Origin: Phycisphaerales bacterium
GTDB taxonomy: Bacteria > Planctomycetota > Phycisphaerae > Phycisphaerales > UBA1924
DNA: 64,000 bases
Direction: 5' to 3'
NCBI GenBank assembly: GCA_020831775.1
Contig: JAFIFZ010000041.1
Coordinates: 1 to 64,000, forward strand
Positions 1 through 64,000 of this stretch are shown piece by piece (position 1 is the stretch's first letter; every line of letters begins with the position of its first letter). The position numbers and the translations under genes were made by a program. The notes below the pieces were generated by a model. It ran no database searches, had not been told where the DNA came from, and saw only the letters and a list, made by a program, of their open reading frames with translations.

Positions 1-42
1 CCGGCTCGCCGAGCCGGGTTCTCCACTTCCTACCCAGCCTCC

Positions 43-74
43 GCTCGCCTGCTCGCCTGCTCACCTGCTCAACC
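43..74. repeat. Four-copy 8-bp tandem repeat
   Basis: Four consecutive octamers read gctcgcct, gctcgcct, gctcacct and gctcaacc, the last two with substitutions. They lie in the noncoding stretch downstream of the dUTPase stop (dUTPase is on the minus strand). No gene is visible in positions 1-133. The stretch also begins with a small perfect palindrome (ccggctc/gagccgg, positions 1-17). The array is short enough to have arisen by slippage, and I assign no function. Confidence 0.6.
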
Positions 75-78
75 CTCT

Positions 79-97
79 CGCCCGCCGAAGGCGGGCG
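79..97 (-). terminator. Hairpin downstream of dUTPase
   Basis: Positions 79-86 (cgcccgcc) pair perfectly with 90-97 (ggcgggcg) around a three-base loop, 37 bases past the dUTPase stop on the minus strand. There is no clear T-run, so it is only a candidate intrinsic terminator or 3'-end stabiliser. Confidence 0.35.
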
Positions 98-133
98 CCC
101 CCGCACCCAGCGCCCAACTCCCAGCGCCCAGCC

Positions 134-607
134 TCACCCCGTCGACCCAAACCCACCCGCACCCCGCGCCGTCTCATCCAGCGACTCGACAGCGTCAACC
201 CTCGCCCGCGCCACCGGCGCGATCACCAGCTGCGCTACACGCACGCCGTGCTCGATCACGAAGTCCTCACGCCCAAGGTTCACCAGCGCCACCTTCACCT
301 CGCCGCGATAGTCCGCGTCGATCGTGCCCGGCGCGTTGGGGACCGTGACGCCGTGCTTGGTCGCAAGCCCCGAGCGCGGCCTGACCTGGCCCTCGAACCC
401 CGGCGGGATCGCCATCGCCAGCCCGGTCGGGATCAGCACGATCGACCCCGGCCGCAGCGTCACGATCTCCCCCTCGGGCAGGCACGCGGCAAGGTCCAGC
501 CCCGCCGCAAGCTCGCTCTTGTACGCCGGCAGCGTCGCCCGATCGCTCAGCAGGCGGACCGGCAGACGGACGGGATCACGAAAGTACGCGGGGGTGAGAT
601 CATTCAT
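134..607 (-). CDS. dut: Deoxyuridine 5'-triphosphate nucleotidohydrolase (dUTPase)
   Basis: Hydrolyses dUTP to dUMP and pyrophosphate, keeping uracil out of DNA and supplying dUMP for thymidylate synthesis; cytoplasmic homotrimer in this family. All five trimeric dUTPase motifs are visible in the 157-residue product: motif 1 AGLDLAA (35-41), motif 2 PRSGLA (77-82), motif 3 GTIDADYRG (94-102) with its conserved aspartates, motif 4 RVAQLVI (123-129) and the C-terminal flexible arm [10 protein letters not shown] (148-157) that closes over the nucleotide. The ATG at 607 is preferred over an upstream in-frame extension to 706 because that extension is Arg-rich and has no counterpart in the family. 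Length is normal. It is last in a minus-strand run. Confidence 0.96.
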
Positions 608-747
608 GGGGGCCGAGCGTACGCCGCGGACCCGCCGCCGCACCCAAGAGCGCCCGCGCACCCGCAGAGACTCCACAGCCCGCCAACAGAGTTGCCGACA
701 GGGCAAAGCGGATCATCAGGATCGGATTGGTCGGCAGGCCGACGGCC

Positions 748-1032
748 TCAATCGCGGTCGATCGCCGCGAGGTCCTCGGCCGACAGCTTGCGGCGCATCT
801 GCTCGATCGCCCGGTCGAGCGAATCGATCATCCGCCTGGTCGAGGCGATGGCGTTGTCCATCGCGCTCTTGCCGGTCACCTGCTTGAACGCGTCGGAGCG
901 GTTCTGCTCCTCAGCGATCCGCTCGGTCGTCGCTTTCGCGTGCAGCAGCCCTTCGAGCAGAGCCTCCGCCCGCTCCTTGGCGGCGGTCGTCTCGACCAAA
1001 AGGCGCTGGGAAGTCTGGTCCATCGTGCTCAT
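748..1032 (-). CDS. Small coiled-coil protein, unknown function
   Basis: A 94-residue product that is highly charged and Ala/Glu/Arg-rich, with no signal peptide or membrane segment. Nearly the whole length reads as amphipathic helix: it starts MSTMDQTSQRLLVETTAAK and continues with heptad-like spacing of Leu, Ile and Met. I do not recognise a family. It lies between the dUTPase and a sugar-nucleotide enzyme on the same strand, with 140 and 163 base gaps, so co-transcription is possible but not shown. A second ATG at 1023 is an alternative start. Codon use matches the neighbours, which supports a real gene. Confidence 0.6.
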   Translation of the reverse strand: MSTMDQTSQRLLVETTAAKERAEALLEGLLHAKATTERIAEEQNRSDAFKQVTGKSAMDNAIASTRRMIDSLDRAIEQMRRKLSAEDLAAIDRD

Positions 1033-1195
1033 GGTTGCCGCATCGGCCTTTGCTCAGGGTCCACAAGCCCCGGAGCCCCCGGCCTCGGGGGATGTCGTTG
1101 GGGCCACCACCCCACCGATTGCGATCACTTGATTGTCCGCCCGCCGAGCCCCCGGTTCAACTCGGCAACCGACAAGCCCGTACAAAGTCCGATCT

Positions 1196-2815
1196 CTACG
1201 CGGCACGGCCCTCGCCGCCCGCGCCGCTCGGCACTCCTGACCCAACCCATGCGCCGGGCCGACGCATCTCGGGCACATGCCGCCGGATCGCCTCGACCAC
1301 CGACGCGTGCGGATCGGTCGGCCTAATCCGGCGCAGCTCGTCGAGCATCGCCTCCGCGTCGGGCGCCTCGGCCTCCTCGCCCGCCCACGCGTTGATCCCC
1401 GGGTGGGCGGTCGGCCGAAGCTGCTCGGCGGCGTACGCCAGCTCCTCGTGCAGCTTCTCCCCGGGCCTCGCCCCGGTAAACGCGATGTCGATCTTCGGCC
1501 TCGCCGGTCGGTCGTTCGCCTCCGCGTCGCGCAGCGCCCGCAGCAGCGCATCGACCGCGCCGGTCGCCCCGCCGTCGAGCACCCGCGGCTCGAACCCGTG
1601 CGCCCGCACAAACCGCATCGCCAAGTCCACGATCCGCACCGGCTCGCCCATGTCCAAGACGAACACCGGCGTCAGCCCGCCCTGACCCACCGGGAACGCC
1701 CCGGCCTGAATCACCAGCGTCGCGGCCTCGCGGATCGTCATGAAGTACCGCGTCATCCGCGGGTCGGTCACCGTCAGCGGCCCGCCCTCGGCCATCTGCG
1801 CCGACCAGATCGGCAGCACGCTCCCCGCCGAGCCGAGCACATTCCCGAACCGCACCGTCGCAAACCTCGTCGCCAGCCCCCGGTCGATGCAGTCGCGCTC
1901 CAGCCCGCGGACGAACAGCTCGGCGAGGCGCTTGGTCGCCCCCATCACCGAGGTCGGGTTCACCGCTTTGTCTGAACTGATGAGCACGAACCGCTCGACC
2001 CCCGCCTCGACCGACGCCCGCGCAACCGATGCCGTCCCGAAGACATTGTTCGTGACCGCATCGGCCGGATGCTCTTCCATCAGCGGGACATGCTTGTGAG
2101 CCGCGGCATGGAACACCACATCCGGCGACAGCTCCGCGAACCGGCGCAGCGTCGCCGCCTCATCAACCACATCGTGCAGCACCGCCCGCCGAGCCAGCCC
2201 GGGGTGCAGGCGCGCGATCTGGCGGTCGATCTCGAACAGGGCGTTCTCGGACCGCTCCATCAGCACCAGCTTCGAGGGGGCGAACCCCGCCGCCAGCCGC
2301 GCCAACTCAGACCCGATCGACCCCCCCGCCCCGGTCACCACCACGCAGCGTCCGGCCAGCGTCCGCTCGACCTGGGCCCGGTCCAGCTCGTGCGGCTCGC
2401 GATCGATCAGGGCGCAGAAATCGACCCCCGCCCGCCGCAGCGTCGGCGCCGGCTCATCCACCGCACGCGCCTCGGCGATCGCATCGGTCAGTGCCGGCAC
2501 CTGCGCCACACGCACCCCGTGCTCGCGCAAGACCGCCCTGGCCCCCGAGCCGAGCTCCGGCCCGTCCGACGCCAGACAGACGATCGCCAGCCCGACGCGC
2601 AGGGCCGGGCAGATCCGCCCGAGCTCGTCGAGCCCGCCGAGCACCGGCAGTTCGCCAATCGAGTCTTTCATCCTCCCGCCCCCCACGAGCACGATCCCCG
2701 CAGGGCGGGCCTCGCCGGGCGGGGCGGCCACCATCGCGGTCAGGCCTGCGGCCGTCTCTGCCGAGGCGATCAGGATCGTGGCGCCGGGGTCGGAAAAGGT
2801 GCTGGGTTCGGGCAT
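1196..2815 (-). CDS. CapD/WbpM-like nucleoside-diphosphate sugar 4,6-dehydratase/epimerase
   Basis: A short-chain dehydrogenase-fold enzyme acting on UDP-sugars for surface polysaccharide, in the CapD/FlaA1/WbpM family. The Rossmann nucleotide-binding motif GAGGSIG is at 162-168, the family signature HAAAHKHVPLME at about 236-247, and the catalytic stretch SSDKAVNPTSVMGATK at 280-295. In the last, Met291 takes the place of the usual SDR tyrosine before Lys295, as in the 4,6-dehydratase branch. The first 150 residues form a separate alpha/beta-like region. It shows none of the four N-terminal transmembrane helices of full-length WbpM, so this 539-residue protein should be soluble. With manC, manA, glmS and the glycosyltransferases elsewhere in the window, it fits capsule or exopolysaccharide precursor supply. 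Whether it is dehydratase or epimerase cannot be settled by reading. Confidence 0.88.
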   Translation of the reverse strand: MPEPSTFSDPGATILIASAETAAGLTAMVAAPPGEARPAGIVLVGGGRMKDSIGELPVLGGLDELGRICPALRVGLAIVCLASDGPELGSGARAVLREHGVRVAQVPALTDAIAEARAVDEPAPTLRRAGVDFCALIDREPHELDRAQVERTLAGRCVVVTGAGGSIGSELARLAAGFAPSKLVLMERSENALFEIDRQIARLHPGLARRAVLHDVVDEAATLRRFAELSPDVVFHAAAHKHVPLMEEHPADAVTNNVFGTASVARASVEAGVERFVLISSDKAVNPTSVMGATKRLAELFVRGLERDCIDRGLATRFATVRFGNVLGSAGSVLPIWSAQMAEGGPLTVTDPRMTRYFMTIREAATLVIQAGAFPVGQGGLTPVFVLDMGEPVRIVDLAMRFVRAHGFEPRVLDGGATGAVDALLRALRDAEANDRPARPKIDIAFTGARPGEKLHEELAYAAEQLRPTAHPGINAWAGEEAEAPDAEAMLDELRRIRPTDPHASVVEAIRRHVPEMRRPGAWVGSGVPSGAGGEGRAA

Positions 2816-2935
2816 CGCTTGCGGCTCTCAGGTGGTCGGAAGTCTCGGGCACTCGCTCAACACCCGGTATCGGCCGCGGGGCCGCTTTGCGGTCAGCCGA
2901 TGGGCCGGGGCGATCGCCGCTATCGTGCCCGCTGC

Positions 2936-3616
2936 ATGATCACGCGCATTTCCGGCAGACTGGCTGGCGTCGACGGGCTCTCGATCACGATCGATCTGGA
3001 GGGTGGCCTCGCCTACGAGGTGCTGACGCCGACCTACCTCGCTGAGCAGCTCGCCTCCGGCCGCCTCGCTCACGACAGCCGGATCGGGGGGGGTGACCGG
3101 CAAGGGGGCGACGCCCGCATCACGCTCTGGACACTCCAGTACCTCGAAGCCCAGGGCCAGGGCTCCTCCTTCCTGCCCCGGCTCGTCGGCTTCGCCTCGC
3201 CCGACGAACGCCGCTTCTTCACCGTCTTCACGACCGTCAAGGGCCTGGGCAACCGCAAGGCGCTGCGGGCGCTGGCGGTCCCGCCGGCGCAGATCGCTTC
3301 GGCCATCCAACGCAAGGACACCGCCGCGCTGCAAAAGCTCCCCGAGATCGGCAAGCGCCTCGCCGACACGATCGTCGCGGAGCTCTCGGGCAAGATCGCC
3401 CCGTTCCTCGACGCCTCGCTTGAAAAGTCGCTCGAATCGGCGTCGGTCGCGGAGGCCAAGCCTCTGGGCGGCCCCGCCTCCGAAGCGGTCGATGCTCTGG
3501 TCGCGCTGGGCGAAACCCGCGCCGAGGCGGAACGCAAGGTCGCAAGAGCGATCGAACGCCTCGAACCCGAGGCGGACGCCTCGACGATCGTCGCCGCGGC
3601 GTTCGGCGCAAGCTGA
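2936..3616 (+). CDS. ruvA: Holliday junction branch migration protein RuvA
   Basis: RuvA binds the four-way junction as a tetramer and loads the RuvB helicase during recombination repair. The 226-residue product has the N-terminal OB-fold domain (MITRISGRL onwards) and two helix-hairpin-helix motifs (around TVKGLGNRKALRAL, 100-113, and LQKLPEIGKRLADTI, 132-146). A linker and a C-terminal RuvB-interacting domain with EAVDALVALGETRAEAERKV follow. The OB domain carries an extra loop of about 20 residues (42-61, Gly/Asp/Arg-rich) compared with the usual protein. The ATG at 2936 was chosen because the family begins exactly with this M-I-x-x-I-x-G sequence. It is divergent from the CapD-like gene and 34 bases upstream of manC. 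ruvB and ruvC are not in the window. Confidence 0.94.
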   Translation: MITRISGRLAGVDGLSITIDLEGGLAYEVLTPTYLAEQLASGRLAHDSRIGGGDRQGGDARITLWTLQYLEAQGQGSSFLPRLVGFASPDERRFFTVFTTVKGLGNRKALRALAVPPAQIASAIQRKDTAALQKLPEIGKRLADTIVAELSGKIAPFLDASLEKSLESASVAEAKPLGGPASEAVDALVALGETRAEAERKVARAIERLEPEADASTIVAAAFGAS

Positions 3617-3650
3617 CGCGCTGCCGCCAACCCCGCACTACCCTGATCGC

Positions 3651-4754
3651 ATGAGCGACCACCGCTACGCGATGATCATGGCCGGGGGATCGGGCACGAG
3701 GCTCTGGCCACTCTCCCGCAAGGACCTGCCCAAGCAGCTCATCCCGCTGTTTCGAAGCCCGGGCGAGGAGCGGGCCCGCTCGCTGCTGGAGATCTCCGCC
3801 GACCGCCTCGATGGCCTCATTCCCGCTGAGCGTCGCTACATCTGCGCAGGCGAACGCTACCGCGAACAGATCAAGGCCGCCCTGCCCGGCTTTGCCGACC
3901 CGCAGATCCTCGGCGAGCCCGAGGGGCGCGACACGGTCAACGCCGTGGGCTTCGCAGCCGCGATCCTCAACAAGCTCGACAAGGACGCCGTATTCTGCGT
4001 CCTCACGGCCGACCACATCATCGACCCGCCCGCGGCGTTCCGCCAGGCGGTCGAGACGGGCTTCCGCCTGATCGAGCAGGACTGGTACCGCTTCGTTTCC
4101 TTCGCGATCGCGCCGACCTACCCCGCGACCGGCTTCGGGTACATCGAGCATGGCGAGCCGTTCAACGCTTTTCCCGACGCGTTCAAGGTCAAACGCTTCG
4201 TCGAGAAGCCGGACCTCAAGCGGGCGACGGAGTATGTCCGCTCCGGCCTGTTCTCGTGGAACAGCGGCATGTTCGTCTTCCACTCCGGCGCGTTCATGAA
4301 GGCGCTGAAGAAGTTCAAACCCGAGAGCTACGAGGGCCTGAAGAAGATCGCCGACGCGTGGGGCACGCCCGACCAGGAACGCGTGCTGAGCGAGATCTAC
4401 CCGACACTGCCCAAGACCAGCGTCGATTACGCCGTGATGGAACCCGCGTCGTCCGACGACGAGTTCTCGATCTGCGGCGTCTCCATGCCCGTCCGCTGGC
4501 TCGATGTCGGCTCATGGCCGAGCTACGCCGAGACGCTCCCCGCCGACGACCAGGGCAACCGCGTAAGCGGAAATGTGACCCTGACCGACAGCCGCGGCAA
4601 TCTCGTCGTCGGCCCCGACGACCACACGATCGCGCTGCTCGGCTGCGACAACCTCGTGGTGGTGCACACGCCCAAGGCGACGCTGGTGATGCCGCGGGAG
4701 CGGGCGCAGGATCTGAAACTGCTGCACGCGGAGCTGGACGAAGAGTTGCAATGA
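3651..4754 (+). CDS. manC: Mannose-1-phosphate guanylyltransferase
   Basis: Makes GDP-mannose from mannose-1-phosphate and GTP for polysaccharide, glycolipid or compatible-solute synthesis. The nucleotidyltransferase signature AGGSGTRLWPLSR (11-23) with downstream PKQ (27-29) is intact, and the FVEKPD motif that binds the sugar phosphate is present mid-protein. At 367 residues it is the single-domain form, without the cupin phosphomannose isomerase domain often fused to ManC. A separate manA lies at 40365-41408. The ATG at 3651 follows ruvA by 34 bases. The stop is followed within 31 bases by a palindromic repeat that could end transcription. Confidence 0.93.
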   Translation: MSDHRYAMIMAGGSGTRLWPLSRKDLPKQLIPLFRSPGEERARSLLEISADRLDGLIPAERRYICAGERYREQIKAALPGFADPQILGEPEGRDTVNAVGFAAAILNKLDKDAVFCVLTADHIIDPPAAFRQAVETGFRLIEQDWYRFVSFAIAPTYPATGFGYIEHGEPFNAFPDAFKVKRFVEKPDLKRATEYVRSGLFSWNSGMFVFHSGAFMKALKKFKPESYEGLKKIADAWGTPDQERVLSEIYPTLPKTSVDYAVMEPASSDDEFSICGVSMPVRWLDVGSWPSYAETLPADDQGNRVSGNVTLTDSRGNLVVGPDDHTIALLGCDNLVVVHTPKATLVMPRERAQDLKLLHAELDEELQ

Positions 4755-4784
4755 GGCGAGCAGTTGGTAACAAAGGATCTGTGG

Positions 4785-4810
4785 CACTGGCGGCTCGCCC
4801 GCCAGTGTTT
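4785..4810 (+). terminator. Palindromic repeat (family A) doubling as a terminator for manC
   Basis: A perfect 9-bp stem, cactggcgg (4785-4793) with ccgccagtg (4799-4807), around loop ctcgc, followed by a short ttt. It lies 31 bases past the manC stop. The same stem occurs at 31512 and 61219, and an imperfect copy at about 4953. The T-run is short, so termination is plausible but weak. Confidence 0.5.
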
Positions 4811-4844
4811 CCTGTCATTGACATGTCGGGAGCACTCTCGTGCC

Positions 4845-4931
4845 ACCGACCTCGGCTCTGCGAGGTCGGTGCGCTAGACACACCCCATCGCAACGAACAT
4901 CCAACGGCACCGACCTCTGAAAGAGGTCGGT
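4845..4931. repeat. Two copies of an ACCGACCTC-stem hairpin (family C)
   Basis: Copy 1: accgacctcg (4845-4854) pairs with cgaggtcggt (4861-4870), six-base loop. Copy 2: accgacctct (4909-4918) pairs with agaggtcggt (4922-4931), three-base loop. Both stems are perfect over 10 bp and flanked by variants of tgcca/tggca. Only this pair was seen in the window. Confidence 0.7.
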
Positions 4932-5045
4932 GGCACGAAGCAAAACCTGTGGCACTGACGGCCTGCCCGCCAGTGTTCGGAGCTTGCAGAGAACTCAGTT
5001 CCACTCTCGACGGATCCCTCGCTCCGAAGGAGCGATGGGCTGTAG

Positions 5046-5098
5046 CCACGGGTGGAGCACAATCCGACGCAAAGCGTCGGTGCGTGCGCAACCCGTGG
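5046..5098. repeat. Nested palindromic repeat (family B), copy 1
   Basis: An outer stem ccacgggt (5046-5053) with acccgtgg (5091-5098) encloses an inner stem ccgacgc (5064-5070) with gcgtcgg (5074-5080). It is preceded by the conserved leader tgtagcc. A second full copy with the same two stems and leader lies at 61335-61386. A third, simpler copy with only the outer stem lies at 5201-5229. Confidence 0.75.
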
Positions 5099-5200
5099 AA
5101 CGCGACAAAAAAATCCAAGGAGCCCCGAAGGGGCGAAGGACTTCTTGGATCGCACACTTCCGCCGCCCCTTCGGGGCGGGTTCAATGCTCGCGACTCAAT

Positions 5201-5229
5201 CCACGGGTTCAGCTTCGCTTCACCCGTGG
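5201..5229. repeat. Family B outer-stem hairpin, short copy
   Basis: ccacgggt (5201-5208) pairs with acccgtgg (5222-5229) around a 13-base loop. The inner CCGACGC stem of the full-length copies is missing and replaced by a small gaagc/gcttc-like loop sequence. It may be a decayed or alternative form. Confidence 0.55.
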
Positions 5230-5301
5230 CAAGGATCCGGCGATCCTTCGGATCGCATACACACTGCGCAGATCGCCGCTCACCCGCTCGGGGTCCCGAC
5301 C

Positions 5302-5802
5302 ATGACCCCCGGCTTCGCTCCGCGCAGCTCCAGCACCCGCTACCTCGCCATCGACCTCGGCGACAAGCGCACCGGCATCGCCGTCGGCGATCTCGTCACG
5401 GGCTCCAGCCCCATCGGCGTTGTCGAGACGCCCATCGCCCACGACTCGGGCGAGGCGCTCCTCCGCGACCTGCTTCACGCGATCGACGAGCACCTCGACC
5501 CCTCGGGCGAGCTTGTCTTCGGCCTGCCCCTGAACATGGACGGCACCGAGGGCCCGCGCGCAAGAACCGTCCGCTTGTTCGCCGCACGACTCGCCGATCG
5601 CTCGGGTCGAAAAGTCCACCTCCAAGACGAACGCCTCACCAGCGCCGAGGCGGACTGGGCGATGGCCGGCAGCGGGCTGACCCACGCCCAGAAAAAGCGG
5701 CTCCGCGACGCGCTGGCGGCCGCCGCGATTCTCCGAGATTTCCTCGCCGCCCTCGACCGGGCCGCCCCCACCGATCCCGACGGGGCCCCCGACGACGCAT
5801 GA
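5302..5802 (+). CDS. ruvX: YqgF/RuvX family putative pre-16S rRNA nuclease
   Basis: RNase H-like fold protein; the family takes part in 16S rRNA 5'-end maturation and was earlier called a Holliday junction resolvase. The 166-residue product shows the first beta-strand motif AIDLGDKRTGIAVGD near the N-terminus with its catalytic-type Asp. It also has GLPLNMDGTEGPRA in the centre and the QDERLTSAEA motif followed by the C-terminal helix with a further Asp (LRDALAAAAIL). The ATG at 5302 was chosen over an in-frame extension to 4930, because the extension is made of intergenic hairpin repeats. Length after ATG 5302 is slightly above the roughly 140-residue family norm, because of an acidic/proline tail. 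Confidence 0.9.
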   Translation: MTPGFAPRSSSTRYLAIDLGDKRTGIAVGDLVTGSSPIGVVETPIAHDSGEALLRDLLHAIDEHLDPSGELVFGLPLNMDGTEGPRARTVRLFAARLADRSGRKVHLQDERLTSAEADWAMAGSGLTHAQKKRLRDALAAAAILRDFLAALDRAAPTDPDGAPDDA

Positions 5803-5918
5803 GGGTTCGGATTCAGGCCCGGACCATCCGGGAATGTGCGCAATATCGGGCCGGTTGTCGCTCTTGAAGCCCTCCCGCCCGATACAACCAGCCGAGGGTG
5901 GCGACAATCTTCACCGCC

Positions 5919-5924
5919 AGGAGG
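5919..5924 (+). promoter_or_regulatory. Strong ribosome binding site fixing the start at 5934
   Basis: AGGAGG with a nine-base spacer to the ATG at 5934. It lies inside the in-frame extension beginning at 5898, and so argues that translation starts at 5934. Confidence 0.75.
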
Positions 5925-5933
5925 GTGCCCACG

Positions 5934-6785
5934 ATGACAACGCTTGCGACCTTATTGGTAATGGCCCTCACCACGCTCCAGAGCGCGATGCTGACTCTCG
6001 CTGGATCCGAGCCCGCCGAGCCGGAGGCCCCGATCCGCACCGCCGACGACCTGCTCCTCGCCCTGGAGCGCGAGGGCGAGGGCATCCGCACGCTCCGCGC
6101 CGGCATCCGCTACCAGCGAGAATTCGCCGTCGCCGGCGACATCCAGACCCGCACCGGCACGCTCTACTACCGCTCGAGGCCCTCCGATGAGGGCGGGCCC
6201 GACAGCCGCGCCTTCGCCGTGAACTTCGACACGATGCAGGTCGGCGGCGTGCTCCACCGCGACCGCGAGATGGTCTACATCTTCGACGGATCGTGGGTCG
6301 TCGAGAAGCACCCCCGCGAGCGTCAGTTCATCAAGCGCCGCGTCGTGCCCGAGGGCCAGGCGTTCGACCCCCTCCGCCTCGGCGAAGGTCCGTTCCCGAT
6401 CCCCATCGGCCAGAAGCGCGACGACATCGTCGAACGCTTCGAGGCGACGCTCGTCCCCGTCGAGGAAGGGCTGTGGGACGACGAACTGGTCGACTTCGCG
6501 TCGCGCAGCACGACCTTCCAGCTCCGCCTCGTTCCCCGACCCGCATACTCGCGGGAACTGGAGCTCACCGAGGTGCGGATCTGGTACGAGCAGAGCAGCG
6601 AAGGCCCGCTGCGGCTCCTGCCCCGCATGGCCTGGACCAAAACCGCCGACGAGGACGAATCGATCGTGCAGCTGATCAATGTGCGTTTCAACGAGCCGCT
6701 GCCCGAGGGCGTGATCGACACCGAGCCGCCCGGCGCGGGCTGGGATGTCGACATCCGCGACGATTTCGCAGAGAGGCGCCGATGA
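5934..6785 (+). CDS. Exported LolA/LppX-like protein of unknown function
   Basis: A 283-residue protein with a hydrophobic N-terminal export segment (TTLATLLVMALTTLQSAMLTLA) and then a beta-rich body. The pattern (ADDLLLALEREGEGIRTLRAGIRYQRE, then YYRSRP...RAFAVNFD, then VYIFDGSWVVEKHPRERQFIKRRV) resembles the half-barrel of LolA and outer-membrane lipoprotein-sorting proteins. That assignment rests on recognising the fold pattern, not a diagnostic motif. No lipobox cysteine is seen. The start at 5934 is set by a strong Shine-Dalgarno sequence. Its stop overlaps the start of the next gene (ATGA at 6782-6785), so the two are translationally coupled and probably act in the same exported process. 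Confidence 0.7.
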   Translation: MTTLATLLVMALTTLQSAMLTLAGSEPAEPEAPIRTADDLLLALEREGEGIRTLRAGIRYQREFAVAGDIQTRTGTLYYRSRPSDEGGPDSRAFAVNFDTMQVGGVLHRDREMVYIFDGSWVVEKHPRERQFIKRRVVPEGQAFDPLRLGEGPFPIPIGQKRDDIVERFEATLVPVEEGLWDDELVDFASRSTTFQLRLVPRPAYSRELELTEVRIWYEQSSEGPLRLLPRMAWTKTADEDESIVQLINVRFNEPLPEGVIDTEPPGAGWDVDIRDDFAERRR

Positions 6786-9478
6786 GGCGGCGGCTCGCTC
6801 CGGCCATCACGCTCTTTGTCTCGGCGCTGCTGCCCGCGCACGCGTTTGCGCAGGCCGAGGGTCGTCCGAGCACGGCCCCCGAGGGCGCGCTCGACGCGCC
6901 GGCGCCGACCGAACGCCGCGACATCTCGCCGACCGTCCGCCGACTGCTCGACTCAGAATTCATCGACGAAGAAAGCGCCCGCCGGCTCCGCCTCTTCCAC
7001 GGGCTCTGGACCACCGAGGACCTGCAAGCACCCGGCGCGATGGCGACGGTCGCGCTGCGCCGGGGCCTGCTCGACCACCCCGCCCTCGAAGACGAGCTGA
7101 CGCCGACGCTCGTGCGCGCCGAGGCAAAGGTGCTGCGGGGCGAGCTGCCCGAGGCGCTGGCGCTGCTCGAAGGCGACGCCTCCGTCCACGCCGCCGCACT
7201 GCGGGCCCAGGCGCTCTTCCTGGCGGGCCGGCTGCAAGAGGCGGAGGCGGAGACCGCCCGCCTGCTGCGCGACACCCCTCGCCGTGCGCTCACCGACGAC
7301 GCGAGCGCGATCGCGGCGTTCGCTACCGCGATGACGCTCCGCCTGAACTACTTCGGCCCCGGCTCCGCCGAGGCGGGCGTTGCGTCGGACTTCCAGGCGC
7401 TCATGCGTCTGCTCGCCCGCGGGCGCGACGAGGTCGACCGCCTCGACTGGACCGTCCGCCTCGCCGAGGCCGAGCTGCTCTTTAGCAAGCGTCAGTTTTC
7501 CGAGGCGGCCGACGCGCTCAACGAAGTCATCCGCCTGAACCCGGGCCTCGCCCGCGCGTGGTACCTCGCCGGCCGGATGCGCGTCGAGGGATTCGACTTC
7601 GCCGGCGCGACGCAGATCGCAGCACGCCTCGACGCCATCGCCTCAGAAGTCCCCGGGGCCGCACGGCGCACCAGCGTGTACGCCGACCTCTTGCGGGCCA
7701 GAACGATGCTGCGCCAGGGCGACTGGCGGGCCGGGCTCGAAGCGCTGCGCCCCACGCTCGCCCGCTACCCGAAGATGCGCGAGGCGCTGGCGGTCGAGGC
7801 GGCGCTGGTCGCCTCGTCGTTCGCCTTCGCCGACGCCGAGGCGCTGCTCAGCGCGTTCGACGCCCGCTCGCCCGGCTCGCCCCTGGCGCTCTACGAGGCC
7901 GGGCGGGAGCTGGCGTTCGGTCGCCAGTACGAGGAAGCGGCGGACCTGCTCGAACGCGCCAACGCTCTCCTGCCCACATGGGCAGACCCGGTCCTCGAGC
8001 TCGGGCTCTTAGAGATGCAGTCCGGGCGTGACGACCGCGCCCGCCTCTGGCTGCGCCGCGCGGTCCGCATGGACCCGTTCAACCGCCGTGCCGAAAACAG
8101 CTTCCGAGTGATCGAAGAGCTCGCGAGCTACAACACGCTCGAGAGCGAGCACTTCATCGTCCGCTACAAGCCCGGCATCGACGCGTTGCTCGCGCGCGAG
8201 ATGATCGAGGAAGCCGAACGCATCCACGATCGCGTCGCGGGCGACGGGCCGGGCGGGATCGACCACACGCCCCCGCGCAAAACCTCCATCGAGCTCATGC
8301 CCGACCACGAGTGGTTCAGCGTCCGCATCACCGGCATGCCCGCGATCCACACGATGGCCGCCGCCACCGGCCCGGTGATCGCCATGGAATCGCCCCGCGG
8401 CGGGGCTCGCCAGTCCGTCGGGTTCTACGACTGGGCCCGCGTCCTCCAGCACGAGTACGCCCACACCGTGACGCTCAGCCGCACACGCAACCGCATCCCC
8501 CACTGGTTCACCGAAGCCGCGGCGGTCCACCTCGAAGACCGCCCGATGCCCCCCGAGTGGATCGGCCTGCTCGCCTCGGCCTACCGCGAAGGCCGCCTGT
8601 TCGATCTCGACAAGATCAACCTCGGGTTCATCCGACCCGAGCGCCCCGCCGACCGTTCGCTCGCGTACGCGCAAGGGGCGTGGATGTACCGCTTCATTAT
8701 CGACGCGTGGGGCGACCGGGCGCCGCTGGAACTCATGGACCAGTACGCCAAGGGGCGCTCGGAGCGCGAGGCGGTGCGCGAGGTGCTCGGCGTCGAGGTC
8801 AACGAGTTCATGAAGCTGTTCATGGTCCGCGCCCGCGACGACCTGCAATCCTGGGGCGTGCTCCCCGAAGAGGGCGTGCCCGACGCTGGAGAACTCCTCG
8901 GCTCGTTTGTCAAGGAGTCCTACGGCGGCGGACCCGACCCGCTCCGCCTCCGCATCCTCCTCTCAGAACACCCCGACCACACCGGCCTCCTCCGGGCCGT
9001 CGCGGCTTCGCGTTCCGACGGCAACCGGCTCGACGGCGAGACTCGGGAGCTCTGGGAACGCCTCGCGACGCTCATGCCCCACGACCCCGAACCCCGCCGA
9101 CGCCTCGTCCGCCACGCGAGGGCGAGCGGCGAGGACGAGATCGCCATCGAGCACCTCGAATGGCTCGACGAGCGCGAGCAGCACTCCCCGGCGTACGCCG
9201 CTGAGCTTGCAAGGCGGTACGCCGAACTCGAACAGTTCGGAGCCGCGCTGGCGAAGGCGAACCGGGCGGCGACGATCGCGCCCTTCGACGCTTCGACGCG
9301 TGAGTTTGCCGCGACGATCGCGCTGCGGGCTGGCGAGCATCGCCACGCCGAGCGTCACCTGGTCGCCCTCGGCGAGATCGAGCCGGGTCGTGAGATCCAC
9401 AAGCGACGCCTGGAGGCTGTGCGACGGCTGATCGAGGAGTCGTCCCCAGCGCCCCAATCAGATCGCGACTCAGGATGA
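6782..9478 (+). CDS. Exported TPR protein with a peptidase MA-like (gluzincin) domain
   Basis: An 898-residue secreted or periplasmic protein. It has a cleavable-looking signal peptide (RRRLAPAITLFVSALLPAHA) followed by tetratricopeptide-type helical repeats over roughly 60-440. A zinc-metallopeptidase-like domain follows, with HEYAH at 557-561 and a candidate third ligand Glu578 in WFTEAAA. The C-terminus returns to TPR-like helices (about 730-890). HEXXH plus the downstream glutamate fits the peptidase MA family of gluzincins. The catalytic Glu558 is present, so activity is possible. Substrate unknown. It is coupled to the upstream LolA-like gene by a 4-base overlap, and its 3' end overlaps the convergent plsC by 9 bases. 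Confidence 0.82.
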   Translation: MRRRLAPAITLFVSALLPAHAFAQAEGRPSTAPEGALDAPAPTERRDISPTVRRLLDSEFIDEESARRLRLFHGLWTTEDLQAPGAMATVALRRGLLDHPALEDELTPTLVRAEAKVLRGELPEALALLEGDASVHAAALRAQALFLAGRLQEAEAETARLLRDTPRRALTDDASAIAAFATAMTLRLNYFGPGSAEAGVASDFQALMRLLARGRDEVDRLDWTVRLAEAELLFSKRQFSEAADALNEVIRLNPGLARAWYLAGRMRVEGFDFAGATQIAARLDAIASEVPGAARRTSVYADLLRARTMLRQGDWRAGLEALRPTLARYPKMREALAVEAALVASSFAFADAEALLSAFDARSPGSPLALYEAGRELAFGRQYEEAADLLERANALLPTWADPVLELGLLEMQSGRDDRARLWLRRAVRMDPFNRRAENSFRVIEELASYNTLESEHFIVRYKPGIDALLAREMIEEAERIHDRVAGDGPGGIDHTPPRKTSIELMPDHEWFSVRITGMPAIHTMAAATGPVIAMESPRGGARQSVGFYDWARVLQHEYAHTVTLSRTRNRIPHWFTEAAAVHLEDRPMPPEWIGLLASAYREGRLFDLDKINLGFIRPERPADRSLAYAQGAWMYRFIIDAWGDRAPLELMDQYAKGRSEREAVREVLGVEVNEFMKLFMVRARDDLQSWGVLPEEGVPDAGELLGSFVKESYGGGPDPLRLRILLSEHPDHTGLLRAVAASRSDGNRLDGETRELWERLATLMPHDPEPRRRLVRHARASGEDEIAIEHLEWLDEREQHSPAYAAELARRYAELEQFGAALAKANRAATIAPFDASTREFAATIALRAGEHRHAERHLVALGEIEPGREIHKRRLEAVRRLIEESSPAPQSDRDSG

Positions 9479-10249
9479 TTCCCGAGACGAGCCACGGGAT
9501 GAGCGCCGAGAAGAGCCCTTGCCCCCGCGAGCATCGGGCGGCGCCGGCTCGCTGCTGACCTCCCAGCCCGTCCAGTCCCGGTAGAGATTCTGCAGTTCTG
9601 CGGCGATCTCGCCCGGGGCTTGGTCCGCCTTGAGCTCAACGGGCTCTTTGATGTGCACCGTAAATCGCCCGGGCCTCCACAGGCTCGCCCACGCCGGGTC
9701 GACCGTCCGCCCGCCCTCGATGAGCAGCGGCAGCACGGGCGCCTTGGTCTTGCGGACCAGGACGCCGACGCCGGGCAGAAAGGGGCGGAGGGTCTTGGCG
9801 GGGCGCTCCAGCCCGCCCTCGGGGAAGATGCCCAGCACGCCGCCGTCGTTGAGGTGGCGGACCGCCTCGCGCAGGCCGCCGGAGGTCGGGCGCTCGCGAT
9901 CGACGAAGATGACGCTCTGCCACTTCCAGATCGGTTCGAGCCACGGGTGACGCATGTCCTGAGCCATCACCCAGCGGATGGGGAATGGGCAGACCGCCTG
10001 GACGAGCAGCGGGTCGACCCCGGCGGTGTGGTTGGCGACGACGATCAGGGGTCCGGGCGCGCGCACCTTGGGCATGTGCTCGGCGCCACGCACGCGAAGC
10101 CCCTGAAACAGGAGGGTGTACCCCCGGCCGAACCGGTAGAGCAGCCCGCCGGCGACATTCCCCCACGGGTTGTCCAGGAGCCAGCGCGTGACGAAGCCGG
10201 CTAACACGAGGGCGGCAAGGCCCGCGATGATCCAGAGGGCCACGCTCAC
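9470..10249 (-). CDS. plsC: 1-acyl-sn-glycerol-3-phosphate acyltransferase (PlsC family)
   Basis: Transfers the second acyl chain to make phosphatidic acid, at the inner membrane. Acyltransferase motif I is NHTAGVD (73-79 from the chosen start) and motif III FPEGG is at 142-146. An N-terminal hydrophobic helix (SVALWIIAGLAALVLAGF) anchors it. The C-terminus is a Ser/Arg/Gly-rich tail of about 30 residues. No ATG precedes the conserved region, so GTG 10249 (or GTG 10243) is chosen. A TTG at 10312 would add 21 residues but leave only 44 bases to the divergent rarA. The stop overlaps the convergent upstream gene by nine bases. Confidence 0.85.
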   Translation of the reverse strand: MSVALWIIAGLAALVLAGFVTRWLLDNPWGNVAGGLLYRFGRGYTLLFQGLRVRGAEHMPKVRAPGPLIVVANHTAGVDPLLVQAVCPFPIRWVMAQDMRHPWLEPIWKWQSVIFVDRERPTSGGLREAVRHLNDGGVLGIFPEGGLERPAKTLRPFLPGVGVLVRKTKAPVLPLLIEGGRTVDPAWASLWRPGRFTVHIKEPVELKADQAPGEIAAELQNLYRDWTGWEVSSEPAPPDARGGKGSSRRSSRGSSRESS

Positions 10250-10356
10250 GGCGGCCGATGTTAGCAAGCGTTTACGAACGGGGACTGAATCCGCGGCCCA
10301 ATCCGCCAGCAATTCCGCCGAAGTTCGAACACCACGCGACGCTTACTGTTCGGCCG

Positions 10357-11757
10357 ATGGCCGACCTCTTCCAAGCCCGCCGAGACCAGGCCCGCTCGCG
10401 CGTCGAGCCGCTGGCGGTCCGCATGCGCCCGCGCACGCTCGACGAGGTCGCCGGACAGCGACACATCATCGGCGAGGGCAAGCTCCTGCGCCGGATGGTC
10501 GACGCCGACGCGATCACCAGCCTCATCCTCCACGGCCCCCCCGGAACCGGCAAGACCACGCTCGCCGGCGTGATCGCCGGGGCGACGAAGCGCCGCTTCG
10601 AGCGCGAGAACGCCGCGAGCGTCGGCGTGAAGCGCATCCGCGAGATCATCGACGAGGCGACGAGGCGCGTCGAGGACAGCGGGCCCCGGACGATCCTGTT
10701 TCTGGACGAGATCCACCGCTTTACCAGGGCCCAGCAGGATGTCCTGCTCGGCGATGTCGAGCGGGGGCTGATCACGCTGATCGGGGCAACGACGGAGAAC
10801 CCGATGTTCGCGTGCAACTCGGCGCTGGTCAGCCGCAGCACGCTCTTCCGGCTCGAACCCCTCTCCGAGGACGACATCGTCGAGGTGCTTCAGAACGCCA
10901 TCGCCGACCCCGAGCGGGGCTACGGCAACCTCAAGATCCGCGCCGACGAGAACGCCCTGCGCGTCTGGGCGACCAAGAGCGACGGGGACGCGCGACGGGC
11001 GCTCACGGCGCTGGAGGTCGCGGTGCTGTCTTCGGCCACTCCCTCGGGCGGCGAGCCGGGGCAGGCCGCCGAGATCGTCATCGATCGGCAAGTCGCCGAG
11101 GACTCGATCCAGCAGAAGGCGGCGGTCTACGACGGGACGGGCGACGAGCACTACGACGCCGCGAGCGCGTTGATCAAATCGGTCAGAGGCTCTGACCCCG
11201 ACGCGGCGGTCTACTGGATCGCGCTGATGCTCGAAGCGGGCGAGGACCCCCGCTTCATCGCGCGTCGGCTGGCGATCCTCGCCAGCGAAGACATCGGAAA
11301 CGCGGAGCCCCGGGCGATCATGGTCGCCCAGGCCGCGTGGCAACTCGTCGAGCGGATCGGCATGCCCGAGGCGCGGATCACGCTCGCCCAGGCGGCGACC
11401 TTCCTCGCGCTCAGCCCCAAGAGCAACGCCTCGTACATGGCGATCGAGAAAGCCGCCGAGGACCTGCGCGAGGGACGGACGCGCCCCGTCCCCCCGTTCA
11501 TCCAGGACGGCAACACACTCAAGGGCGTGCACGCACCGGGGCAGAAGCTCGCCCGGGGCAAGGGGTACCAGTACAGCCACGACGCGGCGTATGTCGCCAT
11601 CGGGGGCGTCACGCCCCAGGACTACCTCGGCGTCGAGCAGCGGTACTACCTCCCCACCGAGAGCGGCTACGAGAAGACGCTCAAGGAACGCCTCGAACTC
11701 GTCCGCGAGGCTCGGGCGGCCATGCGTCGGGAAACGGAACAGAAGGGCGGAGCATGA
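10357..11757 (+). CDS. rarA: Replication-associated recombination protein RarA (AAA+ ATPase)
   Basis: MgsA/WRNIP1-family clamp-loader-like ATPase acting at stalled replication forks. The 466-residue product has Walker A GPPGTGKTT (60-68) and Walker B ILFLDEIHR (113-121). It also has sensor 1 LIGATTENPMF and a C-terminal tetramerisation domain with ASALIKSVRGSDPDAAVYW and RRLAILASEDIGNAEP, both diagnostic of the family. It begins MADLFQ at 10357. An in-frame upstream extension to 10258 overlaps the plsC 5' end and is rejected. The stop overlaps the next start (ATGA at 11754-11757). Confidence 0.95.
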   Translation: MADLFQARRDQARSRVEPLAVRMRPRTLDEVAGQRHIIGEGKLLRRMVDADAITSLILHGPPGTGKTTLAGVIAGATKRRFERENAASVGVKRIREIIDEATRRVEDSGPRTILFLDEIHRFTRAQQDVLLGDVERGLITLIGATTENPMFACNSALVSRSTLFRLEPLSEDDIVEVLQNAIADPERGYGNLKIRADENALRVWATKSDGDARRALTALEVAVLSSATPSGGEPGQAAEIVIDRQVAEDSIQQKAAVYDGTGDEHYDAASALIKSVRGSDPDAAVYWIALMLEAGEDPRFIARRLAILASEDIGNAEPRAIMVAQAAWQLVERIGMPEARITLAQAATFLALSPKSNASYMAIEKAAEDLREGRTRPVPPFIQDGNTLKGVHAPGQKLARGKGYQYSHDAAYVAIGGVTPQDYLGVEQRYYLPTESGYEKTLKERLELVREARAAMRRETEQKGGA

Positions 11758-12410
11758 ACGAACGGGAAGAAAAAGCACGCCTGCGGGCGGAGATGAAGCG
11801 GGTGCTCGCGGGGATCGACGAGCCGAGTGCCGCGGCACGCTCGCGCGAGGTCTGCGACCTCTTGCTCGCCTCCGACCTTCTGGGCGGGGGCCCGGTGATG
11901 GTCTTTGCGCCGATCCCGGGCGAGGTGGACCTCGGGCCGCTGGCGGAGGCGCTGGTCGCCTCGGGGCGGGAGATCTGCCTGCCCCGGATGGACTGGGAGT
12001 CGAAGTCGATGGACCCCGCGTCTGTCACCTCGATCGACCGGGAGCGTGGCGGGCTGGTGGTTCGCCGACACGATGTCCCCGAACCATCCACATCTGCGCC
12101 GACCGTCGAGGTCGTATCGCTTTCCTGCGTGCTTGTGCCCGGCCTGGCGTTTGATCGCGAGGGCGGGCGGCTGGGGAGGGGGGCAGGCTTCTACGATCGG
12201 TTCGTCCAGCGCTGCCGCGAGGGCGCTACCGGCCCTGGCGGAACGCACGGACCGATCGCGGTTGGTGTGTGTTTCGACGAACAACTGGTCGATCGTGTGC
12301 CTACGGAGGGGCACGACCGGATGCTCGACGCGGTCGCGACGCCATCCTCGGTCTGGCTCGGATCTGGCGGGCTTTCGTCGCAACCGCCGAAGGGTGATAC
12401 TGAAGACTGA
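11754..12410 (+). CDS. 5-formyltetrahydrofolate cyclo-ligase
   Basis: Converts 5-formyl-THF to 5,10-methenyl-THF using ATP, returning the storage or inhibitory folate to one-carbon metabolism. The 218-residue product carries an N-terminal basic helix (KARLRAEMKRVLAG) and the family hallmark VPGLAFDREGGRLGRGAGFYDR near residue 130, whose Gly-rich loop and YD bind ATP and Mg. The EGHDRMLDAVATP segment follows. The start is coupled to rarA by a four-base overlap. A truncated cyclodeaminase at the right edge of the window works on the same folate pool. Confidence 0.92.
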   Translation: MNEREEKARLRAEMKRVLAGIDEPSAAARSREVCDLLLASDLLGGGPVMVFAPIPGEVDLGPLAEALVASGREICLPRMDWESKSMDPASVTSIDRERGGLVVRRHDVPEPSTSAPTVEVVSLSCVLVPGLAFDREGGRLGRGAGFYDRFVQRCREGATGPGGTHGPIAVGVCFDEQLVDRVPTEGHDRMLDAVATPSSVWLGSGGLSSQPPKGDTED

Positions 12411-12466
12411 TCACAGGACAACCGCCCGGATCGCGCCGGGGCGGAAACAACGGCAGGGATGCACCG

Positions 12467-13756
12467 ATGTCACTTCCTTCTCAGCAGCGTTCGAGCAGAT
12501 CATGGGCGATGACGATGGGCGGGCGGCGTCGCCGCCGTCGCAACTGGAAGCGCCCCGCGATCTTCGCGTTGGCGGTCGTCTGCGCGAGTTCGCTGGCGTG
12601 GGCGGTCTTCCGCGACCGCTCGGGGGCGGAAGCGCCCGAGCTGGCGGCGGTCGGTGAGGCGCCGATCCAGTCTCCCGCCTACCTCGCGACCAACAACACC
12701 GGCGACGCGGGCCCCAGGACCCGCGAGCTGCTCGCCGACCCGCCCACGCAGACTCGCGAGCGTCGGCCAGAGCCCGAGCCGGTGCTGATCTCGCAGGCGA
12801 CGACGCCGACGATCTTCCCCCAGGCGTCGGACACCCAGCCTGCAACCCGGACCGAGACCCGGACCGAGACCCGGTCTGAACCCCGCCCCGAAACCCGCAC
12901 CGAGCCCTCGCGCGAGACGCGGACCGAGACCCCGTCTCGGGAGACCGCCCCGATGGTCTCGCGCGGCACGGTCTCCAACGAGACCCAACGCGAGCTGGAG
13001 CGGGCCGAACGCCTCGTGCGCGAGAACCGCCTCGTCGAGGCCCGCGGCGTGCTGACCGAGGCGCTCCGGCGCGCCGACGCCCGCCCCGCCGACGGCGCCA
13101 AGCTCCGCGAGCGGCTGGGGTCCTTGAACGACGAGCTGGTCTTCTCCCCCCGCGTGCACCCGGGCGACCCGGTGACGATGAACTACAGCGTGCGTTCGGG
13201 CGATGTGCTCAGCCGCATCGTGCGTCGCGAGTCGCTGGCGGTGGACTGGCGTCTGATCACGCGTGTAAACCGGATCGACTCGCCGCAACGGATCCGTGCG
13301 GGCCAGTCGCTGAAGCTGGTGCGCGGTCCGTTCCACGCGGTGGTGCACAAGGGCGACTACCGGCTGGATCTGTGGTGGGGCGATCCGGATCGGCCGCAGT
13401 CGTGGCTGTTCATCCGCTCGTTCGATGTGGGGCTGGGCGAGGAGAACAGCACGCCGGTGGGCGAGTTCCGCGTGATGAGCGGCTCGAAGGTGATCAACCC
13501 GGGCTGGACCAACCCGAGGACCTTCGAGAGCTACAAGCCCAACGACCCCGAGAACCCGATCGGCCGCTACTGGATCGGCATCGAGGGGATCGGCGACGCG
13601 TCGGTGCACACCAGCTACGGGCTGCACGGGACGATCGAGCCCGACTCGATCGGGCGGAGCATGTCGATGGGCTGCGTGCGGATGCACGACGACGACATCG
13701 AGCTGATGTACGAGCTGTTGAGCGAGGGCCGGAGCCGGGTGCGGATCGTGCCGTAA
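12467..13756 (+). CDS. LysM-containing L,D-transpeptidase (YkuD family)
   Basis: A cell-envelope enzyme that cross-links or anchors peptidoglycan. Order in the 429-residue product: a basic N-terminus (GGRRRRRRNWKRP), one transmembrane anchor (about 30-47), a low-complexity Thr/Glu/Arg-rich spacer (about 125-160, repeated TETRTET-like units), a short helical repeat region, a LysM domain (about 240-287) and a YkuD catalytic domain. The catalytic domain contains His387 (HGT) and Cys403 in the SMGCVRM motif, so the active site is intact. The spacer probably spans the periplasm to the wall. It is relevant to the debate on planctomycete peptidoglycan, as it implies a wall substrate. 110 bases separate it from gyrB's leader region. 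Confidence 0.9.
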   Translation: MSLPSQQRSSRSWAMTMGGRRRRRRNWKRPAIFALAVVCASSLAWAVFRDRSGAEAPELAAVGEAPIQSPAYLATNNTGDAGPRTRELLADPPTQTRERRPEPEPVLISQATTPTIFPQASDTQPATRTETRTETRSEPRPETRTEPSRETRTETPSRETAPMVSRGTVSNETQRELERAERLVRENRLVEARGVLTEALRRADARPADGAKLRERLGSLNDELVFSPRVHPGDPVTMNYSVRSGDVLSRIVRRESLAVDWRLITRVNRIDSPQRIRAGQSLKLVRGPFHAVVHKGDYRLDLWWGDPDRPQSWLFIRSFDVGLGEENSTPVGEFRVMSGSKVINPGWTNPRTFESYKPNDPENPIGRYWIGIEGIGDASVHTSYGLHGTIEPDSIGRSMSMGCVRMHDDDIELMYELLSEGRSRVRIVP

Positions 13757-13969
13757 CGGCCGGGTTCGGGCCATCGCCCGATCGGGAACGACCCCTGACA
13801 ACTGTGGCCGGATGGGCAGCGCCGTAAGGGCGCGTGCGCTATAATGATGGGCTCGCCTGAAGGGGCGGTGCTCCGCCTCTGGCGCGAGCCGCCCGCCACC
13901 TTTCAAGACGCAAACGCAACGCGACCAGCCGGCGGCTCAAAGCCTCCGGATGGCGGAGAAAGCGACGGT

Positions 13970-16633
<2,664 letters not shown>

Positions 16634-16806
16634 GGCCGCGTCGGCGGGCCGCTGCGGAAACGGACCTTGCCCTCCCCGCGTGAAGCACGCGCCGCGGGGG
16701 TCGGGGTCCGAGAATTCTCCGACGATTGCAGCAACGACCTTGTCGAGCCGATCTCCCGCCTGACGCCCGAGACCCTTCGGGCCAACGGACCGGGGAGGTC
16801 TACGGC

Positions 16807-17958
16807 ATGGATCATGGCACACAGAGCCGCACCGGCGGAACGAGTTGCGGACGCGTCAACTCGCTGGGCATCAGCGGGCACGAGCTCGACCGCACGCTCG
16901 AATCGATCGAACTCGGCAAGGCCGAGGTTTCCGCCAAGGGGCGGTCCTTCGTGCGTCACCCGTTCCGCCTGGACAAGGTCCACATGCGGATCAAGCGAGA
17001 CGGGGGCGGGACGAACATCCGCGTCGCCTGCCGCAACCTCTCTCGCGGCGGCATCTCGGTGCTGCACAACGCGTATGTGCACCCCGACACGCCGGTGGCG
17101 ATGGTGCTGCCCCATGTGACCGACGGGCCGAAGCTGATCGAGGGCGTGGTGCGACGCTGCCGCTATGTGCGCAGCACGATCCATGAGGTGGGCATCGAGT
17201 TCCTCAAGCCGATCAAGGTCTCCGACTTCCTGCAAGCCGACCCATTCAGCGATTGGTACAGCCTGGAGACGGTCGACCCGACGAGTTTGGTCGGCACGGT
17301 GGTGCTGGTCGACAACTCTGAGTTGGACCGTCGCGTGGTCGAGCACTTCCTCCGCCGGACGCAGCTGCGCATCCGCACCGCGAACGGTGTCGAGGACGCG
17401 ATCGCCAAGATCAAGGAGGGGTGTGATCTGGTGATCTCCGAGTTCTCGCTGGGCGAGAAGTCGGGGCGCGACCTGATCGCCGCCATGTGGGAGATCGGCG
17501 CGTCGTCGCCGGTGATCCTGACCACCTGCGACGCCTCCGAGGGCGCCAAGGCCCGGATGACAGCCTCCGGCGCCGACGCCTACCTGCTCAAGCCGATGGA
17601 CGAGTCGCTCCTGCTGAGGGCCGTGGCGGAATTCCTGATCGTCCAGCGCGAGAGCCGGGCGCAGGAGAACGGCGCCAGACGCGCCGCCGACCTCCCCCCC
17701 GCACTGCTCGACAGCTTCACCGAGGAGCTCTCACGCTCCGCCGACGAGCTGGAAGAGGCGATGGGCGAGCGAGATGTCGAGCGCTGCCGCGGCATCTCGA
17801 TGCGACTGCAGAGCTCCGCGGCGACCTTCGGCTTTGCGGCTCTTGGACGCCTCGCGGCCGAGAGCGCCGGCTGCCTGACCGCCGGGGGAAGCGTCGAGTC
17901 TTCGTCGGACCAGCTCGAAGCCCTGGTCGAAGCCTGCCGCACGCCCGTTCGGGGTTGA
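16807..17958 (+). CDS. PilZ domain protein with degenerate receiver and HPt-like modules
   Basis: Three regions in 383 residues. A PilZ domain has the c-di-GMP motifs RSFVR (46-50, RxxxR) and NLSRGG (77-82, NxSxxG). A CheY-like receiver fold (163-277) follows. A helical C-terminus (300-375) contains SMRLQSSAATFG, which lines up with the HPt consensus AHxLKGSAANxG. In the receiver, the acidic pair is D169-N170, and Thr240 and Lys262 are kept, but the phospho-acceptor position is Glu212 (DLVISEFSL) instead of Asp. In the HPt-like segment the phospho-histidine position is Met332. By family knowledge it should sense c-di-GMP but cannot carry a phosphorelay. GGGGAGG precedes ATG 16807. No partner kinase is adjacent. 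Confidence 0.82.
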   Translation: MDHGTQSRTGGTSCGRVNSLGISGHELDRTLESIELGKAEVSAKGRSFVRHPFRLDKVHMRIKRDGGGTNIRVACRNLSRGGISVLHNAYVHPDTPVAMVLPHVTDGPKLIEGVVRRCRYVRSTIHEVGIEFLKPIKVSDFLQADPFSDWYSLETVDPTSLVGTVVLVDNSELDRRVVEHFLRRTQLRIRTANGVEDAIAKIKEGCDLVISEFSLGEKSGRDLIAAMWEIGASSPVILTTCDASEGAKARMTASGADAYLLKPMDESLLLRAVAEFLIVQRESRAQENGARRAADLPPALLDSFTEELSRSADELEEAMGERDVERCRGISMRLQSSAATFGFAALGRLAAESAGCLTAGGSVESSSDQLEALVEACRTPVRG

Positions 17959-18008
17959 GGTTGAGGGGTGAGGTTGACATCGCCCGCCGCTCCCCCGACG
18001 CTGCCTGC

Positions 18009-18893
18009 ATGAGCGGAGCCGCGGGATCGATCGAAGACAGGATTCAAACATCGCTCGGCGCGAGCATCGAGCGGTCTGAACGCCTCTCGGGCGGGTGCGT
18101 GGCGGATGTTCGCCTCGCGAGCCTCGCCGACGGGCGACGCATCGTCGTTAAGGCGGGCGAACTGGGCTCGAAGCTCGATGTCGAGGGGCGGATGCTCGGC
18201 TACCTCGCCGAGCACTCGTCGCTGCCCGTGCCCGAGGTCTTCATCGGCGACGACGACTTGCTGGTGATGGCGTACATCGAGCACGGGGGCGGGCTGGGCA
18301 CATCGGGCGAGCGCCACGCCGCGGAGATCCTCGCCGCCTTACACAACATCAAGCCGACCGACGCGGGCGAGGCGCAGAACGCCTACGGCCTCGGCTTCGA
18401 CACGCTGATCGGTGGCCTCCCGCAACCCAACGGGTGGGACGATTCGTGGGCGTCGTTCTTCGCGAAGCGCCGCCTCATCGAGATGGCCGAGCAGTCGGCC
18501 CAAGCCGGCCGCTGCGACCGGAAGCTGGTCGCCCGGGTCGAGGTGCTCTCTGGGAAGCTGGACGAGTTGATCGGCGACGCCTCGCCCCCGGGGCTGATCC
18601 ACGGGGATGTCTGGTCGGGCAATGTGCTTGCGGGGAAGGGGCGTGTCGCGGGGCTGATCGACCCGGCGATCTACTTCGCCGACCCCGAGGTCGAGCTGGC
18701 GTTCATCACGCTCTTCTCGACCTTCGGGCGTGCGTTCTTCGAGCGGTACGACGAGTTGCGTCCGATACGCAAGGGCTTTTTCGAGACTCGACGCGACCTG
18801 TACAACCTCTTCCCGCTGCTGGTGCACACGCGTCTGTTCGGGGGCGGGTACTTGGCGTCGGTCGAGCGGACACTCGGGACGCTCGGGTTCTAG
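18009..18893 (+). CDS. Fructosamine kinase family protein
   Basis: A 294-residue kinase-fold protein of the fructosamine-3-kinase/ketosamine kinase family, which phosphorylates sugar adducts on amines and so helps deglycation. Visible: the N-terminal lobe with RRIVVKAG (ATP-binding Lys), LLVMAYIEHG hinge, the catalytic loop GLIHGDVWSGNVL and the metal-binding IDPAIYFADPEVELAF, which is typical of this family rather than antibiotic kinases. The ATG at 18009 is 50 bases past the PilZ gene on the same strand. The substrate is not known; two APH-type relatives lie at 23398 and 38271. Confidence 0.87.
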   Translation: MSGAAGSIEDRIQTSLGASIERSERLSGGCVADVRLASLADGRRIVVKAGELGSKLDVEGRMLGYLAEHSSLPVPEVFIGDDDLLVMAYIEHGGGLGTSGERHAAEILAALHNIKPTDAGEAQNAYGLGFDTLIGGLPQPNGWDDSWASFFAKRRLIEMAEQSAQAGRCDRKLVARVEVLSGKLDELIGDASPPGLIHGDVWSGNVLAGKGRVAGLIDPAIYFADPEVELAFITLFSTFGRAFFERYDELRPIRKGFFETRRDLYNLFPLLVHTRLFGGGYLASVERTLGTLGF

Positions 18894-18972
18894 CAGGATG
18901 CTGTGGGACGCCGGCCGGGCGGATGGCGTTTGCGGCTCGTGGCCGAGGCCCGTGGGGCCCTGCAAAACGGCC

Positions 18973-19014
18973 GCCGCCCGGCGTTCCCCCGCTGTTCGCC
19001 GGGGGCCGGGCGGC
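18973..19014. terminator. Large GC hairpin between the fructosamine kinase gene and tRNA-His
   Basis: gccgcccggc (18973-18982) pairs perfectly with gccgggcggc (19005-19014), and inner ccccc/ggggg tracts extend the stem. No T-run follows on either strand. It lies between convergent transcripts (kinase plus, tRNA minus) and could end either. Confidence 0.4.
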
Positions 19015-19034
19015 ACCAGTAAGCCTCGATGAAG

Positions 19035-19109
19035 GGAGACCGACGGGGATCGAACCCGCGACCTCCTGGACCACAACCAGGTGCTCTAACCAACTGAGCT
19101 ACGGCCTCC
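19035..19109 (-). tRNA. tRNA-His (GTG anticodon)
   Basis: Read on the minus strand, this 75-base gene folds as a cloverleaf: D arm agctcagttggttagagc, anticodon stem cctgg/ccagg with seven-base loop ttGTGgt, and T arm gcgggttcgatccccgt. The histidine identity element G-1 is genomically encoded (position 19109) and faces discriminator C73 (19035). The acceptor stem pairs G1-C72 through G7-C66 with one G-U. The 3' CCA is not encoded and must be added by tRNA nucleotidyltransferase. Confidence 0.95.
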
Positions 19110-19248
19110 ATCTGCGTGTTCGGCGGCTCACCGCCGAGACAACACTAGCCTGATAAGGCCCGCCCGGCAACGGAAACGGGGCCGGCGTGTTGCTCGACGC
19201 CTAGGCTTGAGGCTCCCCAAAGCATTCCACCCCACGGAGGTGTTTTCG

Positions 19249-20847
<1,599 letters not shown>

Positions 20848-20909
20848 GGGGCCGGGGACTGACGAGCCGGGGGCGCCGGATCCCCCCTCGGTGGGGGCTG
20901 TCGGGTTCA

Positions 20910-20928
20910 GGGGCCGCGTCGCGGCCCC
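20910..20928 (+). terminator. GC hairpin between pckA and tpiA
   Basis: ggggccgc (20910-20917) pairs with gcggcccc (20921-20928) around gtc. There is no T-run. It lies 62 bases past the pckA stop and 65 before tpiA. Confidence 0.35.
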
Positions 20929-20992
20929 GCCTGGCAACGCGGTACACTCGGCGAGAGGCAGGGATGCCCGATCGTCCTGTCACGGAGGCGGT

Positions 20993-21784
20993 ATGTCCGA
21001 GCGAAGGCCGTTCGTCGGCGGCAACTGGAAAATGAACTCAACGCTGAAGGGCGCATCGGAGCTGATCCGGGGCGTCGCTGATGCGCTGGCGGGCGAGATC
21101 GCCTCGATCGATGTCGCCGTCTTCCCCCCCTGCGTCTATCTGCTGGCCGTCAAGAGCATCCTCCGCGACCGCCAGTCGCCGATCATGCTCGGCGCCCAGG
21201 ATGTCTACCCCGAGGCCGAAGGGGCGTTCACGGGCGAGGTCTCCGTCGACATGCTCCGCGACTGCGGGGTGCAGGTGGTCCTCGCGGGACACTCGGAGCG
21301 ACGCCATGTGATCGGCGAAGACGACGAGCTGATCAACCGCAAGGTCAAGGCGATCCTGGAGGGCGGCCTCCGCTGCGTCCTCTGCATCGGCGAAACCCTC
21401 GACCAGCGCGAGGACGGCAGGACCCACGAGGTCAACGAGATCCAGCTCCGATCCGGCCTGGCGGGCATCGCCGAGGGCCTGGTCGACAACCTCGTCATCG
21501 CGTACGAGCCCGTCTGGGCGATCGGCACCGGCCAGACCGCCACCCCCGACGACGCAGAAGAGGCGCACGAGAAGATCCGCGAGGTCCTCAAGGACATGTA
21601 CGACGGGGTCTCAGACCGCTTGCGGATCATCTACGGGGGGTCGGTCAAGCCCGGAAACGCGGCCGGCCTGTTCGGCCAACGATCGATCGACGGGGGCCTC
21701 ATCGGCGGGGCCTCGCTGAAGGTCGCCGACTTCGTCCCGATCGTGCGAGCGTCGATGCAAAGCGTCCGGTCCGGATCGGAATGA
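20993..21784 (+). CDS. tpiA: Triosephosphate isomerase
   Basis: Interconverts dihydroxyacetone phosphate and glyceraldehyde-3-phosphate. The 263-residue TIM barrel has the complete active site: N11 and K13 in GGNWKMN, H100 in AGHSERR, E172 in YEPVWAIGTG and the phosphate-binding GGSVKPGNA loop. ATG 20993 has GGAGG eight bases upstream. tpiA followed by secG is a common bacterial gene order and is kept here. Confidence 0.97.
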   Translation: MSERRPFVGGNWKMNSTLKGASELIRGVADALAGEIASIDVAVFPPCVYLLAVKSILRDRQSPIMLGAQDVYPEAEGAFTGEVSVDMLRDCGVQVVLAGHSERRHVIGEDDELINRKVKAILEGGLRCVLCIGETLDQREDGRTHEVNEIQLRSGLAGIAEGLVDNLVIAYEPVWAIGTGQTATPDDAEEAHEKIREVLKDMYDGVSDRLRIIYGGSVKPGNAAGLFGQRSIDGGLIGGASLKVADFVPIVRASMQSVRSGSE

Positions 21785-21938
21785 GGCCTCCGGGGCCGCT
21801 CGTCAGGGCGACCGTTCCGCCTATCATGCCCTCTGCGCCGGGCCGGCCATTTCCGCCCGGTGTTGGGGCCTCGGCCCCGCGATTCGGCGCCGGAGCCGCC
21901 TCCGGCCCGCTGCTTGTTGTTGACCGAACCCCTGTGCT

Positions 21939-22403
21939 ATGGGTGGATCTATGGGCGTGCTTGCTGCAATGAGCGGGATTCTCACGGGCGTCGGCGTCCT
22001 GATCTTCGTGTTTGTCTCCCTCCTGCTGATCGGGATCGTGCTGATCCAGAAGCCCCAGGGCGGCGGCCTCGGCGGTGCCTTCGGCGGCGCGGGCGCGGGC
22101 TCGGGCCAGACCGCCTTCGGCGCCAAGACCGGCGACGCACTGACCATCGGCACCGTCGGGCTGTTCATCATCTGGCTGCTGATCGCCATCGCCCTCAACT
22201 TCGCCGCCAGGGGCGACCGCGACCCCGCCGCGATGGAGGCCGGCCCCGCCGGGCCCGAGCAGACCGAGACCTCGCCCGTCCAGCCGCCCGCCGAAACGGC
22301 TGAACCCCCCGCCGACGCGACGCCGCAGGGTGAAGATCCGCAAACGCCCGCGAGGCAGGACGGCCAATCGCCGGCCCCCGCCGATCCAAACGGCGGCGGC
22401 TAA
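21939..22403 (+). CDS. secG: Preprotein translocase subunit SecG
   Basis: Small inner-membrane partner of SecYE. Two transmembrane helices flank the conserved cytoplasmic loop [18 protein letters not shown]...[11 protein letters not shown]. The second helix is [19 protein letters not shown] Pro/Ala/Glu-rich cytosolic tail of about 60 residues follows, longer than in E. coli SecG. In-frame ATGs at 21939, 21951 and 21969 are all possible starts; 21939 is listed, giving 154 residues, and 21951 has a close GGTGGA. It follows tpiA by 154 bases. Confidence 0.92.
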
Positions 22404-22426
22404 GCCATGAACCGGAGACCCGCGAA

Positions 22427-23317
22427 GTGATCCGCAGCATGACCGGCTACGGTGAGGCCTCCGCGCAGATCGACGGAGTCCACTACTTCGTCGAGGTCCG
22501 GTCCCTCAACAACAAGTATTTCAAGGCCAGCATCCGTCTGCCCGAGGACCTCCAAGGCCTCGAAGCCGAGCTCGAAAGCGAGCTGCGCAAACGGATCAAC
22601 CGCGGGACGATCACCCTCCGCGCCTCGTGCACCGACACCTCCGAGTCGGCCGCAAGCGAGATCAACCACCGCGCCCTTGAGCACTACATCCGCCAGGTCC
22701 GCAAGACCGAGTCGGTGAAGAACGGGGAGCTCACTGTGGATGTGGGCACGCTGCTGGCGCTGCCCGGCGTGCTGCAGGCCCCGGCCAACGAGGAATCTCG
22801 CCTGCACCACGCCCGCGACGCGTTCGTCAAGCTGCTCGACGAGGCGTGCAACCGCCTCATCCAGATGCGCGACCGCGAGGGCGTCCTGCTCTCTGAGGAC
22901 CTGGAACAGCAGCGAGCGGCGATCGCCGAACGCCTGGCGGAGATCTCCGGGCGCGCGCCCGATGTCGTCCGCGAGTACGAAAACCGCCTGCGCACCAGGC
23001 TCGAATCGATGCTCAAGGACGCGGGGATCTCCGTCGAGCCCGTCGACCTGGTGCGCGAGATCGCGGTCTACGCCGAGAAGACCGACATCGCCGAGGAGCT
23101 CAGCCGCCTGGCGGGGCACATCGAGCAGTTCGGCGAGCTCGTCGAGGGCGAGGCCGAACGCCCGGTCGGACGCACGCTGGATTTTCTGAGCCAAGAGATG
23201 CTCCGCGAGGCGAACACCATCGCCAGCAAGAGCCCCGACGCGTTGATCAGCCGCAGGATCGTCGAGATCAAGGGCGCGATCGACCGCATCAAGGAACAGG
23301 TCCAGAATGTGGAGTGA
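22427..23317 (+). CDS. yicC: YicC family endoribonuclease-like protein
   Basis: YicC/YloC family proteins act in RNA turnover (YicC-like endoribonuclease) and stationary-phase fitness. The 296-residue product begins MIRSMTGYGEA and continues EVRSLNNKYFKASIRLPEDL, both hallmark N-terminal motifs. It ends with the conserved LDFLSQEMLREANTIASKSPD...VEIKGAIDRIKEQVQNVE. The GTG at 22427 is chosen over ATG 22439 because the family starts with MIRSMT. GGAG lies upstream. It is 23 bases past secG. The usual neighbour gmk is absent. Confidence 0.94.
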   Translation: MIRSMTGYGEASAQIDGVHYFVEVRSLNNKYFKASIRLPEDLQGLEAELESELRKRINRGTITLRASCTDTSESAASEINHRALEHYIRQVRKTESVKNGELTVDVGTLLALPGVLQAPANEESRLHHARDAFVKLLDEACNRLIQMRDREGVLLSEDLEQQRAAIAERLAEISGRAPDVVREYENRLRTRLESMLKDAGISVEPVDLVREIAVYAEKTDIAEELSRLAGHIEQFGELVEGEAERPVGRTLDFLSQEMLREANTIASKSPDALISRRIVEIKGAIDRIKEQVQNVE

Positions 23318-23397
23318 CGCCGCGCGGCGTCGCGGATGCTCCGGGGCCACAACGCCGCGATAGCGTCGAGCCGAGGGGGGAGAGGGCGCAGCGACCG

Positions 23398-24474
23398 ATG
23401 GCCCCCACCACCGAACCGATCTTTCTGGGCCCCGGGCCCGACGACCCGCGCGATCGCCACCGCGCCGTCAGCACCCGCTCTGACCAGATCACCCCCGCCG
23501 AGCTCGCCGCCGTCTTGCGTCACTACGACCTCGCGATGGTGCGCTCCGCCCGCCCGCTCGCTCTGGGCGACCCCGCCTCGCCCAAGGTGCTGATCGAGAC
23601 TTCATCCGAGCGCCTCCTGCTCAAGAGGCTCGCGCCGGGCCGCGACGATCCGTACCGCGTCGCGGTCGCGCACGAAACGATGCTGCACCTGGCCTCGTCG
23701 GGTGTGCGTGTGCCGAAGCTGTTGGGCACGAAGCGAGAGAACAACTCGATGCTCCAGCTCGGGCGCCATGTCTACGAGTTGATGGAGTTTGTTGAGGGCA
23801 CGGGGTACGACGCCTCGCTCGAGCAGACGCGCGGGGCGGGGTGGGCGCTCGGCGCGGCGCATCGCGCGCTGCGGAGCTTCCGGCCCTCGCACCCGGCGCC
23901 CGAGGGCGGGTTCCACGCCGCCCTCCACCTGCGTGAGCGCCTGGAACGCTCGAACGCCGAGGGCGGGGCTCGCCTGGCCCGGGCGATGGCGGCCGCCGAG
24001 CAGGAGGTCGAACGCCTGGGCTGGGAAAACTGGCCGAGGCAGGTCGTCCATGGCGACTGGCACCCCGGCAACCTCGTCTTCCGCGAGGGGCTGCCCCCGG
24101 TGATCGTGGATCTGGAGCTGCCCCGGTCAGACCGCCTGCCCGCGGTGTTCGCGCAGGGGGCGCTGCAGTTCTCTCTGGCGAGGGCCCGGAGCAGATCCGC
24201 AGGCGGAGACGGCAGCGGCACGAAGCTCTCGCTGGACCGGCCGAGGCTGCAGGCCTTCTTCGAGGGGCTCCGCCAAGAGGGCGTGCGGCTGGAGGCGGCC
24301 TCGGCCCTGCTGCCACCCCTCATGGTCGAATCGCTCGGCGCAGAGGCGGCGACGCTGACCGAACGGGGCGGGGCGGAGTGGGCGTGGCTGATCGGACCCG
24401 CGTCGGAGCTGGCGGACTGGATCCTCAAGTCCGCTTTCACGATCGCCGAGCTCACCCGGGGCGGCGAGGGTTGA
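23398..24474 (+). CDS. APH/choline-kinase-like phosphotransferase, unknown substrate
   Basis: A 358-residue aminoglycoside phosphotransferase-fold kinase. N-lobe: VLIETSSERLLLKRLAPG with the ATP Lys. Hinge: VYELMEFVEG. Catalytic loop: VVHGDWHPGNLVF (His218). Metal loop: VIVDLELPRSD (Asp238). These spacings resemble homoserine kinase/CotS-like small-molecule kinases. The 40 residues before the kinase lobe look disordered. ATG 23398 has a purine-rich GGGGGAGAGGG region upstream. The longer frame from 23314 is rejected as Arg/Pro-rich. It follows yicC by 80 bases. A true antibiotic-resistance role is unlikely in this context. Confidence 0.75.
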   Translation: MAPTTEPIFLGPGPDDPRDRHRAVSTRSDQITPAELAAVLRHYDLAMVRSARPLALGDPASPKVLIETSSERLLLKRLAPGRDDPYRVAVAHETMLHLASSGVRVPKLLGTKRENNSMLQLGRHVYELMEFVEGTGYDASLEQTRGAGWALGAAHRALRSFRPSHPAPEGGFHAALHLRERLERSNAEGGARLARAMAAAEQEVERLGWENWPRQVVHGDWHPGNLVFREGLPPVIVDLELPRSDRLPAVFAQGALQFSLARARSRSAGGDGSGTKLSLDRPRLQAFFEGLRQEGVRLEAASALLPPLMVESLGAEAATLTERGGAEWAWLIGPASELADWILKSAFTIAELTRGGEG

Positions 24475-24500
24475 ATCCCGGGCCCGGGGACCAGAGACTC

Positions 24501-25637
24501 ATGTATATGCGAAAGCACCTGAACTCGGCATTGGCTCGGGTCTCGGCTCGGGCGATGACGGCAACAGCGGCGGTCTGCCTGCTGGCCACCACCGCTCTGG
24601 CCGACCCCATCGCGGCCCTCGACCACCCCGAGTACGCCGAGCGCGAGCGAGCGTCGGAGCGTCTCCTTGAAGCGGCGGGCGGCGACCTCAAGAAGCTCGA
24701 AGCCATGGCCAAAGAACGGGAGCTGACGCCCGAGCAGCGGGCGCGGCTCGAAGCGATCGGGTGGGAGATCTTCCGGCGCGGCCCACGCGCTGCCATGGGC
24801 GTGCAGTTCGGCGGGAGGGATGTGGCCCGGGGGGTGCGGATCGGCGGGACCGTGCAGGGCTTCGACGCCGCCAATGTGCTCGCCGCCGACGACATCATTC
24901 TGGAAATCAACGGGCAGGAGCTCGACAGCATCGACACGATGCGCTTTCTCATCGTCGCCCGCGACCCGGGCGATGTGGTTCGCCTGAAGGTGCAGCGCCG
25001 GGGACCGGAGATCGATGAGGTTCGGGAGGGACCGGAGATCGATGAGGCACGGGAGATCGATGTGTCGGTCCGCATGGGTTCGTTCGGCCAGCTCGATCAG
25101 CCGGGCGAGATCGGGCTCGATGTGCTGGAGGGTGCGTGGAGGATCCGGCTGGGCGAGTGGCCGAGCCCGGATGAGCGGTCCGCCTCAGAAGCCCGCCTCG
25201 ACGGACCGCCGCCGGCGTTGAACCCGTTCGTGCGTGTGCCCGGCTACGACCGCTGGCTGGCCGACGGCGAGCCGATGCCGCCGAGGCTGACCAACGGCGG
25301 CGAGCCGACGGGCGGCTTATCCGGCTGCGGCAGGCTCCGCGTGCGTGTGGCCGACCGCGACCTGCTGATGCCTCCCGTGCGTTACGGGATCGACGCGCTT
25401 CGGATGGGCGAGCGCCAAATGGTGGTCGAGACCGTCCGCGTCGAGTTCTCGCAGATCTCGCAGGCGATCGGCAATCAGATCCGCTCGCTGCGCGACCAGA
25501 TGACGAACGCCGACGCGGAGACGCGCGAGCGGCTCGCCGAAGAGATGCGTCGCCTCGACGAGCGGTCGCGTAGTGCCAACAACCGGGCCAACGAGATCTT
25601 CGATCTCTACGACCGGATGCCGCGCGGCGGACGCTGA
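24501..25637 (+). CDS. Exported PDZ-domain protein
   Basis: A 378-residue protein with a signal peptide (KHLNSALARVSARAMTATAAVCLLATTALA, cleaved near ALA-DP). A helical segment beginning IAALDHPEYAERERASERLLEAAG follows. One PDZ domain comes next (about 95-165, with GVQFGG, VLAADDIILEINGQELDSIDTMRFLI and RDPGDVVRLKVQR). The C-terminus is a long coiled coil (RSLRDQMTNADAETRERLAEEMRRLDERSR). No protease domain is present, so it is probably a binding or scaffold protein. A short in-frame tandem duplication (GPEIDEVRE/GPEIDEARE) lies directly after the PDZ domain, near 25008-25050. It converges with carB. Confidence 0.75.
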   Translation: MYMRKHLNSALARVSARAMTATAAVCLLATTALADPIAALDHPEYAERERASERLLEAAGGDLKKLEAMAKERELTPEQRARLEAIGWEIFRRGPRAAMGVQFGGRDVARGVRIGGTVQGFDAANVLAADDIILEINGQELDSIDTMRFLIVARDPGDVVRLKVQRRGPEIDEVREGPEIDEAREIDVSVRMGSFGQLDQPGEIGLDVLEGAWRIRLGEWPSPDERSASEARLDGPPPALNPFVRVPGYDRWLADGEPMPPRLTNGGEPTGGLSGCGRLRVRVADRDLLMPPVRYGIDALRMGERQMVVETVRVEFSQISQAIGNQIRSLRDQMTNADAETRERLAEEMRRLDERSRSANNRANEIFDLYDRMPRGGR

Positions 25638-25687
25638 GCCCGCGTCCCCCCCCCGCGCCCCACTGACGCCCCCACTCACAGCACGGC

Positions 25688-29248
<3,561 letters not shown>

Positions 29249-29622
29249 GCTGGCTCGCGGGCCGGGAACACGGGGCGCGCGGCCTGCGCGACCCCCGCGC
29301 CGGCCGGCTCCGAGCCCGGCGGGTTTCCGCCAAGCGTAAGCGGCGAGGACCCCAAAGACAAAGATTCGACACGCTCTCCCACGCCCCAAACAGGGCGGAA
29401 ACCGGCCCCGGATCGGGTCCGCGGGCCCGTTCCTGCGGCTGTGAGGCGTCCGAACCTCCCCCCATGCCCGCGATCCTCGCAACCCGGGCGGCCCGCCGGG
29501 CCGATGTCTCCGATCCCGGCGCGATCCGCCGGCGTACAACCCCCCGGCCCCCGGCTCGACCGAGAGGGCACGGAGGAACCGGGCGGGGCCCTCGCCCCGC
29601 CGCCATCTGAGAGGAGCTCGGC
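29249..29622. other. Divergent carB-glmS intergenic region
   Basis: 374 bases between divergent starts, so promoters for both genes should lie here, but I cannot point to convincing boxes. A GC hairpin ggcgggg (29582-29588)/ccccgcc (29595-29601) lies just before the glmS Shine-Dalgarno AGGAG (29612-29616) and could modulate its translation. A 48-codon open frame starting at 29464 has no recognisable features and is not annotated. No glmS ribozyme or riboswitch core is recognisable by eye. Confidence 0.5.
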
Positions 29623-31467
<1,845 letters not shown>

Positions 31468-31511
31468 GAGTGGCCCGGGCGTGCGCCCAGAATCGATGAA
31501 CACTTCTGTGG

Positions 31512-31540
31512 CACTGGCGGCTTGTCCGCCAGTGTTTTTT
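31512..31540 (+). terminator. Family A palindrome acting as the glmS terminator
   Basis: cactggcgg (31512-31520) pairs perfectly with ccgccagtg (31526-31534) around cttgt, followed at once by six T's (31535-31540). This is a textbook intrinsic terminator form, 44 bases past the glmS stop. The stem is identical to those at 4785 and 61219, so the terminator is one member of a dispersed repeat family. Confidence 0.8.
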
Positions 31541-31585
31541 CATCTGGTTTTCATCTGGGGCGCATCGATCATCCATGCATGCCCG

Positions 31586-31750
31586 GACCCGACCCTTCGC
31601 TTCGCTCAGGGCTCGGCGTCATTCGCGCGAGCCGTCTTGGATTCGATGACAGCGACCGGTCGCTAATGCAAACATCGAGATTCGATCCTCGCCCATCAGC
31701 GATGGCCGCAACCTGGACGCCGATCCCTGAGCGAAGCGAAGGGTCGGGTC
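31586..31750. repeat. 33-base inverted repeat pair with 99-base spacer
   Basis: Left arm 31586-31618 and right arm 31718-31750 are reverse complements with a single mismatch; the core is gacccttcgcttcgctcagg. The arms are rich in cttcgcttcgctc. No transposase or coding capacity lies between them. It may be a small non-autonomous element, a palindromic repeat that has inserted twice in opposite orientation, or the stem of a structured RNA. Confidence 0.75.
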
Positions 31751-31802
31751 TCTTGCGCACTCGATGACCCTCGCCAGAGCACGAGCAGACCTCGCCGCCC
31801 CC

Positions 31803-33062
31803 TTACTCCCTCTCCTCCACCTGCTTCAGCAGCGACCTCGCCATCCCCACCGTCGTCTCGTTCTCGATCGCGCCCAGCACCACCCCCGCCACGATCGCCG
31901 CGCCCAGCGAGGACGCCGGGTCGAGCACGCCCGCGGCGCAGACCAGGGCCAGCAGGACCATCTGCGTGAGCGGGACGCCCCGTGCGTGCAACTCCAGCCA
32001 ACGCAGGCTCTTGCGCTCCCCAAGCTCGGCGCCCCCGATCGCGCCCAGCGCCAGCACCGCCCCGAGCCACTGCGGCAGCCCGGCGATCAGGAACAGGGCG
32101 ATCGCCAGAAACGCCGGAGTCCAGCCCGAGAAGATTGCCGCGGGCTCGGTCATCGAGACCATGAAGGCCGTGAGCGGGCCGACGCCGGCGTAGAGCGCCA
32201 GTGGCGTCGCGATCCTGCGCATGCGCCGGCGTCCCGCGACCGCGTGCCTTGCGATCAAGCCGATCGCCAGCCCGCCGAGCGCGACGAGCGCGTATCCCCG
32301 CGTCTCCTCAGAGCCGAAGGCCGCCATCGCGCCGCACGCGGCGATCAGCCCCGCGAACCCGTACCACCCAGAGCCGGCCCGCCCTTCGCTCGCAACCCAC
32401 CGCATCGGAAGCAGCGCGAAGGCCGAGCCCGCGCCGACCGCCGCACCGATCGCGACCGCCTCGTCCCGCGAGAGCGTGAACAACCGCTGCACGATCACCG
32501 CGACAAGCCCGGCGGTGACGATGACCGCGACCACCCCCGCGATCGCCAGCGTCCGGCGCTCGTCGACGCGGAGCTTGCGTCGGGGCGATCGCCCAGCGAC
32601 GCCCGCGAGGGCGAAGACCCACGCCGCGAGCCCGGCAACGATCGCCCCCGAGGCCTCGCGGTGGGCTTGCCTTGCCTCTTCGAGGCTCTGGCGGAAGGGG
32701 CGGAGCTCGGCGTCGAGCAGTTCTGCGAACTCGGCCTTGTGCTCGTCGAGCGCGACGGCGCTGACATCGGTCTCGCGCAGGACCGCGAGCTCGCGGTCGC
32801 GTTCGGCGAGCATCTCAGAGCGGCGTGTCTCCAGCTCGCGCAATTCCTGCAGGCCGCCGACGGTCATCGAGGTGTGCAGCCCCGGCGCCGCGGCCCCGAG
32901 CACCATCGGCCCCAGCAGCACGCCCGCGATCGCCCCGCCGACGATCGCAGAAGCCGGCCGTCCACCGGGAAGGCCCGCCCGACGCAGCAGCACCCCAAAA
33001 ACTGCGGCGACGACGATCAACAGCCCGAAGCGCAAAAGCAGGATGGAAGGCTCGGTCTGCAT
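31803..33062 (-). CDS. Polytopic membrane protein with cation/proton antiporter-like N-terminus
   Basis: A 419-residue inner-membrane protein with about ten hydrophobic segments. The first two (LLLRFGLLIVVAAVFGVLLRR, then LPGGRPASAIVGGAIAGVLLGPMVLG) resemble the first helices of CPA2-type Na+/H+ exchangers, including the AGVLLGP signature. A highly charged coiled-coil loop of about 70 residues (LQELRELETRRSEMLAERDREL and on) comes next. Six or more further helices follow, ending in VLGAIENETTVGMARSLLKQ. The buried acidic ND/DD pair of true CPA antiporters is not evident, so transport function is uncertain. Start ATG 33062 is divergent from the GNAT gene (75-base gap). Confidence 0.65.
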   Translation of the reverse strand: MQTEPSILLLRFGLLIVVAAVFGVLLRRAGLPGGRPASAIVGGAIAGVLLGPMVLGAAAPGLHTSMTVGGLQELRELETRRSEMLAERDRELAVLRETDVSAVALDEHKAEFAELLDAELRPFRQSLEEARQAHREASGAIVAGLAAWVFALAGVAGRSPRRKLRVDERRTLAIAGVVAVIVTAGLVAVIVQRLFTLSRDEAVAIGAAVGAGSAFALLPMRWVASEGRAGSGWYGFAGLIAACGAMAAFGSEETRGYALVALGGLAIGLIARHAVAGRRRMRRIATPLALYAGVGPLTAFMVSMTEPAAIFSGWTPAFLAIALFLIAGLPQWLGAVLALGAIGGAELGERKSLRWLELHARGVPLTQMVLLALVCAAGVLDPASSLGAAIVAGVVLGAIENETTVGMARSLLKQVEERE

Positions 33063-33137
33063 GGTGCAATCGAGCGTAGACCCACGGGCCCCGCCCCTTC
33101 CCGGGCGGCCGCCCGAACCCGATGCGGGGGAACGCCG

Positions 33138-33770
33138 ATGGCCCGACGCAACACCAAGACCCAGCGGGCGCCGACACGCCTGATCCCGGTCCAGCCCGTT
33201 CGGGTCGATCCTGTCGGTCCGGGCGTGGTGCTGACCTCGCGGATGACGCTCCGCCCGCTGCACACGGGCGACCGCGAGGCGTTCGTCGAGGCGGTCGACG
33301 CCGCACGCCTGGCACTGGACCGCTGGATGCCGATCCACGAGGAAGGTGAGGACGACCACGCGCTGTTCGACCGCCAACTCCGCCTGACCGAGGAGGGCGA
33401 GTCGCACGGCACCGCCTTCCGGCGCGTCGGCGTGCTCGCCGACGGCACGATCGCGGGTGCGTTCAACCTGACGACCATCGAACGGGGCCTGGACTTCCAC
33501 GCGGAGGCGAACTGGTGGGTGCGCCCCGAGTTTTCAGGCCAGGGGCTCGGGGCCGAGGGCGTCGGGGCCCTTGCCGACCACGCCCTGCAACCCCCGCCCG
33601 CGGGGCTCGGGCTGCACAGCGTCAGCGCCTGGATCATCCCGAACAACACCGCCAGCGAACGCCTCGCCGAACGCCTCGGCTTCAAGAAGCAGGGCGAGAG
33701 CACCGAGCTCCGAAGAGTCGGCGGCGACCGCTGGATCAGGCACGCGCTCTACCAACTCCAGGCGGCGTGA
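33138..33770 (+). CDS. GNAT family N-acetyltransferase (RimJ/RimL-like)
   Basis: A 210-residue acetyl-CoA-dependent acyltransferase. The sequence TSRMTLRPLHTGDREAFVEAV is the typical RimJ/RimL start. WWVRPEFSGQGLGAEGVGAL holds the acetyl-CoA pyrophosphate loop (Q/RxxGxG/A), and NNTASERLAERLGFKKQGE is the conserved C-terminal motif. The first 30 residues are basic and probably disordered. The substrate may be a protein N-terminus or a small molecule; nothing local identifies it. Confidence 0.87.
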   Translation: MARRNTKTQRAPTRLIPVQPVRVDPVGPGVVLTSRMTLRPLHTGDREAFVEAVDAARLALDRWMPIHEEGEDDHALFDRQLRLTEEGESHGTAFRRVGVLADGTIAGAFNLTTIERGLDFHAEANWWVRPEFSGQGLGAEGVGALADHALQPPPAGLGLHSVSAWIIPNNTASERLAERLGFKKQGESTELRRVGGDRWIRHALYQLQAA

Positions 33771-33834
33771 GCGCGGGGCGCGGTCCAAGAGGTCTGCAAC
33801 ACCCAGCGCCCCGCGCCCGGCCCCCTGCGCCCAG

Positions 33835-35091
33835 CTACAGCTTCTTCAACGCATCCACCAGCGCATCAATGTGCTCTGTCGTGTGGGCGGCGGAGATCTG
33901 GATCCGCAGCCTCGCGTGGCCTTCGGGCACGACCGGATAGCCGAAGCCGATGACGAAGACGCCCAGCTCGAGCAGGCGCTTGCTCATCGAGATCGCCTTG
34001 GCCGTATCGCCGACGATGATCGGGCAGATGGCCGTCGGCGAGTCGATGACCTCGAACCCCGCGCCGGTGATCTTCCTGCGGGCGTAGGCGGTGTTGTCCT
34101 TGAGCTGCTGCACGCGCTCGGGCTCGCTCAGCAGGATCTCGATCGCCTTGGCGGCAGAGCACGCGACGGTCACCGGCAGAGCGTTGGAGAAGAGCGTCGG
34201 TCGTCCGCGCTGGACGACGAGTTCTGTGCCCCGCTTGTCGCCGGCGATGAAGCCGCCCGCGCCGCCGCCGAGGGCTTTGCCCAGCGTGCCGGTGAAGTAA
34301 TCGACGCGTCCGTTCTCGTCGGTGTCGTCGTGGTGGCCGTCGAGGTGGTCGACCATGCCGAAGTGCTCGTGGGTACCCCGCCCGCGTGCGCCCATGACGC
34401 CGTGCCCGTGCGAGTCGTCGACGACGAGCATGGCGTCGTACTTGTCGCAGAGGGCACGCAAGGCCGGCAGGTCGGCGATGTCGCCCTCCATGGAGAAGAC
34501 GCCGTCGGTGACGACCCAGGCCTGGCCGGTCACCTCGTCGTTGTTCTGCGCCGCCTTGAGCTTCTCCTCAAGATTATCGAGGTCGCTGTGCTTGTAGACG
34601 GTCTTGTGCACGCCCTTCTTCATGGTCGACGCCAGGCGAATCCCATCGATGATGCAGGCGTGGTTCAGCTCGTCGCTGATGAGGATGTCGCCCGGCTCGG
34701 CGAAGGTCGGGTAGAGCGCCTCATTGGCCGTCCAGCACGAGACGAAGGTGTACGCCGAGGGCGTGCCCATGTAGCGGGCGATGAGCTCCTCGAGCTTTTC
34801 GTGCGGCTCAAAGGTCCCGCAGATGAACCGGACAGAGGCGGTCCCCGCCCCGTACTTCCTCAGGCCCTCGATCCCCGCCTCGACGACCTCGGGGTGGTTG
34901 GCCAGGCCGAGGTAGTTGTTCGAGCAGAGGCAGACGACCTCGCGTTCAGAGCCGTCGGACCCGCGGAGGCGGACCGTCGCGTCCATGGGCGAAGTGAGGG
35001 TCTGGAGGTGCTTGTACTGCCCGCCCTCGACGAGCTGGCGGAGGATGTCGTCGGTGCGGGCGTCGAAGGGGCGGTGCGTGGTGATGGTCAT
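33835..35091 (-). CDS. kbl: Glycine C-acetyltransferase (2-amino-3-ketobutyrate CoA ligase)
   Basis: PLP enzyme of the alpha-oxoamine synthase family, cleaving 2-amino-3-ketobutyrate with CoA to glycine and acetyl-CoA in threonine breakdown. The 418-residue product has CSNNYLGLANHPEV (57-70), the DDSHGHG PLP-contacting motif (225-231) and the Schiff-base Lys272 in TGTLGKALGG. The segment ahead of the lysine (246-262) is about 16 residues longer than in E. coli Kbl and is His/Asp-rich (MVDHLDGHHDDTDENGR). A close alternative is another alpha-oxoamine synthase, but RFICGTFEPHEKLE favours Kbl. The usual partner tdh is not adjacent. Confidence 0.9.
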   Translation of the reverse strand: MTITTHRPFDARTDDILRQLVEGGQYKHLQTLTSPMDATVRLRGSDGSEREVVCLCSNNYLGLANHPEVVEAGIEGLRKYGAGTASVRFICGTFEPHEKLEELIARYMGTPSAYTFVSCWTANEALYPTFAEPGDILISDELNHACIIDGIRLASTMKKGVHKTVYKHSDLDNLEEKLKAAQNNDEVTGQAWVVTDGVFSMEGDIADLPALRALCDKYDAMLVVDDSHGHGVMGARGRGTHEHFGMVDHLDGHHDDTDENGRVDYFTGTLGKALGGGAGGFIAGDKRGTELVVQRGRPTLFSNALPVTVACSAAKAIEILLSEPERVQQLKDNTAYARRKITGAGFEVIDSPTAICPIIVGDTAKAISMSKRLLELGVFVIGFGYPVVPEGHARLRIQISAAHTTEHIDALVDALKKL

Positions 35092-35175
35092 GGCTGTCCT
35101 CGCTTGCGGAAAGTCGGCCTCGCGCGGGCCCGGTCCGGAGTCAGTGTATTGGCCTTCCCGCCCCGCACGCGGCGA

Positions 35176-36348
35176 TCAGCGGACATCCTCGGGCAACAGC
35201 CGGGCCCACCCCGAGACCACGCAGCCCGAGCGTTCTTGGCGTTCATCGCCGCCGTAGACCACCAGCGGCCGCTCACCCTCACCGCCCCCGAGCAGTCCGG
35301 CGACTCTGAGCGCGGGGGCGAGCATGTCCTTGGCGATCGTCGCGCCCGCCTTGGCCTCGACGACGCGCACGCCCCCTCCCGATCGATCGACCAGCAGGTC
35401 CGCCTCGACGCCGGCCCGATCGCGATAGTGGTGCATGCCGCCCCGCTCGCCGGCGTTGAGTCGGTGCTTGGCGGCCTCCGACGCGACCCATGTCTCGAAG
35501 ACCGGCCCCCTCAGCGGATGCGTCCGGAGTTCCTGCGCCGTTCGGATGCCCAAGAGGTGACAGACGAGGCCCGTGTCGTAGAAATGCAGCTTGGGCATCT
35601 TGACCAGACGCTTGCGCAGATTGCCGCTCCAGGCGGGCAGGAGGAAGATGATGAAGCTCGCTTCGAGGATCGAGACCCAGGCTTTGGCGGTCGGCTGGCT
35701 GACGCCGCTGTCTGCGGCGAGCTGCGAGTAGTTCAGGAGCTGCGCCGTCCGCCCGGCGCAGAGCTCGACGAATCGCCGGAACGCCGTCAGATCGCCGACA
35801 TTTGAGATCGTGCGCACATCGCGCTCGATGTAGGTCGCCGCGTACGCCGACAGCCAGTCCGACGCTGGGATCTTCCTGTCATAGATGCGGGGGTAGCCGC
35901 CTGTAAACAGGAGTTCGTCGAGCGTTCGCGTCGGCCCCGGGAACCGGGCGATCTCGCCCCGAGTCAGCGTCAGCAGGTGCAGCACCGCCGAACGACCCGC
36001 CAGCGACTGGCTCACCGATTCGAGCAGCGCGAAGTTCTGCGAGCCCGAGAGAATCCACCTGCCCGGGGCCGGGTCCTCGTCGATCAGGGGCTGCAGATAA
36101 GAAGCAAGCTCCGGCGCACGCTGCACCTCGTCGAGGATCGCCCCCCGCGGGAACTGCGACAGAAACCCGCGCGGATCGGAGGCGGCGAACTCGCGCACAT
36201 CCGGGGACTCCAGATTCGCGCAGGGGTGCTCGGGGAAGAGCGAGCGGCAGAGCGTCGACTTGCCGCTCTGGCGGGGGCCCGTCAGGGTCACCGCCGGAAA
36301 CGAGGCGGCGGCCCGGAGAATCCTCGGCGCGAGATCGCGTTCGATCAT
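35176..36348 (-). CDS. AAA_14/DUF4143-type predicted ATPase
   Basis: A 390-residue ATPase of a family that is widespread, patchily distributed and probably mobile, with functions suggested in toxin-antitoxin or defence contexts but not settled. Walker A is GPRQSGKS (24-31), Walker B is GAILDEVQRAP (about 69-79) and the sensor-like segment is WILSGSQNFALL. The C-terminal DUF4143 part contains a winged-helix-like region (YSQLAADSGVSQPTAKAWVSILE) and a nuclease-like core (VEADLLVDRSGGGVRVVEAKAG). That last E-x-D-x(n)-E-x-K pattern resembles PD-(D/E)XK enzymes. A perfect AT-rich palindrome lies 30-52 bases upstream of the start. Confidence 0.85.
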   Translation of the reverse strand: MIERDLAPRILRAAASFPAVTLTGPRQSGKSTLCRSLFPEHPCANLESPDVREFAASDPRGFLSQFPRGAILDEVQRAPELASYLQPLIDEDPAPGRWILSGSQNFALLESVSQSLAGRSAVLHLLTLTRGEIARFPGPTRTLDELLFTGGYPRIYDRKIPASDWLSAYAATYIERDVRTISNVGDLTAFRRFVELCAGRTAQLLNYSQLAADSGVSQPTAKAWVSILEASFIIFLLPAWSGNLRKRLVKMPKLHFYDTGLVCHLLGIRTAQELRTHPLRGPVFETWVASEAAKHRLNAGERGGMHHYRDRAGVEADLLVDRSGGGVRVVEAKAGATIAKDMLAPALRVAGLLGGGEGERPLVVYGGDERQERSGCVVSGWARLLPEDVR

Positions 36349-36377
36349 GGCGAAGTGTATCGCCCGGATCTATGACA

Positions 36378-36400
36378 AATTCAAAATCTGATTTTGAATT
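36378..36400. promoter_or_regulatory. Perfect AT-rich palindrome upstream of the DUF4143 ATPase
   Basis: aattcaaaat (36378-36387) and attttgaatt (36391-36400) are perfect inverted repeats around ctg, in a short A+T-rich island (about 36370-36455) that is unlike the rest of the window. It lies 30 bases before the minus-strand ATPase start and about 110 before the divergent HAD gene. This is a good place for an operator, possibly autoregulatory through the ATPase's winged-helix segment. Confidence 0.55.
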
Positions 36401-36507
36401 AGCCACAACTACCCCATCTGAGTCGGAACTGGACGTTTTATTATAGGACTATGCATAGATGGCCACCACCCCGCTCTGCGCAGTGTCCCCCCTACCATCG
36501 AACCCCC

Positions 36508-37392
36508 ATGCGTTACGACCTCCTCGCGATCGATCTCGACGGCACGCTCCTCGACCCTCGCGGCAAAGTCAGCCGCGCCAACCTCAAGGCCCTCGACCGG
36601 GCCCGCAAGGCAGGGCTGGAGGTCACCCTCTGCACCGGGCGGGGGACGCGTGAGACGCTCGCGACCGCGGTTGCCGTGGGCCAGCGGACCCCGATTGTCA
36701 CCGCCGGCGGGGCGATCATCGCTGATGCGGGGGACGGGCGGACGATCCACCGCTTCTCGCTGCAGCCCGACCTGCTCCACCCCGCGACCGACCTCTTGCT
36801 CTCGCACGGGTACGCGGTTTTGGTGCTCAAGGACGCGACCGAGACCGGGTACGACTACCTCGTCGTCCGGGGCGAGCAGAACCACCCCATCGGCCAATGC
36901 AACGAGTGGTGGTTCAACCACACCGGCGTCAGCGTCCGCTACGCGCAACGCCTCGACGAGGACGAGCACCCCGAGCACACCGTCCGCTTCGGCGTCGCGG
37001 GGATGAGCGCCGACTTCGCGCCGATCAAGGCGGGTCTGACCGATCGGTTCGCCGGACGCTTCACCATCCAGCACTTCCAGGGCGTGTTCGATCCCGATCA
37101 TGTCGGGCTGCCCGCCGGGGCGACTTACGATGTGATCGAGATGTGCGACAGCGGCGTCAACAAGTGGAGCGCCCTCGAGCACTTGGCGAGTTCGCACGGG
37201 ATCGACACCGGGCGGATCGCCGCGATCGGCGACCAGGTCAACGACATCGAGATGGTCAGGGGCGCTGCCCTCGGTGTCGCGATGGCCAACGCGCGCCCCG
37301 AGGTGAGAGAAGTCGCCGACCGTTCCACCCTCAGCAACGAGCAAGACGGCGTCGCGCACGCGATCGACCGCATCCTCGCGGGCGAGTGGTGA
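36508..37392 (+). CDS. Cof-type HAD-superfamily hydrolase
   Basis: A 294-residue phosphatase of the HAD IIB (Cof) subfamily. Motif I is DLDGTLLD with nucleophile Asp9 and acid Asp11. Motif II is LCTGRGTRE. The C-terminal motif III/IV is GDQVNDIEMVRGAALGVAMANA, which is characteristic of sugar-phosphate or flavin-phosphate phosphatases. Motif III Lys is likely in VNKWSAL. Start ATG 36508 is chosen; an upstream in-frame ATG at 36451 would add 19 non-conserved residues. It is four bases from rsmA, so the two probably form one transcript. Confidence 0.9.
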   Translation: MRYDLLAIDLDGTLLDPRGKVSRANLKALDRARKAGLEVTLCTGRGTRETLATAVAVGQRTPIVTAGGAIIADAGDGRTIHRFSLQPDLLHPATDLLLSHGYAVLVLKDATETGYDYLVVRGEQNHPIGQCNEWWFNHTGVSVRYAQRLDEDEHPEHTVRFGVAGMSADFAPIKAGLTDRFAGRFTIQHFQGVFDPDHVGLPAGATYDVIEMCDSGVNKWSALEHLASSHGIDTGRIAAIGDQVNDIEMVRGAALGVAMANARPEVREVADRSTLSNEQDGVAHAIDRILAGEW

Positions 37393-37396
37393 GCCG

Positions 37397-38227
37397 GTGC
37401 AGACGCTCGCGGAGATCAGAGCGCTGCTCGAATCGCGCGGGTTTGCGCCGCGCAAGAGCTTCGGCCAGAACTTCCTGATCGACCAGAACCTCTTGCGCAA
37501 ACTCGCCGACTCCGCGGAGATCGGCCCGGGCTCGCTCGTGCTCGAAGTCGGCCCGGGCACCGGCACGCTGACAGAAGAACTGCTCGATCGAGGCGCCGAA
37601 GTGATCGCGTGCGAGCTCGACAGAGGGCTGTGCGAACTGCTGCGCGAACGCCTCGGCGCGAACGAACGCTTCACCCTCATCGAGGGCGATTGCCTCGCCA
37701 AGAAGTCGCAGCTCTCGACCGAGGTCGCGTCCACGATCGGCGATCGGAAGTTCTCGCTGGTCGCGAACCTGCCCTACAGCGCCGCGACGCCCCTGATCAT
37801 GACGCTGCTCGTCGATCACCCCAATTGCGAGCGCATGTGCGTGACGATCCAGCGCGAGGTCGCCGAACGACTCGCGGCGGCGCACGGCTCCAAGGCGTAC
37901 GGCTCCAAGGCGTACGGGCCGATCAGCGTGGTCGCGCAGTCGTGCGCACAAGTACGGATCGTCGCGAACCTCCCGCCCTCGTGCTTCTGGCCGAGGCCCG
38001 AGGTCAACAGCGCGATGGTGCGTATCGACAGGCTCGGGCATCCTTTGTGCGGCGATCTTCAGGGTCTGGCGTTGCTGAGCAAACGCCTGTTCTCGTCGCG
38101 CAGGAAGCAGCTCGGGAGTGTTCTCGGACGGAATTTTCCGTTTCCGGACGGCGTTGATCCGGGCGCGCGTGTGGAATCGCTCACTCCCGCCCAGATTGTG
38201 GGGCTTTTGCAGGCGCGAGTGTCGTAG
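37397..38227 (+). CDS. rsmA: 16S rRNA (adenine(1518)-N6/adenine(1519)-N6)-dimethyltransferase
   Basis: KsgA/RsmA dimethylates two adjacent adenines in helix 45 of 16S rRNA late in 30S assembly. The 276-residue product has KSFGQNFLIDQNLLRKL, the SAM-binding VLEVGPGTGTLTEEL and the catalytic NLPYSAATP motif. It also has the C-terminal FWPRPEVNSAMVRI and RLFSSRRKQLGSVL. The GTG start at 37397 lies four bases after the HAD gene stop. A 15-base direct duplication at about 37886-37915 gives the repeat GSKAYGSKAYGP on the loop after the catalytic domain. Confidence 0.95.
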   Translation: MQTLAEIRALLESRGFAPRKSFGQNFLIDQNLLRKLADSAEIGPGSLVLEVGPGTGTLTEELLDRGAEVIACELDRGLCELLRERLGANERFTLIEGDCLAKKSQLSTEVASTIGDRKFSLVANLPYSAATPLIMTLLVDHPNCERMCVTIQREVAERLAAAHGSKAYGSKAYGPISVVAQSCAQVRIVANLPPSCFWPRPEVNSAMVRIDRLGHPLCGDLQGLALLSKRLFSSRRKQLGSVLGRNFPFPDGVDPGARVESLTPAQIVGLLQARVS

Positions 38228-38252
38228 TACACTGTGGTGTTGGCCGAATCCG

Positions 38253-38263
38253 AAAGGAGGTGA
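38253..38263 (+). promoter_or_regulatory. Extended Shine-Dalgarno sequence
   Basis: aaaggaggtga, an 11-base perfect complement of a typical 16S 3' end, ends seven bases before ATG 38271. It is the longest such match noticed in the window. It implies strong initiation and fixes the start of the following kinase-like gene, whose first 55 residues are otherwise unconserved-looking. Confidence 0.8.
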
Positions 38264-38270
38264 GGCCGGC

Positions 38271-39425
38271 ATGGCGGATCGCCCCTTGCGCAGCGTGCCG
38301 ACCACAAAGATGTGGTCGGCGGAGCGTGTTCAGACAGGGCCCGGCAGTGCGGGTGTCACCACCCGTACCGACAGGCCGCCGACGACCCCCTCACCCCCAA
38401 ACGAAGCCGCGGTTCACCGACCGAAGCGGACACATCAGATCTTCGAAGACGACGACACCCTCTCGCTCGGAGCGTCGCTTGGGCCGGCCCTCCGCGAGGC
38501 CTGCGAGGGACGCCTCGGCGAGATCGAATGGTTCAGGTCGACCTGGCAGCGCGGGGGCGCGGCCACCGGCTTCTCGACATGGCGCCGATCCGACGGCGAG
38601 TCCATCCGGGTGATGGTCAAGGTCCCCGTCGGCGCACGCGAGTATTCATGGACAACGCGGCTGGGGACCGTCGGCGAAACCGACTGGGACTCGCAAGCCG
38701 CCCGATCGCTCCCGACCCCTCGCGTGGTCGCCTCGGGGCTGGAGGTCGGCTCGTACGACATGGCGTGGCTGATTGTCGAGCGGTTCGAGGGCAGGCCGGT
38801 CTCGAGGGACCTGTGCGCCGATTCGATCCGTTCGGTCATGGAGGCCGCTGCGGAGTTCCAGAAGGCCGCGCAGTTGATCGGCTGCGGCCCGGGCCGCCCC
38901 GAATACTGCCAGTGGTCCAAGCTCATCAGGAAGAGCCGCGAGCGGGTCTACGACTGCGGCATCGACGAGCCCGACCGCTGGGCCTCGTCGCTGAACCGGC
39001 TCGACGGGCGTCTGCACAGCGTCCTGGAGCGTTGGTGGGCCCGCCCGATGAACGGTTGGTGCCACGGCGACCTGCACCCCGGCAACGCGATGCGCCGTGA
39101 GCACGGCGGACGCTGGGCCCTGATCGACCTCGGCCTGGTCCACCCCGGGCACTGGGTCGAGGACGCGGTCTACTTCGAGCGGCTCTTCTGGGGCCATGAG
39201 GACAAGCTCGGCGGGGTCAGCCCGGTCGACGAGATGGCCGAGGCCCGCAAACGCCAGGGCCTGCCCGTCGGCGACCGGGACTACGAGCTTGCGGACATCA
39301 GACGCCTGCTGACGGCCGCGTGCGTGCCGGTCTTCCTCGCCCGCGAGGGGCACCCGGTGTATGTCCGGTCCGCGATCGAGCGGCTGGAACGCCTCGTGGA
39401 TCTGTTCGGCCGAAAGGCGGGGTAA
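38271..39425 (+). CDS. APH-fold phosphotransferase, unknown substrate
   Basis: A 384-residue kinase-like protein. The first 55 residues are low-complexity Thr/Pro/Arg. The kinase lobes follow, with IRVMVKVPVG (ATP Lys), AWLIVERFEG (hinge), the catalytic loop GWCHGDLHPGNAM (His265) and ALIDLGLVHPGHWVEDAVYFE (metal Asp). The key residues are intact. The WFRSTWQRGGAATGF glycine-rich N-lobe is unlike antibiotic kinases. The start at 38271 is fixed by a perfect Shine-Dalgarno. It is third of its fold in the window, and its substrate cannot be inferred. Confidence 0.75.
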   Translation: MADRPLRSVPTTKMWSAERVQTGPGSAGVTTRTDRPPTTPSPPNEAAVHRPKRTHQIFEDDDTLSLGASLGPALREACEGRLGEIEWFRSTWQRGGAATGFSTWRRSDGESIRVMVKVPVGAREYSWTTRLGTVGETDWDSQAARSLPTPRVVASGLEVGSYDMAWLIVERFEGRPVSRDLCADSIRSVMEAAAEFQKAAQLIGCGPGRPEYCQWSKLIRKSRERVYDCGIDEPDRWASSLNRLDGRLHSVLERWWARPMNGWCHGDLHPGNAMRREHGGRWALIDLGLVHPGHWVEDAVYFERLFWGHEDKLGGVSPVDEMAEARKRQGLPVGDRDYELADIRRLLTAACVPVFLAREGHPVYVRSAIERLERLVDLFGRKAG

Positions 39426-39621
39426 ACACCCTAGAGCCCGGTGCGACCGGGCCTGGGCGGCCCTCGGCGTCGCCTGGGCGGGTTATCCGGCTAGACTTGC
39501 GGCGGTCGCCGGAGCGGCGGCCCTCGTCGACGCGGGTCTCCAGGCCCGGGCCCCCGGGCCGTCGCGTCGTCGTGACCTCTGGAGAAGACCGGCCCTCCTG
39601 GGCGGAACGGAAGGGTGAGCC

Positions 39622-39804
39622 GTGGAAGCATTTGATCGACTCAAGGGCATCGTCGCATCCCTGGACGAAGACATCGCCAAGGCCGAGGGCGGCAACAAGG
39701 CCGCAGGAACCCGGGTGCGTCAGGCGATGCAGGACATCAAGTCGATCGCCCAGGACATCCGTCAGCAGATCTTGGATCTGCGCAAGACGGAGGAGTCGCG
39801 TTGA
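39622..39804 (+). CDS. Histone H1-like (Hc1-type) small DNA-binding protein
   Basis: A 60-residue all-helical protein beginning (GTG start) MEAFDRLKGIVASLDEDIAK and containing AEGGNKAAGTRVRQAMQDIK. The GNKAAGTRxRxxxQxIK core matches the N-terminal domain of chlamydial Hc1 and the short histone-H1-like proteins common in PVC and Bacteroidetes bacteria. The Lys/Ala/Pro-rich tail of full-length Hc1 is absent, so only the helical pair domain is present. It probably binds and compacts nucleoid DNA, but this is inferred from family membership. 196 bases separate it from the upstream gene, with no other gene visible there. Confidence 0.78.
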   Translation: MEAFDRLKGIVASLDEDIAKAEGGNKAAGTRVRQAMQDIKSIAQDIRQQILDLRKTEESR

Positions 39805-39835
39805 CGCCGCGGCGTGTACGCGGAAACGCCCTGCC

Positions 39836-40342
39836 ATGAGCGATCAACTCGTCGAATCGAAGTTTCTCGTTGACCTCGCCGGTGTGGATCTCAGCGCCCG
39901 TCTCTACGGGCGTGAGCACATCGAGGGGTACAACCCGCACCGCGGCGAGATGTCCCTCTTGGACCACATCGTCTGGGAGTCGGAAGACCACAGCTCCGGT
40001 GTCGCGCTCAAGATTGTGCGTGACGACGAATTCTGGGTGAAGGGGCACTACCCCGGCAAGCCCATGTTCCCCGGCGTCCTCCAGGTCGAGACCGGGGCCC
40101 AGATGGCCTGCTACCTCTTCAACCGGCGCAAGCCCTACCCCAAGCTCGCGGCCTTCCTCCGCATCGAGCACTGCTCGTTCCGGTCGATGGTCCAGCCCGG
40201 CGACGAGCTGTTCATCCTCTGCCGCGATGTGAAGTTCGGTCGGCGTCAGTTCATCTGCGACCTCCAGGGCCTTGTCAACGGCGAGCGCCTCGCGTTCGAC
40301 GCGCGTATCCGGGGGATGGAGTTGGCGGCCGAGGACCAGTAG
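39836..40342 (+). CDS. FabZ-like 3-hydroxyacyl-ACP dehydratase (hotdog fold)
   Basis: Dehydrates 3-hydroxyacyl-ACP in fatty acid elongation. The 168-residue hotdog-fold protein has the FabZ catalytic pattern KGHYPGKPMFPGVLQVETGAQ with His71 and Glu85 in the expected positions. It is somewhat longer at the N-terminus than E. coli FabZ (151 residues) and has an added Lys/Arg loop (FNRRKPYPKLAAF). It may be a paralogue acting on another acyl substrate. ATG 39836 follows the Hc1-like gene by 31 bases, and a manA with a TTG start follows by 22, so a three-gene transcript is likely. Confidence 0.87.
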   Translation: MSDQLVESKFLVDLAGVDLSARLYGREHIEGYNPHRGEMSLLDHIVWESEDHSSGVALKIVRDDEFWVKGHYPGKPMFPGVLQVETGAQMACYLFNRRKPYPKLAAFLRIEHCSFRSMVQPGDELFILCRDVKFGRRQFICDLQGLVNGERLAFDARIRGMELAAEDQ

Positions 40343-40364
40343 CCTTCGCCTACGGGAGGCGTCC

Positions 40365-41408
40365 TTGACCGACCAGGCTCCGTGCCCCATCCTGCTCGAA
40401 CCGATCTTGAAGGAAAAGGTCTGGGGCGGCGATCGTCTGCGCGAGTTCGAGAAGCAGGTCTCCCACGGCGACACCGTCGGCGAGGCTTGGGAGCTCGCCG
40501 ACCTCGACTCGACCTCCGCCTCGGGGGGCGGCGGGGGTGAGGCGGTCTCCAAGATCCTCGGCGGGTCCCTGGACGGCAAGACCCTCCGCGACGCGATCGA
40601 GCTCTGGGGTGACGACCTGATCCACAGCAAGCGCCTGCTGCAGGGCCGGTTCCCTTTGCTGGTCAAGTACCTCGACGCGCGCGAGCACCTCAGCGTGCAG
40701 GTGCATCCCTCGCCCGAGTACGCCAAAGAGCACCCCGAGGCCCGCCTGAAGACCGAGTGCTGGTTCGTCCTGCGGGCCGACCCGCTCGAGGACGGCTCCA
40801 AGCCGGTCATCTACAAAGGGGTGAAAGAGGGGATCGACGCGGACGAGTTCCGGCGAAGGGTCGAGCTGGCCGCCAAGACCGGCAGGGAGCCGGTCGACGA
40901 GGCGGACTCCGTCCCCGCGGCGCTGCAGGAAATCCCCGCCAAGCCGGGCGACATGCACCTCCTGCCCAGCGGGACGGTGCACGCACTGGGGGCGGGCGTC
41001 TTGATCGCGGAGATCCAGACCCCCAGCGACACGACCTTCAGGGTCTACGACTGGGCCAAGGAGTACGGGCGCGAGGGGCGGGACTTGCACATCAAGGAAT
41101 CGATGGCCTGCATCGACTTCGGCCCGACCCCGGAGGCGACCAGCCTCGGCAAGGGCATGACGCGGGGCGTGCTCTGCGACACCGAGCACTTCAGCGTCGA
41201 GCGGGTCGTGCTGCAGCCCGACCAGACGATCGAGTTCAAGGGCGGGCGCTGCCTGGTGGTGATGGTGCTCGACGGGGGGATCGAGCTCGACGGGCACATC
41301 CACTATGTGGGGGCGACCTTGGTGATCCCCCGCGCCTGGTCGGGCAAGGCCCGGTGCGAGAACCTCGCACGCCTGCTGGTGGTCACCGTCGGCGATCCAA
41401 AGGACTAG
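40365..41408 (+). CDS. manA: Mannose-6-phosphate isomerase, class I
   Basis: Cupin zinc enzyme interconverting fructose-6-P and mannose-6-P, feeding ManC. The 347-residue product has the zinc ligands in place: Gln112 and His114 (VQVHPS), Glu131 (TECWFV) and His206 (GTVHALG). The class I motif VYDWAKEYGREGRDLHI follows. The start is a TTG at 40365, just after GGGAGG; no ATG exists before the conserved ILLEPILKEKVWGG. It converges with the DegT aminotransferase, leaving seven bases between stops. Confidence 0.93.
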   Translation: MTDQAPCPILLEPILKEKVWGGDRLREFEKQVSHGDTVGEAWELADLDSTSASGGGGGEAVSKILGGSLDGKTLRDAIELWGDDLIHSKRLLQGRFPLLVKYLDAREHLSVQVHPSPEYAKEHPEARLKTECWFVLRADPLEDGSKPVIYKGVKEGIDADEFRRRVELAAKTGREPVDEADSVPAALQEIPAKPGDMHLLPSGTVHALGAGVLIAEIQTPSDTTFRVYDWAKEYGREGRDLHIKESMACIDFGPTPEATSLGKGMTRGVLCDTEHFSVERVVLQPDQTIEFKGGRCLVVMVLDGGIELDGHIHYVGATLVIPRAWSGKARCENLARLLVVTVGDPKD

Positions 41409-41415
41409 AACTGGC

Positions 41416-42600
41416 TCACGCGCGGTACGCGCCGGCGACCTTGGCGACGGCATCGGCGATCTTGTCGACCTGCTCGTCGGTGAGGTCGTGGTGGATCGGC
41501 AGGCAGAAGACGCCCTTGGCGATCGAGCGGGCCACCGGCGGGTGGTCGGTGACGAAACCCTTGAACGCCGGCTGCTCGGTGAGGGAGAGGGGGTAGTGGA
41601 CCGCCGTCGGCACGCCCTCGGCCTTGAGGGCGGCGCAGAAGGTGTCGCGGTCGCACGACATCGCGCCCTCTTCCAGCCGCAGCGTGTAGAGGTGCCAGAC
41701 CGGCTCGGCGCCGGGCGTGGTGACGGGGGTGGCGACGCCCTGGACATCGGCGATGCGATCGTTGTAGCGGGCGGCGATCTCGCGACGGCGGTCGGTCTGC
41801 TCGCCGAGGCGGTCCATGCGGGAACAGCCGATGGCGGCCGTGATGTCGTTCATCCTGTAGTTGTACCCGATGGATTCGTGCAGGTACTTCGTGTCGCTCT
41901 CGCCGTGGGAGCGGAGGCGCTGGATCTTGAACGAGAGATCGTCGTCGTTGGTGGTGATCATGCCGCCCTCGCCGGTGCCGAGGTTCTTGGTGGCGTAGAA
42001 CGAGTAGGTGACGGCGTCGCCGAACTCGCCGAGGCCCTTGCCCTTATAGGTGGCCAGGTGGGCCTGGGCGGCGTCGTAGATGACCTTGAGGTTGTGCTTC
42101 TTGGCGAGTGCCTGGACGGCGTCGATGTCGACGGGCATGCCGTAGACATGCGTGGCGGCGATCGCCTTGGTCTTTGGCGTGATGCGCTTCTCGGCGTCGG
42201 CGACATCGATTTGATAGGTGTCTGACAGGCAGTCGGTCCAGACCGGCTTGCAGCCCCGGGCGACGATCATGCTGGCGGTGGCGATGTAGGTCCAGGCGCA
42301 GACGAGGACCTCGTCGCCGGGCTGGAGGAGGGGCTCGTAGGCGAGCTGGAGGGCGCAGGTGCCGTTGGCGCAGGTGTGGGCGTGCTTGGCGCCGGTGGCC
42401 TGTGAGAAGCGTTTTTCGAGCTCGGCGCACCTGGGTCCCTGGCGGAGCATGCCCGAATCGAGGACACCCATGGCGGCGGCCTTGTCCTCGGGGGTGAGGG
42501 CGAGGGACATGAAGGGGACGGGGGCCTTGAAGACCGGTTCGCCGCCGTTGAGGGCGAGGGTCTCAGGACGGGCGGCGTGCTGGGCGGTAGACTGAGCCAT
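41416..42600 (-). CDS. DegT/DnrJ/EryC1/StrS family sugar aminotransferase
   Basis: A PLP-dependent aminotransferase that adds amino groups to keto-sugar nucleotides for surface glycans. The 394-residue product has the PLP-binding Lys205 in SFYATKNLGTGEGG and Asp176 in IYDAAQA. It also has THVYGMPVDID and the RLRSHGES/YNYRMNDITAAIG block typical of the family. AGGAGG precedes the ATG at 42600. The CapD-like enzyme at 1196-2815 could supply a keto-sugar, but they are 40 kb apart. The exact sugar substrate is unknown. Confidence 0.92.
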   Translation of the reverse strand: MAQSTAQHAARPETLALNGGEPVFKAPVPFMSLALTPEDKAAAMGVLDSGMLRQGPRCAELEKRFSQATGAKHAHTCANGTCALQLAYEPLLQPGDEVLVCAWTYIATASMIVARGCKPVWTDCLSDTYQIDVADAEKRITPKTKAIAATHVYGMPVDIDAVQALAKKHNLKVIYDAAQAHLATYKGKGLGEFGDAVTYSFYATKNLGTGEGGMITTNDDDLSFKIQRLRSHGESDTKYLHESIGYNYRMNDITAAIGCSRMDRLGEQTDRRREIAARYNDRIADVQGVATPVTTPGAEPVWHLYTLRLEEGAMSCDRDTFCAALKAEGVPTAVHYPLSLTEQPAFKGFVTDHPPVARSIAKGVFCLPIHHDLTDEQVDKIADAVAKVAGAYRA

Positions 42601-42798
42601 GCGAACGAACCTCCTGGCGCGGGCGAGCCGCGTGCGGAGAGGGTAGACCCAGCCCTGCGTGCGGTGCTGGTCCGGGGAACCGCGGGGGGCGGTCGTCGTA
42701 CCTGCTACGGGGTGAGTGGGGCGTCCGGCCGGCCCGCGAGGGTCCCCGCCTTGAACCGGACGCGATGATCGGGCAGTTTAGAGATCGGAGATCGAGCG
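42601..42798. other. Divergent control region before the HlyD/M50/SecA-like cluster
   Basis: 198 bases between the aminotransferase start (minus) and the adaptor start (plus). Apart from the minus-strand AGGAGG near 42612, I see no repeat, hairpin or convincing promoter box, and no credible small precursor-peptide gene. The plus-strand ribosome site before 42799 is GGAGAT-like (42788). Confidence 0.45.
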
Positions 42799-43869
42799 AT
42801 GCGCGGACGACGATTCGCGGGCGTGCTGGCTTCGGCGGTGCTCTTTGGTGCGGCGGCTCCCGCCTTATCCCAGGCGGAGCGTGAGTATCCGCGCGGCAGG
42901 CTGGTGCAACCGACGCACGCAGAACTGGTGCAGGCCGCCAACGAGATGTACGCCAAGGCCCTCGGCGAGGCACGGCCCACTCGTGCGTGGCTGGTGCAGC
43001 TCGAGTCTGGCGAGACGATCGAACGCTTCGCGTCTCGGTTCGGGGGCGAGCACTCGTTCACCAAGCCGGGCCAGGACGCGGAGATCGGCTTCCAGGTGCC
43101 CACCGCGGTGCGCGAGATCGCGGTGCGGGGCGACCAGTGGGTCGACAAGGGCGACCTGCTCATCCGGGGCGACGACGCTGAAGACCTCGCGATGGTCGAG
43201 ATCCAGCGCGTGCGCGCCGAGGTGGACCTGCCCGTCAAACGGGCCGATGAGCAGCTCGCCAACGCACGCACCGAGCTGGAAGAGATGCGCAACGCGTTCA
43301 ACCAGGGCGCCGCGACGAGCCAGCAGCTCAACCGCGCCCAGGTCGCGGTGAACATCGCCGAGCTCGATGTGCTGCTCGCCAAGGAAAACCAGAAGCAGGA
43401 GTTGCTGCAACTGAACCGGGCGAAAGCCCGGGCCGACCGCCTGCGCCTCGTCGCGCCGTTCTCGGGGTATGTCGCGTCGATCATGGTCGATGTCGGCGAT
43501 GTGATCCGCGAGACGACGCCGGTGATCCGCGTGGTGCAGCTCGACCCGCTGCGGATCGATGTGCACACGCCGGTGACGCTGATCGAACAACTGTCGATCT
43601 CGCGGGGCGACAGCGCGTGGGTGCTGATCGGGCGTCCGGGCCAGCCCATGGTGATCGAGGGGACAGTGTCTGAGGTGAGCCGCGCCGCGGACTTTGCAAG
43701 CCGCAAGCAGCGCGTGCGGATCGATGTGCCCAACCCCGAGCACATGCAGTCTGGCCTCGCGGCGTGGGTGCGTTTTTCGCCCCCGAGCGAGGAATTGCTG
43801 CAGCAGATGAACGAGACCGTGCCGGCGCCGGTACGGGAAGAAGGTGCGGAGGTCGCGGGCCGTGATTGA
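42799..43869 (+). CDS. Secreted HlyD/RND-type periplasmic adaptor
   Basis: A 356-residue protein with a signal peptide (RFAGVLASAVLFGAAAPALSQA). A half-lipoyl segment follows (VREIAVRGDQWVDKGDLLIRGDD), then a coiled-coil hairpin (EIQRVRAEVDLPVKRADEQLANARTELEEMRN). The second lipoyl half (RLRLVAPFSGYVASIMVDVGDVIRETTPVIRVVQ) comes next, and a beta-barrel domain (IDVHTPVTLIEQLSISRGDSAWV). This is the layout of membrane-fusion proteins of tripartite exporters. Its stop overlaps the GTG start of the next gene by eight bases, marking the first gene of a tightly coupled operon. No outer-membrane channel or inner-membrane pump gene of the classical kind lies next to it. Confidence 0.87.
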   Translation: MRGRRFAGVLASAVLFGAAAPALSQAEREYPRGRLVQPTHAELVQAANEMYAKALGEARPTRAWLVQLESGETIERFASRFGGEHSFTKPGQDAEIGFQVPTAVREIAVRGDQWVDKGDLLIRGDDAEDLAMVEIQRVRAEVDLPVKRADEQLANARTELEEMRNAFNQGAATSQQLNRAQVAVNIAELDVLLAKENQKQELLQLNRAKARADRLRLVAPFSGYVASIMVDVGDVIRETTPVIRVVQLDPLRIDVHTPVTLIEQLSISRGDSAWVLIGRPGQPMVIEGTVSEVSRAADFASRKQRVRIDVPNPEHMQSGLAAWVRFSPPSEELLQQMNETVPAPVREEGAEVAGRD

Positions 43870-45865
43870 TCTGAGCAGGCTCCGTTCGCCGGCATGGCGG
43901 CGCGTCGTCGATGAAGCGGTCAAGCCCTCGCCGGGCGACGAGCACTTTCTCGTCCGGCTGCAGGCGCTGATGTCGCAGGTGTCGACGGCGAAGCGTTCGG
44001 TGCTGTTTACGCTGCCCCAGAGCGCAGGCGAGGATGACTCGCAGGCCGAGCCCCGCCCGGTGTCGGTCTGGCCGATGTCGCCGGGCCAGCAGACGCCCAG
44101 CGGCGACCTGAGCGCGGTCGAGCACGCGGCCGAGTCGCGCCGGGCCGCGGCGGCGGCGCTGGCGGACGGGCAGAGCCGCGTCTTCTCGCTCGATCAGGGC
44201 GACCTGATGTACGGCCAGGACCGCGCGGGGATGATCGTGGCGGTGCCGGTGATCGGCCCGTCTTCGCCCTCCGGTGCGCCGCAGGGGCGCCACGCGGTGG
44301 TGCTGCACCTTGACGCCCGGTCCGACCAGGCGATGCAGGCGACGCTCGCGGTGCTGGAGCTGCTCTCGGGCTACATCCACGGGCACCGCGCGACGCAGGA
44401 ATTGCTTCGTCTTCGCCAGTCGACGATCGCGCTGGACCTCGCCGCGAGGCTGATCGCCTCGATCAACCAGGCCGAGGGGTTCAAGGGCGCGTCGATGCAG
44501 CTCTGCAACGACCTGCAGCGCCAGCTCGGGCTCGACCGCGTGGCCCTGGGCTGGGTGCGCGGGATCGGGGCGTCGGGCGCGGTCAAGGTCGTGGCGATCA
44601 GCGACACCGAGCACATCGACCGGCGCATGGCGATGGTCCGCAAGCTCGAAGGGGCGATGGACGAATGCCTCGACCAGGAGCAGGGGGTGCTCTACCCGCC
44701 CCCGCCCGAGACGGCCGAGGCTCCCGGGCAGGAGGCGGATGTCCTGCTCGGCCAGGCGATCACGCACGCGCACAAGGAGCTCGCCTCGGGCGACGCCAAG
44801 CTGCGCGTGGTCTCGGTGCCGATCCGGGCCGACGACCGCGTGGTCGGCGTGCTGACGGTTGAATCGGCGTCGGAGCAGTCCCCGCTGAATGTGCGTGTGG
44901 CCGAGTGGCTGCAGGCGACGGCCGACCTTGTCGGCCCGGTGCTGAGCGTGCGCCGGAGCGACGACCGCAACCTCGCGCTGCGGACGGCGCACTCTGCGAC
45001 CAAGGCCGGCTCGTGGTTTGTCGGGCCCAGGCACACGGTCTGGAAGATCGCGACGATCGCGGTGCTCTTGCTGATTGTGACGGCGTTCGTGGTCGAGCGT
45101 CCCTACCGCGTCGAGGCGCCCGTCGAGCTGCGCCCGCGCGTGCAGCGTGTGGTGTCGGCGCCGTACTCCGGGGTGCTCGAAGCGCTCGAGGACGGGATCG
45201 AGAAAAACCGGCGCGTCGAGGCGGGGGACATCCTCGCCCGTATGGAGACGCGCGAGCTTCGCCTGATGGCGGTGCGCGCGTCCGAATCGCTGGCGATCGC
45301 CGAGCGCCGGGTCGAGGCGCTGATGTCCGGCCCCGACGAACCCGGACGCGGCGCACAGATCGAGGAAGCGAGGGCCGAGGCCGATGCGGCCAGGGCCGAA
45401 CTCGCCTTCTACAACGAACGCCTCGAAAAGGCCGTGGTGCGGGCGCCGATCGCCGGCATCATCATCGAGGGCGACCTCCGCGAGCGCGTGGGCTCGGCCG
45501 TCGGCATGGGCGATGTGATGTTCATCATCGCGGACATCAACGAGCTCTACGGCGTCGCGAGCGTCGACGACCGCGACATCCGTTTGGTCGAGCAGGCCGT
45601 CGAGGAGGGCCTCGGCCGGCACAGCCTGGCGACCAAGGCCGACCCCGGGCAGCGCTTCGACATCACGATCGAACGCGTCGTCCGCTCGGGCAGGCCCAAG
45701 GACGGGACCAATTCGTTCGAGGTGCGCGTGAGGCTCGACGACCCGGCCCCGTGGCTGCGCCCCGGGATGGAGGGGCTCGTGAAGCTCAACACCGGCGACC
45801 GGTCGATCGCGTCGATCCTGTCGCGCCGGATCATCGATACCGCGCGTCTGTGGCTCTGGATGTAA
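43862..45865 (+). CDS. GAF-domain/transmembrane/HlyD-like adaptor protein
   Basis: 667 residues. The N-terminal 370 residues are cytoplasmic and hold a GAF-like domain (about 195-355: LIASINQAEGFKGASMQLCNDLQRQLGLDRVALGW... VVSVPIRADDRVVGVLTVES). One transmembrane helix follows (about 396-416). The C-terminal 245 residues form a HlyD-type adaptor: RVQRVVSAPYSGVLEALEDGIEKNRRVEAGDILARME, a coiled coil, AVVRAPIAGIIIEGDLRERVG and a beta-barrel. It could couple an intracellular small-molecule or redox signal to the export assembly. Start GTG 43862 is chosen over GTG 43844 because GGAGG lies nine bases before it and it overlaps the previous stop (GTGATTGA). Confidence 0.82.
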   Translation: MIDLSRLRSPAWRRVVDEAVKPSPGDEHFLVRLQALMSQVSTAKRSVLFTLPQSAGEDDSQAEPRPVSVWPMSPGQQTPSGDLSAVEHAAESRRAAAAALADGQSRVFSLDQGDLMYGQDRAGMIVAVPVIGPSSPSGAPQGRHAVVLHLDARSDQAMQATLAVLELLSGYIHGHRATQELLRLRQSTIALDLAARLIASINQAEGFKGASMQLCNDLQRQLGLDRVALGWVRGIGASGAVKVVAISDTEHIDRRMAMVRKLEGAMDECLDQEQGVLYPPPPETAEAPGQEADVLLGQAITHAHKELASGDAKLRVVSVPIRADDRVVGVLTVESASEQSPLNVRVAEWLQATADLVGPVLSVRRSDDRNLALRTAHSATKAGSWFVGPRHTVWKIATIAVLLLIVTAFVVERPYRVEAPVELRPRVQRVVSAPYSGVLEALEDGIEKNRRVEAGDILARMETRELRLMAVRASESLAIAERRVEALMSGPDEPGRGAQIEEARAEADAARAELAFYNERLEKAVVRAPIAGIIIEGDLRERVGSAVGMGDVMFIIADINELYGVASVDDRDIRLVEQAVEEGLGRHSLATKADPGQRFDITIERVVRSGRPKDGTNSFEVRVRLDDPAPWLRPGMEGLVKLNTGDRSIASILSRRIIDTARLWLWM

Positions 45866-45923
45866 GCCGGCACGCGATCAGAAACACACCGGCCCCGCGA
45901 AGCGGGGCGGAGGCTGAACAGCC

Positions 45924-48089
45924 TTGGCCGAGAGACCGACATTCTCACCCTTCTGGCACCGCGTTCGGGCGCTCAAGCCCCGCCTGCGCCCGCATGTGCA
46001 GGTGACGCGTCAGCACTACCGCGGGCGGCGCTGGCATGTCGCCCACGACCCGACGACCAACCAGTTCTTCCGCCTGAACCCGATCGGGCACGAGCTCGTC
46101 GGCCTGCTGGACGGCAAGCGGACCGTCGAAGAGGTCTGGACGATCCTGCTGCAGCGTCACGGCGACGACTCGCCGACGCAGCAGGAGGCCCTGCAGCTGA
46201 TCGGGCAGCTCTACAGTTCCAACCTGCTCAGCGTCGATGCCCCGCCAGAGACCGAGCAGCTCCTGCGGCGCGGGCGCGAGCGTCGCAAGAAGAAGGCGAT
46301 GGGCCAGGCCGTGGGCCTGATGTACTTCAAGATCAGGCTGTTCAACCCCGACGGGATCTTCGCCTGGCTGGAGCCTCTGTTCCGCCCGATCCTCAACCGC
46401 GTGGGTTTTTTCGTGTGGCTGGCGGTGGTGCTCGGTGCGATCGTCGCGATCCTGCCGCACTTTGACCGCCTGGCCGCGAGCGTCGACAACACGCTTGCGC
46501 CGGCGAACTGGGGCTGGCTGACTGTGGTGTTCATCGTCACCAAGGCGATCCACGAGATCGGGCACGGGGTGGTGCTCAGACGCTTCGGCGGGCAGGTGCC
46601 CGAGTTCGGCGTGATGCTGCTGGTGCTCTTCCCTGCGCCGTATGTCGACGCGACGGCGTCGTGGGCGCTGGAAAGCAAGTGGAAGCGGATCGCCGTGGGC
46701 TCGGGCGGGATGATCTTCGAGCTCTTCGTGGCGGCGATCGCGGCGATGGTCTGGCTCTCGACCGAGCCGGGGGCACTGATCCACCAGATCGCGTACAACG
46801 CGATGTTCATCGCGAGCATCTCGACGATCCTGTTCAACGCCAACCCGCTGATGCGCTTCGACGGGTACTACATCCTGAGCGACCTGCTGGAGGTGCCCAA
46901 CCTCATGCAGCGTGCGCAGAACATGATCAAGCACTTCTTCAAGCGCTACGCCTTCGGGATCGAGAACGACCAGCCCCCCACCACCAACGCCGGCGAGCGT
47001 CGGATCCTGGTGACCTACGGGATCCTGGCGCTGGCGTACCGCGTGTTCCTGTTCATCTCGATCACGCTGTTTGTGATGGGCAAGATGTTCGCCCTGGGCC
47101 TGCTGCTTGCGATCTGGACGGGCGCGATGTGGTTCGTGCTGCCGGTGGGTAAGTTCGTGCACTGGCTGGCCTCGCACCCCTCGCTCCTGGACAAGCGCGT
47201 CCGGGCGGTGACGGCGACGCTGCTGATGCTCGCGATCGGCGTGGGCTCCCTCGGGATGATCCCGTTCCCGGACTGGCGGAAGGCCTCGGGCGTGGTCGAG
47301 CCGGCGCGCCGGTCGGGCGTCTTCTTCGCCTCCGACGGGTTCATCGTCGAATCCTTCGTCTCGCCCGGAGAGCGGGTCGGCGCGGGCGACGCCATCGTGA
47401 CGATCGACAACCCCGAGCTGCGCGTCGAGCTGGCGACGGCCCGGGCCGAGCTCACCCGCGCCGAGGTGCGCTGGCGTTCGGCCCTCGCTCGCTCTTCGCC
47501 CGCGGCCGACGAGCTGGCCGAGGCGGTCATGAACCTCACCGAGCGCGTCGCGATCCTTGAAAACCGCATCGACCGCCTGACGGTCCGGGCCCCGCACGCC
47601 GGGGTGATCGCCGGGGCCGACCCGGCGGAGTTCGTCGGCGCGTGGGTGGAGGAAGGAACGGCGATCTGCGAGATCGTCGAGGACCGTGGCTCGCGCATCG
47701 TCGCGACGCTGAGCCAGCGTGAGAACACCTGGGCGATCCGGCACGCGACGGGCAACCTGCCCGTGGTCGCCAGCGTCCGTTTTCTGTCCGACGCGGGCAG
47801 GAGCATCGAGGGGAACATCGTCGAGGTCGTCGAGTCGGGCCAGAGCCGCCTGGCCCACGCGTCGCTGGGCTACGCCGGCGGCGGGACGATCGCGACCGAC
47901 CCGCAGGACGAGTCGGGGACGATGGCGACCAGCCGCCAGTTCGAGCTCCGGATCGTGCCCGCCGACGGCGAGCCGACGGGCGCGCCCGGCGAGCGTGTGC
48001 GTGTGCGTTTCACGCTGCCAAGCCGTCCGCTGATGGCCCAGTGGGCCGACCGCCTGCACAAACTGGTGCAGGGCCGAGTGACGCTCTAG
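45924..48089 (+). CDS. PqqD-like/M50 metalloprotease/HlyD fusion (peptide zinc metalloprotease-like)
   Basis: 721 residues in three parts. About 20-105 resembles a PqqD/RiPP-recognition domain (VQVTRQHYRGRRWHVAHDPTTNQFFRLN, HELVGLLDGKRTVEEVW). About 155-450 is a polytopic M50 site-2-protease core with HEIGH (210-214) and the third-ligand motif NPLMRFDGYY (Asp313). About 455-715 is a periplasmic HlyD-like lipoyl/coiled-coil/barrel region (SDGFIVESFVSPGERVGAGDAIVTIDNPELRVEL; RLTVRAPHAGVIAGAD). Zinc ligands and the catalytic Glu211 are intact. It starts with TTG 45924 after GGAGG, 58 bases past the GAF-HlyD gene. The family is related to the YydH-type proteases of peptide-export loci. The substrate is unknown. 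Confidence 0.85.
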   Translation: MAERPTFSPFWHRVRALKPRLRPHVQVTRQHYRGRRWHVAHDPTTNQFFRLNPIGHELVGLLDGKRTVEEVWTILLQRHGDDSPTQQEALQLIGQLYSSNLLSVDAPPETEQLLRRGRERRKKKAMGQAVGLMYFKIRLFNPDGIFAWLEPLFRPILNRVGFFVWLAVVLGAIVAILPHFDRLAASVDNTLAPANWGWLTVVFIVTKAIHEIGHGVVLRRFGGQVPEFGVMLLVLFPAPYVDATASWALESKWKRIAVGSGGMIFELFVAAIAAMVWLSTEPGALIHQIAYNAMFIASISTILFNANPLMRFDGYYILSDLLEVPNLMQRAQNMIKHFFKRYAFGIENDQPPTTNAGERRILVTYGILALAYRVFLFISITLFVMGKMFALGLLLAIWTGAMWFVLPVGKFVHWLASHPSLLDKRVRAVTATLLMLAIGVGSLGMIPFPDWRKASGVVEPARRSGVFFASDGFIVESFVSPGERVGAGDAIVTIDNPELRVELATARAELTRAEVRWRSALARSSPAADELAEAVMNLTERVAILENRIDRLTVRAPHAGVIAGADPAEFVGAWVEEGTAICEIVEDRGSRIVATLSQRENTWAIRHATGNLPVVASVRFLSDAGRSIEGNIVEVVESGQSRLAHASLGYAGGGTIATDPQDESGTMATSRQFELRIVPADGEPTGAPGERVRVRFTLPSRPLMAQWADRLHKLVQGRVTL

Positions 48090-48100
48090 GAGTTCCGCCC

Positions 48101-50083
48101 GTGTCGCAGGCCCTGACGAGGTACCACGCCCTTTACGAGTCGCTGATGAGCCGTCGGCGCGCCGAGCGCACGCTCAAGGGGCTCGACAAGGCCGCGGCGT
48201 GGACACGGATGAAGCTGACGACGCAGGGGTCGAGCCTTCGCGTCCTCAAGCGCGAGGCGGAACAGATCGACGCGATGGCGCCGAAGGTCCGGGGGTATTC
48301 CGAGGCGGTGCTCGACGAGGCGATCGGGCGCGTGCGCGAGCGGTTCCTGCTGCGCACCGACGACAAGGAGACGGTCCGCGAGGGGATGGCGCTGGCCCGC
48401 GAGGTCGCCCGGCGCCTGACGGGCGAGGAGGCCTACACAGTGCAGCTCGTCGGGGCGCTCGGGCTGTATCGCGGGCGGATCGTCGAGATGCTCACCGGCG
48501 AGGGCAAGACGCTCACGGGCTCGATCGCGGCGGTGATGCTCGCATGGAAGTACCGGCGCGTGCATGTGTTCACGGTGAACGACTATCTGGCCGGGCGTGA
48601 CGCCGAGAGCCGCGAGGCGATCTATACGCGCTGCCGCCTGACGGTCGGGGCGATCCAGCAGGAGCAATCGCCCGACGAGCGGGCGACGATCTACGCGCGC
48701 CACATCGTCTACGGGACGCCCAAGCAGATCACCGCCGATTACCTGCGCGACCAGCTCCGCATCCGCCCCATGGCGACCGCGTGGGCGGGCAGGCAGATGA
48801 TGGCCCGGTTCGGCAACGCGGCGGGCGCGGGGCCGATCGTGCCCGGGCTGTGCGTGGCGCTGGTCGACGAGGCGGACGCGGTCCTGATCGACGAGGGCGT
48901 GGTGCCGCTGATCATCGCGCGCAGCCGTCGCGAGGACGACATGGCGGCGGTCTACCTCGGCGCCGCGGAGATCGCGAGAAAGCTCGACGAGGGCCCGGAC
49001 TTTTCCGTCGACCGGCTTCGACGCAAGGCGGAGCTGAAGAGCCGCGGGCTGCACCGGGCTCGCCGGATGTGGGCCGAGCGTCCCGAGGCGATCTGGAAGG
49101 CCGACCGGCGTGCCGAGGAACTGGTGCGTCAGGCGCTCGTTGCCCGCTGCTGCTACCTGCGGGGGCGTCAGTACGAGATCGTCGACGGGCAGGTCGTCAT
49201 CGTCGACGAGTACACCGGCCGCTTCCTGCACGACCGGAGCTGGGAGCACGGGCTGCACCAGGCCGTCGAGGCCAAGGAGGGGCTGGAGGTCACCGCCGAC
49301 CGCGAGACCCTCGCACGCCTGAGCTTCCAGCGGTTTTTCCGGAGCTACCCGGTGCTGTGCGGGATGACGGGCACCGCGGCCGACGCGATGCGCGAGATGG
49401 AGACGGTCTACCGGCGCCCGGTCCTCTGCGTGCCGACCAACCGGCCGATCGTCCGCAAGAAGCTCCCGACGCGGATCTTCGCCGAGGCCGAGTCGAAGAT
49501 CGATGCGATCGTCGAGGAGATCGACCGCCTGCACGCCCTGGACCGCCCGGTGCTGGTGGGCACGCGGTCGATCGAGGTCTCGCAGTTGATCTCCGAGCGG
49601 TTGACCGCGCGCGGGCTGGAGCACAGGGTGCTCAACGCCCTGCAACACGCGGAGGAGTCCGAGCTCGTCGAGCACGCGGGCGCCGCGGGGGCCATCACCG
49701 TCGCGCCCAACATGGCCGGGCGCGGGACCGCCATCCGCCTGGACGATCGTGCGAGGCAGGCGGGCGGGCTCGCGGTGATCCTGACGGAGATGCACGGGGC
49801 CAAAAGGATCGACCGCCAGTTCATCGGGCGTTCCGGTCGCCAGGGGGACCCGGGCTCTTCGCAGATCTTCGCCGCCCTCGACGACGACCTGCTCACCCAG
49901 CACGCGCCCGACCTTCGGACGGTCTTCAAGAGGCCCGGGCTCCGGGGCGAGCTCCGCCAGACCAAAGCCACGGCGGCCGCCTTCAGGGTCGCCCAGCGAC
50001 GCAGCGAGGCCCGCGACCGGCGCAATCGCGCCGCGGTGCTCCGCCAGGACGACTGGATCGACGAGCACCTGCCCGGTTCGTAA
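48101..50083 (+). CDS. SecA-like DEAD motor ATPase (shortened SecA paralogue)
   Basis: A 660-residue SecA homologue, against about 900 in housekeeping SecA. Preserved: the Walker A GEGKTL loop (Lys136), TVNDYLAGRD, DEAD-box D256-E-A-D259 followed by AVLIDEG, the MTGTAA motif, PNMAGRGTAIRL and the final GRSGRQGDPGSS with ALDDDL. The preprotein cross-linking region is reduced and the helical wing and zinc-binding C-terminal tail are absent. So it is probably not the general SecA but an accessory motor with a narrow client. The GTG start at 48101 follows AGGAG and is 11 bases past the M50 gene, last in the operon. Confidence 0.88.
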   Translation: MSQALTRYHALYESLMSRRRAERTLKGLDKAAAWTRMKLTTQGSSLRVLKREAEQIDAMAPKVRGYSEAVLDEAIGRVRERFLLRTDDKETVREGMALAREVARRLTGEEAYTVQLVGALGLYRGRIVEMLTGEGKTLTGSIAAVMLAWKYRRVHVFTVNDYLAGRDAESREAIYTRCRLTVGAIQQEQSPDERATIYARHIVYGTPKQITADYLRDQLRIRPMATAWAGRQMMARFGNAAGAGPIVPGLCVALVDEADAVLIDEGVVPLIIARSRREDDMAAVYLGAAEIARKLDEGPDFSVDRLRRKAELKSRGLHRARRMWAERPEAIWKADRRAEELVRQALVARCCYLRGRQYEIVDGQVVIVDEYTGRFLHDRSWEHGLHQAVEAKEGLEVTADRETLARLSFQRFFRSYPVLCGMTGTAADAMREMETVYRRPVLCVPTNRPIVRKKLPTRIFAEAESKIDAIVEEIDRLHALDRPVLVGTRSIEVSQLISERLTARGLEHRVLNALQHAEESELVEHAGAAGAITVAPNMAGRGTAIRLDDRARQAGGLAVILTEMHGAKRIDRQFIGRSGRQGDPGSSQIFAALDDDLLTQHAPDLRTVFKRPGLRGELRQTKATAAAFRVAQRRSEARDRRNRAAVLRQDDWIDEHLPGS

Positions 50084-50192
50084 CGCGTCGGCGCATGGCG
50101 TCGCGTTCGGTTCCGTACCGCGGCTGGGCCGCCCGCTATCCTGCTGGCTCGGAGCCGTGCCGGACCCCCGAATCAGACGGAAAACACCTTTT

Positions 50193-53100
50193 ATGCCCAA
50201 CGCTCGACGCGTACTCCCGATTCTGGCCTCGCTGCTCCTTGTTTTCTGGTCGTCTCCGCTGTTGGGCCAGGGCAACGCCGCGGGGCCGGGCCCGCAGACC
50301 GTCGAGGAGTCGGCCCGCCCCGCCGAATCGACCCGGCCGCAGGAGGTCAGCGCCGAGGCGATCGACGCGCTGGCCAGGCGGGTCGCAGAAAGCCCGAACA
50401 TCAGCGCCGCCGACCGGGAGCGGATCGATACGGCGCTGCGCACCGCCCAGGAGTCGCTGTCGGCGCAGGCTCAGCGTGCTTCGGCGGGGGAGCAGTTCCG
50501 CACGCAGGCCAACGAGGCGCCCCAGCGGATCGCCGAGATCAGAGAACGCCTGCTGCGTCAGCGCGAAGAGGTCGACCGGGCCCGGTTCGCGGAGATGAGC
50601 CTCGCGGAGATGGAGGCGGAGCTGGCCAGAGCCCGGTCGGAGCTGGCCCGACACCAGCAGGAGATCACGAGGCTGGAGGGTGAGCCCGAACGACGCACCG
50701 CAAGGCGGGCCGCGCTGCGCGAGCTGCAGCCCCAGCGTGAGTCGGAGCTGGCGACGGTCGAGCAGGCGCTGGCCGCCCCGCCCGACGACGCCGTCGACGC
50801 CATCGTCACGCGGGCCCAGCGGTACCAGCTGCTCGCCCGCCAGCGCGAGCTTCGCACACGGATCGCGACGAACAACGAAGAGCTCCGGTACCTCGACGCG
50901 ACCGACACCGCGATCGGCCCGCAGCTGGAGCTGGAGGTCAGGCGGCGCGACCGCGCCCAGCAGGAGGTCGCCTTCCTGCAGCAGCGCGTCGACGAGATCC
51001 GGCGCGACACCGCACGCGTGCGCACCGAGCGGGCCCGCGAACTCGCGCGCCTGACGGCCGCCCAACCGGCGCAGGTACCCGAGTTCGCCGAAAGGAACAT
51101 CGAACTCGCCCAGGCCCTCGCCGAGATGACCCAGCGCGTCGGCGACCTTGAAACCAGCGTGGACCGGCAGCGGGCCGAGCTCTCGCGCGTGCTGGCCGAC
51201 TTCGAGCGGACGCGCGAACGCGTGCGGGCGATCGGGCTGGACGCGGCGCTCGGCGCCGTGCTCAAGAGGGCCCGCGCCAACCTGCCCGACCAGCGCCGCC
51301 TCACCCAGCAGATCGAGAACCGGCGCAGGGAGTACAGCGAGATCGAGCTGATGCGTTTCGATGTGCTCGAAGAGCGACCGCTCATCACCGAGTACCGCGA
51401 AAAGCTCAACCAGGCTCTGCCCGAGGCCGACCGAGAACGCTACTCCGTCGCCGTCAGCGAGCTCGTCGAGTTGCGGCGCGACCTGGTCAACGACCTGATC
51501 GGCCTTGCGACCCGCTACGGCTCGCGCTGGAGCGACTACGACAAAACCGTTGGCGACCTGCGGATCGTCTCGGGCGGGTTCGCGTCGTTCATCGACGAAC
51601 GCGTGCTCTGGATCCGCAGCCACAGCGTGCTGGGCGATTGGAGCCCGGCCCGCCTCGCCCGCCTGGTCGAGTACGCCGGCTCGCCCGGGGCCTGGAGACG
51701 CTGGGTCGAGGCGGTGGTGCGCTCGCCCCTGACCACCCTCGGGGCGGCGCTGATCGCGATGCTGGCGATCCTTGTGAACCCCCCGCTGCGCAAGTGGGCC
51801 AGATCGTTCGACGAGCTGGCCCGCAAGCGTGAGGGGATGAAGGTCTCCATCACGCTCAAGGCGATGCTCGCCGAGCTGCTGGTGGTCACGCCGATGGCGG
51901 CCATTCTCTTTGCCGCGGGCGTCTCCCTCCGCCAGGCGCCCGACGGGATGCCTGTGGCGGTCGGCCTCGCGCTGGGCGACGCGGCGTGGATCGTGCTCTC
52001 GCTGCGCTTCTTCCAGCGCCTGCTCCGCCCGGGCGGGGTGGCGATCAACCACTTCCGCTGGAACAACACCTCGACGGGCATCGTCCGGCGACACCTCCGC
52101 TGGTACATCCCGCTGATCACGATCTCGTACGCGTCGCTGCGCGCCGCCGAGTCGATGAGCGAACAGCTCGACCCGCTCGACACGATCGGCAGGACCGCGT
52201 TCATCGTCGCGATGGCGGCGGTGGGCGCGTTCGTATGGTGCGTCGCCCGCCCGAGCGGAACCGTGATGGCCCCCTTCCTCAAGGCCAACAAGGGGGGCTG
52301 GCTCGACCGCACCCGCTACCTCTGGTTCGACGCGGCGATCGCCGCCCCCGCGGTGCTCATCGTGCTCGCCGCCCTGGGGTTCGTCTACACCGCCTCGGAG
52401 ATCGAGGACCGCTTCCGCCTCACGCTCGGGCTGGTGCTGGGGCTCATCCTGATCGGCGGGGTGCTGCAGCGCTGGCTGTACATCGCCCGACGCAAGCTCG
52501 CGATCGAGCAGGCGATCCGCGCCCGCGAGGCTCGCCTGGCCGAGCTCAAGGCGCAGGCCGAGCAAGCCGAGAAGGCCGAGAAGGGCGAAGTGCCCGAGGA
52601 GCCGAAGCAGAAGGGCGAGGAGATCGACAAGGTCGACGAGGACAAGGTCAACATCCCAGGCCTCGACGCCCAGACCCGCCACCTCATCCGCTTCGCCATC
52701 ACCATCACGCTGGTCATGAGCCTCTGGGGCATCTGGAACCCCGTGCTGCCCGCCCTGAACATGCTCGACCGCGTCGAGCTCTACCCCCGCCTGACCATCG
52801 CCGACGAGCGCGAACAGACCGAGAGCCCCGAAGTGCTCGAAGCGCTCCAGCGCTACCGGGGCGAGCCCGCCCCCGCCCCGCTGCTGACCGACGATGAGGG
52901 GCTCCCCCCCGTCGAAACGCCCGCGAGGGAAGCGACCCCCGGCTCGCCGGCCTTCCCGGGCATGCCCCCGGGCGGCATGACGCCAGGCCTCGAACCCAGG
53001 CCCGCAGAAGAACAGGCCGGCCTGCCCCTGACCGACGCGCTCACGCTCTCTGACCTGCTCACGGCGATCGTCTTCACGGTCATCGCGTTCGTCGCGGTGC

Positions 53101-53912
53101 GCAATGTCCCCGCCGTCATCGAGATCATCCTGCTGCAGCGCCTGCCGCTCGACAGCGGCGGGCGCTTCGCCGTCAGCACCATCGTGCGCTACATCCTCAC
53201 CGGCATCGGCATCTTCGTCGTCGCCGGCGCGGTGGGGATCAGCTGGACCAATGTGCAGTGGCTCGTCGCGGCGTTGACCTTCGGCCTGGCCTTCGGCCTC
53301 CAGGAGATCTTCGCCAACTTCGTCTCGGGCATCATCATCCTGCTCGAACGCCCCATCCGCGTGGGCGATGTCGTCACCGTCGGCGACACGAGCGGACGCA
53401 TCAGCAAAATCCAGATGCGAGCCACCACCATCACCGACTGGGACCGCAAGGAACTCATCGTCCCCAACCGCGAGTTCATCACCGGACGCGTCATCAACTG
53501 GTCGCTCTCAGAAGACACGCTCCGCGTCGTCGTGGAAGTCGGCATCGCCTACGGCGCTGACACCAAGCTCGCCCACGAGACGCTGCTCCGCGTCGCGCGC
53601 GAACACCCCGATGTCATGAAAGACCCCGAACCCAGCTGCTGGTTCATGGGCTTCGGCGACAACTCGCTGAACTTCCGCCTCGCCGCCTTCGTCCCCCACA
53701 TCTCCTTGAACCTGTCGACCCGCCACTCGCTGCACATGAAGATCGACGAGGAGTTCCGCAAGGCCGGGCTCGAGATCTCCTTCCCCCAGCGCGACCTGCA
53801 CCTCCGCTCGATCGACGACAAGGTCGTCAAACTCTTCAAGGACGCGGGCGACCAGATCAGGCCGAGCGACAACTCGCCCCCGCTCAAATCGTCGGACCAG
53901 AAAAGCGGCTGA
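50193..53912 (+). CDS. Large MscS-family mechanosensitive channel (MscK-like)
   Basis: A 1239-residue inner-membrane channel for osmotic protection. Layout: signal peptide (RRVLPILASLLLVFWSSPLLG), then a very long periplasmic coiled-coil region (about 50-500, Arg/Glu/Gln-rich). Roughly eleven membrane helices follow, interrupted by a charged cytosolic loop (about 785-830) and a Pro/Gly-rich one (about 890-945). The MscS pore and beta domain come last: FGLAFGLQEIFANFVSGIIILLERPIRVGDVVTVGD, then DWDRKELIVPNREFITGRVINWSL. The Gly/Ala pore helix is intact. ATG 50193 is used; a GTG at 50157 would only add 12 residues before the signal peptide. It begins 109 bases after the SecA-like gene and may be independent of that operon. 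Confidence 0.92.
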   Translation: MPNARRVLPILASLLLVFWSSPLLGQGNAAGPGPQTVEESARPAESTRPQEVSAEAIDALARRVAESPNISAADRERIDTALRTAQESLSAQAQRASAGEQFRTQANEAPQRIAEIRERLLRQREEVDRARFAEMSLAEMEAELARARSELARHQQEITRLEGEPERRTARRAALRELQPQRESELATVEQALAAPPDDAVDAIVTRAQRYQLLARQRELRTRIATNNEELRYLDATDTAIGPQLELEVRRRDRAQQEVAFLQQRVDEIRRDTARVRTERARELARLTAAQPAQVPEFAERNIELAQALAEMTQRVGDLETSVDRQRAELSRVLADFERTRERVRAIGLDAALGAVLKRARANLPDQRRLTQQIENRRREYSEIELMRFDVLEERPLITEYREKLNQALPEADRERYSVAVSELVELRRDLVNDLIGLATRYGSRWSDYDKTVGDLRIVSGGFASFIDERVLWIRSHSVLGDWSPARLARLVEYAGSPGAWRRWVEAVVRSPLTTLGAALIAMLAILVNPPLRKWARSFDELARKREGMKVSITLKAMLAELLVVTPMAAILFAAGVSLRQAPDGMPVAVGLALGDAAWIVLSLRFFQRLLRPGGVAINHFRWNNTSTGIVRRHLRWYIPLITISYASLRAAESMSEQLDPLDTIGRTAFIVAMAAVGAFVWCVARPSGTVMAPFLKANKGGWLDRTRYLWFDAAIAAPAVLIVLAALGFVYTASEIEDRFRLTLGLVLGLILIGGVLQRWLYIARRKLAIEQAIRAREARLAELKAQAEQAEKAEKGEVPEEPKQKGEEIDKVDEDKVNIPGLDAQTRHLIRFAITITLVMSLWGIWNPVLPALNMLDRVELYPRLTIADEREQTESPEVLEALQRYRGEPAPAPLLTDDEGLPPVETPAREATPGSPAFPGMPPGGMTPGLEPRPAEEQAGLPLTDALTLSDLLTAIVFTVIAFVAVRNVPAVIEIILLQRLPLDSGGRFAVSTIVRYILTGIGIFVVAGAVGISWTNVQWLVAALTFGLAFGLQEIFANFVSGIIILLERPIRVGDVVTVGDTSGRISKIQMRATTITDWDRKELIVPNREFITGRVINWSLSEDTLRVVVEVGIAYGADTKLAHETLLRVAREHPDVMKDPEPSCWFMGFGDNSLNFRLAAFVPHISLNLSTRHSLHMKIDEEFRKAGLEISFPQRDLHLRSIDDKVVKLFKDAGDQIRPSDNSPPLKSSDQKSG

Positions 53913-53930
53913 GCCCGAGCCCCGCACGCC

Positions 53931-54263
53931 TCACGCCGGCGGGGCCCAGTCCGTTTCCTTGTCCTTGGCCAGGATCGCGGCGCAACGCTTCACGCAAGGC
54001 CGGCAGAGCAGCGCCGCCTCGTCGACCGGGCTCCGCCAGTGCGGCTTGTCGTTGGACTGCAAACACAGCCGACACTCGTCGCCTGTCGCGATCTTCTCGC
54101 CCTCGCCCTTCTCGACCACCAGCTCCCGGTACGCGACCTCCAGGCAGCGCACGCACAGCAGGCTGCCCCGGTGGCCCTCGACCATCGGCCGGTCTTCAGA
54201 CCAAGGCGACAGGCAGTAGTCGCACTTGAAATACGCGTTGCCCTCGGCGTTGGGATCGTGCAT
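53931..54263 (-). CDS. Small zinc-ribbon protein, unknown function
   Basis: A 110-residue cytoplasmic protein with four CxxC knuckles: CDYC (14-17), CVRC (about 37-40), CRLC (about 64-67) and CRPC (about 87-90). This spacing would bind two zinc ions, each by a pair of knuckles. The first pair resembles the ClpX-type or zinc-ribbon arrangement (YFKCDYC...SLLCVRCLEVA). No enzyme motif is visible. Its start lies 13 bases past the stop of the upstream ABC transporter gene, so the two are probably co-transcribed. Confidence 0.75.
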   Translation of the reverse strand: MHDPNAEGNAYFKCDYCLSPWSEDRPMVEGHRGSLLCVRCLEVAYRELVVEKGEGEKIATGDECRLCLQSNDKPHWRSPVDEAALLCRPCVKRCAAILAKDKETDWAPPA

Positions 54264-54276
54264 GCTTGGGTGAACC

Positions 54277-56103
54277 TCACTTCGCCGCGACGAGCTGGTG
54301 ATTGGCGATCAGCCTGTAAACCTCGCAACGCTCCAGGAGCTCGGCGTGGCGCCCGCGGTCGACCACCTCGCCCCCGTCCATCACGACGATGCTGTCGGCG
54401 TTTTTGACGGTGCTCAGGCGGTGGGCGACGACCAGGCAGGTCCGCCCCGCGCTGAACTCCGCCAGCGCCTCGCCGATCCGCGCCTCGCTGTCGGCGTCGA
54501 TCATGCTCGTCGCCTCGTCGAGGATCAGGATCGCCGGGTCGCGCAGGATCGCCCGCGCGATCGCGATCCGCTGACGCTGACCGCCAGAGAGCGTCGAGCC
54601 ACGCTCACCCACCACCGTTTCGTACCCCTCGGGCAGAGACTCGATGAACTCGGCCGCCCGGGCCTGCCTCGCGGCCGAGCTGATCTGCTCCGGCGTCGCG
54701 CCGCTCATGCCGTAGGCGATGTTCTCGCGGATCGTCGCGCCGAACAGGACCGTCTCCTGCGTCACCACGCCGATCTGGCGCCGGAGGCTCCGCACCCCGA
54801 CACTCGCGATGTCCGTCCCGTCGACGAGCACGCGCCCCTCGGTCGGGTCGAACAGGCGGGGCACCAGCGAGAGCAGCGTCGTTTTGCCCGAGCCGTTGGG
54901 CCCGACGACCGCGACCGTCGTCCCGTGGGCGACCTCCAGGTCGACCCCCCGCAGCGCGGGCGTCGCGGCGCCGGGGTAGGTGAACCCCACGCCCTCAAAA
55001 CGCACCGACTCCTTGTGGCGCCCGAGGCGCGGCAGGCCCGCGTCGTGCCCGGGCTCGGGCTCGGTGTCCAAGAGCTGCTTGATCCGCTCCGCTGCGGCCG
55101 CGGCCGTCTGGATCTCGTTGACGATCCCCGTCAGAGGTTTCAGCGACGCCGCGGCGATGAACAGCGCCCCGAGCGTGAGCAACATCTTCGAAGGGTCCAG
55201 CGCGTTGTCGATGATGATGAGCCTGGCCGCCAGGATCGTCAGCAGACCCAGCGAGAACAGCGCGATCACCTCGTTGAGCGGGCTCATCAGCGCCCGGGCG
55301 GTCCGCGCCCGCAAGAGGTGGCGCATCACGGCCTTGTTGATCGTGTGGAACCTCGCCGATTCGTGGCGCTCGTTCGTGTGCACCTTCACCACGCGCAGGC
55401 CCTGCAGCGCCTCGCTGGCGGCGCCGTACAGGTCCGCCTGACGCTCCAGCGCCCGCCGGGTGTAGCGACGGATCCGAGTCGAGAGCTTGCGGATCACCAC
55501 CGCGATCACCAGGCCCGCGAAGATCGCCGCGATCGAGAGCTTCCAGTCCAGAATCAGCGCCGCCGCAAACGCGGCCACGCCCTTGAGCGTCTGCGCCACC
55601 GCCCGCGAGAGCAACGCCGTCATGCCCGAGGCGAGCTGCGTCGTGTCGTTGACGATGCGGCTGATCGCATCGGATGTCCCGTGCGAGACCGCCAGCCCCA
55701 GCGGCATCCGCAGCACCCGCGAAAACAGCCGCCGACGGATGTCCGTCACCGCCTTGTACACCACCGACAGCGACAGATAGGCGTGGAAAAAATTCGTCAC
55801 CCCGCCGACGACCGTCACCACGCCAAGCGCGACCATGATCGCCACGACCGCGTTGAACGGCCCCTCGGGCAGGCGCTCGATCACCCATTGGGGAACGGCG
55901 ACGAAGGGGTCGCCCGCGTTGTACGCCTCGGCCCGCTCGGGCAGCCCCTCGCGCGAGCCCTCGAAGATCGTCTCGAGGATCGGGTAGACCGCCAGCAGCC
56001 CCGCCCCGAGCCCCGACGCCGAGACCAGCGCGCACAGGAGCGCCAGCGTGATCCGCACCCGATCACGGAGCATCCGCCCTGCGAATCCCCAGAAGGCGTT
56101 CAT
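54277..56103 (-). CDS. ABC exporter, fused permease/ATPase (MsbA-like)
   Basis: A 608-residue half-transporter exporting lipids, lipid-linked molecules or drugs as a homodimer. The N-terminal half has six membrane helices, with the coupling-helix region VVYKAVTDIRRRLFSRVLRMPL. The C-terminal ATPase has Walker A GPNGSGKT (Lys407), Q-loop VVTQETVLFG, signature LSGGQRQR, Walker B ILILDEAT and H-loop VAHRLS, all intact. The GYETVVGERGSTLSGGQ stretch is typical of the MsbA/lipid A exporter branch. First gene of a minus-strand pair with the zinc-ribbon protein. Confidence 0.93.
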   Translation of the reverse strand: MNAFWGFAGRMLRDRVRITLALLCALVSASGLGAGLLAVYPILETIFEGSREGLPERAEAYNAGDPFVAVPQWVIERLPEGPFNAVVAIMVALGVVTVVGGVTNFFHAYLSLSVVYKAVTDIRRRLFSRVLRMPLGLAVSHGTSDAISRIVNDTTQLASGMTALLSRAVAQTLKGVAAFAAALILDWKLSIAAIFAGLVIAVVIRKLSTRIRRYTRRALERQADLYGAASEALQGLRVVKVHTNERHESARFHTINKAVMRHLLRARTARALMSPLNEVIALFSLGLLTILAARLIIIDNALDPSKMLLTLGALFIAAASLKPLTGIVNEIQTAAAAAERIKQLLDTEPEPGHDAGLPRLGRHKESVRFEGVGFTYPGAATPALRGVDLEVAHGTTVAVVGPNGSGKTTLLSLVPRLFDPTEGRVLVDGTDIASVGVRSLRRQIGVVTQETVLFGATIRENIAYGMSGATPEQISSAARQARAAEFIESLPEGYETVVGERGSTLSGGQRQRIAIARAILRDPAILILDEATSMIDADSEARIGEALAEFSAGRTCLVVAHRLSTVKNADSIVVMDGGEVVDRGRHAELLERCEVYRLIANHQLVAAK

Positions 56104-56168
56104 GAGCCCGCAGTCTACGGGCGCTCAACGCCCCGGGCAGACCCGCCCGGCGTCATCCGCTGCGTACG

Positions 56169-56199
56169 AAAAAAGGGCCGGCCAAAGCGGCCGGCCCTT
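56169..56199 (-). terminator. Intrinsic terminator of the cyclophilin gene
   Basis: aagggccggcc (56173-56183) pairs perfectly with ggccggccctt (56189-56199) around a five-base loop. On the minus strand the stem is followed by six T's (A-run 56169-56174 on the plus strand). It lies 23 bases past the minus-strand cyclophilin stop and is among the best terminators in the window. Confidence 0.85.
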
Positions 56200-56221
56200 C
56201 GGGGAGTCGCGTTCGGTCCGG

Positions 56222-58549
56222 TCAGGCCTGCGAGCCCGGCTGGAAGCGGGCATCGGTCAGCGGGACAATCTCGCCGAACTGGATCGGGCCCGACGCGATC
56301 AGCCGGTTCATGTCGCCCGCGCGATTGTCCTGCCGCTGGAGCGACGCGACGATCGGGGCGGGCGTGCTGCCGTTGATCTCGAAGCTCTCAACCATGATGC
56401 TGAAGTTGGCGAACCGCTCTGGGTCGGTGTCGACCTTGCTGAGCACCTGGGCGTTGTCCTCGGGCCGGATGTTGACGGGCGAAAAAGCCGGGACGGTGAC
56501 CAGCGAGGTCTGGATCGTCGAGCCGTCGTCGAACCGGTAGGTCAGGCGGACGGTGACATTCTGGTTGGGGAATGGGTTGTAGAGGCTGATCGACTCGCGG
56601 GCGCCCTCGGAGGAGCTGATGCGGTCGACGAACGAGTCGGCGAAGTGATGGACCGTCGCCGCGTTGCGCAGCCCGTGCACCGCTGTGCCGCCGACGGGAC
56701 CGCCCGCGGGCGCGCCGCTCTGCGTGCCGTAGTCGACCGTGACGCCGGTGACGAACTGACGCCCGCTCAACGCGTCGATGAAAAGAGTGAACGGCTGGTC
56801 GCGAGCGATCGTCGAGATGTTGTCGATCTGGGTGTTCAGCACCAACTGGTTGCGGGTGTTGTTCTCGAGCTGGAAGCCGGGAGTGATCGTGGCCACATTC
56901 CCCGGGGAGGTTTCGACAAACGCGCGGATCGTGAAGCCGGGGCTCACACTGCCGCCGACATTCAGAATCGACAGCACCGCACGCCCGCCCGTCGGCACCA
57001 CGACATTCGGAATGATCGTGGTCCGCGCGCCCTCGTTCGGCACGCCCGAGAGCGTCGACGAACGGGGCGGCAGTTCGTCGTTGGCGATGAACGAGCTCGC
57101 GGCGACCGCGATCTCCCTGTCCGCCTCGACGCGGACGCTCACCAGCGTGTTGGCGGGCAGGCCGGCGATCGACCCGACCGCCGACAGGTCCACGCCGCCG
57201 CGGCGGTTCGCGCCCAGCGTGAAGTCCGCCGTCTCTTCGAGCGAGGCGTTGAACTCGTTGCGGTAGAAGATCGTGACCGTCAGCTCGGCGCTGGAGCTGG
57301 TCAGGTTCTGCCAGACGATGAAGCTGCGGGCGTCCAGGCCGCTGAGCACGCCCGCGAAGTTCCACGCCGTCGCCCGGTCGCCCGGATTCTCGGCCACCAG
57401 CACGAACGACTCGCCCGTGTCGTCGCCGAAGTCGAAGCGGTTGATCGAGGCGGCGATCGCCGCGGGGTCGCCCGACTCGACCGGCGCCGAGTAGACCTCC
57501 AGCGCGTACGGGTTGAACTGCTCGACCAGCGAGTTCTCGGGGTCCGACGAGTCGTGGAGCGTGATGTTGACCGTCGCGTTGGCGGGGATGGTGATCTCCG
57601 TCAGCGTGGTGTCGCGCATCCCGAACTCGTAGCGGGCGATCACCTGCACCTGCACATCGGTGTTGTGCGGGTTGACGAGTTTGAGCGTCTCGGTCGAGGT
57701 CGGCGAGGCGTAGCCCTCGGGGTAGACGACCATGTTGGTGTAGAAGGCCGTCCCATCGCCCGTCTTGACGATCTGGGCGTTCAGGAGTTGCACCAGGTTC
57801 CCGGGCTGCACATCGCCCGTGAAGGTGTTGACGATCGGGACCTGGGTGAAAGCGCTGGTGGTGACTCGGGGCGAGTTCCCTTCGGGATCGGTCGTCGAGA
57901 AGCCATTCGAGTCGGTGAAGAGCGGGTTGCCGAACCGATCGCGGATCTGGCCCGCAAACGCGCTCTGGCCGCTCAGGTCCTGCTGGTTCAGGTCGGCGAT
58001 GAGCTGGACGACCGTCCATGAGGCCTCACCGAGCACGCGTCCGAAGACGGTGAAGCCCTGGTTCTGCGTGTCGAGGCTCGGGTTGTCGTTCAGGTTGAAG
58101 AAGAACTGGCTGGTCGCCGAGTTGGGGTTGTTTTCGAGCTTGGCCATCGCGATCGTGCGTTCGAGGTTCGGGCGGCCGAACTCGTTCTGGATCGGGCCCA
58201 GGTCGGGCTCGAAGATCTGGCGATAGCCCTCGTTCTCGTTGAAGACGAACCCGCCGCCCTGCAGGACGAAATCGTCGACCGCGCGGTGGAAGAAGCTCTC
58301 GGAGTACTGGCCCCGCTTGACATACTCAAGGAAGTTCGCGACCGTGCCCGGCGCGTCCTGGGGGAACAGCTCGAGGAAGACCCGCCCGACATTCGTGTCG
58401 AACATCACCACCGGGTTGGTGTCCAGCTCCAGGGCCGACAACGCCGGCAGGCCGTCGATCGCCGCAAGCACGATCCGAGGCTCAAGACGCTCGAACATTT
58501 CGGCCGCGAACGCGCCGCGACCACGACCGTAAAATCGATCTGACACCAT
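56222..58549 (-). CDS. Secreted cyclophilin-type peptidyl-prolyl isomerase with LEPR sorting motif
   Basis: A 775-residue extracellular protein. The N-terminus contains MFERLEPRIVLAA (18-30), a variant of the planctomycete LEPR-XLL sorting motif, in place of a normal signal peptide. The cyclophilin domain follows (about 45-230), with VGRVFLELFPQDAPGTVANFLEYVKRGQYSESFFHRAV, VLQGGG, and ATSQFFFNLNDNPSLDTQNQGFTVFGRV. The catalytic-type Arg of the FHR motif is present. The remaining 540 residues are a beta-rich region with repeated Asn/Thr/Val patterns (VNPHNTDVQVQV, VPTGGRAVLSILN, YNPFPNQNVTV), perhaps for adhesion or surface binding. ATG 58549 is used. A strong terminator follows the stop. Confidence 0.88.
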   Translation of the reverse strand: MVSDRFYGRGRGAFAAEMFERLEPRIVLAAIDGLPALSALELDTNPVVMFDTNVGRVFLELFPQDAPGTVANFLEYVKRGQYSESFFHRAVDDFVLQGGGFVFNENEGYRQIFEPDLGPIQNEFGRPNLERTIAMAKLENNPNSATSQFFFNLNDNPSLDTQNQGFTVFGRVLGEASWTVVQLIADLNQQDLSGQSAFAGQIRDRFGNPLFTDSNGFSTTDPEGNSPRVTTSAFTQVPIVNTFTGDVQPGNLVQLLNAQIVKTGDGTAFYTNMVVYPEGYASPTSTETLKLVNPHNTDVQVQVIARYEFGMRDTTLTEITIPANATVNITLHDSSDPENSLVEQFNPYALEVYSAPVESGDPAAIAASINRFDFGDDTGESFVLVAENPGDRATAWNFAGVLSGLDARSFIVWQNLTSSSAELTVTIFYRNEFNASLEETADFTLGANRRGGVDLSAVGSIAGLPANTLVSVRVEADREIAVAASSFIANDELPPRSSTLSGVPNEGARTTIIPNVVVPTGGRAVLSILNVGGSVSPGFTIRAFVETSPGNVATITPGFQLENNTRNQLVLNTQIDNISTIARDQPFTLFIDALSGRQFVTGVTVDYGTQSGAPAGGPVGGTAVHGLRNAATVHHFADSFVDRISSSEGARESISLYNPFPNQNVTVRLTYRFDDGSTIQTSLVTVPAFSPVNIRPEDNAQVLSKVDTDPERFANFSIMVESFEINGSTPAPIVASLQRQDNRAGDMNRLIASGPIQFGEIVPLTDARFQPGSQA

Positions 58550-58754
58550 GGCTGTACCGTCTCCTGCCCTGTTCGGTCCATCTGGGCCCGGGCTGACCTC
58601 CCGCGGCGGGGTCCGCGCTCGGGGGGTCTTGCCGAGAATCGCGGCGTGCGGGCCGGGCTCGCCCCCGACACACTCGGGGGGCGACAAACCTATCGGGCCA
58701 ACGGTACAACAGCATCCAACCACGGGCAAGCCAATTGCCCTAGGATCGAGGCAA
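58550..58754. other. Region between cyclophilin and first glycosyltransferase
   Basis: 205 bases holding the divergent 5' regions. On the plus strand an open frame continues from an ATG at 58548, which overlaps the minus-strand start codon. It is Pro/Arg-rich and unlike a glycosyltransferase N-terminus, so I do not treat it as coding. No hairpin or repeat was seen. Confidence 0.4.
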
Positions 58755-60293
58755 GTGCACGCACCGATCGACCAGCTCGGCCTCGCCAGGCCCGTCGCCG
58801 TTTACCCCTCCGTGGGCAGAACAGTCCCCCCGAGGGCCGCGGGGCAACGCCGCGTCGCGATCGTCACCCCCTGCTTCAACGCGCCGGCCGACCTCGCCCT
58901 GCTCTACGACGACCTCACCCGCCTGAACCTCGGTGGCACACCAGACTCTCCCCTCCTGGATATCACCCTCGTCGTCGTCGACAACGCCTCCGACCCGCCC
59001 CTCGCGAGCGTCAGGCGGCCCCAAGAGCTCGACATCCGCCTCCTCCGCATGGCCTCCAACGAGGGCGGCAGCGGGGGTTACAACGCCGGCATGGCCTTCG
59101 TCATCCAGCACCTGGCTGCCGACCCCCAGCAAGCCCCAGAGTTCGTCTGGCTGCTCGACAGCGACGCCCGCCCCGACTCTGAAGCCCTGCTCGCCCTCGT
59201 CAGCGCCATGGACGCCTATCCCGAATTCGGCGTCATCGGCTCCTCGATCGCACACCCCGAAACAGGGGTGGTCTTCGAGATCGGCGGGAAGGTCGGACGC
59301 TGGCTCGGCCAGTTCGGCCCCTGCTACGGCGAGAACAAACCCGCCCCGAAGAAAACCGTCGAGGTCGGCTACGCCGCCGCCTGCAGCGCCCTGGTCCGCA
59401 CCGGCGCGATCGCCAAGACCGGCCTCTTCCCCGAGGTCTTCCTCAACGCCGACGATGTCGAGTGGTGCTACCGCATCGTCCAAGAGACGGGCCTGAAAAT
59501 CGGCGCCTCGTGCGAATCGATCGTCCGCCACCCGCAGATGAAGTTCGGCCCGACGATGGCCCGCTACTTCCAGGCCCGCAACTGCTTCGGCCCGATCGAC
59601 GCCCTCAAGCTCGGCCCCCGAGCCCGCTTCATGCGGGCGATCCGCGAGGTCCCAAGGGCCCTGGCCCAGACCATGATCGGTCGCGACGACCTCGCCGAGC
59701 TCCACCTCAAGGGCCTTTCAGACGCCGCGGCCAACCGCCTCAACGGCGCCGGGGCCATGCGCGAGCTGAAGTTCGAGCGGTTCGTCCCCTTCGACCGCCT
59801 CGCCGACCGCCTGAAGAACGCCCTGCCCGAGGACGGGCTCGCCGGCGCCCGCGTGAAGGTCCACCCCCGCGTGCGTCTGGGCGAAGCCGCGGCGGCCCGC
59901 ATCGAGTCCGAACTCGAATCCCTCGGGATCGAGCCCCCGCCGGTGCCACGGGGCCGCTACATCCTCGAACGCGAGGGCTTCTTCTCTGGCCTGCTGCCGG
60001 CGATCGCCCGCCTGCTGCTGCCCGCCCGGACCGAGATCGCGATCATCCCCGCCCGGGGCCGGCCGAACTCGTGGGCCAGAGCCCGCCTGATGGTGCAGGT
60101 GACGCCCGACGGGTTCGTCCTCCGACGCCTGAACCGGCCCAGGATGCTCGCCCAGTCCGCCAGCGTCTTCGCACGGGGCCTGGGGCTCTCGATCCGTCTG
60201 GCCCTGCGCCGACCGGCCAAGACCCTCCGCGACCGCCTGCCCGACGCGAAGACCTACGCCATCGACGCCGAGTCGCTGCCGACCCGCCCATGA
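58755..60293 (+). CDS. GT2 family glycosyltransferase
   Basis: About 512 residues. A GT-A catalytic domain: RRVAIVTPCFNAPADLALL, LVVVDNASDPP, NEGGSGGYNAGM, WLLDSDARPDSEAL (the DxD metal site), then YAAACSALVR and FLNADDVEWCYRI, which correspond to the acceptor/base region. The GGSGGYNAGM loop recalls rhamnosyl/galactofuranosyl transferases. A C-terminal region of about 250 residues without membrane helices follows. No ATG is well placed: GTG 58755 is the best start, with modest ribosome-site support, so the true N-terminus is uncertain. It overlaps the next gene by four bases. Confidence 0.83.
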   Translation: MHAPIDQLGLARPVAVYPSVGRTVPPRAAGQRRVAIVTPCFNAPADLALLYDDLTRLNLGGTPDSPLLDITLVVVDNASDPPLASVRRPQELDIRLLRMASNEGGSGGYNAGMAFVIQHLAADPQQAPEFVWLLDSDARPDSEALLALVSAMDAYPEFGVIGSSIAHPETGVVFEIGGKVGRWLGQFGPCYGENKPAPKKTVEVGYAAACSALVRTGAIAKTGLFPEVFLNADDVEWCYRIVQETGLKIGASCESIVRHPQMKFGPTMARYFQARNCFGPIDALKLGPRARFMRAIREVPRALAQTMIGRDDLAELHLKGLSDAAANRLNGAGAMRELKFERFVPFDRLADRLKNALPEDGLAGARVKVHPRVRLGEAAAARIESELESLGIEPPPVPRGRYILEREGFFSGLLPAIARLLLPARTEIAIIPARGRPNSWARARLMVQVTPDGFVLRRLNRPRMLAQSASVFARGLGLSIRLALRRPAKTLRDRLPDAKTYAIDAESLPTRP

Positions 60294-61255
60294 CCGAATC
60301 GCCCGAGCGGAGCGCCGACCGCGGAGGGCCCGAAGGGGTCTTCGACCGCCTCTCGATCGTCGTGCTGGCGTTCAATCGGCGTCAGGCTCTCGGCGAAACC
60401 CTCGACGCCCTCCGCCCGATCAACGAGGCCGGCGCCGAGGTCATCGTCGCCGACAACGCCTCGGCCGACGACACCAGCGCGATGGTGAACGACCGGTTTC
60501 CGTGGGCCCGCCTGCTGACCTTGGCCACAAACCTCGGCGTCGCCGGCTTCAACCGCGGGGCCGACCTCGCCACGCGCGACATCCTCCTCATCCTCGACGA
60601 CGACGCACGCCCCGACCCCGCCGGCCTCGCAGACGCCCTCGGCGTCATGCTCGCCGACACCTCCATCGGCGGCGTCATGCTCCGGCGCACCCACCCCAAG
60701 ACCGGCCTGGACGAGTGGCCGTTCGATCGCGTCACCGACCGCCGTCGCAACTGGCCCGACATGGGCTGCGGCAACCTCATCCGGCGCGACGCGTGGAACA
60801 CGGTCGGCGGGTACGAAGAACATTTTTTTCTCTACCGCAACGACACCGACATGGCGCTCAAGCTTCTTGGCGCGGGGTTCGATGTGCTCTACGACCCGTC
60901 GTGGCGCGTGTGGCACGACAGCCCAACGGTGCAGCGACAGAAGCCTCGGTGGTTCAGGCTGTCGACGCGGAACTGGGTCTGGATGTGCCGCAGACACGGG
61001 CGCGGGATCACGACGCTCCGGGGCGTCCTCCTCGGTTGGGCGTGGGCGCACAAGCTGGCGGGGATGAGCGCATCGCGACAGTGGTCCGCACTGCGCGGCG
61101 GGGTCGAGGGGCTGATCGGCAAACCCCCGAAGCTGCCAGAAAGTGTCAGACCCGATGGGAGCTCGCTGGGCTCTCTTTTGAGGCTGAAGTCGACGCTGCG
61201 AAAGAGCAGAGACTGTGGCACTGGCGGCTCGACCGCCAGTGGTTCGATCGCGTAA
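60290..61255 (+). CDS. GT2 family glycosyltransferase, C-terminus formed by a palindromic repeat
   Basis: A 321-residue glycosyltransferase: DRLSIVVLAFNRRQALGETL, VIVADNASADDTSAMV, NLGVAGFNRGADLA, LLILDDDARPDPAGL (DxD site), MGCGNLIRRDAW and HFFLYRNDTDMALKLLGAGFDVLYDP. The order and motifs match the preceding gene; they are coupled through ATGA at 60290-60293. The last residues (CGTGGSTASGSIA) are encoded by a copy of the family A palindrome (61219-61241), which also sets the reading to the stop at 61255. The natural C-terminus may therefore have been replaced. Confidence 0.85.
   Translation: MTESPERSADRGGPEGVFDRLSIVVLAFNRRQALGETLDALRPINEAGAEVIVADNASADDTSAMVNDRFPWARLLTLATNLGVAGFNRGADLATRDILLILDDDARPDPAGLADALGVMLADTSIGGVMLRRTHPKTGLDEWPFDRVTDRRRNWPDMGCGNLIRRDAWNTVGGYEEHFFLYRNDTDMALKLLGAGFDVLYDPSWRVWHDSPTVQRQKPRWFRLSTRNWVWMCRRHGRGITTLRGVLLGWAWAHKLAGMSASRQWSALRGGVEGLIGKPPKLPESVRPDGSSLGSLLRLKSTLRKSRDCGTGGSTASGSIA
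61219..61241. repeat. Family A palindrome inside the 3' end of the glycosyltransferase gene
   Basis: cactggcgg (61219-61227) pairs with ccgccagtg (61233-61241) around ctcga, the same stem as at 4785 and 31512. It is preceded by gactgtgg, matching the leader tctgtgg of the other copies. Here it lies in frame within coding sequence, not after a stop codon, and is followed by ggttc, not a T-run. Confidence 0.8.
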
Positions 61256-61334
61256 GCGCGGAAGATCACGAGTGTGAGGCGAGGATCTGTTTCGGCATGT
61301 AACTCCCTCGTCCCGAAGGGACGGAAGAATGTAG

Positions 61335-61386
61335 CCACGGGTGGAGCCCAGGCCGACGCACAGCGTCGGACAAGCGCAACCCGTGG
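61335..61386. repeat. Nested palindromic repeat (family B), copy 2
   Basis: Outer stem ccacgggt (61335-61342) with acccgtgg (61379-61386), inner stem ccgacgc (61353-61359) with gcgtcgg (61363-61369). The leader gtagcc matches the copy at 5046. Spacer lengths agree within a base or two, and the sequence continues in both as ..gcgacA. Confidence 0.78.
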
Positions 61387-61540
61387 AAAGCGACAGTAAT
61401 CAATTCGCCCTGAAAAGTCGAAGGAATGCGCGATCGTCGCCGCGGCGCACAAACTCCTGACAATCCTCAACGCCATCCTCAGGGATGGAACCGAATGGAG
61501 GGCTCCAACTGCAAAAATCGCTTGACAACGGAACACAGTC

Positions 61541-61645
61541 GCTGGCTACAACCCTGCGCCCCTCACGGGGCTTTCAGATCGCGTAACACGCCTCCCGCTG
61601 ACTGCAACCTTGCGCCACATCAGGGCTTTCGGATCGCGAAACGAT
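61541..61645. repeat. Imperfect direct repeat, 56-base period
   Basis: Unit 1 (61541-61590) and unit 2 (61597-61645) share gctg-ct-caacc-tgcgcc and gggctttc-gatcgcg-aac blocks, with scattered substitutions and a one-base gap. The units are noncoding and were not noticed elsewhere in the window. Confidence 0.6.
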
Positions 61646-61773
61646 CATCTCGCTTCAAGGATGAGAAACCAGACATCCTTCGTCAACGACTCGCGGATCA
61701 GATCCGTCCCCACGCCGATCCGCCTCCGACACTCTCTGCCCCACACCCCACGCCCTACTCCCCACACCCCTCC

Positions 61774-62235
61774 TCACGCATCACACTTGTCGCGCAGGAT
61801 GCGGATCTCTTGGGGGCGTACGAGTTTGCCCGTGTTCATTCCCGGGCAGGTCTTGGAGGCCTTCGCCCAGGTGCGCGGGGATTTCAGGTTGCTCTGCCAG
61901 AAGGGCCAGGTGCGGCACTGCGTCGGCCGGTCTTCGTAGACGCCGCAGACCGCCCGCCCGGGGATCGTTTCGCGATCGAGAAAGACGCAGTCGTAGCCGT
62001 GCTCGGCGCGGACTTCGTTCAGCGAGGGCTCGCCCTCGACGACCATGGTGTAGCGTTCCATGAACGCATCAAGGCTCAGCCCGAGGCGTCGGGCCAGACG
62101 CTGCGCCTCTTGCTCGGTGAAGCGGACAAACCCGCTCGGGCCGGTGCAGCAGTTGCCGCACATGGTGCAATTGAAGCGCAGGCCCGGCTCGCCCAGTTCC
62201 GGGTCGGCGAACCACTCGGGGCGGTGTTGGTTCAC
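61774..62235 (-). CDS. YkgJ-family cysteine cluster protein
   Basis: A 153-residue protein with the CxxCxxCC core (FNCTMCGNCCTGPSGFVRFT, about 20-39) and further cysteines in DCVFLD, AVCGVYEDRPTQCRTWPF and KTCPG. This pattern binds zinc or an iron-sulfur cluster in UPF0153/YkgJ proteins, whose biochemical role is not established. The GTG start at 62235 is chosen because its GTGA overlaps the stop of the upstream phosphatase gene (62232-62234) and because the preceding 38 in-frame codons only shadow that gene. Translational coupling suggests a shared pathway. Confidence 0.82.
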   Translation of the reverse strand: MNQHRPEWFADPELGEPGLRFNCTMCGNCCTGPSGFVRFTEQEAQRLARRLGLSLDAFMERYTMVVEGEPSLNEVRAEHGYDCVFLDRETIPGRAVCGVYEDRPTQCRTWPFWQSNLKSPRTWAKASKTCPGMNTGKLVRPQEIRILRDKCDA

Positions 62236-63557
62236 GCGTCGGCTCCGGGCTTGCCGAGGTAGCGCATCACCACGAGGGTCTGATCGTCGCTCCGGTTGCG
62301 TTTGCCGGTGTGCCGGAACAGGGCCGCGTGCACCGAGTCGATCACGCACTCGGGCTCGCCGGTGCAGGATCGCAGGGCCTCATCGAGCCGCTCGACGCCG
62401 AACATCTCGCGGTCCGGGCCGAACTCTTCGGTGACGCCGTCGGTGTAGAGCACCAGCGTGTCGCCGCTGTCGAGCTGCAGTTCGTTGCTGACCGCTTCGT
62501 ACCCGTCGGCGAAGATGCCCAGGGGCGGGACGGCCTGCCCGTCGATGGCGCGCACCTCTGCGCTGCCCGCCTTCTTGAGGAGGGGCGGGTTGTGCCCGCT
62601 GCGAGCGTAGCGGAGCGTGCCGTCCTCGGGGTCGTAGACCGCGAGGAAGGCGGTGACGAACATCCCCTCCAGCTCGGCCTCGACGAGGCGCCGGTTGACA
62701 TACGAAATGATCGCGTGGGGCTGAAAGTCAGGGCCGGCGTAGCCGTGCAGGATCGCGTGGAGCATGGCCATGACCGTCGCGGCGGCGGCCCCGTGCCCCG
62801 AGACATCGGCGATGAGAATCCCCCACTCGCCGCCCGGCAGGCGGAAGAAGTCGTAGTAATCGCCCCCCGCCTGCTGGCTGGTGAGGTAGCTCGTGGCGAT
62901 CGAGAGGCCTGGGATCTCCGGCGTCTTCCTGGGCAGCAGGGTCTGCTGCACGCGGGCGACCTCTTCGAACTGGCGCTCGAGCTGCCTGGTCAGCTCGCGG
63001 TTCTGCTGGAGCGCCAGGAGGTTGCGCGTCGCGGTGCCGACGAGGTTGGCCACGAGGTAGCTCTGCTCGAGGTCGGCGTGGGTGAAGCCTTCGGGGTCGC
63101 GCCGGAAGGTCACGGTCCAGTTCTGCGCCTCGCCCGCGTCGTAGAGCGGGATCGCCAGGCACGAGCCGAGACCCGAAGCCGCGTCGCCGAGCACCGGGTC
63201 GTCGTCGATGCGCAGGTGTGTTCTGAGCTTGGGCTCGGGCGTGGAGATCAGCTCGGCGATCAGCCCGCTCTGGTGGGCGGGGATCTGCGCCCAGTTGCGC
63301 CAAGGGTCTGCCGAGGCGTAGTCCTCGACATCGCCCGCTCTGGTCTGCTGGGGCGAGATCATCCGTGTGATCTTGTACTGCCCCGGCTCGAGCCCGCGCA
63401 CCGACACGGCCATGTGCATGTCGACCTGGCGGATCCGCCGGTAGCCCGTCACGAACGAACGGGTGATCTCGCTCGGGCTCTGGGCGTGGCTGATCTCACG
63501 CAAGAGCTCGCCGAGCACGGCGATCCGCTCCGAAGATGTTCTCGCAATCGGTGCCAT
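62232..63557 (-). CDS. GAF-SpoIIE (RsbU-type) PP2C phosphatase
   Basis: 441 residues: an N-terminal sensory GAF-like domain (about 15-195, with CLAIPLYDAGEAQNWTVTFRR), a coiled-coil signalling helix (NRELTRQLERQFEEVARVQQTLLP) and a C-terminal SpoIIE phosphatase. The phosphatase contains QQAGGDYYDFF, ILIADVSGHGAAAATVMA and YARSGHNPPLL, with metal Asp residues (in GGDYYD, DVSGHG, DGVTEEFG and SDDQTLVV) intact. Such enzymes dephosphorylate anti-anti-sigma factors in general-stress switches. No STAS or HATPase partner is nearby. ATG 63557 is used, because the frame upstream overlaps the adjacent gene. Confidence 0.92.
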   Translation of the reverse strand: MAPIARTSSERIAVLGELLREISHAQSPSEITRSFVTGYRRIRQVDMHMAVSVRGLEPGQYKITRMISPQQTRAGDVEDYASADPWRNWAQIPAHQSGLIAELISTPEPKLRTHLRIDDDPVLGDAASGLGSCLAIPLYDAGEAQNWTVTFRRDPEGFTHADLEQSYLVANLVGTATRNLLALQQNRELTRQLERQFEEVARVQQTLLPRKTPEIPGLSIATSYLTSQQAGGDYYDFFRLPGGEWGILIADVSGHGAAAATVMAMLHAILHGYAGPDFQPHAIISYVNRRLVEAELEGMFVTAFLAVYDPEDGTLRYARSGHNPPLLKKAGSAEVRAIDGQAVPPLGIFADGYEAVSNELQLDSGDTLVLYTDGVTEEFGPDREMFGVERLDEALRSCTGEPECVIDSVHAALFRHTGKRNRSDDQTLVVMRYLGKPGADA

Positions 63558-63591
63558 CGTGGGATGGTACGGACACCCGCGGAGGCGGATT

Positions 63592-64000
63592 TCATCCCGC
63601 GAGCGGTTCCGCCAGCGAAATGGCGCGCGCCAGCATCGACTCCGTCTCAGATTCCACCCGAGAGCGGTCCGCCTCGCCCAGGAGGGGCAGGTTGGCCCGG
63701 ACACTCCACACCGCCCCCCGGCAGGCGCCGACGAGGCCGGCCGCGGCGACGCAGAGATCGCTCCTGAGGTATTTGTTGGATCGCCCGTCGAGCCCGGCGA
63801 TCACCCCCGCCGCCTCCGCCCCGACCCCGAGCATCGCCAAGGGCGGGGCGACCGCAAGCTCCGCCCCGGCCCGGACCCGCTGGGCCCGGTCGGGCGCGTC
63901 TTTGGGCAGGGCCATCGCCTCGTTGAGGACGCCGTACGCCGCGGCGTCCTCGTCGGCCAGGGCCAGGAACATCGCCGAGGCTTTGGCAAGACGCCGGTCG
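63592..64000 (-). CDS. Cyclodeaminase/cyclohydrolase (FTCD C-terminal type), partial
   Basis: The 3' part of a gene that runs off the right edge; reading stays open to position 64000 (RRLAKASAMFLALADEDAAAYG). The sequence matches the helical formiminotransferase-cyclodeaminase domain: LADEDAAAYGVLNEAMALPKD, then AVAPPLAML, then SNKYLRSDLCVAAAGLVGACRGAVWSVRANLPLL. These enzymes act on formimino-THF or methenyl-THF. About 136 residues are seen, and the true start is outside. It is upstream of the phosphatase gene with a 34-base gap. An internal ATG at 63972 is probably not the start. Confidence 0.83.
   Translation of the reverse strand, partial: DRRLAKASAMFLALADEDAAAYGVLNEAMALPKDAPDRAQRVRAGAELAVAPPLAMLGVGAEAAGVIAGLDGRSNKYLRSDLCVAAAGLVGACRGAVWSVRANLPLLGEADRSRVESETESMLARAISLAEPLAG

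Follow-up and report, generated by a model that had tools for sequence, protein, structure and literature searches.

Here, we provide sequence-based and comparative genomic evidence that a four-gene cluster of a Phycisphaerales bacterium probably encodes a dedicated, leader-directed exporter for proteins with an N-terminal LEPR-XLL leader. The cluster lies in the window, i.e., the whole 64,000-nt stretch of contig JAFIFZ010000041.1 that was analysed. The assignment of LEPR-XLL proteins as cargo is well supported and builds on co-occurrence, physical linkage, annotated gene order on plasmids and a LEPR-like protein in the window itself; the mechanism of export is what we infer. Such a cargo would explain how very large surface proteins without an ordinary signal peptide are exported in many bacteria. 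It would also offer a likely role for a SecA paralogue whose 2015 description assigned none, and for the LEPR motif family, which is mentioned just in passing in the literature we searched. In that literature, coverage of which was partial, we found no link between LEPR-XLL and secretion machinery.

Four open reading frames fill positions 42799-50083, all on the + strand, and encode a standalone HlyD adaptor, a GAF-HlyD protein, a PqqD-M50-HlyD fusion and a SecA-like protein, hereafter SecA2 (Table 1). Reading frames and Pfam assignments, all of which score above the Pfam cut-offs, agree that this set, first named in a preliminary description of the DNA, is real. The spacing given there stands in part: computed from mechanical ORF starts, two overlaps (26 and 49 bases) and a gap of 58 bases are found, while the stated 11 bases hinge on the choice of start codon. 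The standalone adaptor (HlyD_3 and HlyD_D23 above cut-offs) begins with a segment that resembles a Sec signal (MRGRRFAGVLASAVLFGAAAPALSQA). GAF-HlyD is predicted to place a cytosolic GAF region ahead of a periplasmic adaptor, and the fusion protein is predicted to combine a leader-binding domain, an intramembrane metalloprotease and a periplasmic adaptor. SecA2 matches SecA_DEAD (3e-80), the SecA PP_bind domain (2e-22) and the SecA P-loop family (1e-48). A MscK/MscM-like gene downstream (50157-53912) was rejected as part of the system, as among the compared loci it is present in the window only.

Table 1. Features of the cluster and of the candidate cargo gene in the window
Feature	Positions	Strand	Evidence
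Standalone HlyD/RND-type periplasmic adaptor	42799..43869	+	Pfam HlyD_3 4e-12; NCBIfam RND_mfp 2e-31
GAF-HlyD protein	43844..45865	+	Pfam GAF 3e-6, HlyD_3 8e-13
PqqD-M50-HlyD fusion	45924..48089	+	Pfam PqqD 1e-8, Peptidase_M50 4e-7, HlyD_3 5e-9
PqqD domain of M50 protein, residues 38-102	46035..46229	+	Pfam PF05402
HExxH zinc-protease motif (HEIGH, residues 210-214) of M50 protein	46551..46565	+	
C-terminal HlyD/MexA-like adaptor domain of M50 protein, residues 447-702	47262..48029	+	AF2 + Foldseek
SecA2 (SecA-like motor: NBD1, PPXD, NBD2)	48041..50083	+	Pfam, AF2
Candidate cargo, 775-aa LEPR-like cyclophilin protein	56222..58549	-	Pfam Pro_isomerase 8e-31
LEPR-like leader MVSDRFYGRGRGAFAAEMFERLEPRIVLAA of the 775-aa protein	58460..58549	-	Translation; fits [FL]E-x-LEPR-x-[LV]-L

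The locus type is already known, as Kamneva, Poudel and Ward described the same gene set in 2015 as a secondary SecA_DEAD locus of a truncated SecA, M50-HlyD, HlyD and GAF-HlyD (PMC4452313), a publication that the preliminary description had missed. They reported a broad distribution, with an outer-membrane efflux protein (OEP) gene sometimes adjacent, but gave no substrate, and PqqD, LEPR and cadherin had no hits when searched as terms in the main text. The window fits their definition, with a SecA_DEAD protein that lacks SecA_SW, present beside a canonical SecA, and with M50-HlyD, HlyD and GAF-HlyD as neighbours. Gene set and broad distribution are thus shared; what is new here is the likely cargo, and the M50 protein, which they proposed as the pore, is read as a protease.

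Across many phyla, SecA2 is the gene after M50 at 69 of 75 named loci in which the next gene is visible (80 named loci in total; 5 of the other 11 contigs stop at or just past M50), and GAF-HlyD directly precedes M50 in nearly all loci compared. The preliminary description had proposed a non-classical export/processing cluster and made this proposal depend on co-occurrence in other genomes and on the SecA-like gene not being the only SecA. Its first point is borne out by the order GAF-HlyD, M50, SecA2, which recurs in other genomes and at almost every one of the 80 named loci and is thus no product of chance. The second holds as well, because the window's genome has three SecA_DEAD genes: a canonical one on contig C64, the window copy and a third on contig C83, whose neighbours are GAF-HlyD, DUF3467 and another M50 gene and which represents a second copy of the system. 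That the locus type is found across many phyla and is not peculiar to planctomycetes had been missed there. Among named relatives, a Phycisphaerales MAG is nearest (98% identity).

Cargo candidates were detected with the NCBIfam profile NF012209 (LEPR-8K), and M50 proteins were divided into an A-type, scoring at least 490 bits, and a divergent B-type. Among 378 Pseudomonadota genomes, LEPR-8K was present in 39, A-type M50 in 36 and both in 32 (Fisher p = 2.8e-35; this and the following co-occurrence p-values ignore shared ancestry, and spread over phyla and physical linkage are the better argument). The remaining seven LEPR-positive genomes all have a B-type M50, and one of the four A-type genomes without LEPR (G385) has an adjacent LEPRLLFS protein that is missing from the profile search list. 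Within 156 Planctomycetota genomes, LEPR-8K occurred in 11 of the 15 with an A-type M50 and in 3 of the remaining 141 (p = 2e-11); when the window's order is left out, the figures are 2 of 4 and 3 of 139 (p = 0.006). It was also present in 41 of 50 named M50-positive genomes from many phyla. SecA2 goes with the A-type: 32 of 36 A-type Pseudomonadota genomes have it, two of them only in partial or degenerate form, and it was not found in any of the 30 other genomes tested. B-type clusters accompany LEPR genes without any SecA2, so that not all LEPR proteins can depend on SecA2. In the window's order, 19 of 21 genomes have M50 and 8 have LEPR-8K; G013 and G018 carry neither, as expected. Scanning the M50 surroundings of 10 LEPR-negative relatives revealed a single divergent leader that resembles LEPR (G016, LEQRKML), so that this order may also have cargo of another kind or leaders that escape detection.

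Physical linkage points in the same direction. Of the LEPR genes in the Pseudomonadota sample (n = 52), 29 have an M50 gene no more than 16 kb away (binomial p ~1e-35 at an assumed chance rate of 2%), mostly on the same strand. The gap is typically 1.7-2.7 kb, which fits an intervening GAF-HlyD gene and places the LEPR gene mostly directly before it. Coordinates give adjacent frames of up to 14,390 codons (a Sulfuritalea MAG), with 12,896 in Thioclava pacifica and 9,978 in Geomonas paludis, and the longest LEPR frame, on a contig without a listed M50, has 19,427 codons; proteins of more than 5,000 residues are among the largest known bacterial gene products. Annotated plasmid records independently agree with this order. 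A Pseudosulfitobacter plasmid carries, in order, LEPR-XLL, HlyD, site-2 protease, SapC, SecA2 and adaptor genes, and a Pontibrevibacter plasmid LEPR-XLL, DUF3467, adaptor, PqqD, SecA2 and adaptor genes. In a Methylosinus plasmid record, a giant gene with the leader IFDTLEPRVLLNAD is followed by DUF3467, adaptor, PqqD, SecA2, adaptor and TolC genes. Genes annotated as 'prepilin peptidase' or 'DEAD/DEAH helicase' in the plasmid records score as SecA2. In Alisedimentitalea, the start annotated for the adjacent giant, which could be misplaced, lacks a LEPR motif, and a LEPR hit in L179 (10730-12700) was dropped as antisense to M50. Cargo domains are of secreted or extracellular type, i.e., subtilase with P-domain and PPC, matrixin, amidase, and cadherin/Ig repeats. 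The cargo suggested in the preliminary description, "peptides or proteins", can accordingly be narrowed: co-occurrence, adjacency and annotated examples speak for large LEPR-XLL proteins and not for peptides.

The cluster shares HlyD/MexA-type adaptors and a connection to OEP outer-membrane proteins with HlyBD-TolC, MacAB-TolC and AcrAB-TolC. OEP genes recur as neighbours of SecA2 loci; in the window's genome there are several, none adjoining the cluster and the nearest match ~28 kb beyond it. In contrast to type I and tripartite efflux systems, the cluster has no ABC, RND or MFS pump but a SecA-type ATPase and an M50 protein, and its putative substrates carry an N-terminal leader. As the preliminary description had noted, no ABC gene lies inside the cluster by reading frames and Pfam; the window's ABC gene (54277-56103) is on the opposite strand, past one intervening gene. 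It could be proposed that an ABC pump encoded elsewhere exports the LEPR giants by a C-terminal RTX signal, in a classical type I manner, while M50 and SecA2 process or tether them. The type I-like adaptor and OEP proteins would fit, as would a Vibrio LEPR-XLL giant with C-terminal RTX domains (PMC10868602) and the RTX-type repeats of a giant from Methylobacterium extorquens AM1 (PMC2680597). However, an ABC family occurs near only 6 of 101 SecA2 loci and is thus no core neighbour, several cargo proteins show no RTX domain, and the SecA ATPase would be left without a role, which makes this explanation improbable.

The core of 65 leaders reads [FL]E-x-LEPR-[LVI]-LL-S-[AG]-D, located downstream of a basic stretch. 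As the leaders were gathered by a motif filter, the motif letters are not independent evidence; the flanking E at position -2 and the trailing S-[AG]-D are, with E or D at -2 in 63 of 65 leaders and S after LEPRxLL in 55 of 65. LEPR leaders are basic, and a hydrophobic core of the Sec type is missing from them: a segment above 2.0 (Kyte-Doolittle, 12 residues) is present in 3% of them vs. 81% of HlyD adaptor controls.

The SecA-like protein had been described as shortened, and so it is: a Pfam search finds no SecA_SW, and the SecA2 family profile stops at residue ~609 of Bacillus subtilis SecA, within the first scaffold helix. Given how the domains of SecA are known to be arranged, SecA2 lacks the wing domain and the two-helix finger of canonical SecA as well as most of its helical scaffold. 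Wing and two-helix finger normally contact SecY. The motor motifs are largely invariant (n = 38), including Walker A GEGKT, a DEAD-type Walker B and GRxGRQGDPG. The window protein has NMAGRGTAI where relatives have NMAGRGTDI. Its AF2 model (mean pLDDT 87.8) best matches the SecA of the SecA-SecY complex 6itc by TM-score (0.80). Translation may start downstream of 48041, as residues 1-21 are modelled with pLDDT below 50.

One alternative hypothesis is an accessory Sec route, in which SecA2 feeds LEPR proteins to SecYEG and the M50 and HlyD proteins later cleave them and pass them across the outer membrane. It would be consistent with the retained NBD1-PPXD-NBD2 core, with the superposition of the model on SecA from SecY complexes, with the absence of an obvious translocon gene in the cluster and with the placement of these SecA proteins next to actinobacterial SecA2 (PMC4452313). 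Like Gram-positive SecA2 systems, the cluster would employ an additional SecA that serves part of the exported proteins. Unlike them, its SecA2 has lost the regions through which SecA reaches SecY, its partners are M50 and HlyD proteins, and it occurs in outer-membrane bacteria. Together with leaders that have no Sec-type hydrophobic core, this truncation makes the accessory route unlikely. No SecY family was recognised among the recurrent neighbours of SecA2 loci.

The AF2 model of the M50 protein (mean pLDDT 89) comprises the PqqD domain, a bundle of membrane helices and a MexA-like adaptor domain with MexA, AcrA and MacA as top Foldseek matches. H210, E211 and H214, together with D313 of a later NPLxRxDGY motif, are invariant in the alignment (n = 49) and constitute the HExxH and aspartate signature of M50/site-2 proteases. 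HExxH is kept in all 126 A-type M50 proteins examined, and this invariance argues for retained protease activity. PqqD is a known peptide-binding fold, and we accept the earlier reading that it points to leader recognition, by a binding step that would be mediated by this domain.

The curated families that come nearest to the M50 protein are the daptide and YydH/LiaK proteases, with which it shares HExxH and a leader-processing context; the daptide match spans PqqD and M50. This resemblance and the PqqD domain would suit a RiPP-like maturation and export of short peptides. However, the scores remain below the cut-offs of both families (NF041824 daptide_HExxH, 7e-57 and 193.2 bits against 300; NF058609 epipeptide protease, 54 against 225 bits), and the M50 protein is fused to HlyD and linked to giants rather than small precursor peptides. 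No RiPP-modifying enzyme family recurs among the clustered neighbours. In view of the family scores and giant-protein neighbours, the peptide reading was rejected as the main view, and we consider it very improbable.

For the favoured leader-directed export of LEPR-XLL proteins, we propose the following sequence of events. The PqqD domain of the M50 protein would bind the basic LEPR leader at the inner membrane. SecA2, reduced to NBD1-PPXD-NBD2, might then clamp and push the unfolded chain by ATP hydrolysis, as its intact motor motifs suggest. Cleavage by the M50 metalloprotease, whose active site is invariant, could take place close to the leader's end, at about SA|D or SG|D. Standalone HlyD, GAF-HlyD and M50-HlyD each contribute an adaptor domain; together, these three would bridge the periplasm as a conduit to a TolC/OEP channel in the outer membrane, with GAF as a possible gate or sensor. 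The inner-membrane pore might be SecYEG, the M50 protein or a further protein. That the LEPR-XLL leader defines a separate pathway, with SecA2-driven, M50-gated export over both membranes without SecYEG and a SecA2-less sister branch of B-type clusters, is possible rather than probable. If true, the pathway would take proteins that range from hundreds of residues to about 19,000, and the sister branch would use the same signal. With a defined leader, protease and motor, the question of export becomes testable.

GAF and M50 domains are also common in signalling, and a signalling protease that performs regulated intramembrane proteolysis under GAF sensing, with no exporter, could be envisaged. 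The separate expression of the GAF gene from the rest of the locus in M. extorquens AM1 (PMC4452313) agrees with it. Yet the three adaptor domains, the OEP neighbours and the SecA-type motor are in keeping with export, and the neighbourhoods show no recurrent family of anti-sigma factors or transmembrane regulators, so that a mere signalling function is highly improbable.

Returning to LEPR-XLL export, the window's genome encodes two large proteins that pass LEPR-8K at their N-terminus, C16 (2673 aa) and C46 (1875 aa). A genome-wide pattern search for more LEPR genes gave five hits vs. five in a reversed-pattern control, and the additional hit L251 was rejected as antisense to a dCTP-deaminase-like reading frame. 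The 775-aa protein of the window, whose divergent leader NF012209 does not reach, shares 34-35% identity over ~540 aa with Phycisphaerales proteins that have a clear LEPRVLLDA leader. Its gene lies 6 kb from the cluster, on the other strand. For M. extorquens AM1, with its 15,831-residue protein META1_2412 (PMC2680597) and a SecA2 operon at META1p2399-2402 (PMC4452313), we predict META1_2412 to be a LEPR cargo, encoded about ten genes from this operon by gene numbering.

The genome of the window encodes the system a second time, on another contig, where a DUF3467 gene lies upstream of the copy and MoxR and DUF58-like genes lie downstream. The M50 proteins of the two copies are 34% identical. 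The truncated SecA paralogue of the window, SecA2 (48041-50083), contains the stretch NMAGRGTAIRL; at the corresponding place its aligned relatives carry NMAGRGTDI. Compared with SecA2, the genome's canonical SecA (L001, G000:C64) has insertions; the frame that holds it is unusually long, at 1425 codons.

Beyond SecA2, an MscK/MscM-like channel gene adjoins the cluster, a neighbour that was not found beside the system in the other loci of the locus comparison. The ABC transporter gene, on the strand opposite to the cluster, is flanked by this channel gene and the LEPR-like gene.

Features near the window's cluster and its second copy
Feature	Location	Strand	Remark
Second copy of the system, same genome	L007 (G000:C83) 7971-15911		
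MscK/MscM-like mechanosensitive channel gene	50157-53912	+	starts 73 bases past SecA2
ABC transporter gene, membrane and ATPase domains fused	54277-56103	-	

In Pseudomonadota with LEPR leaders, clusters with the divergent B-type M50 and without SecA2 (L252-L259) consist of HlyD, a short GAF-HlyD, M50 and sometimes OEP, with no evident energy source; a leader of the LEPRIMLDAA type is present at L252. Several proteobacterial copies of the system (L178, L264, L301) have a SapC-family gene within or alongside them. According to plasmid records, 18 Escherichia and 8 Citrobacter plasmids encode a protein distantly related to the M50-HlyD protein of the window.
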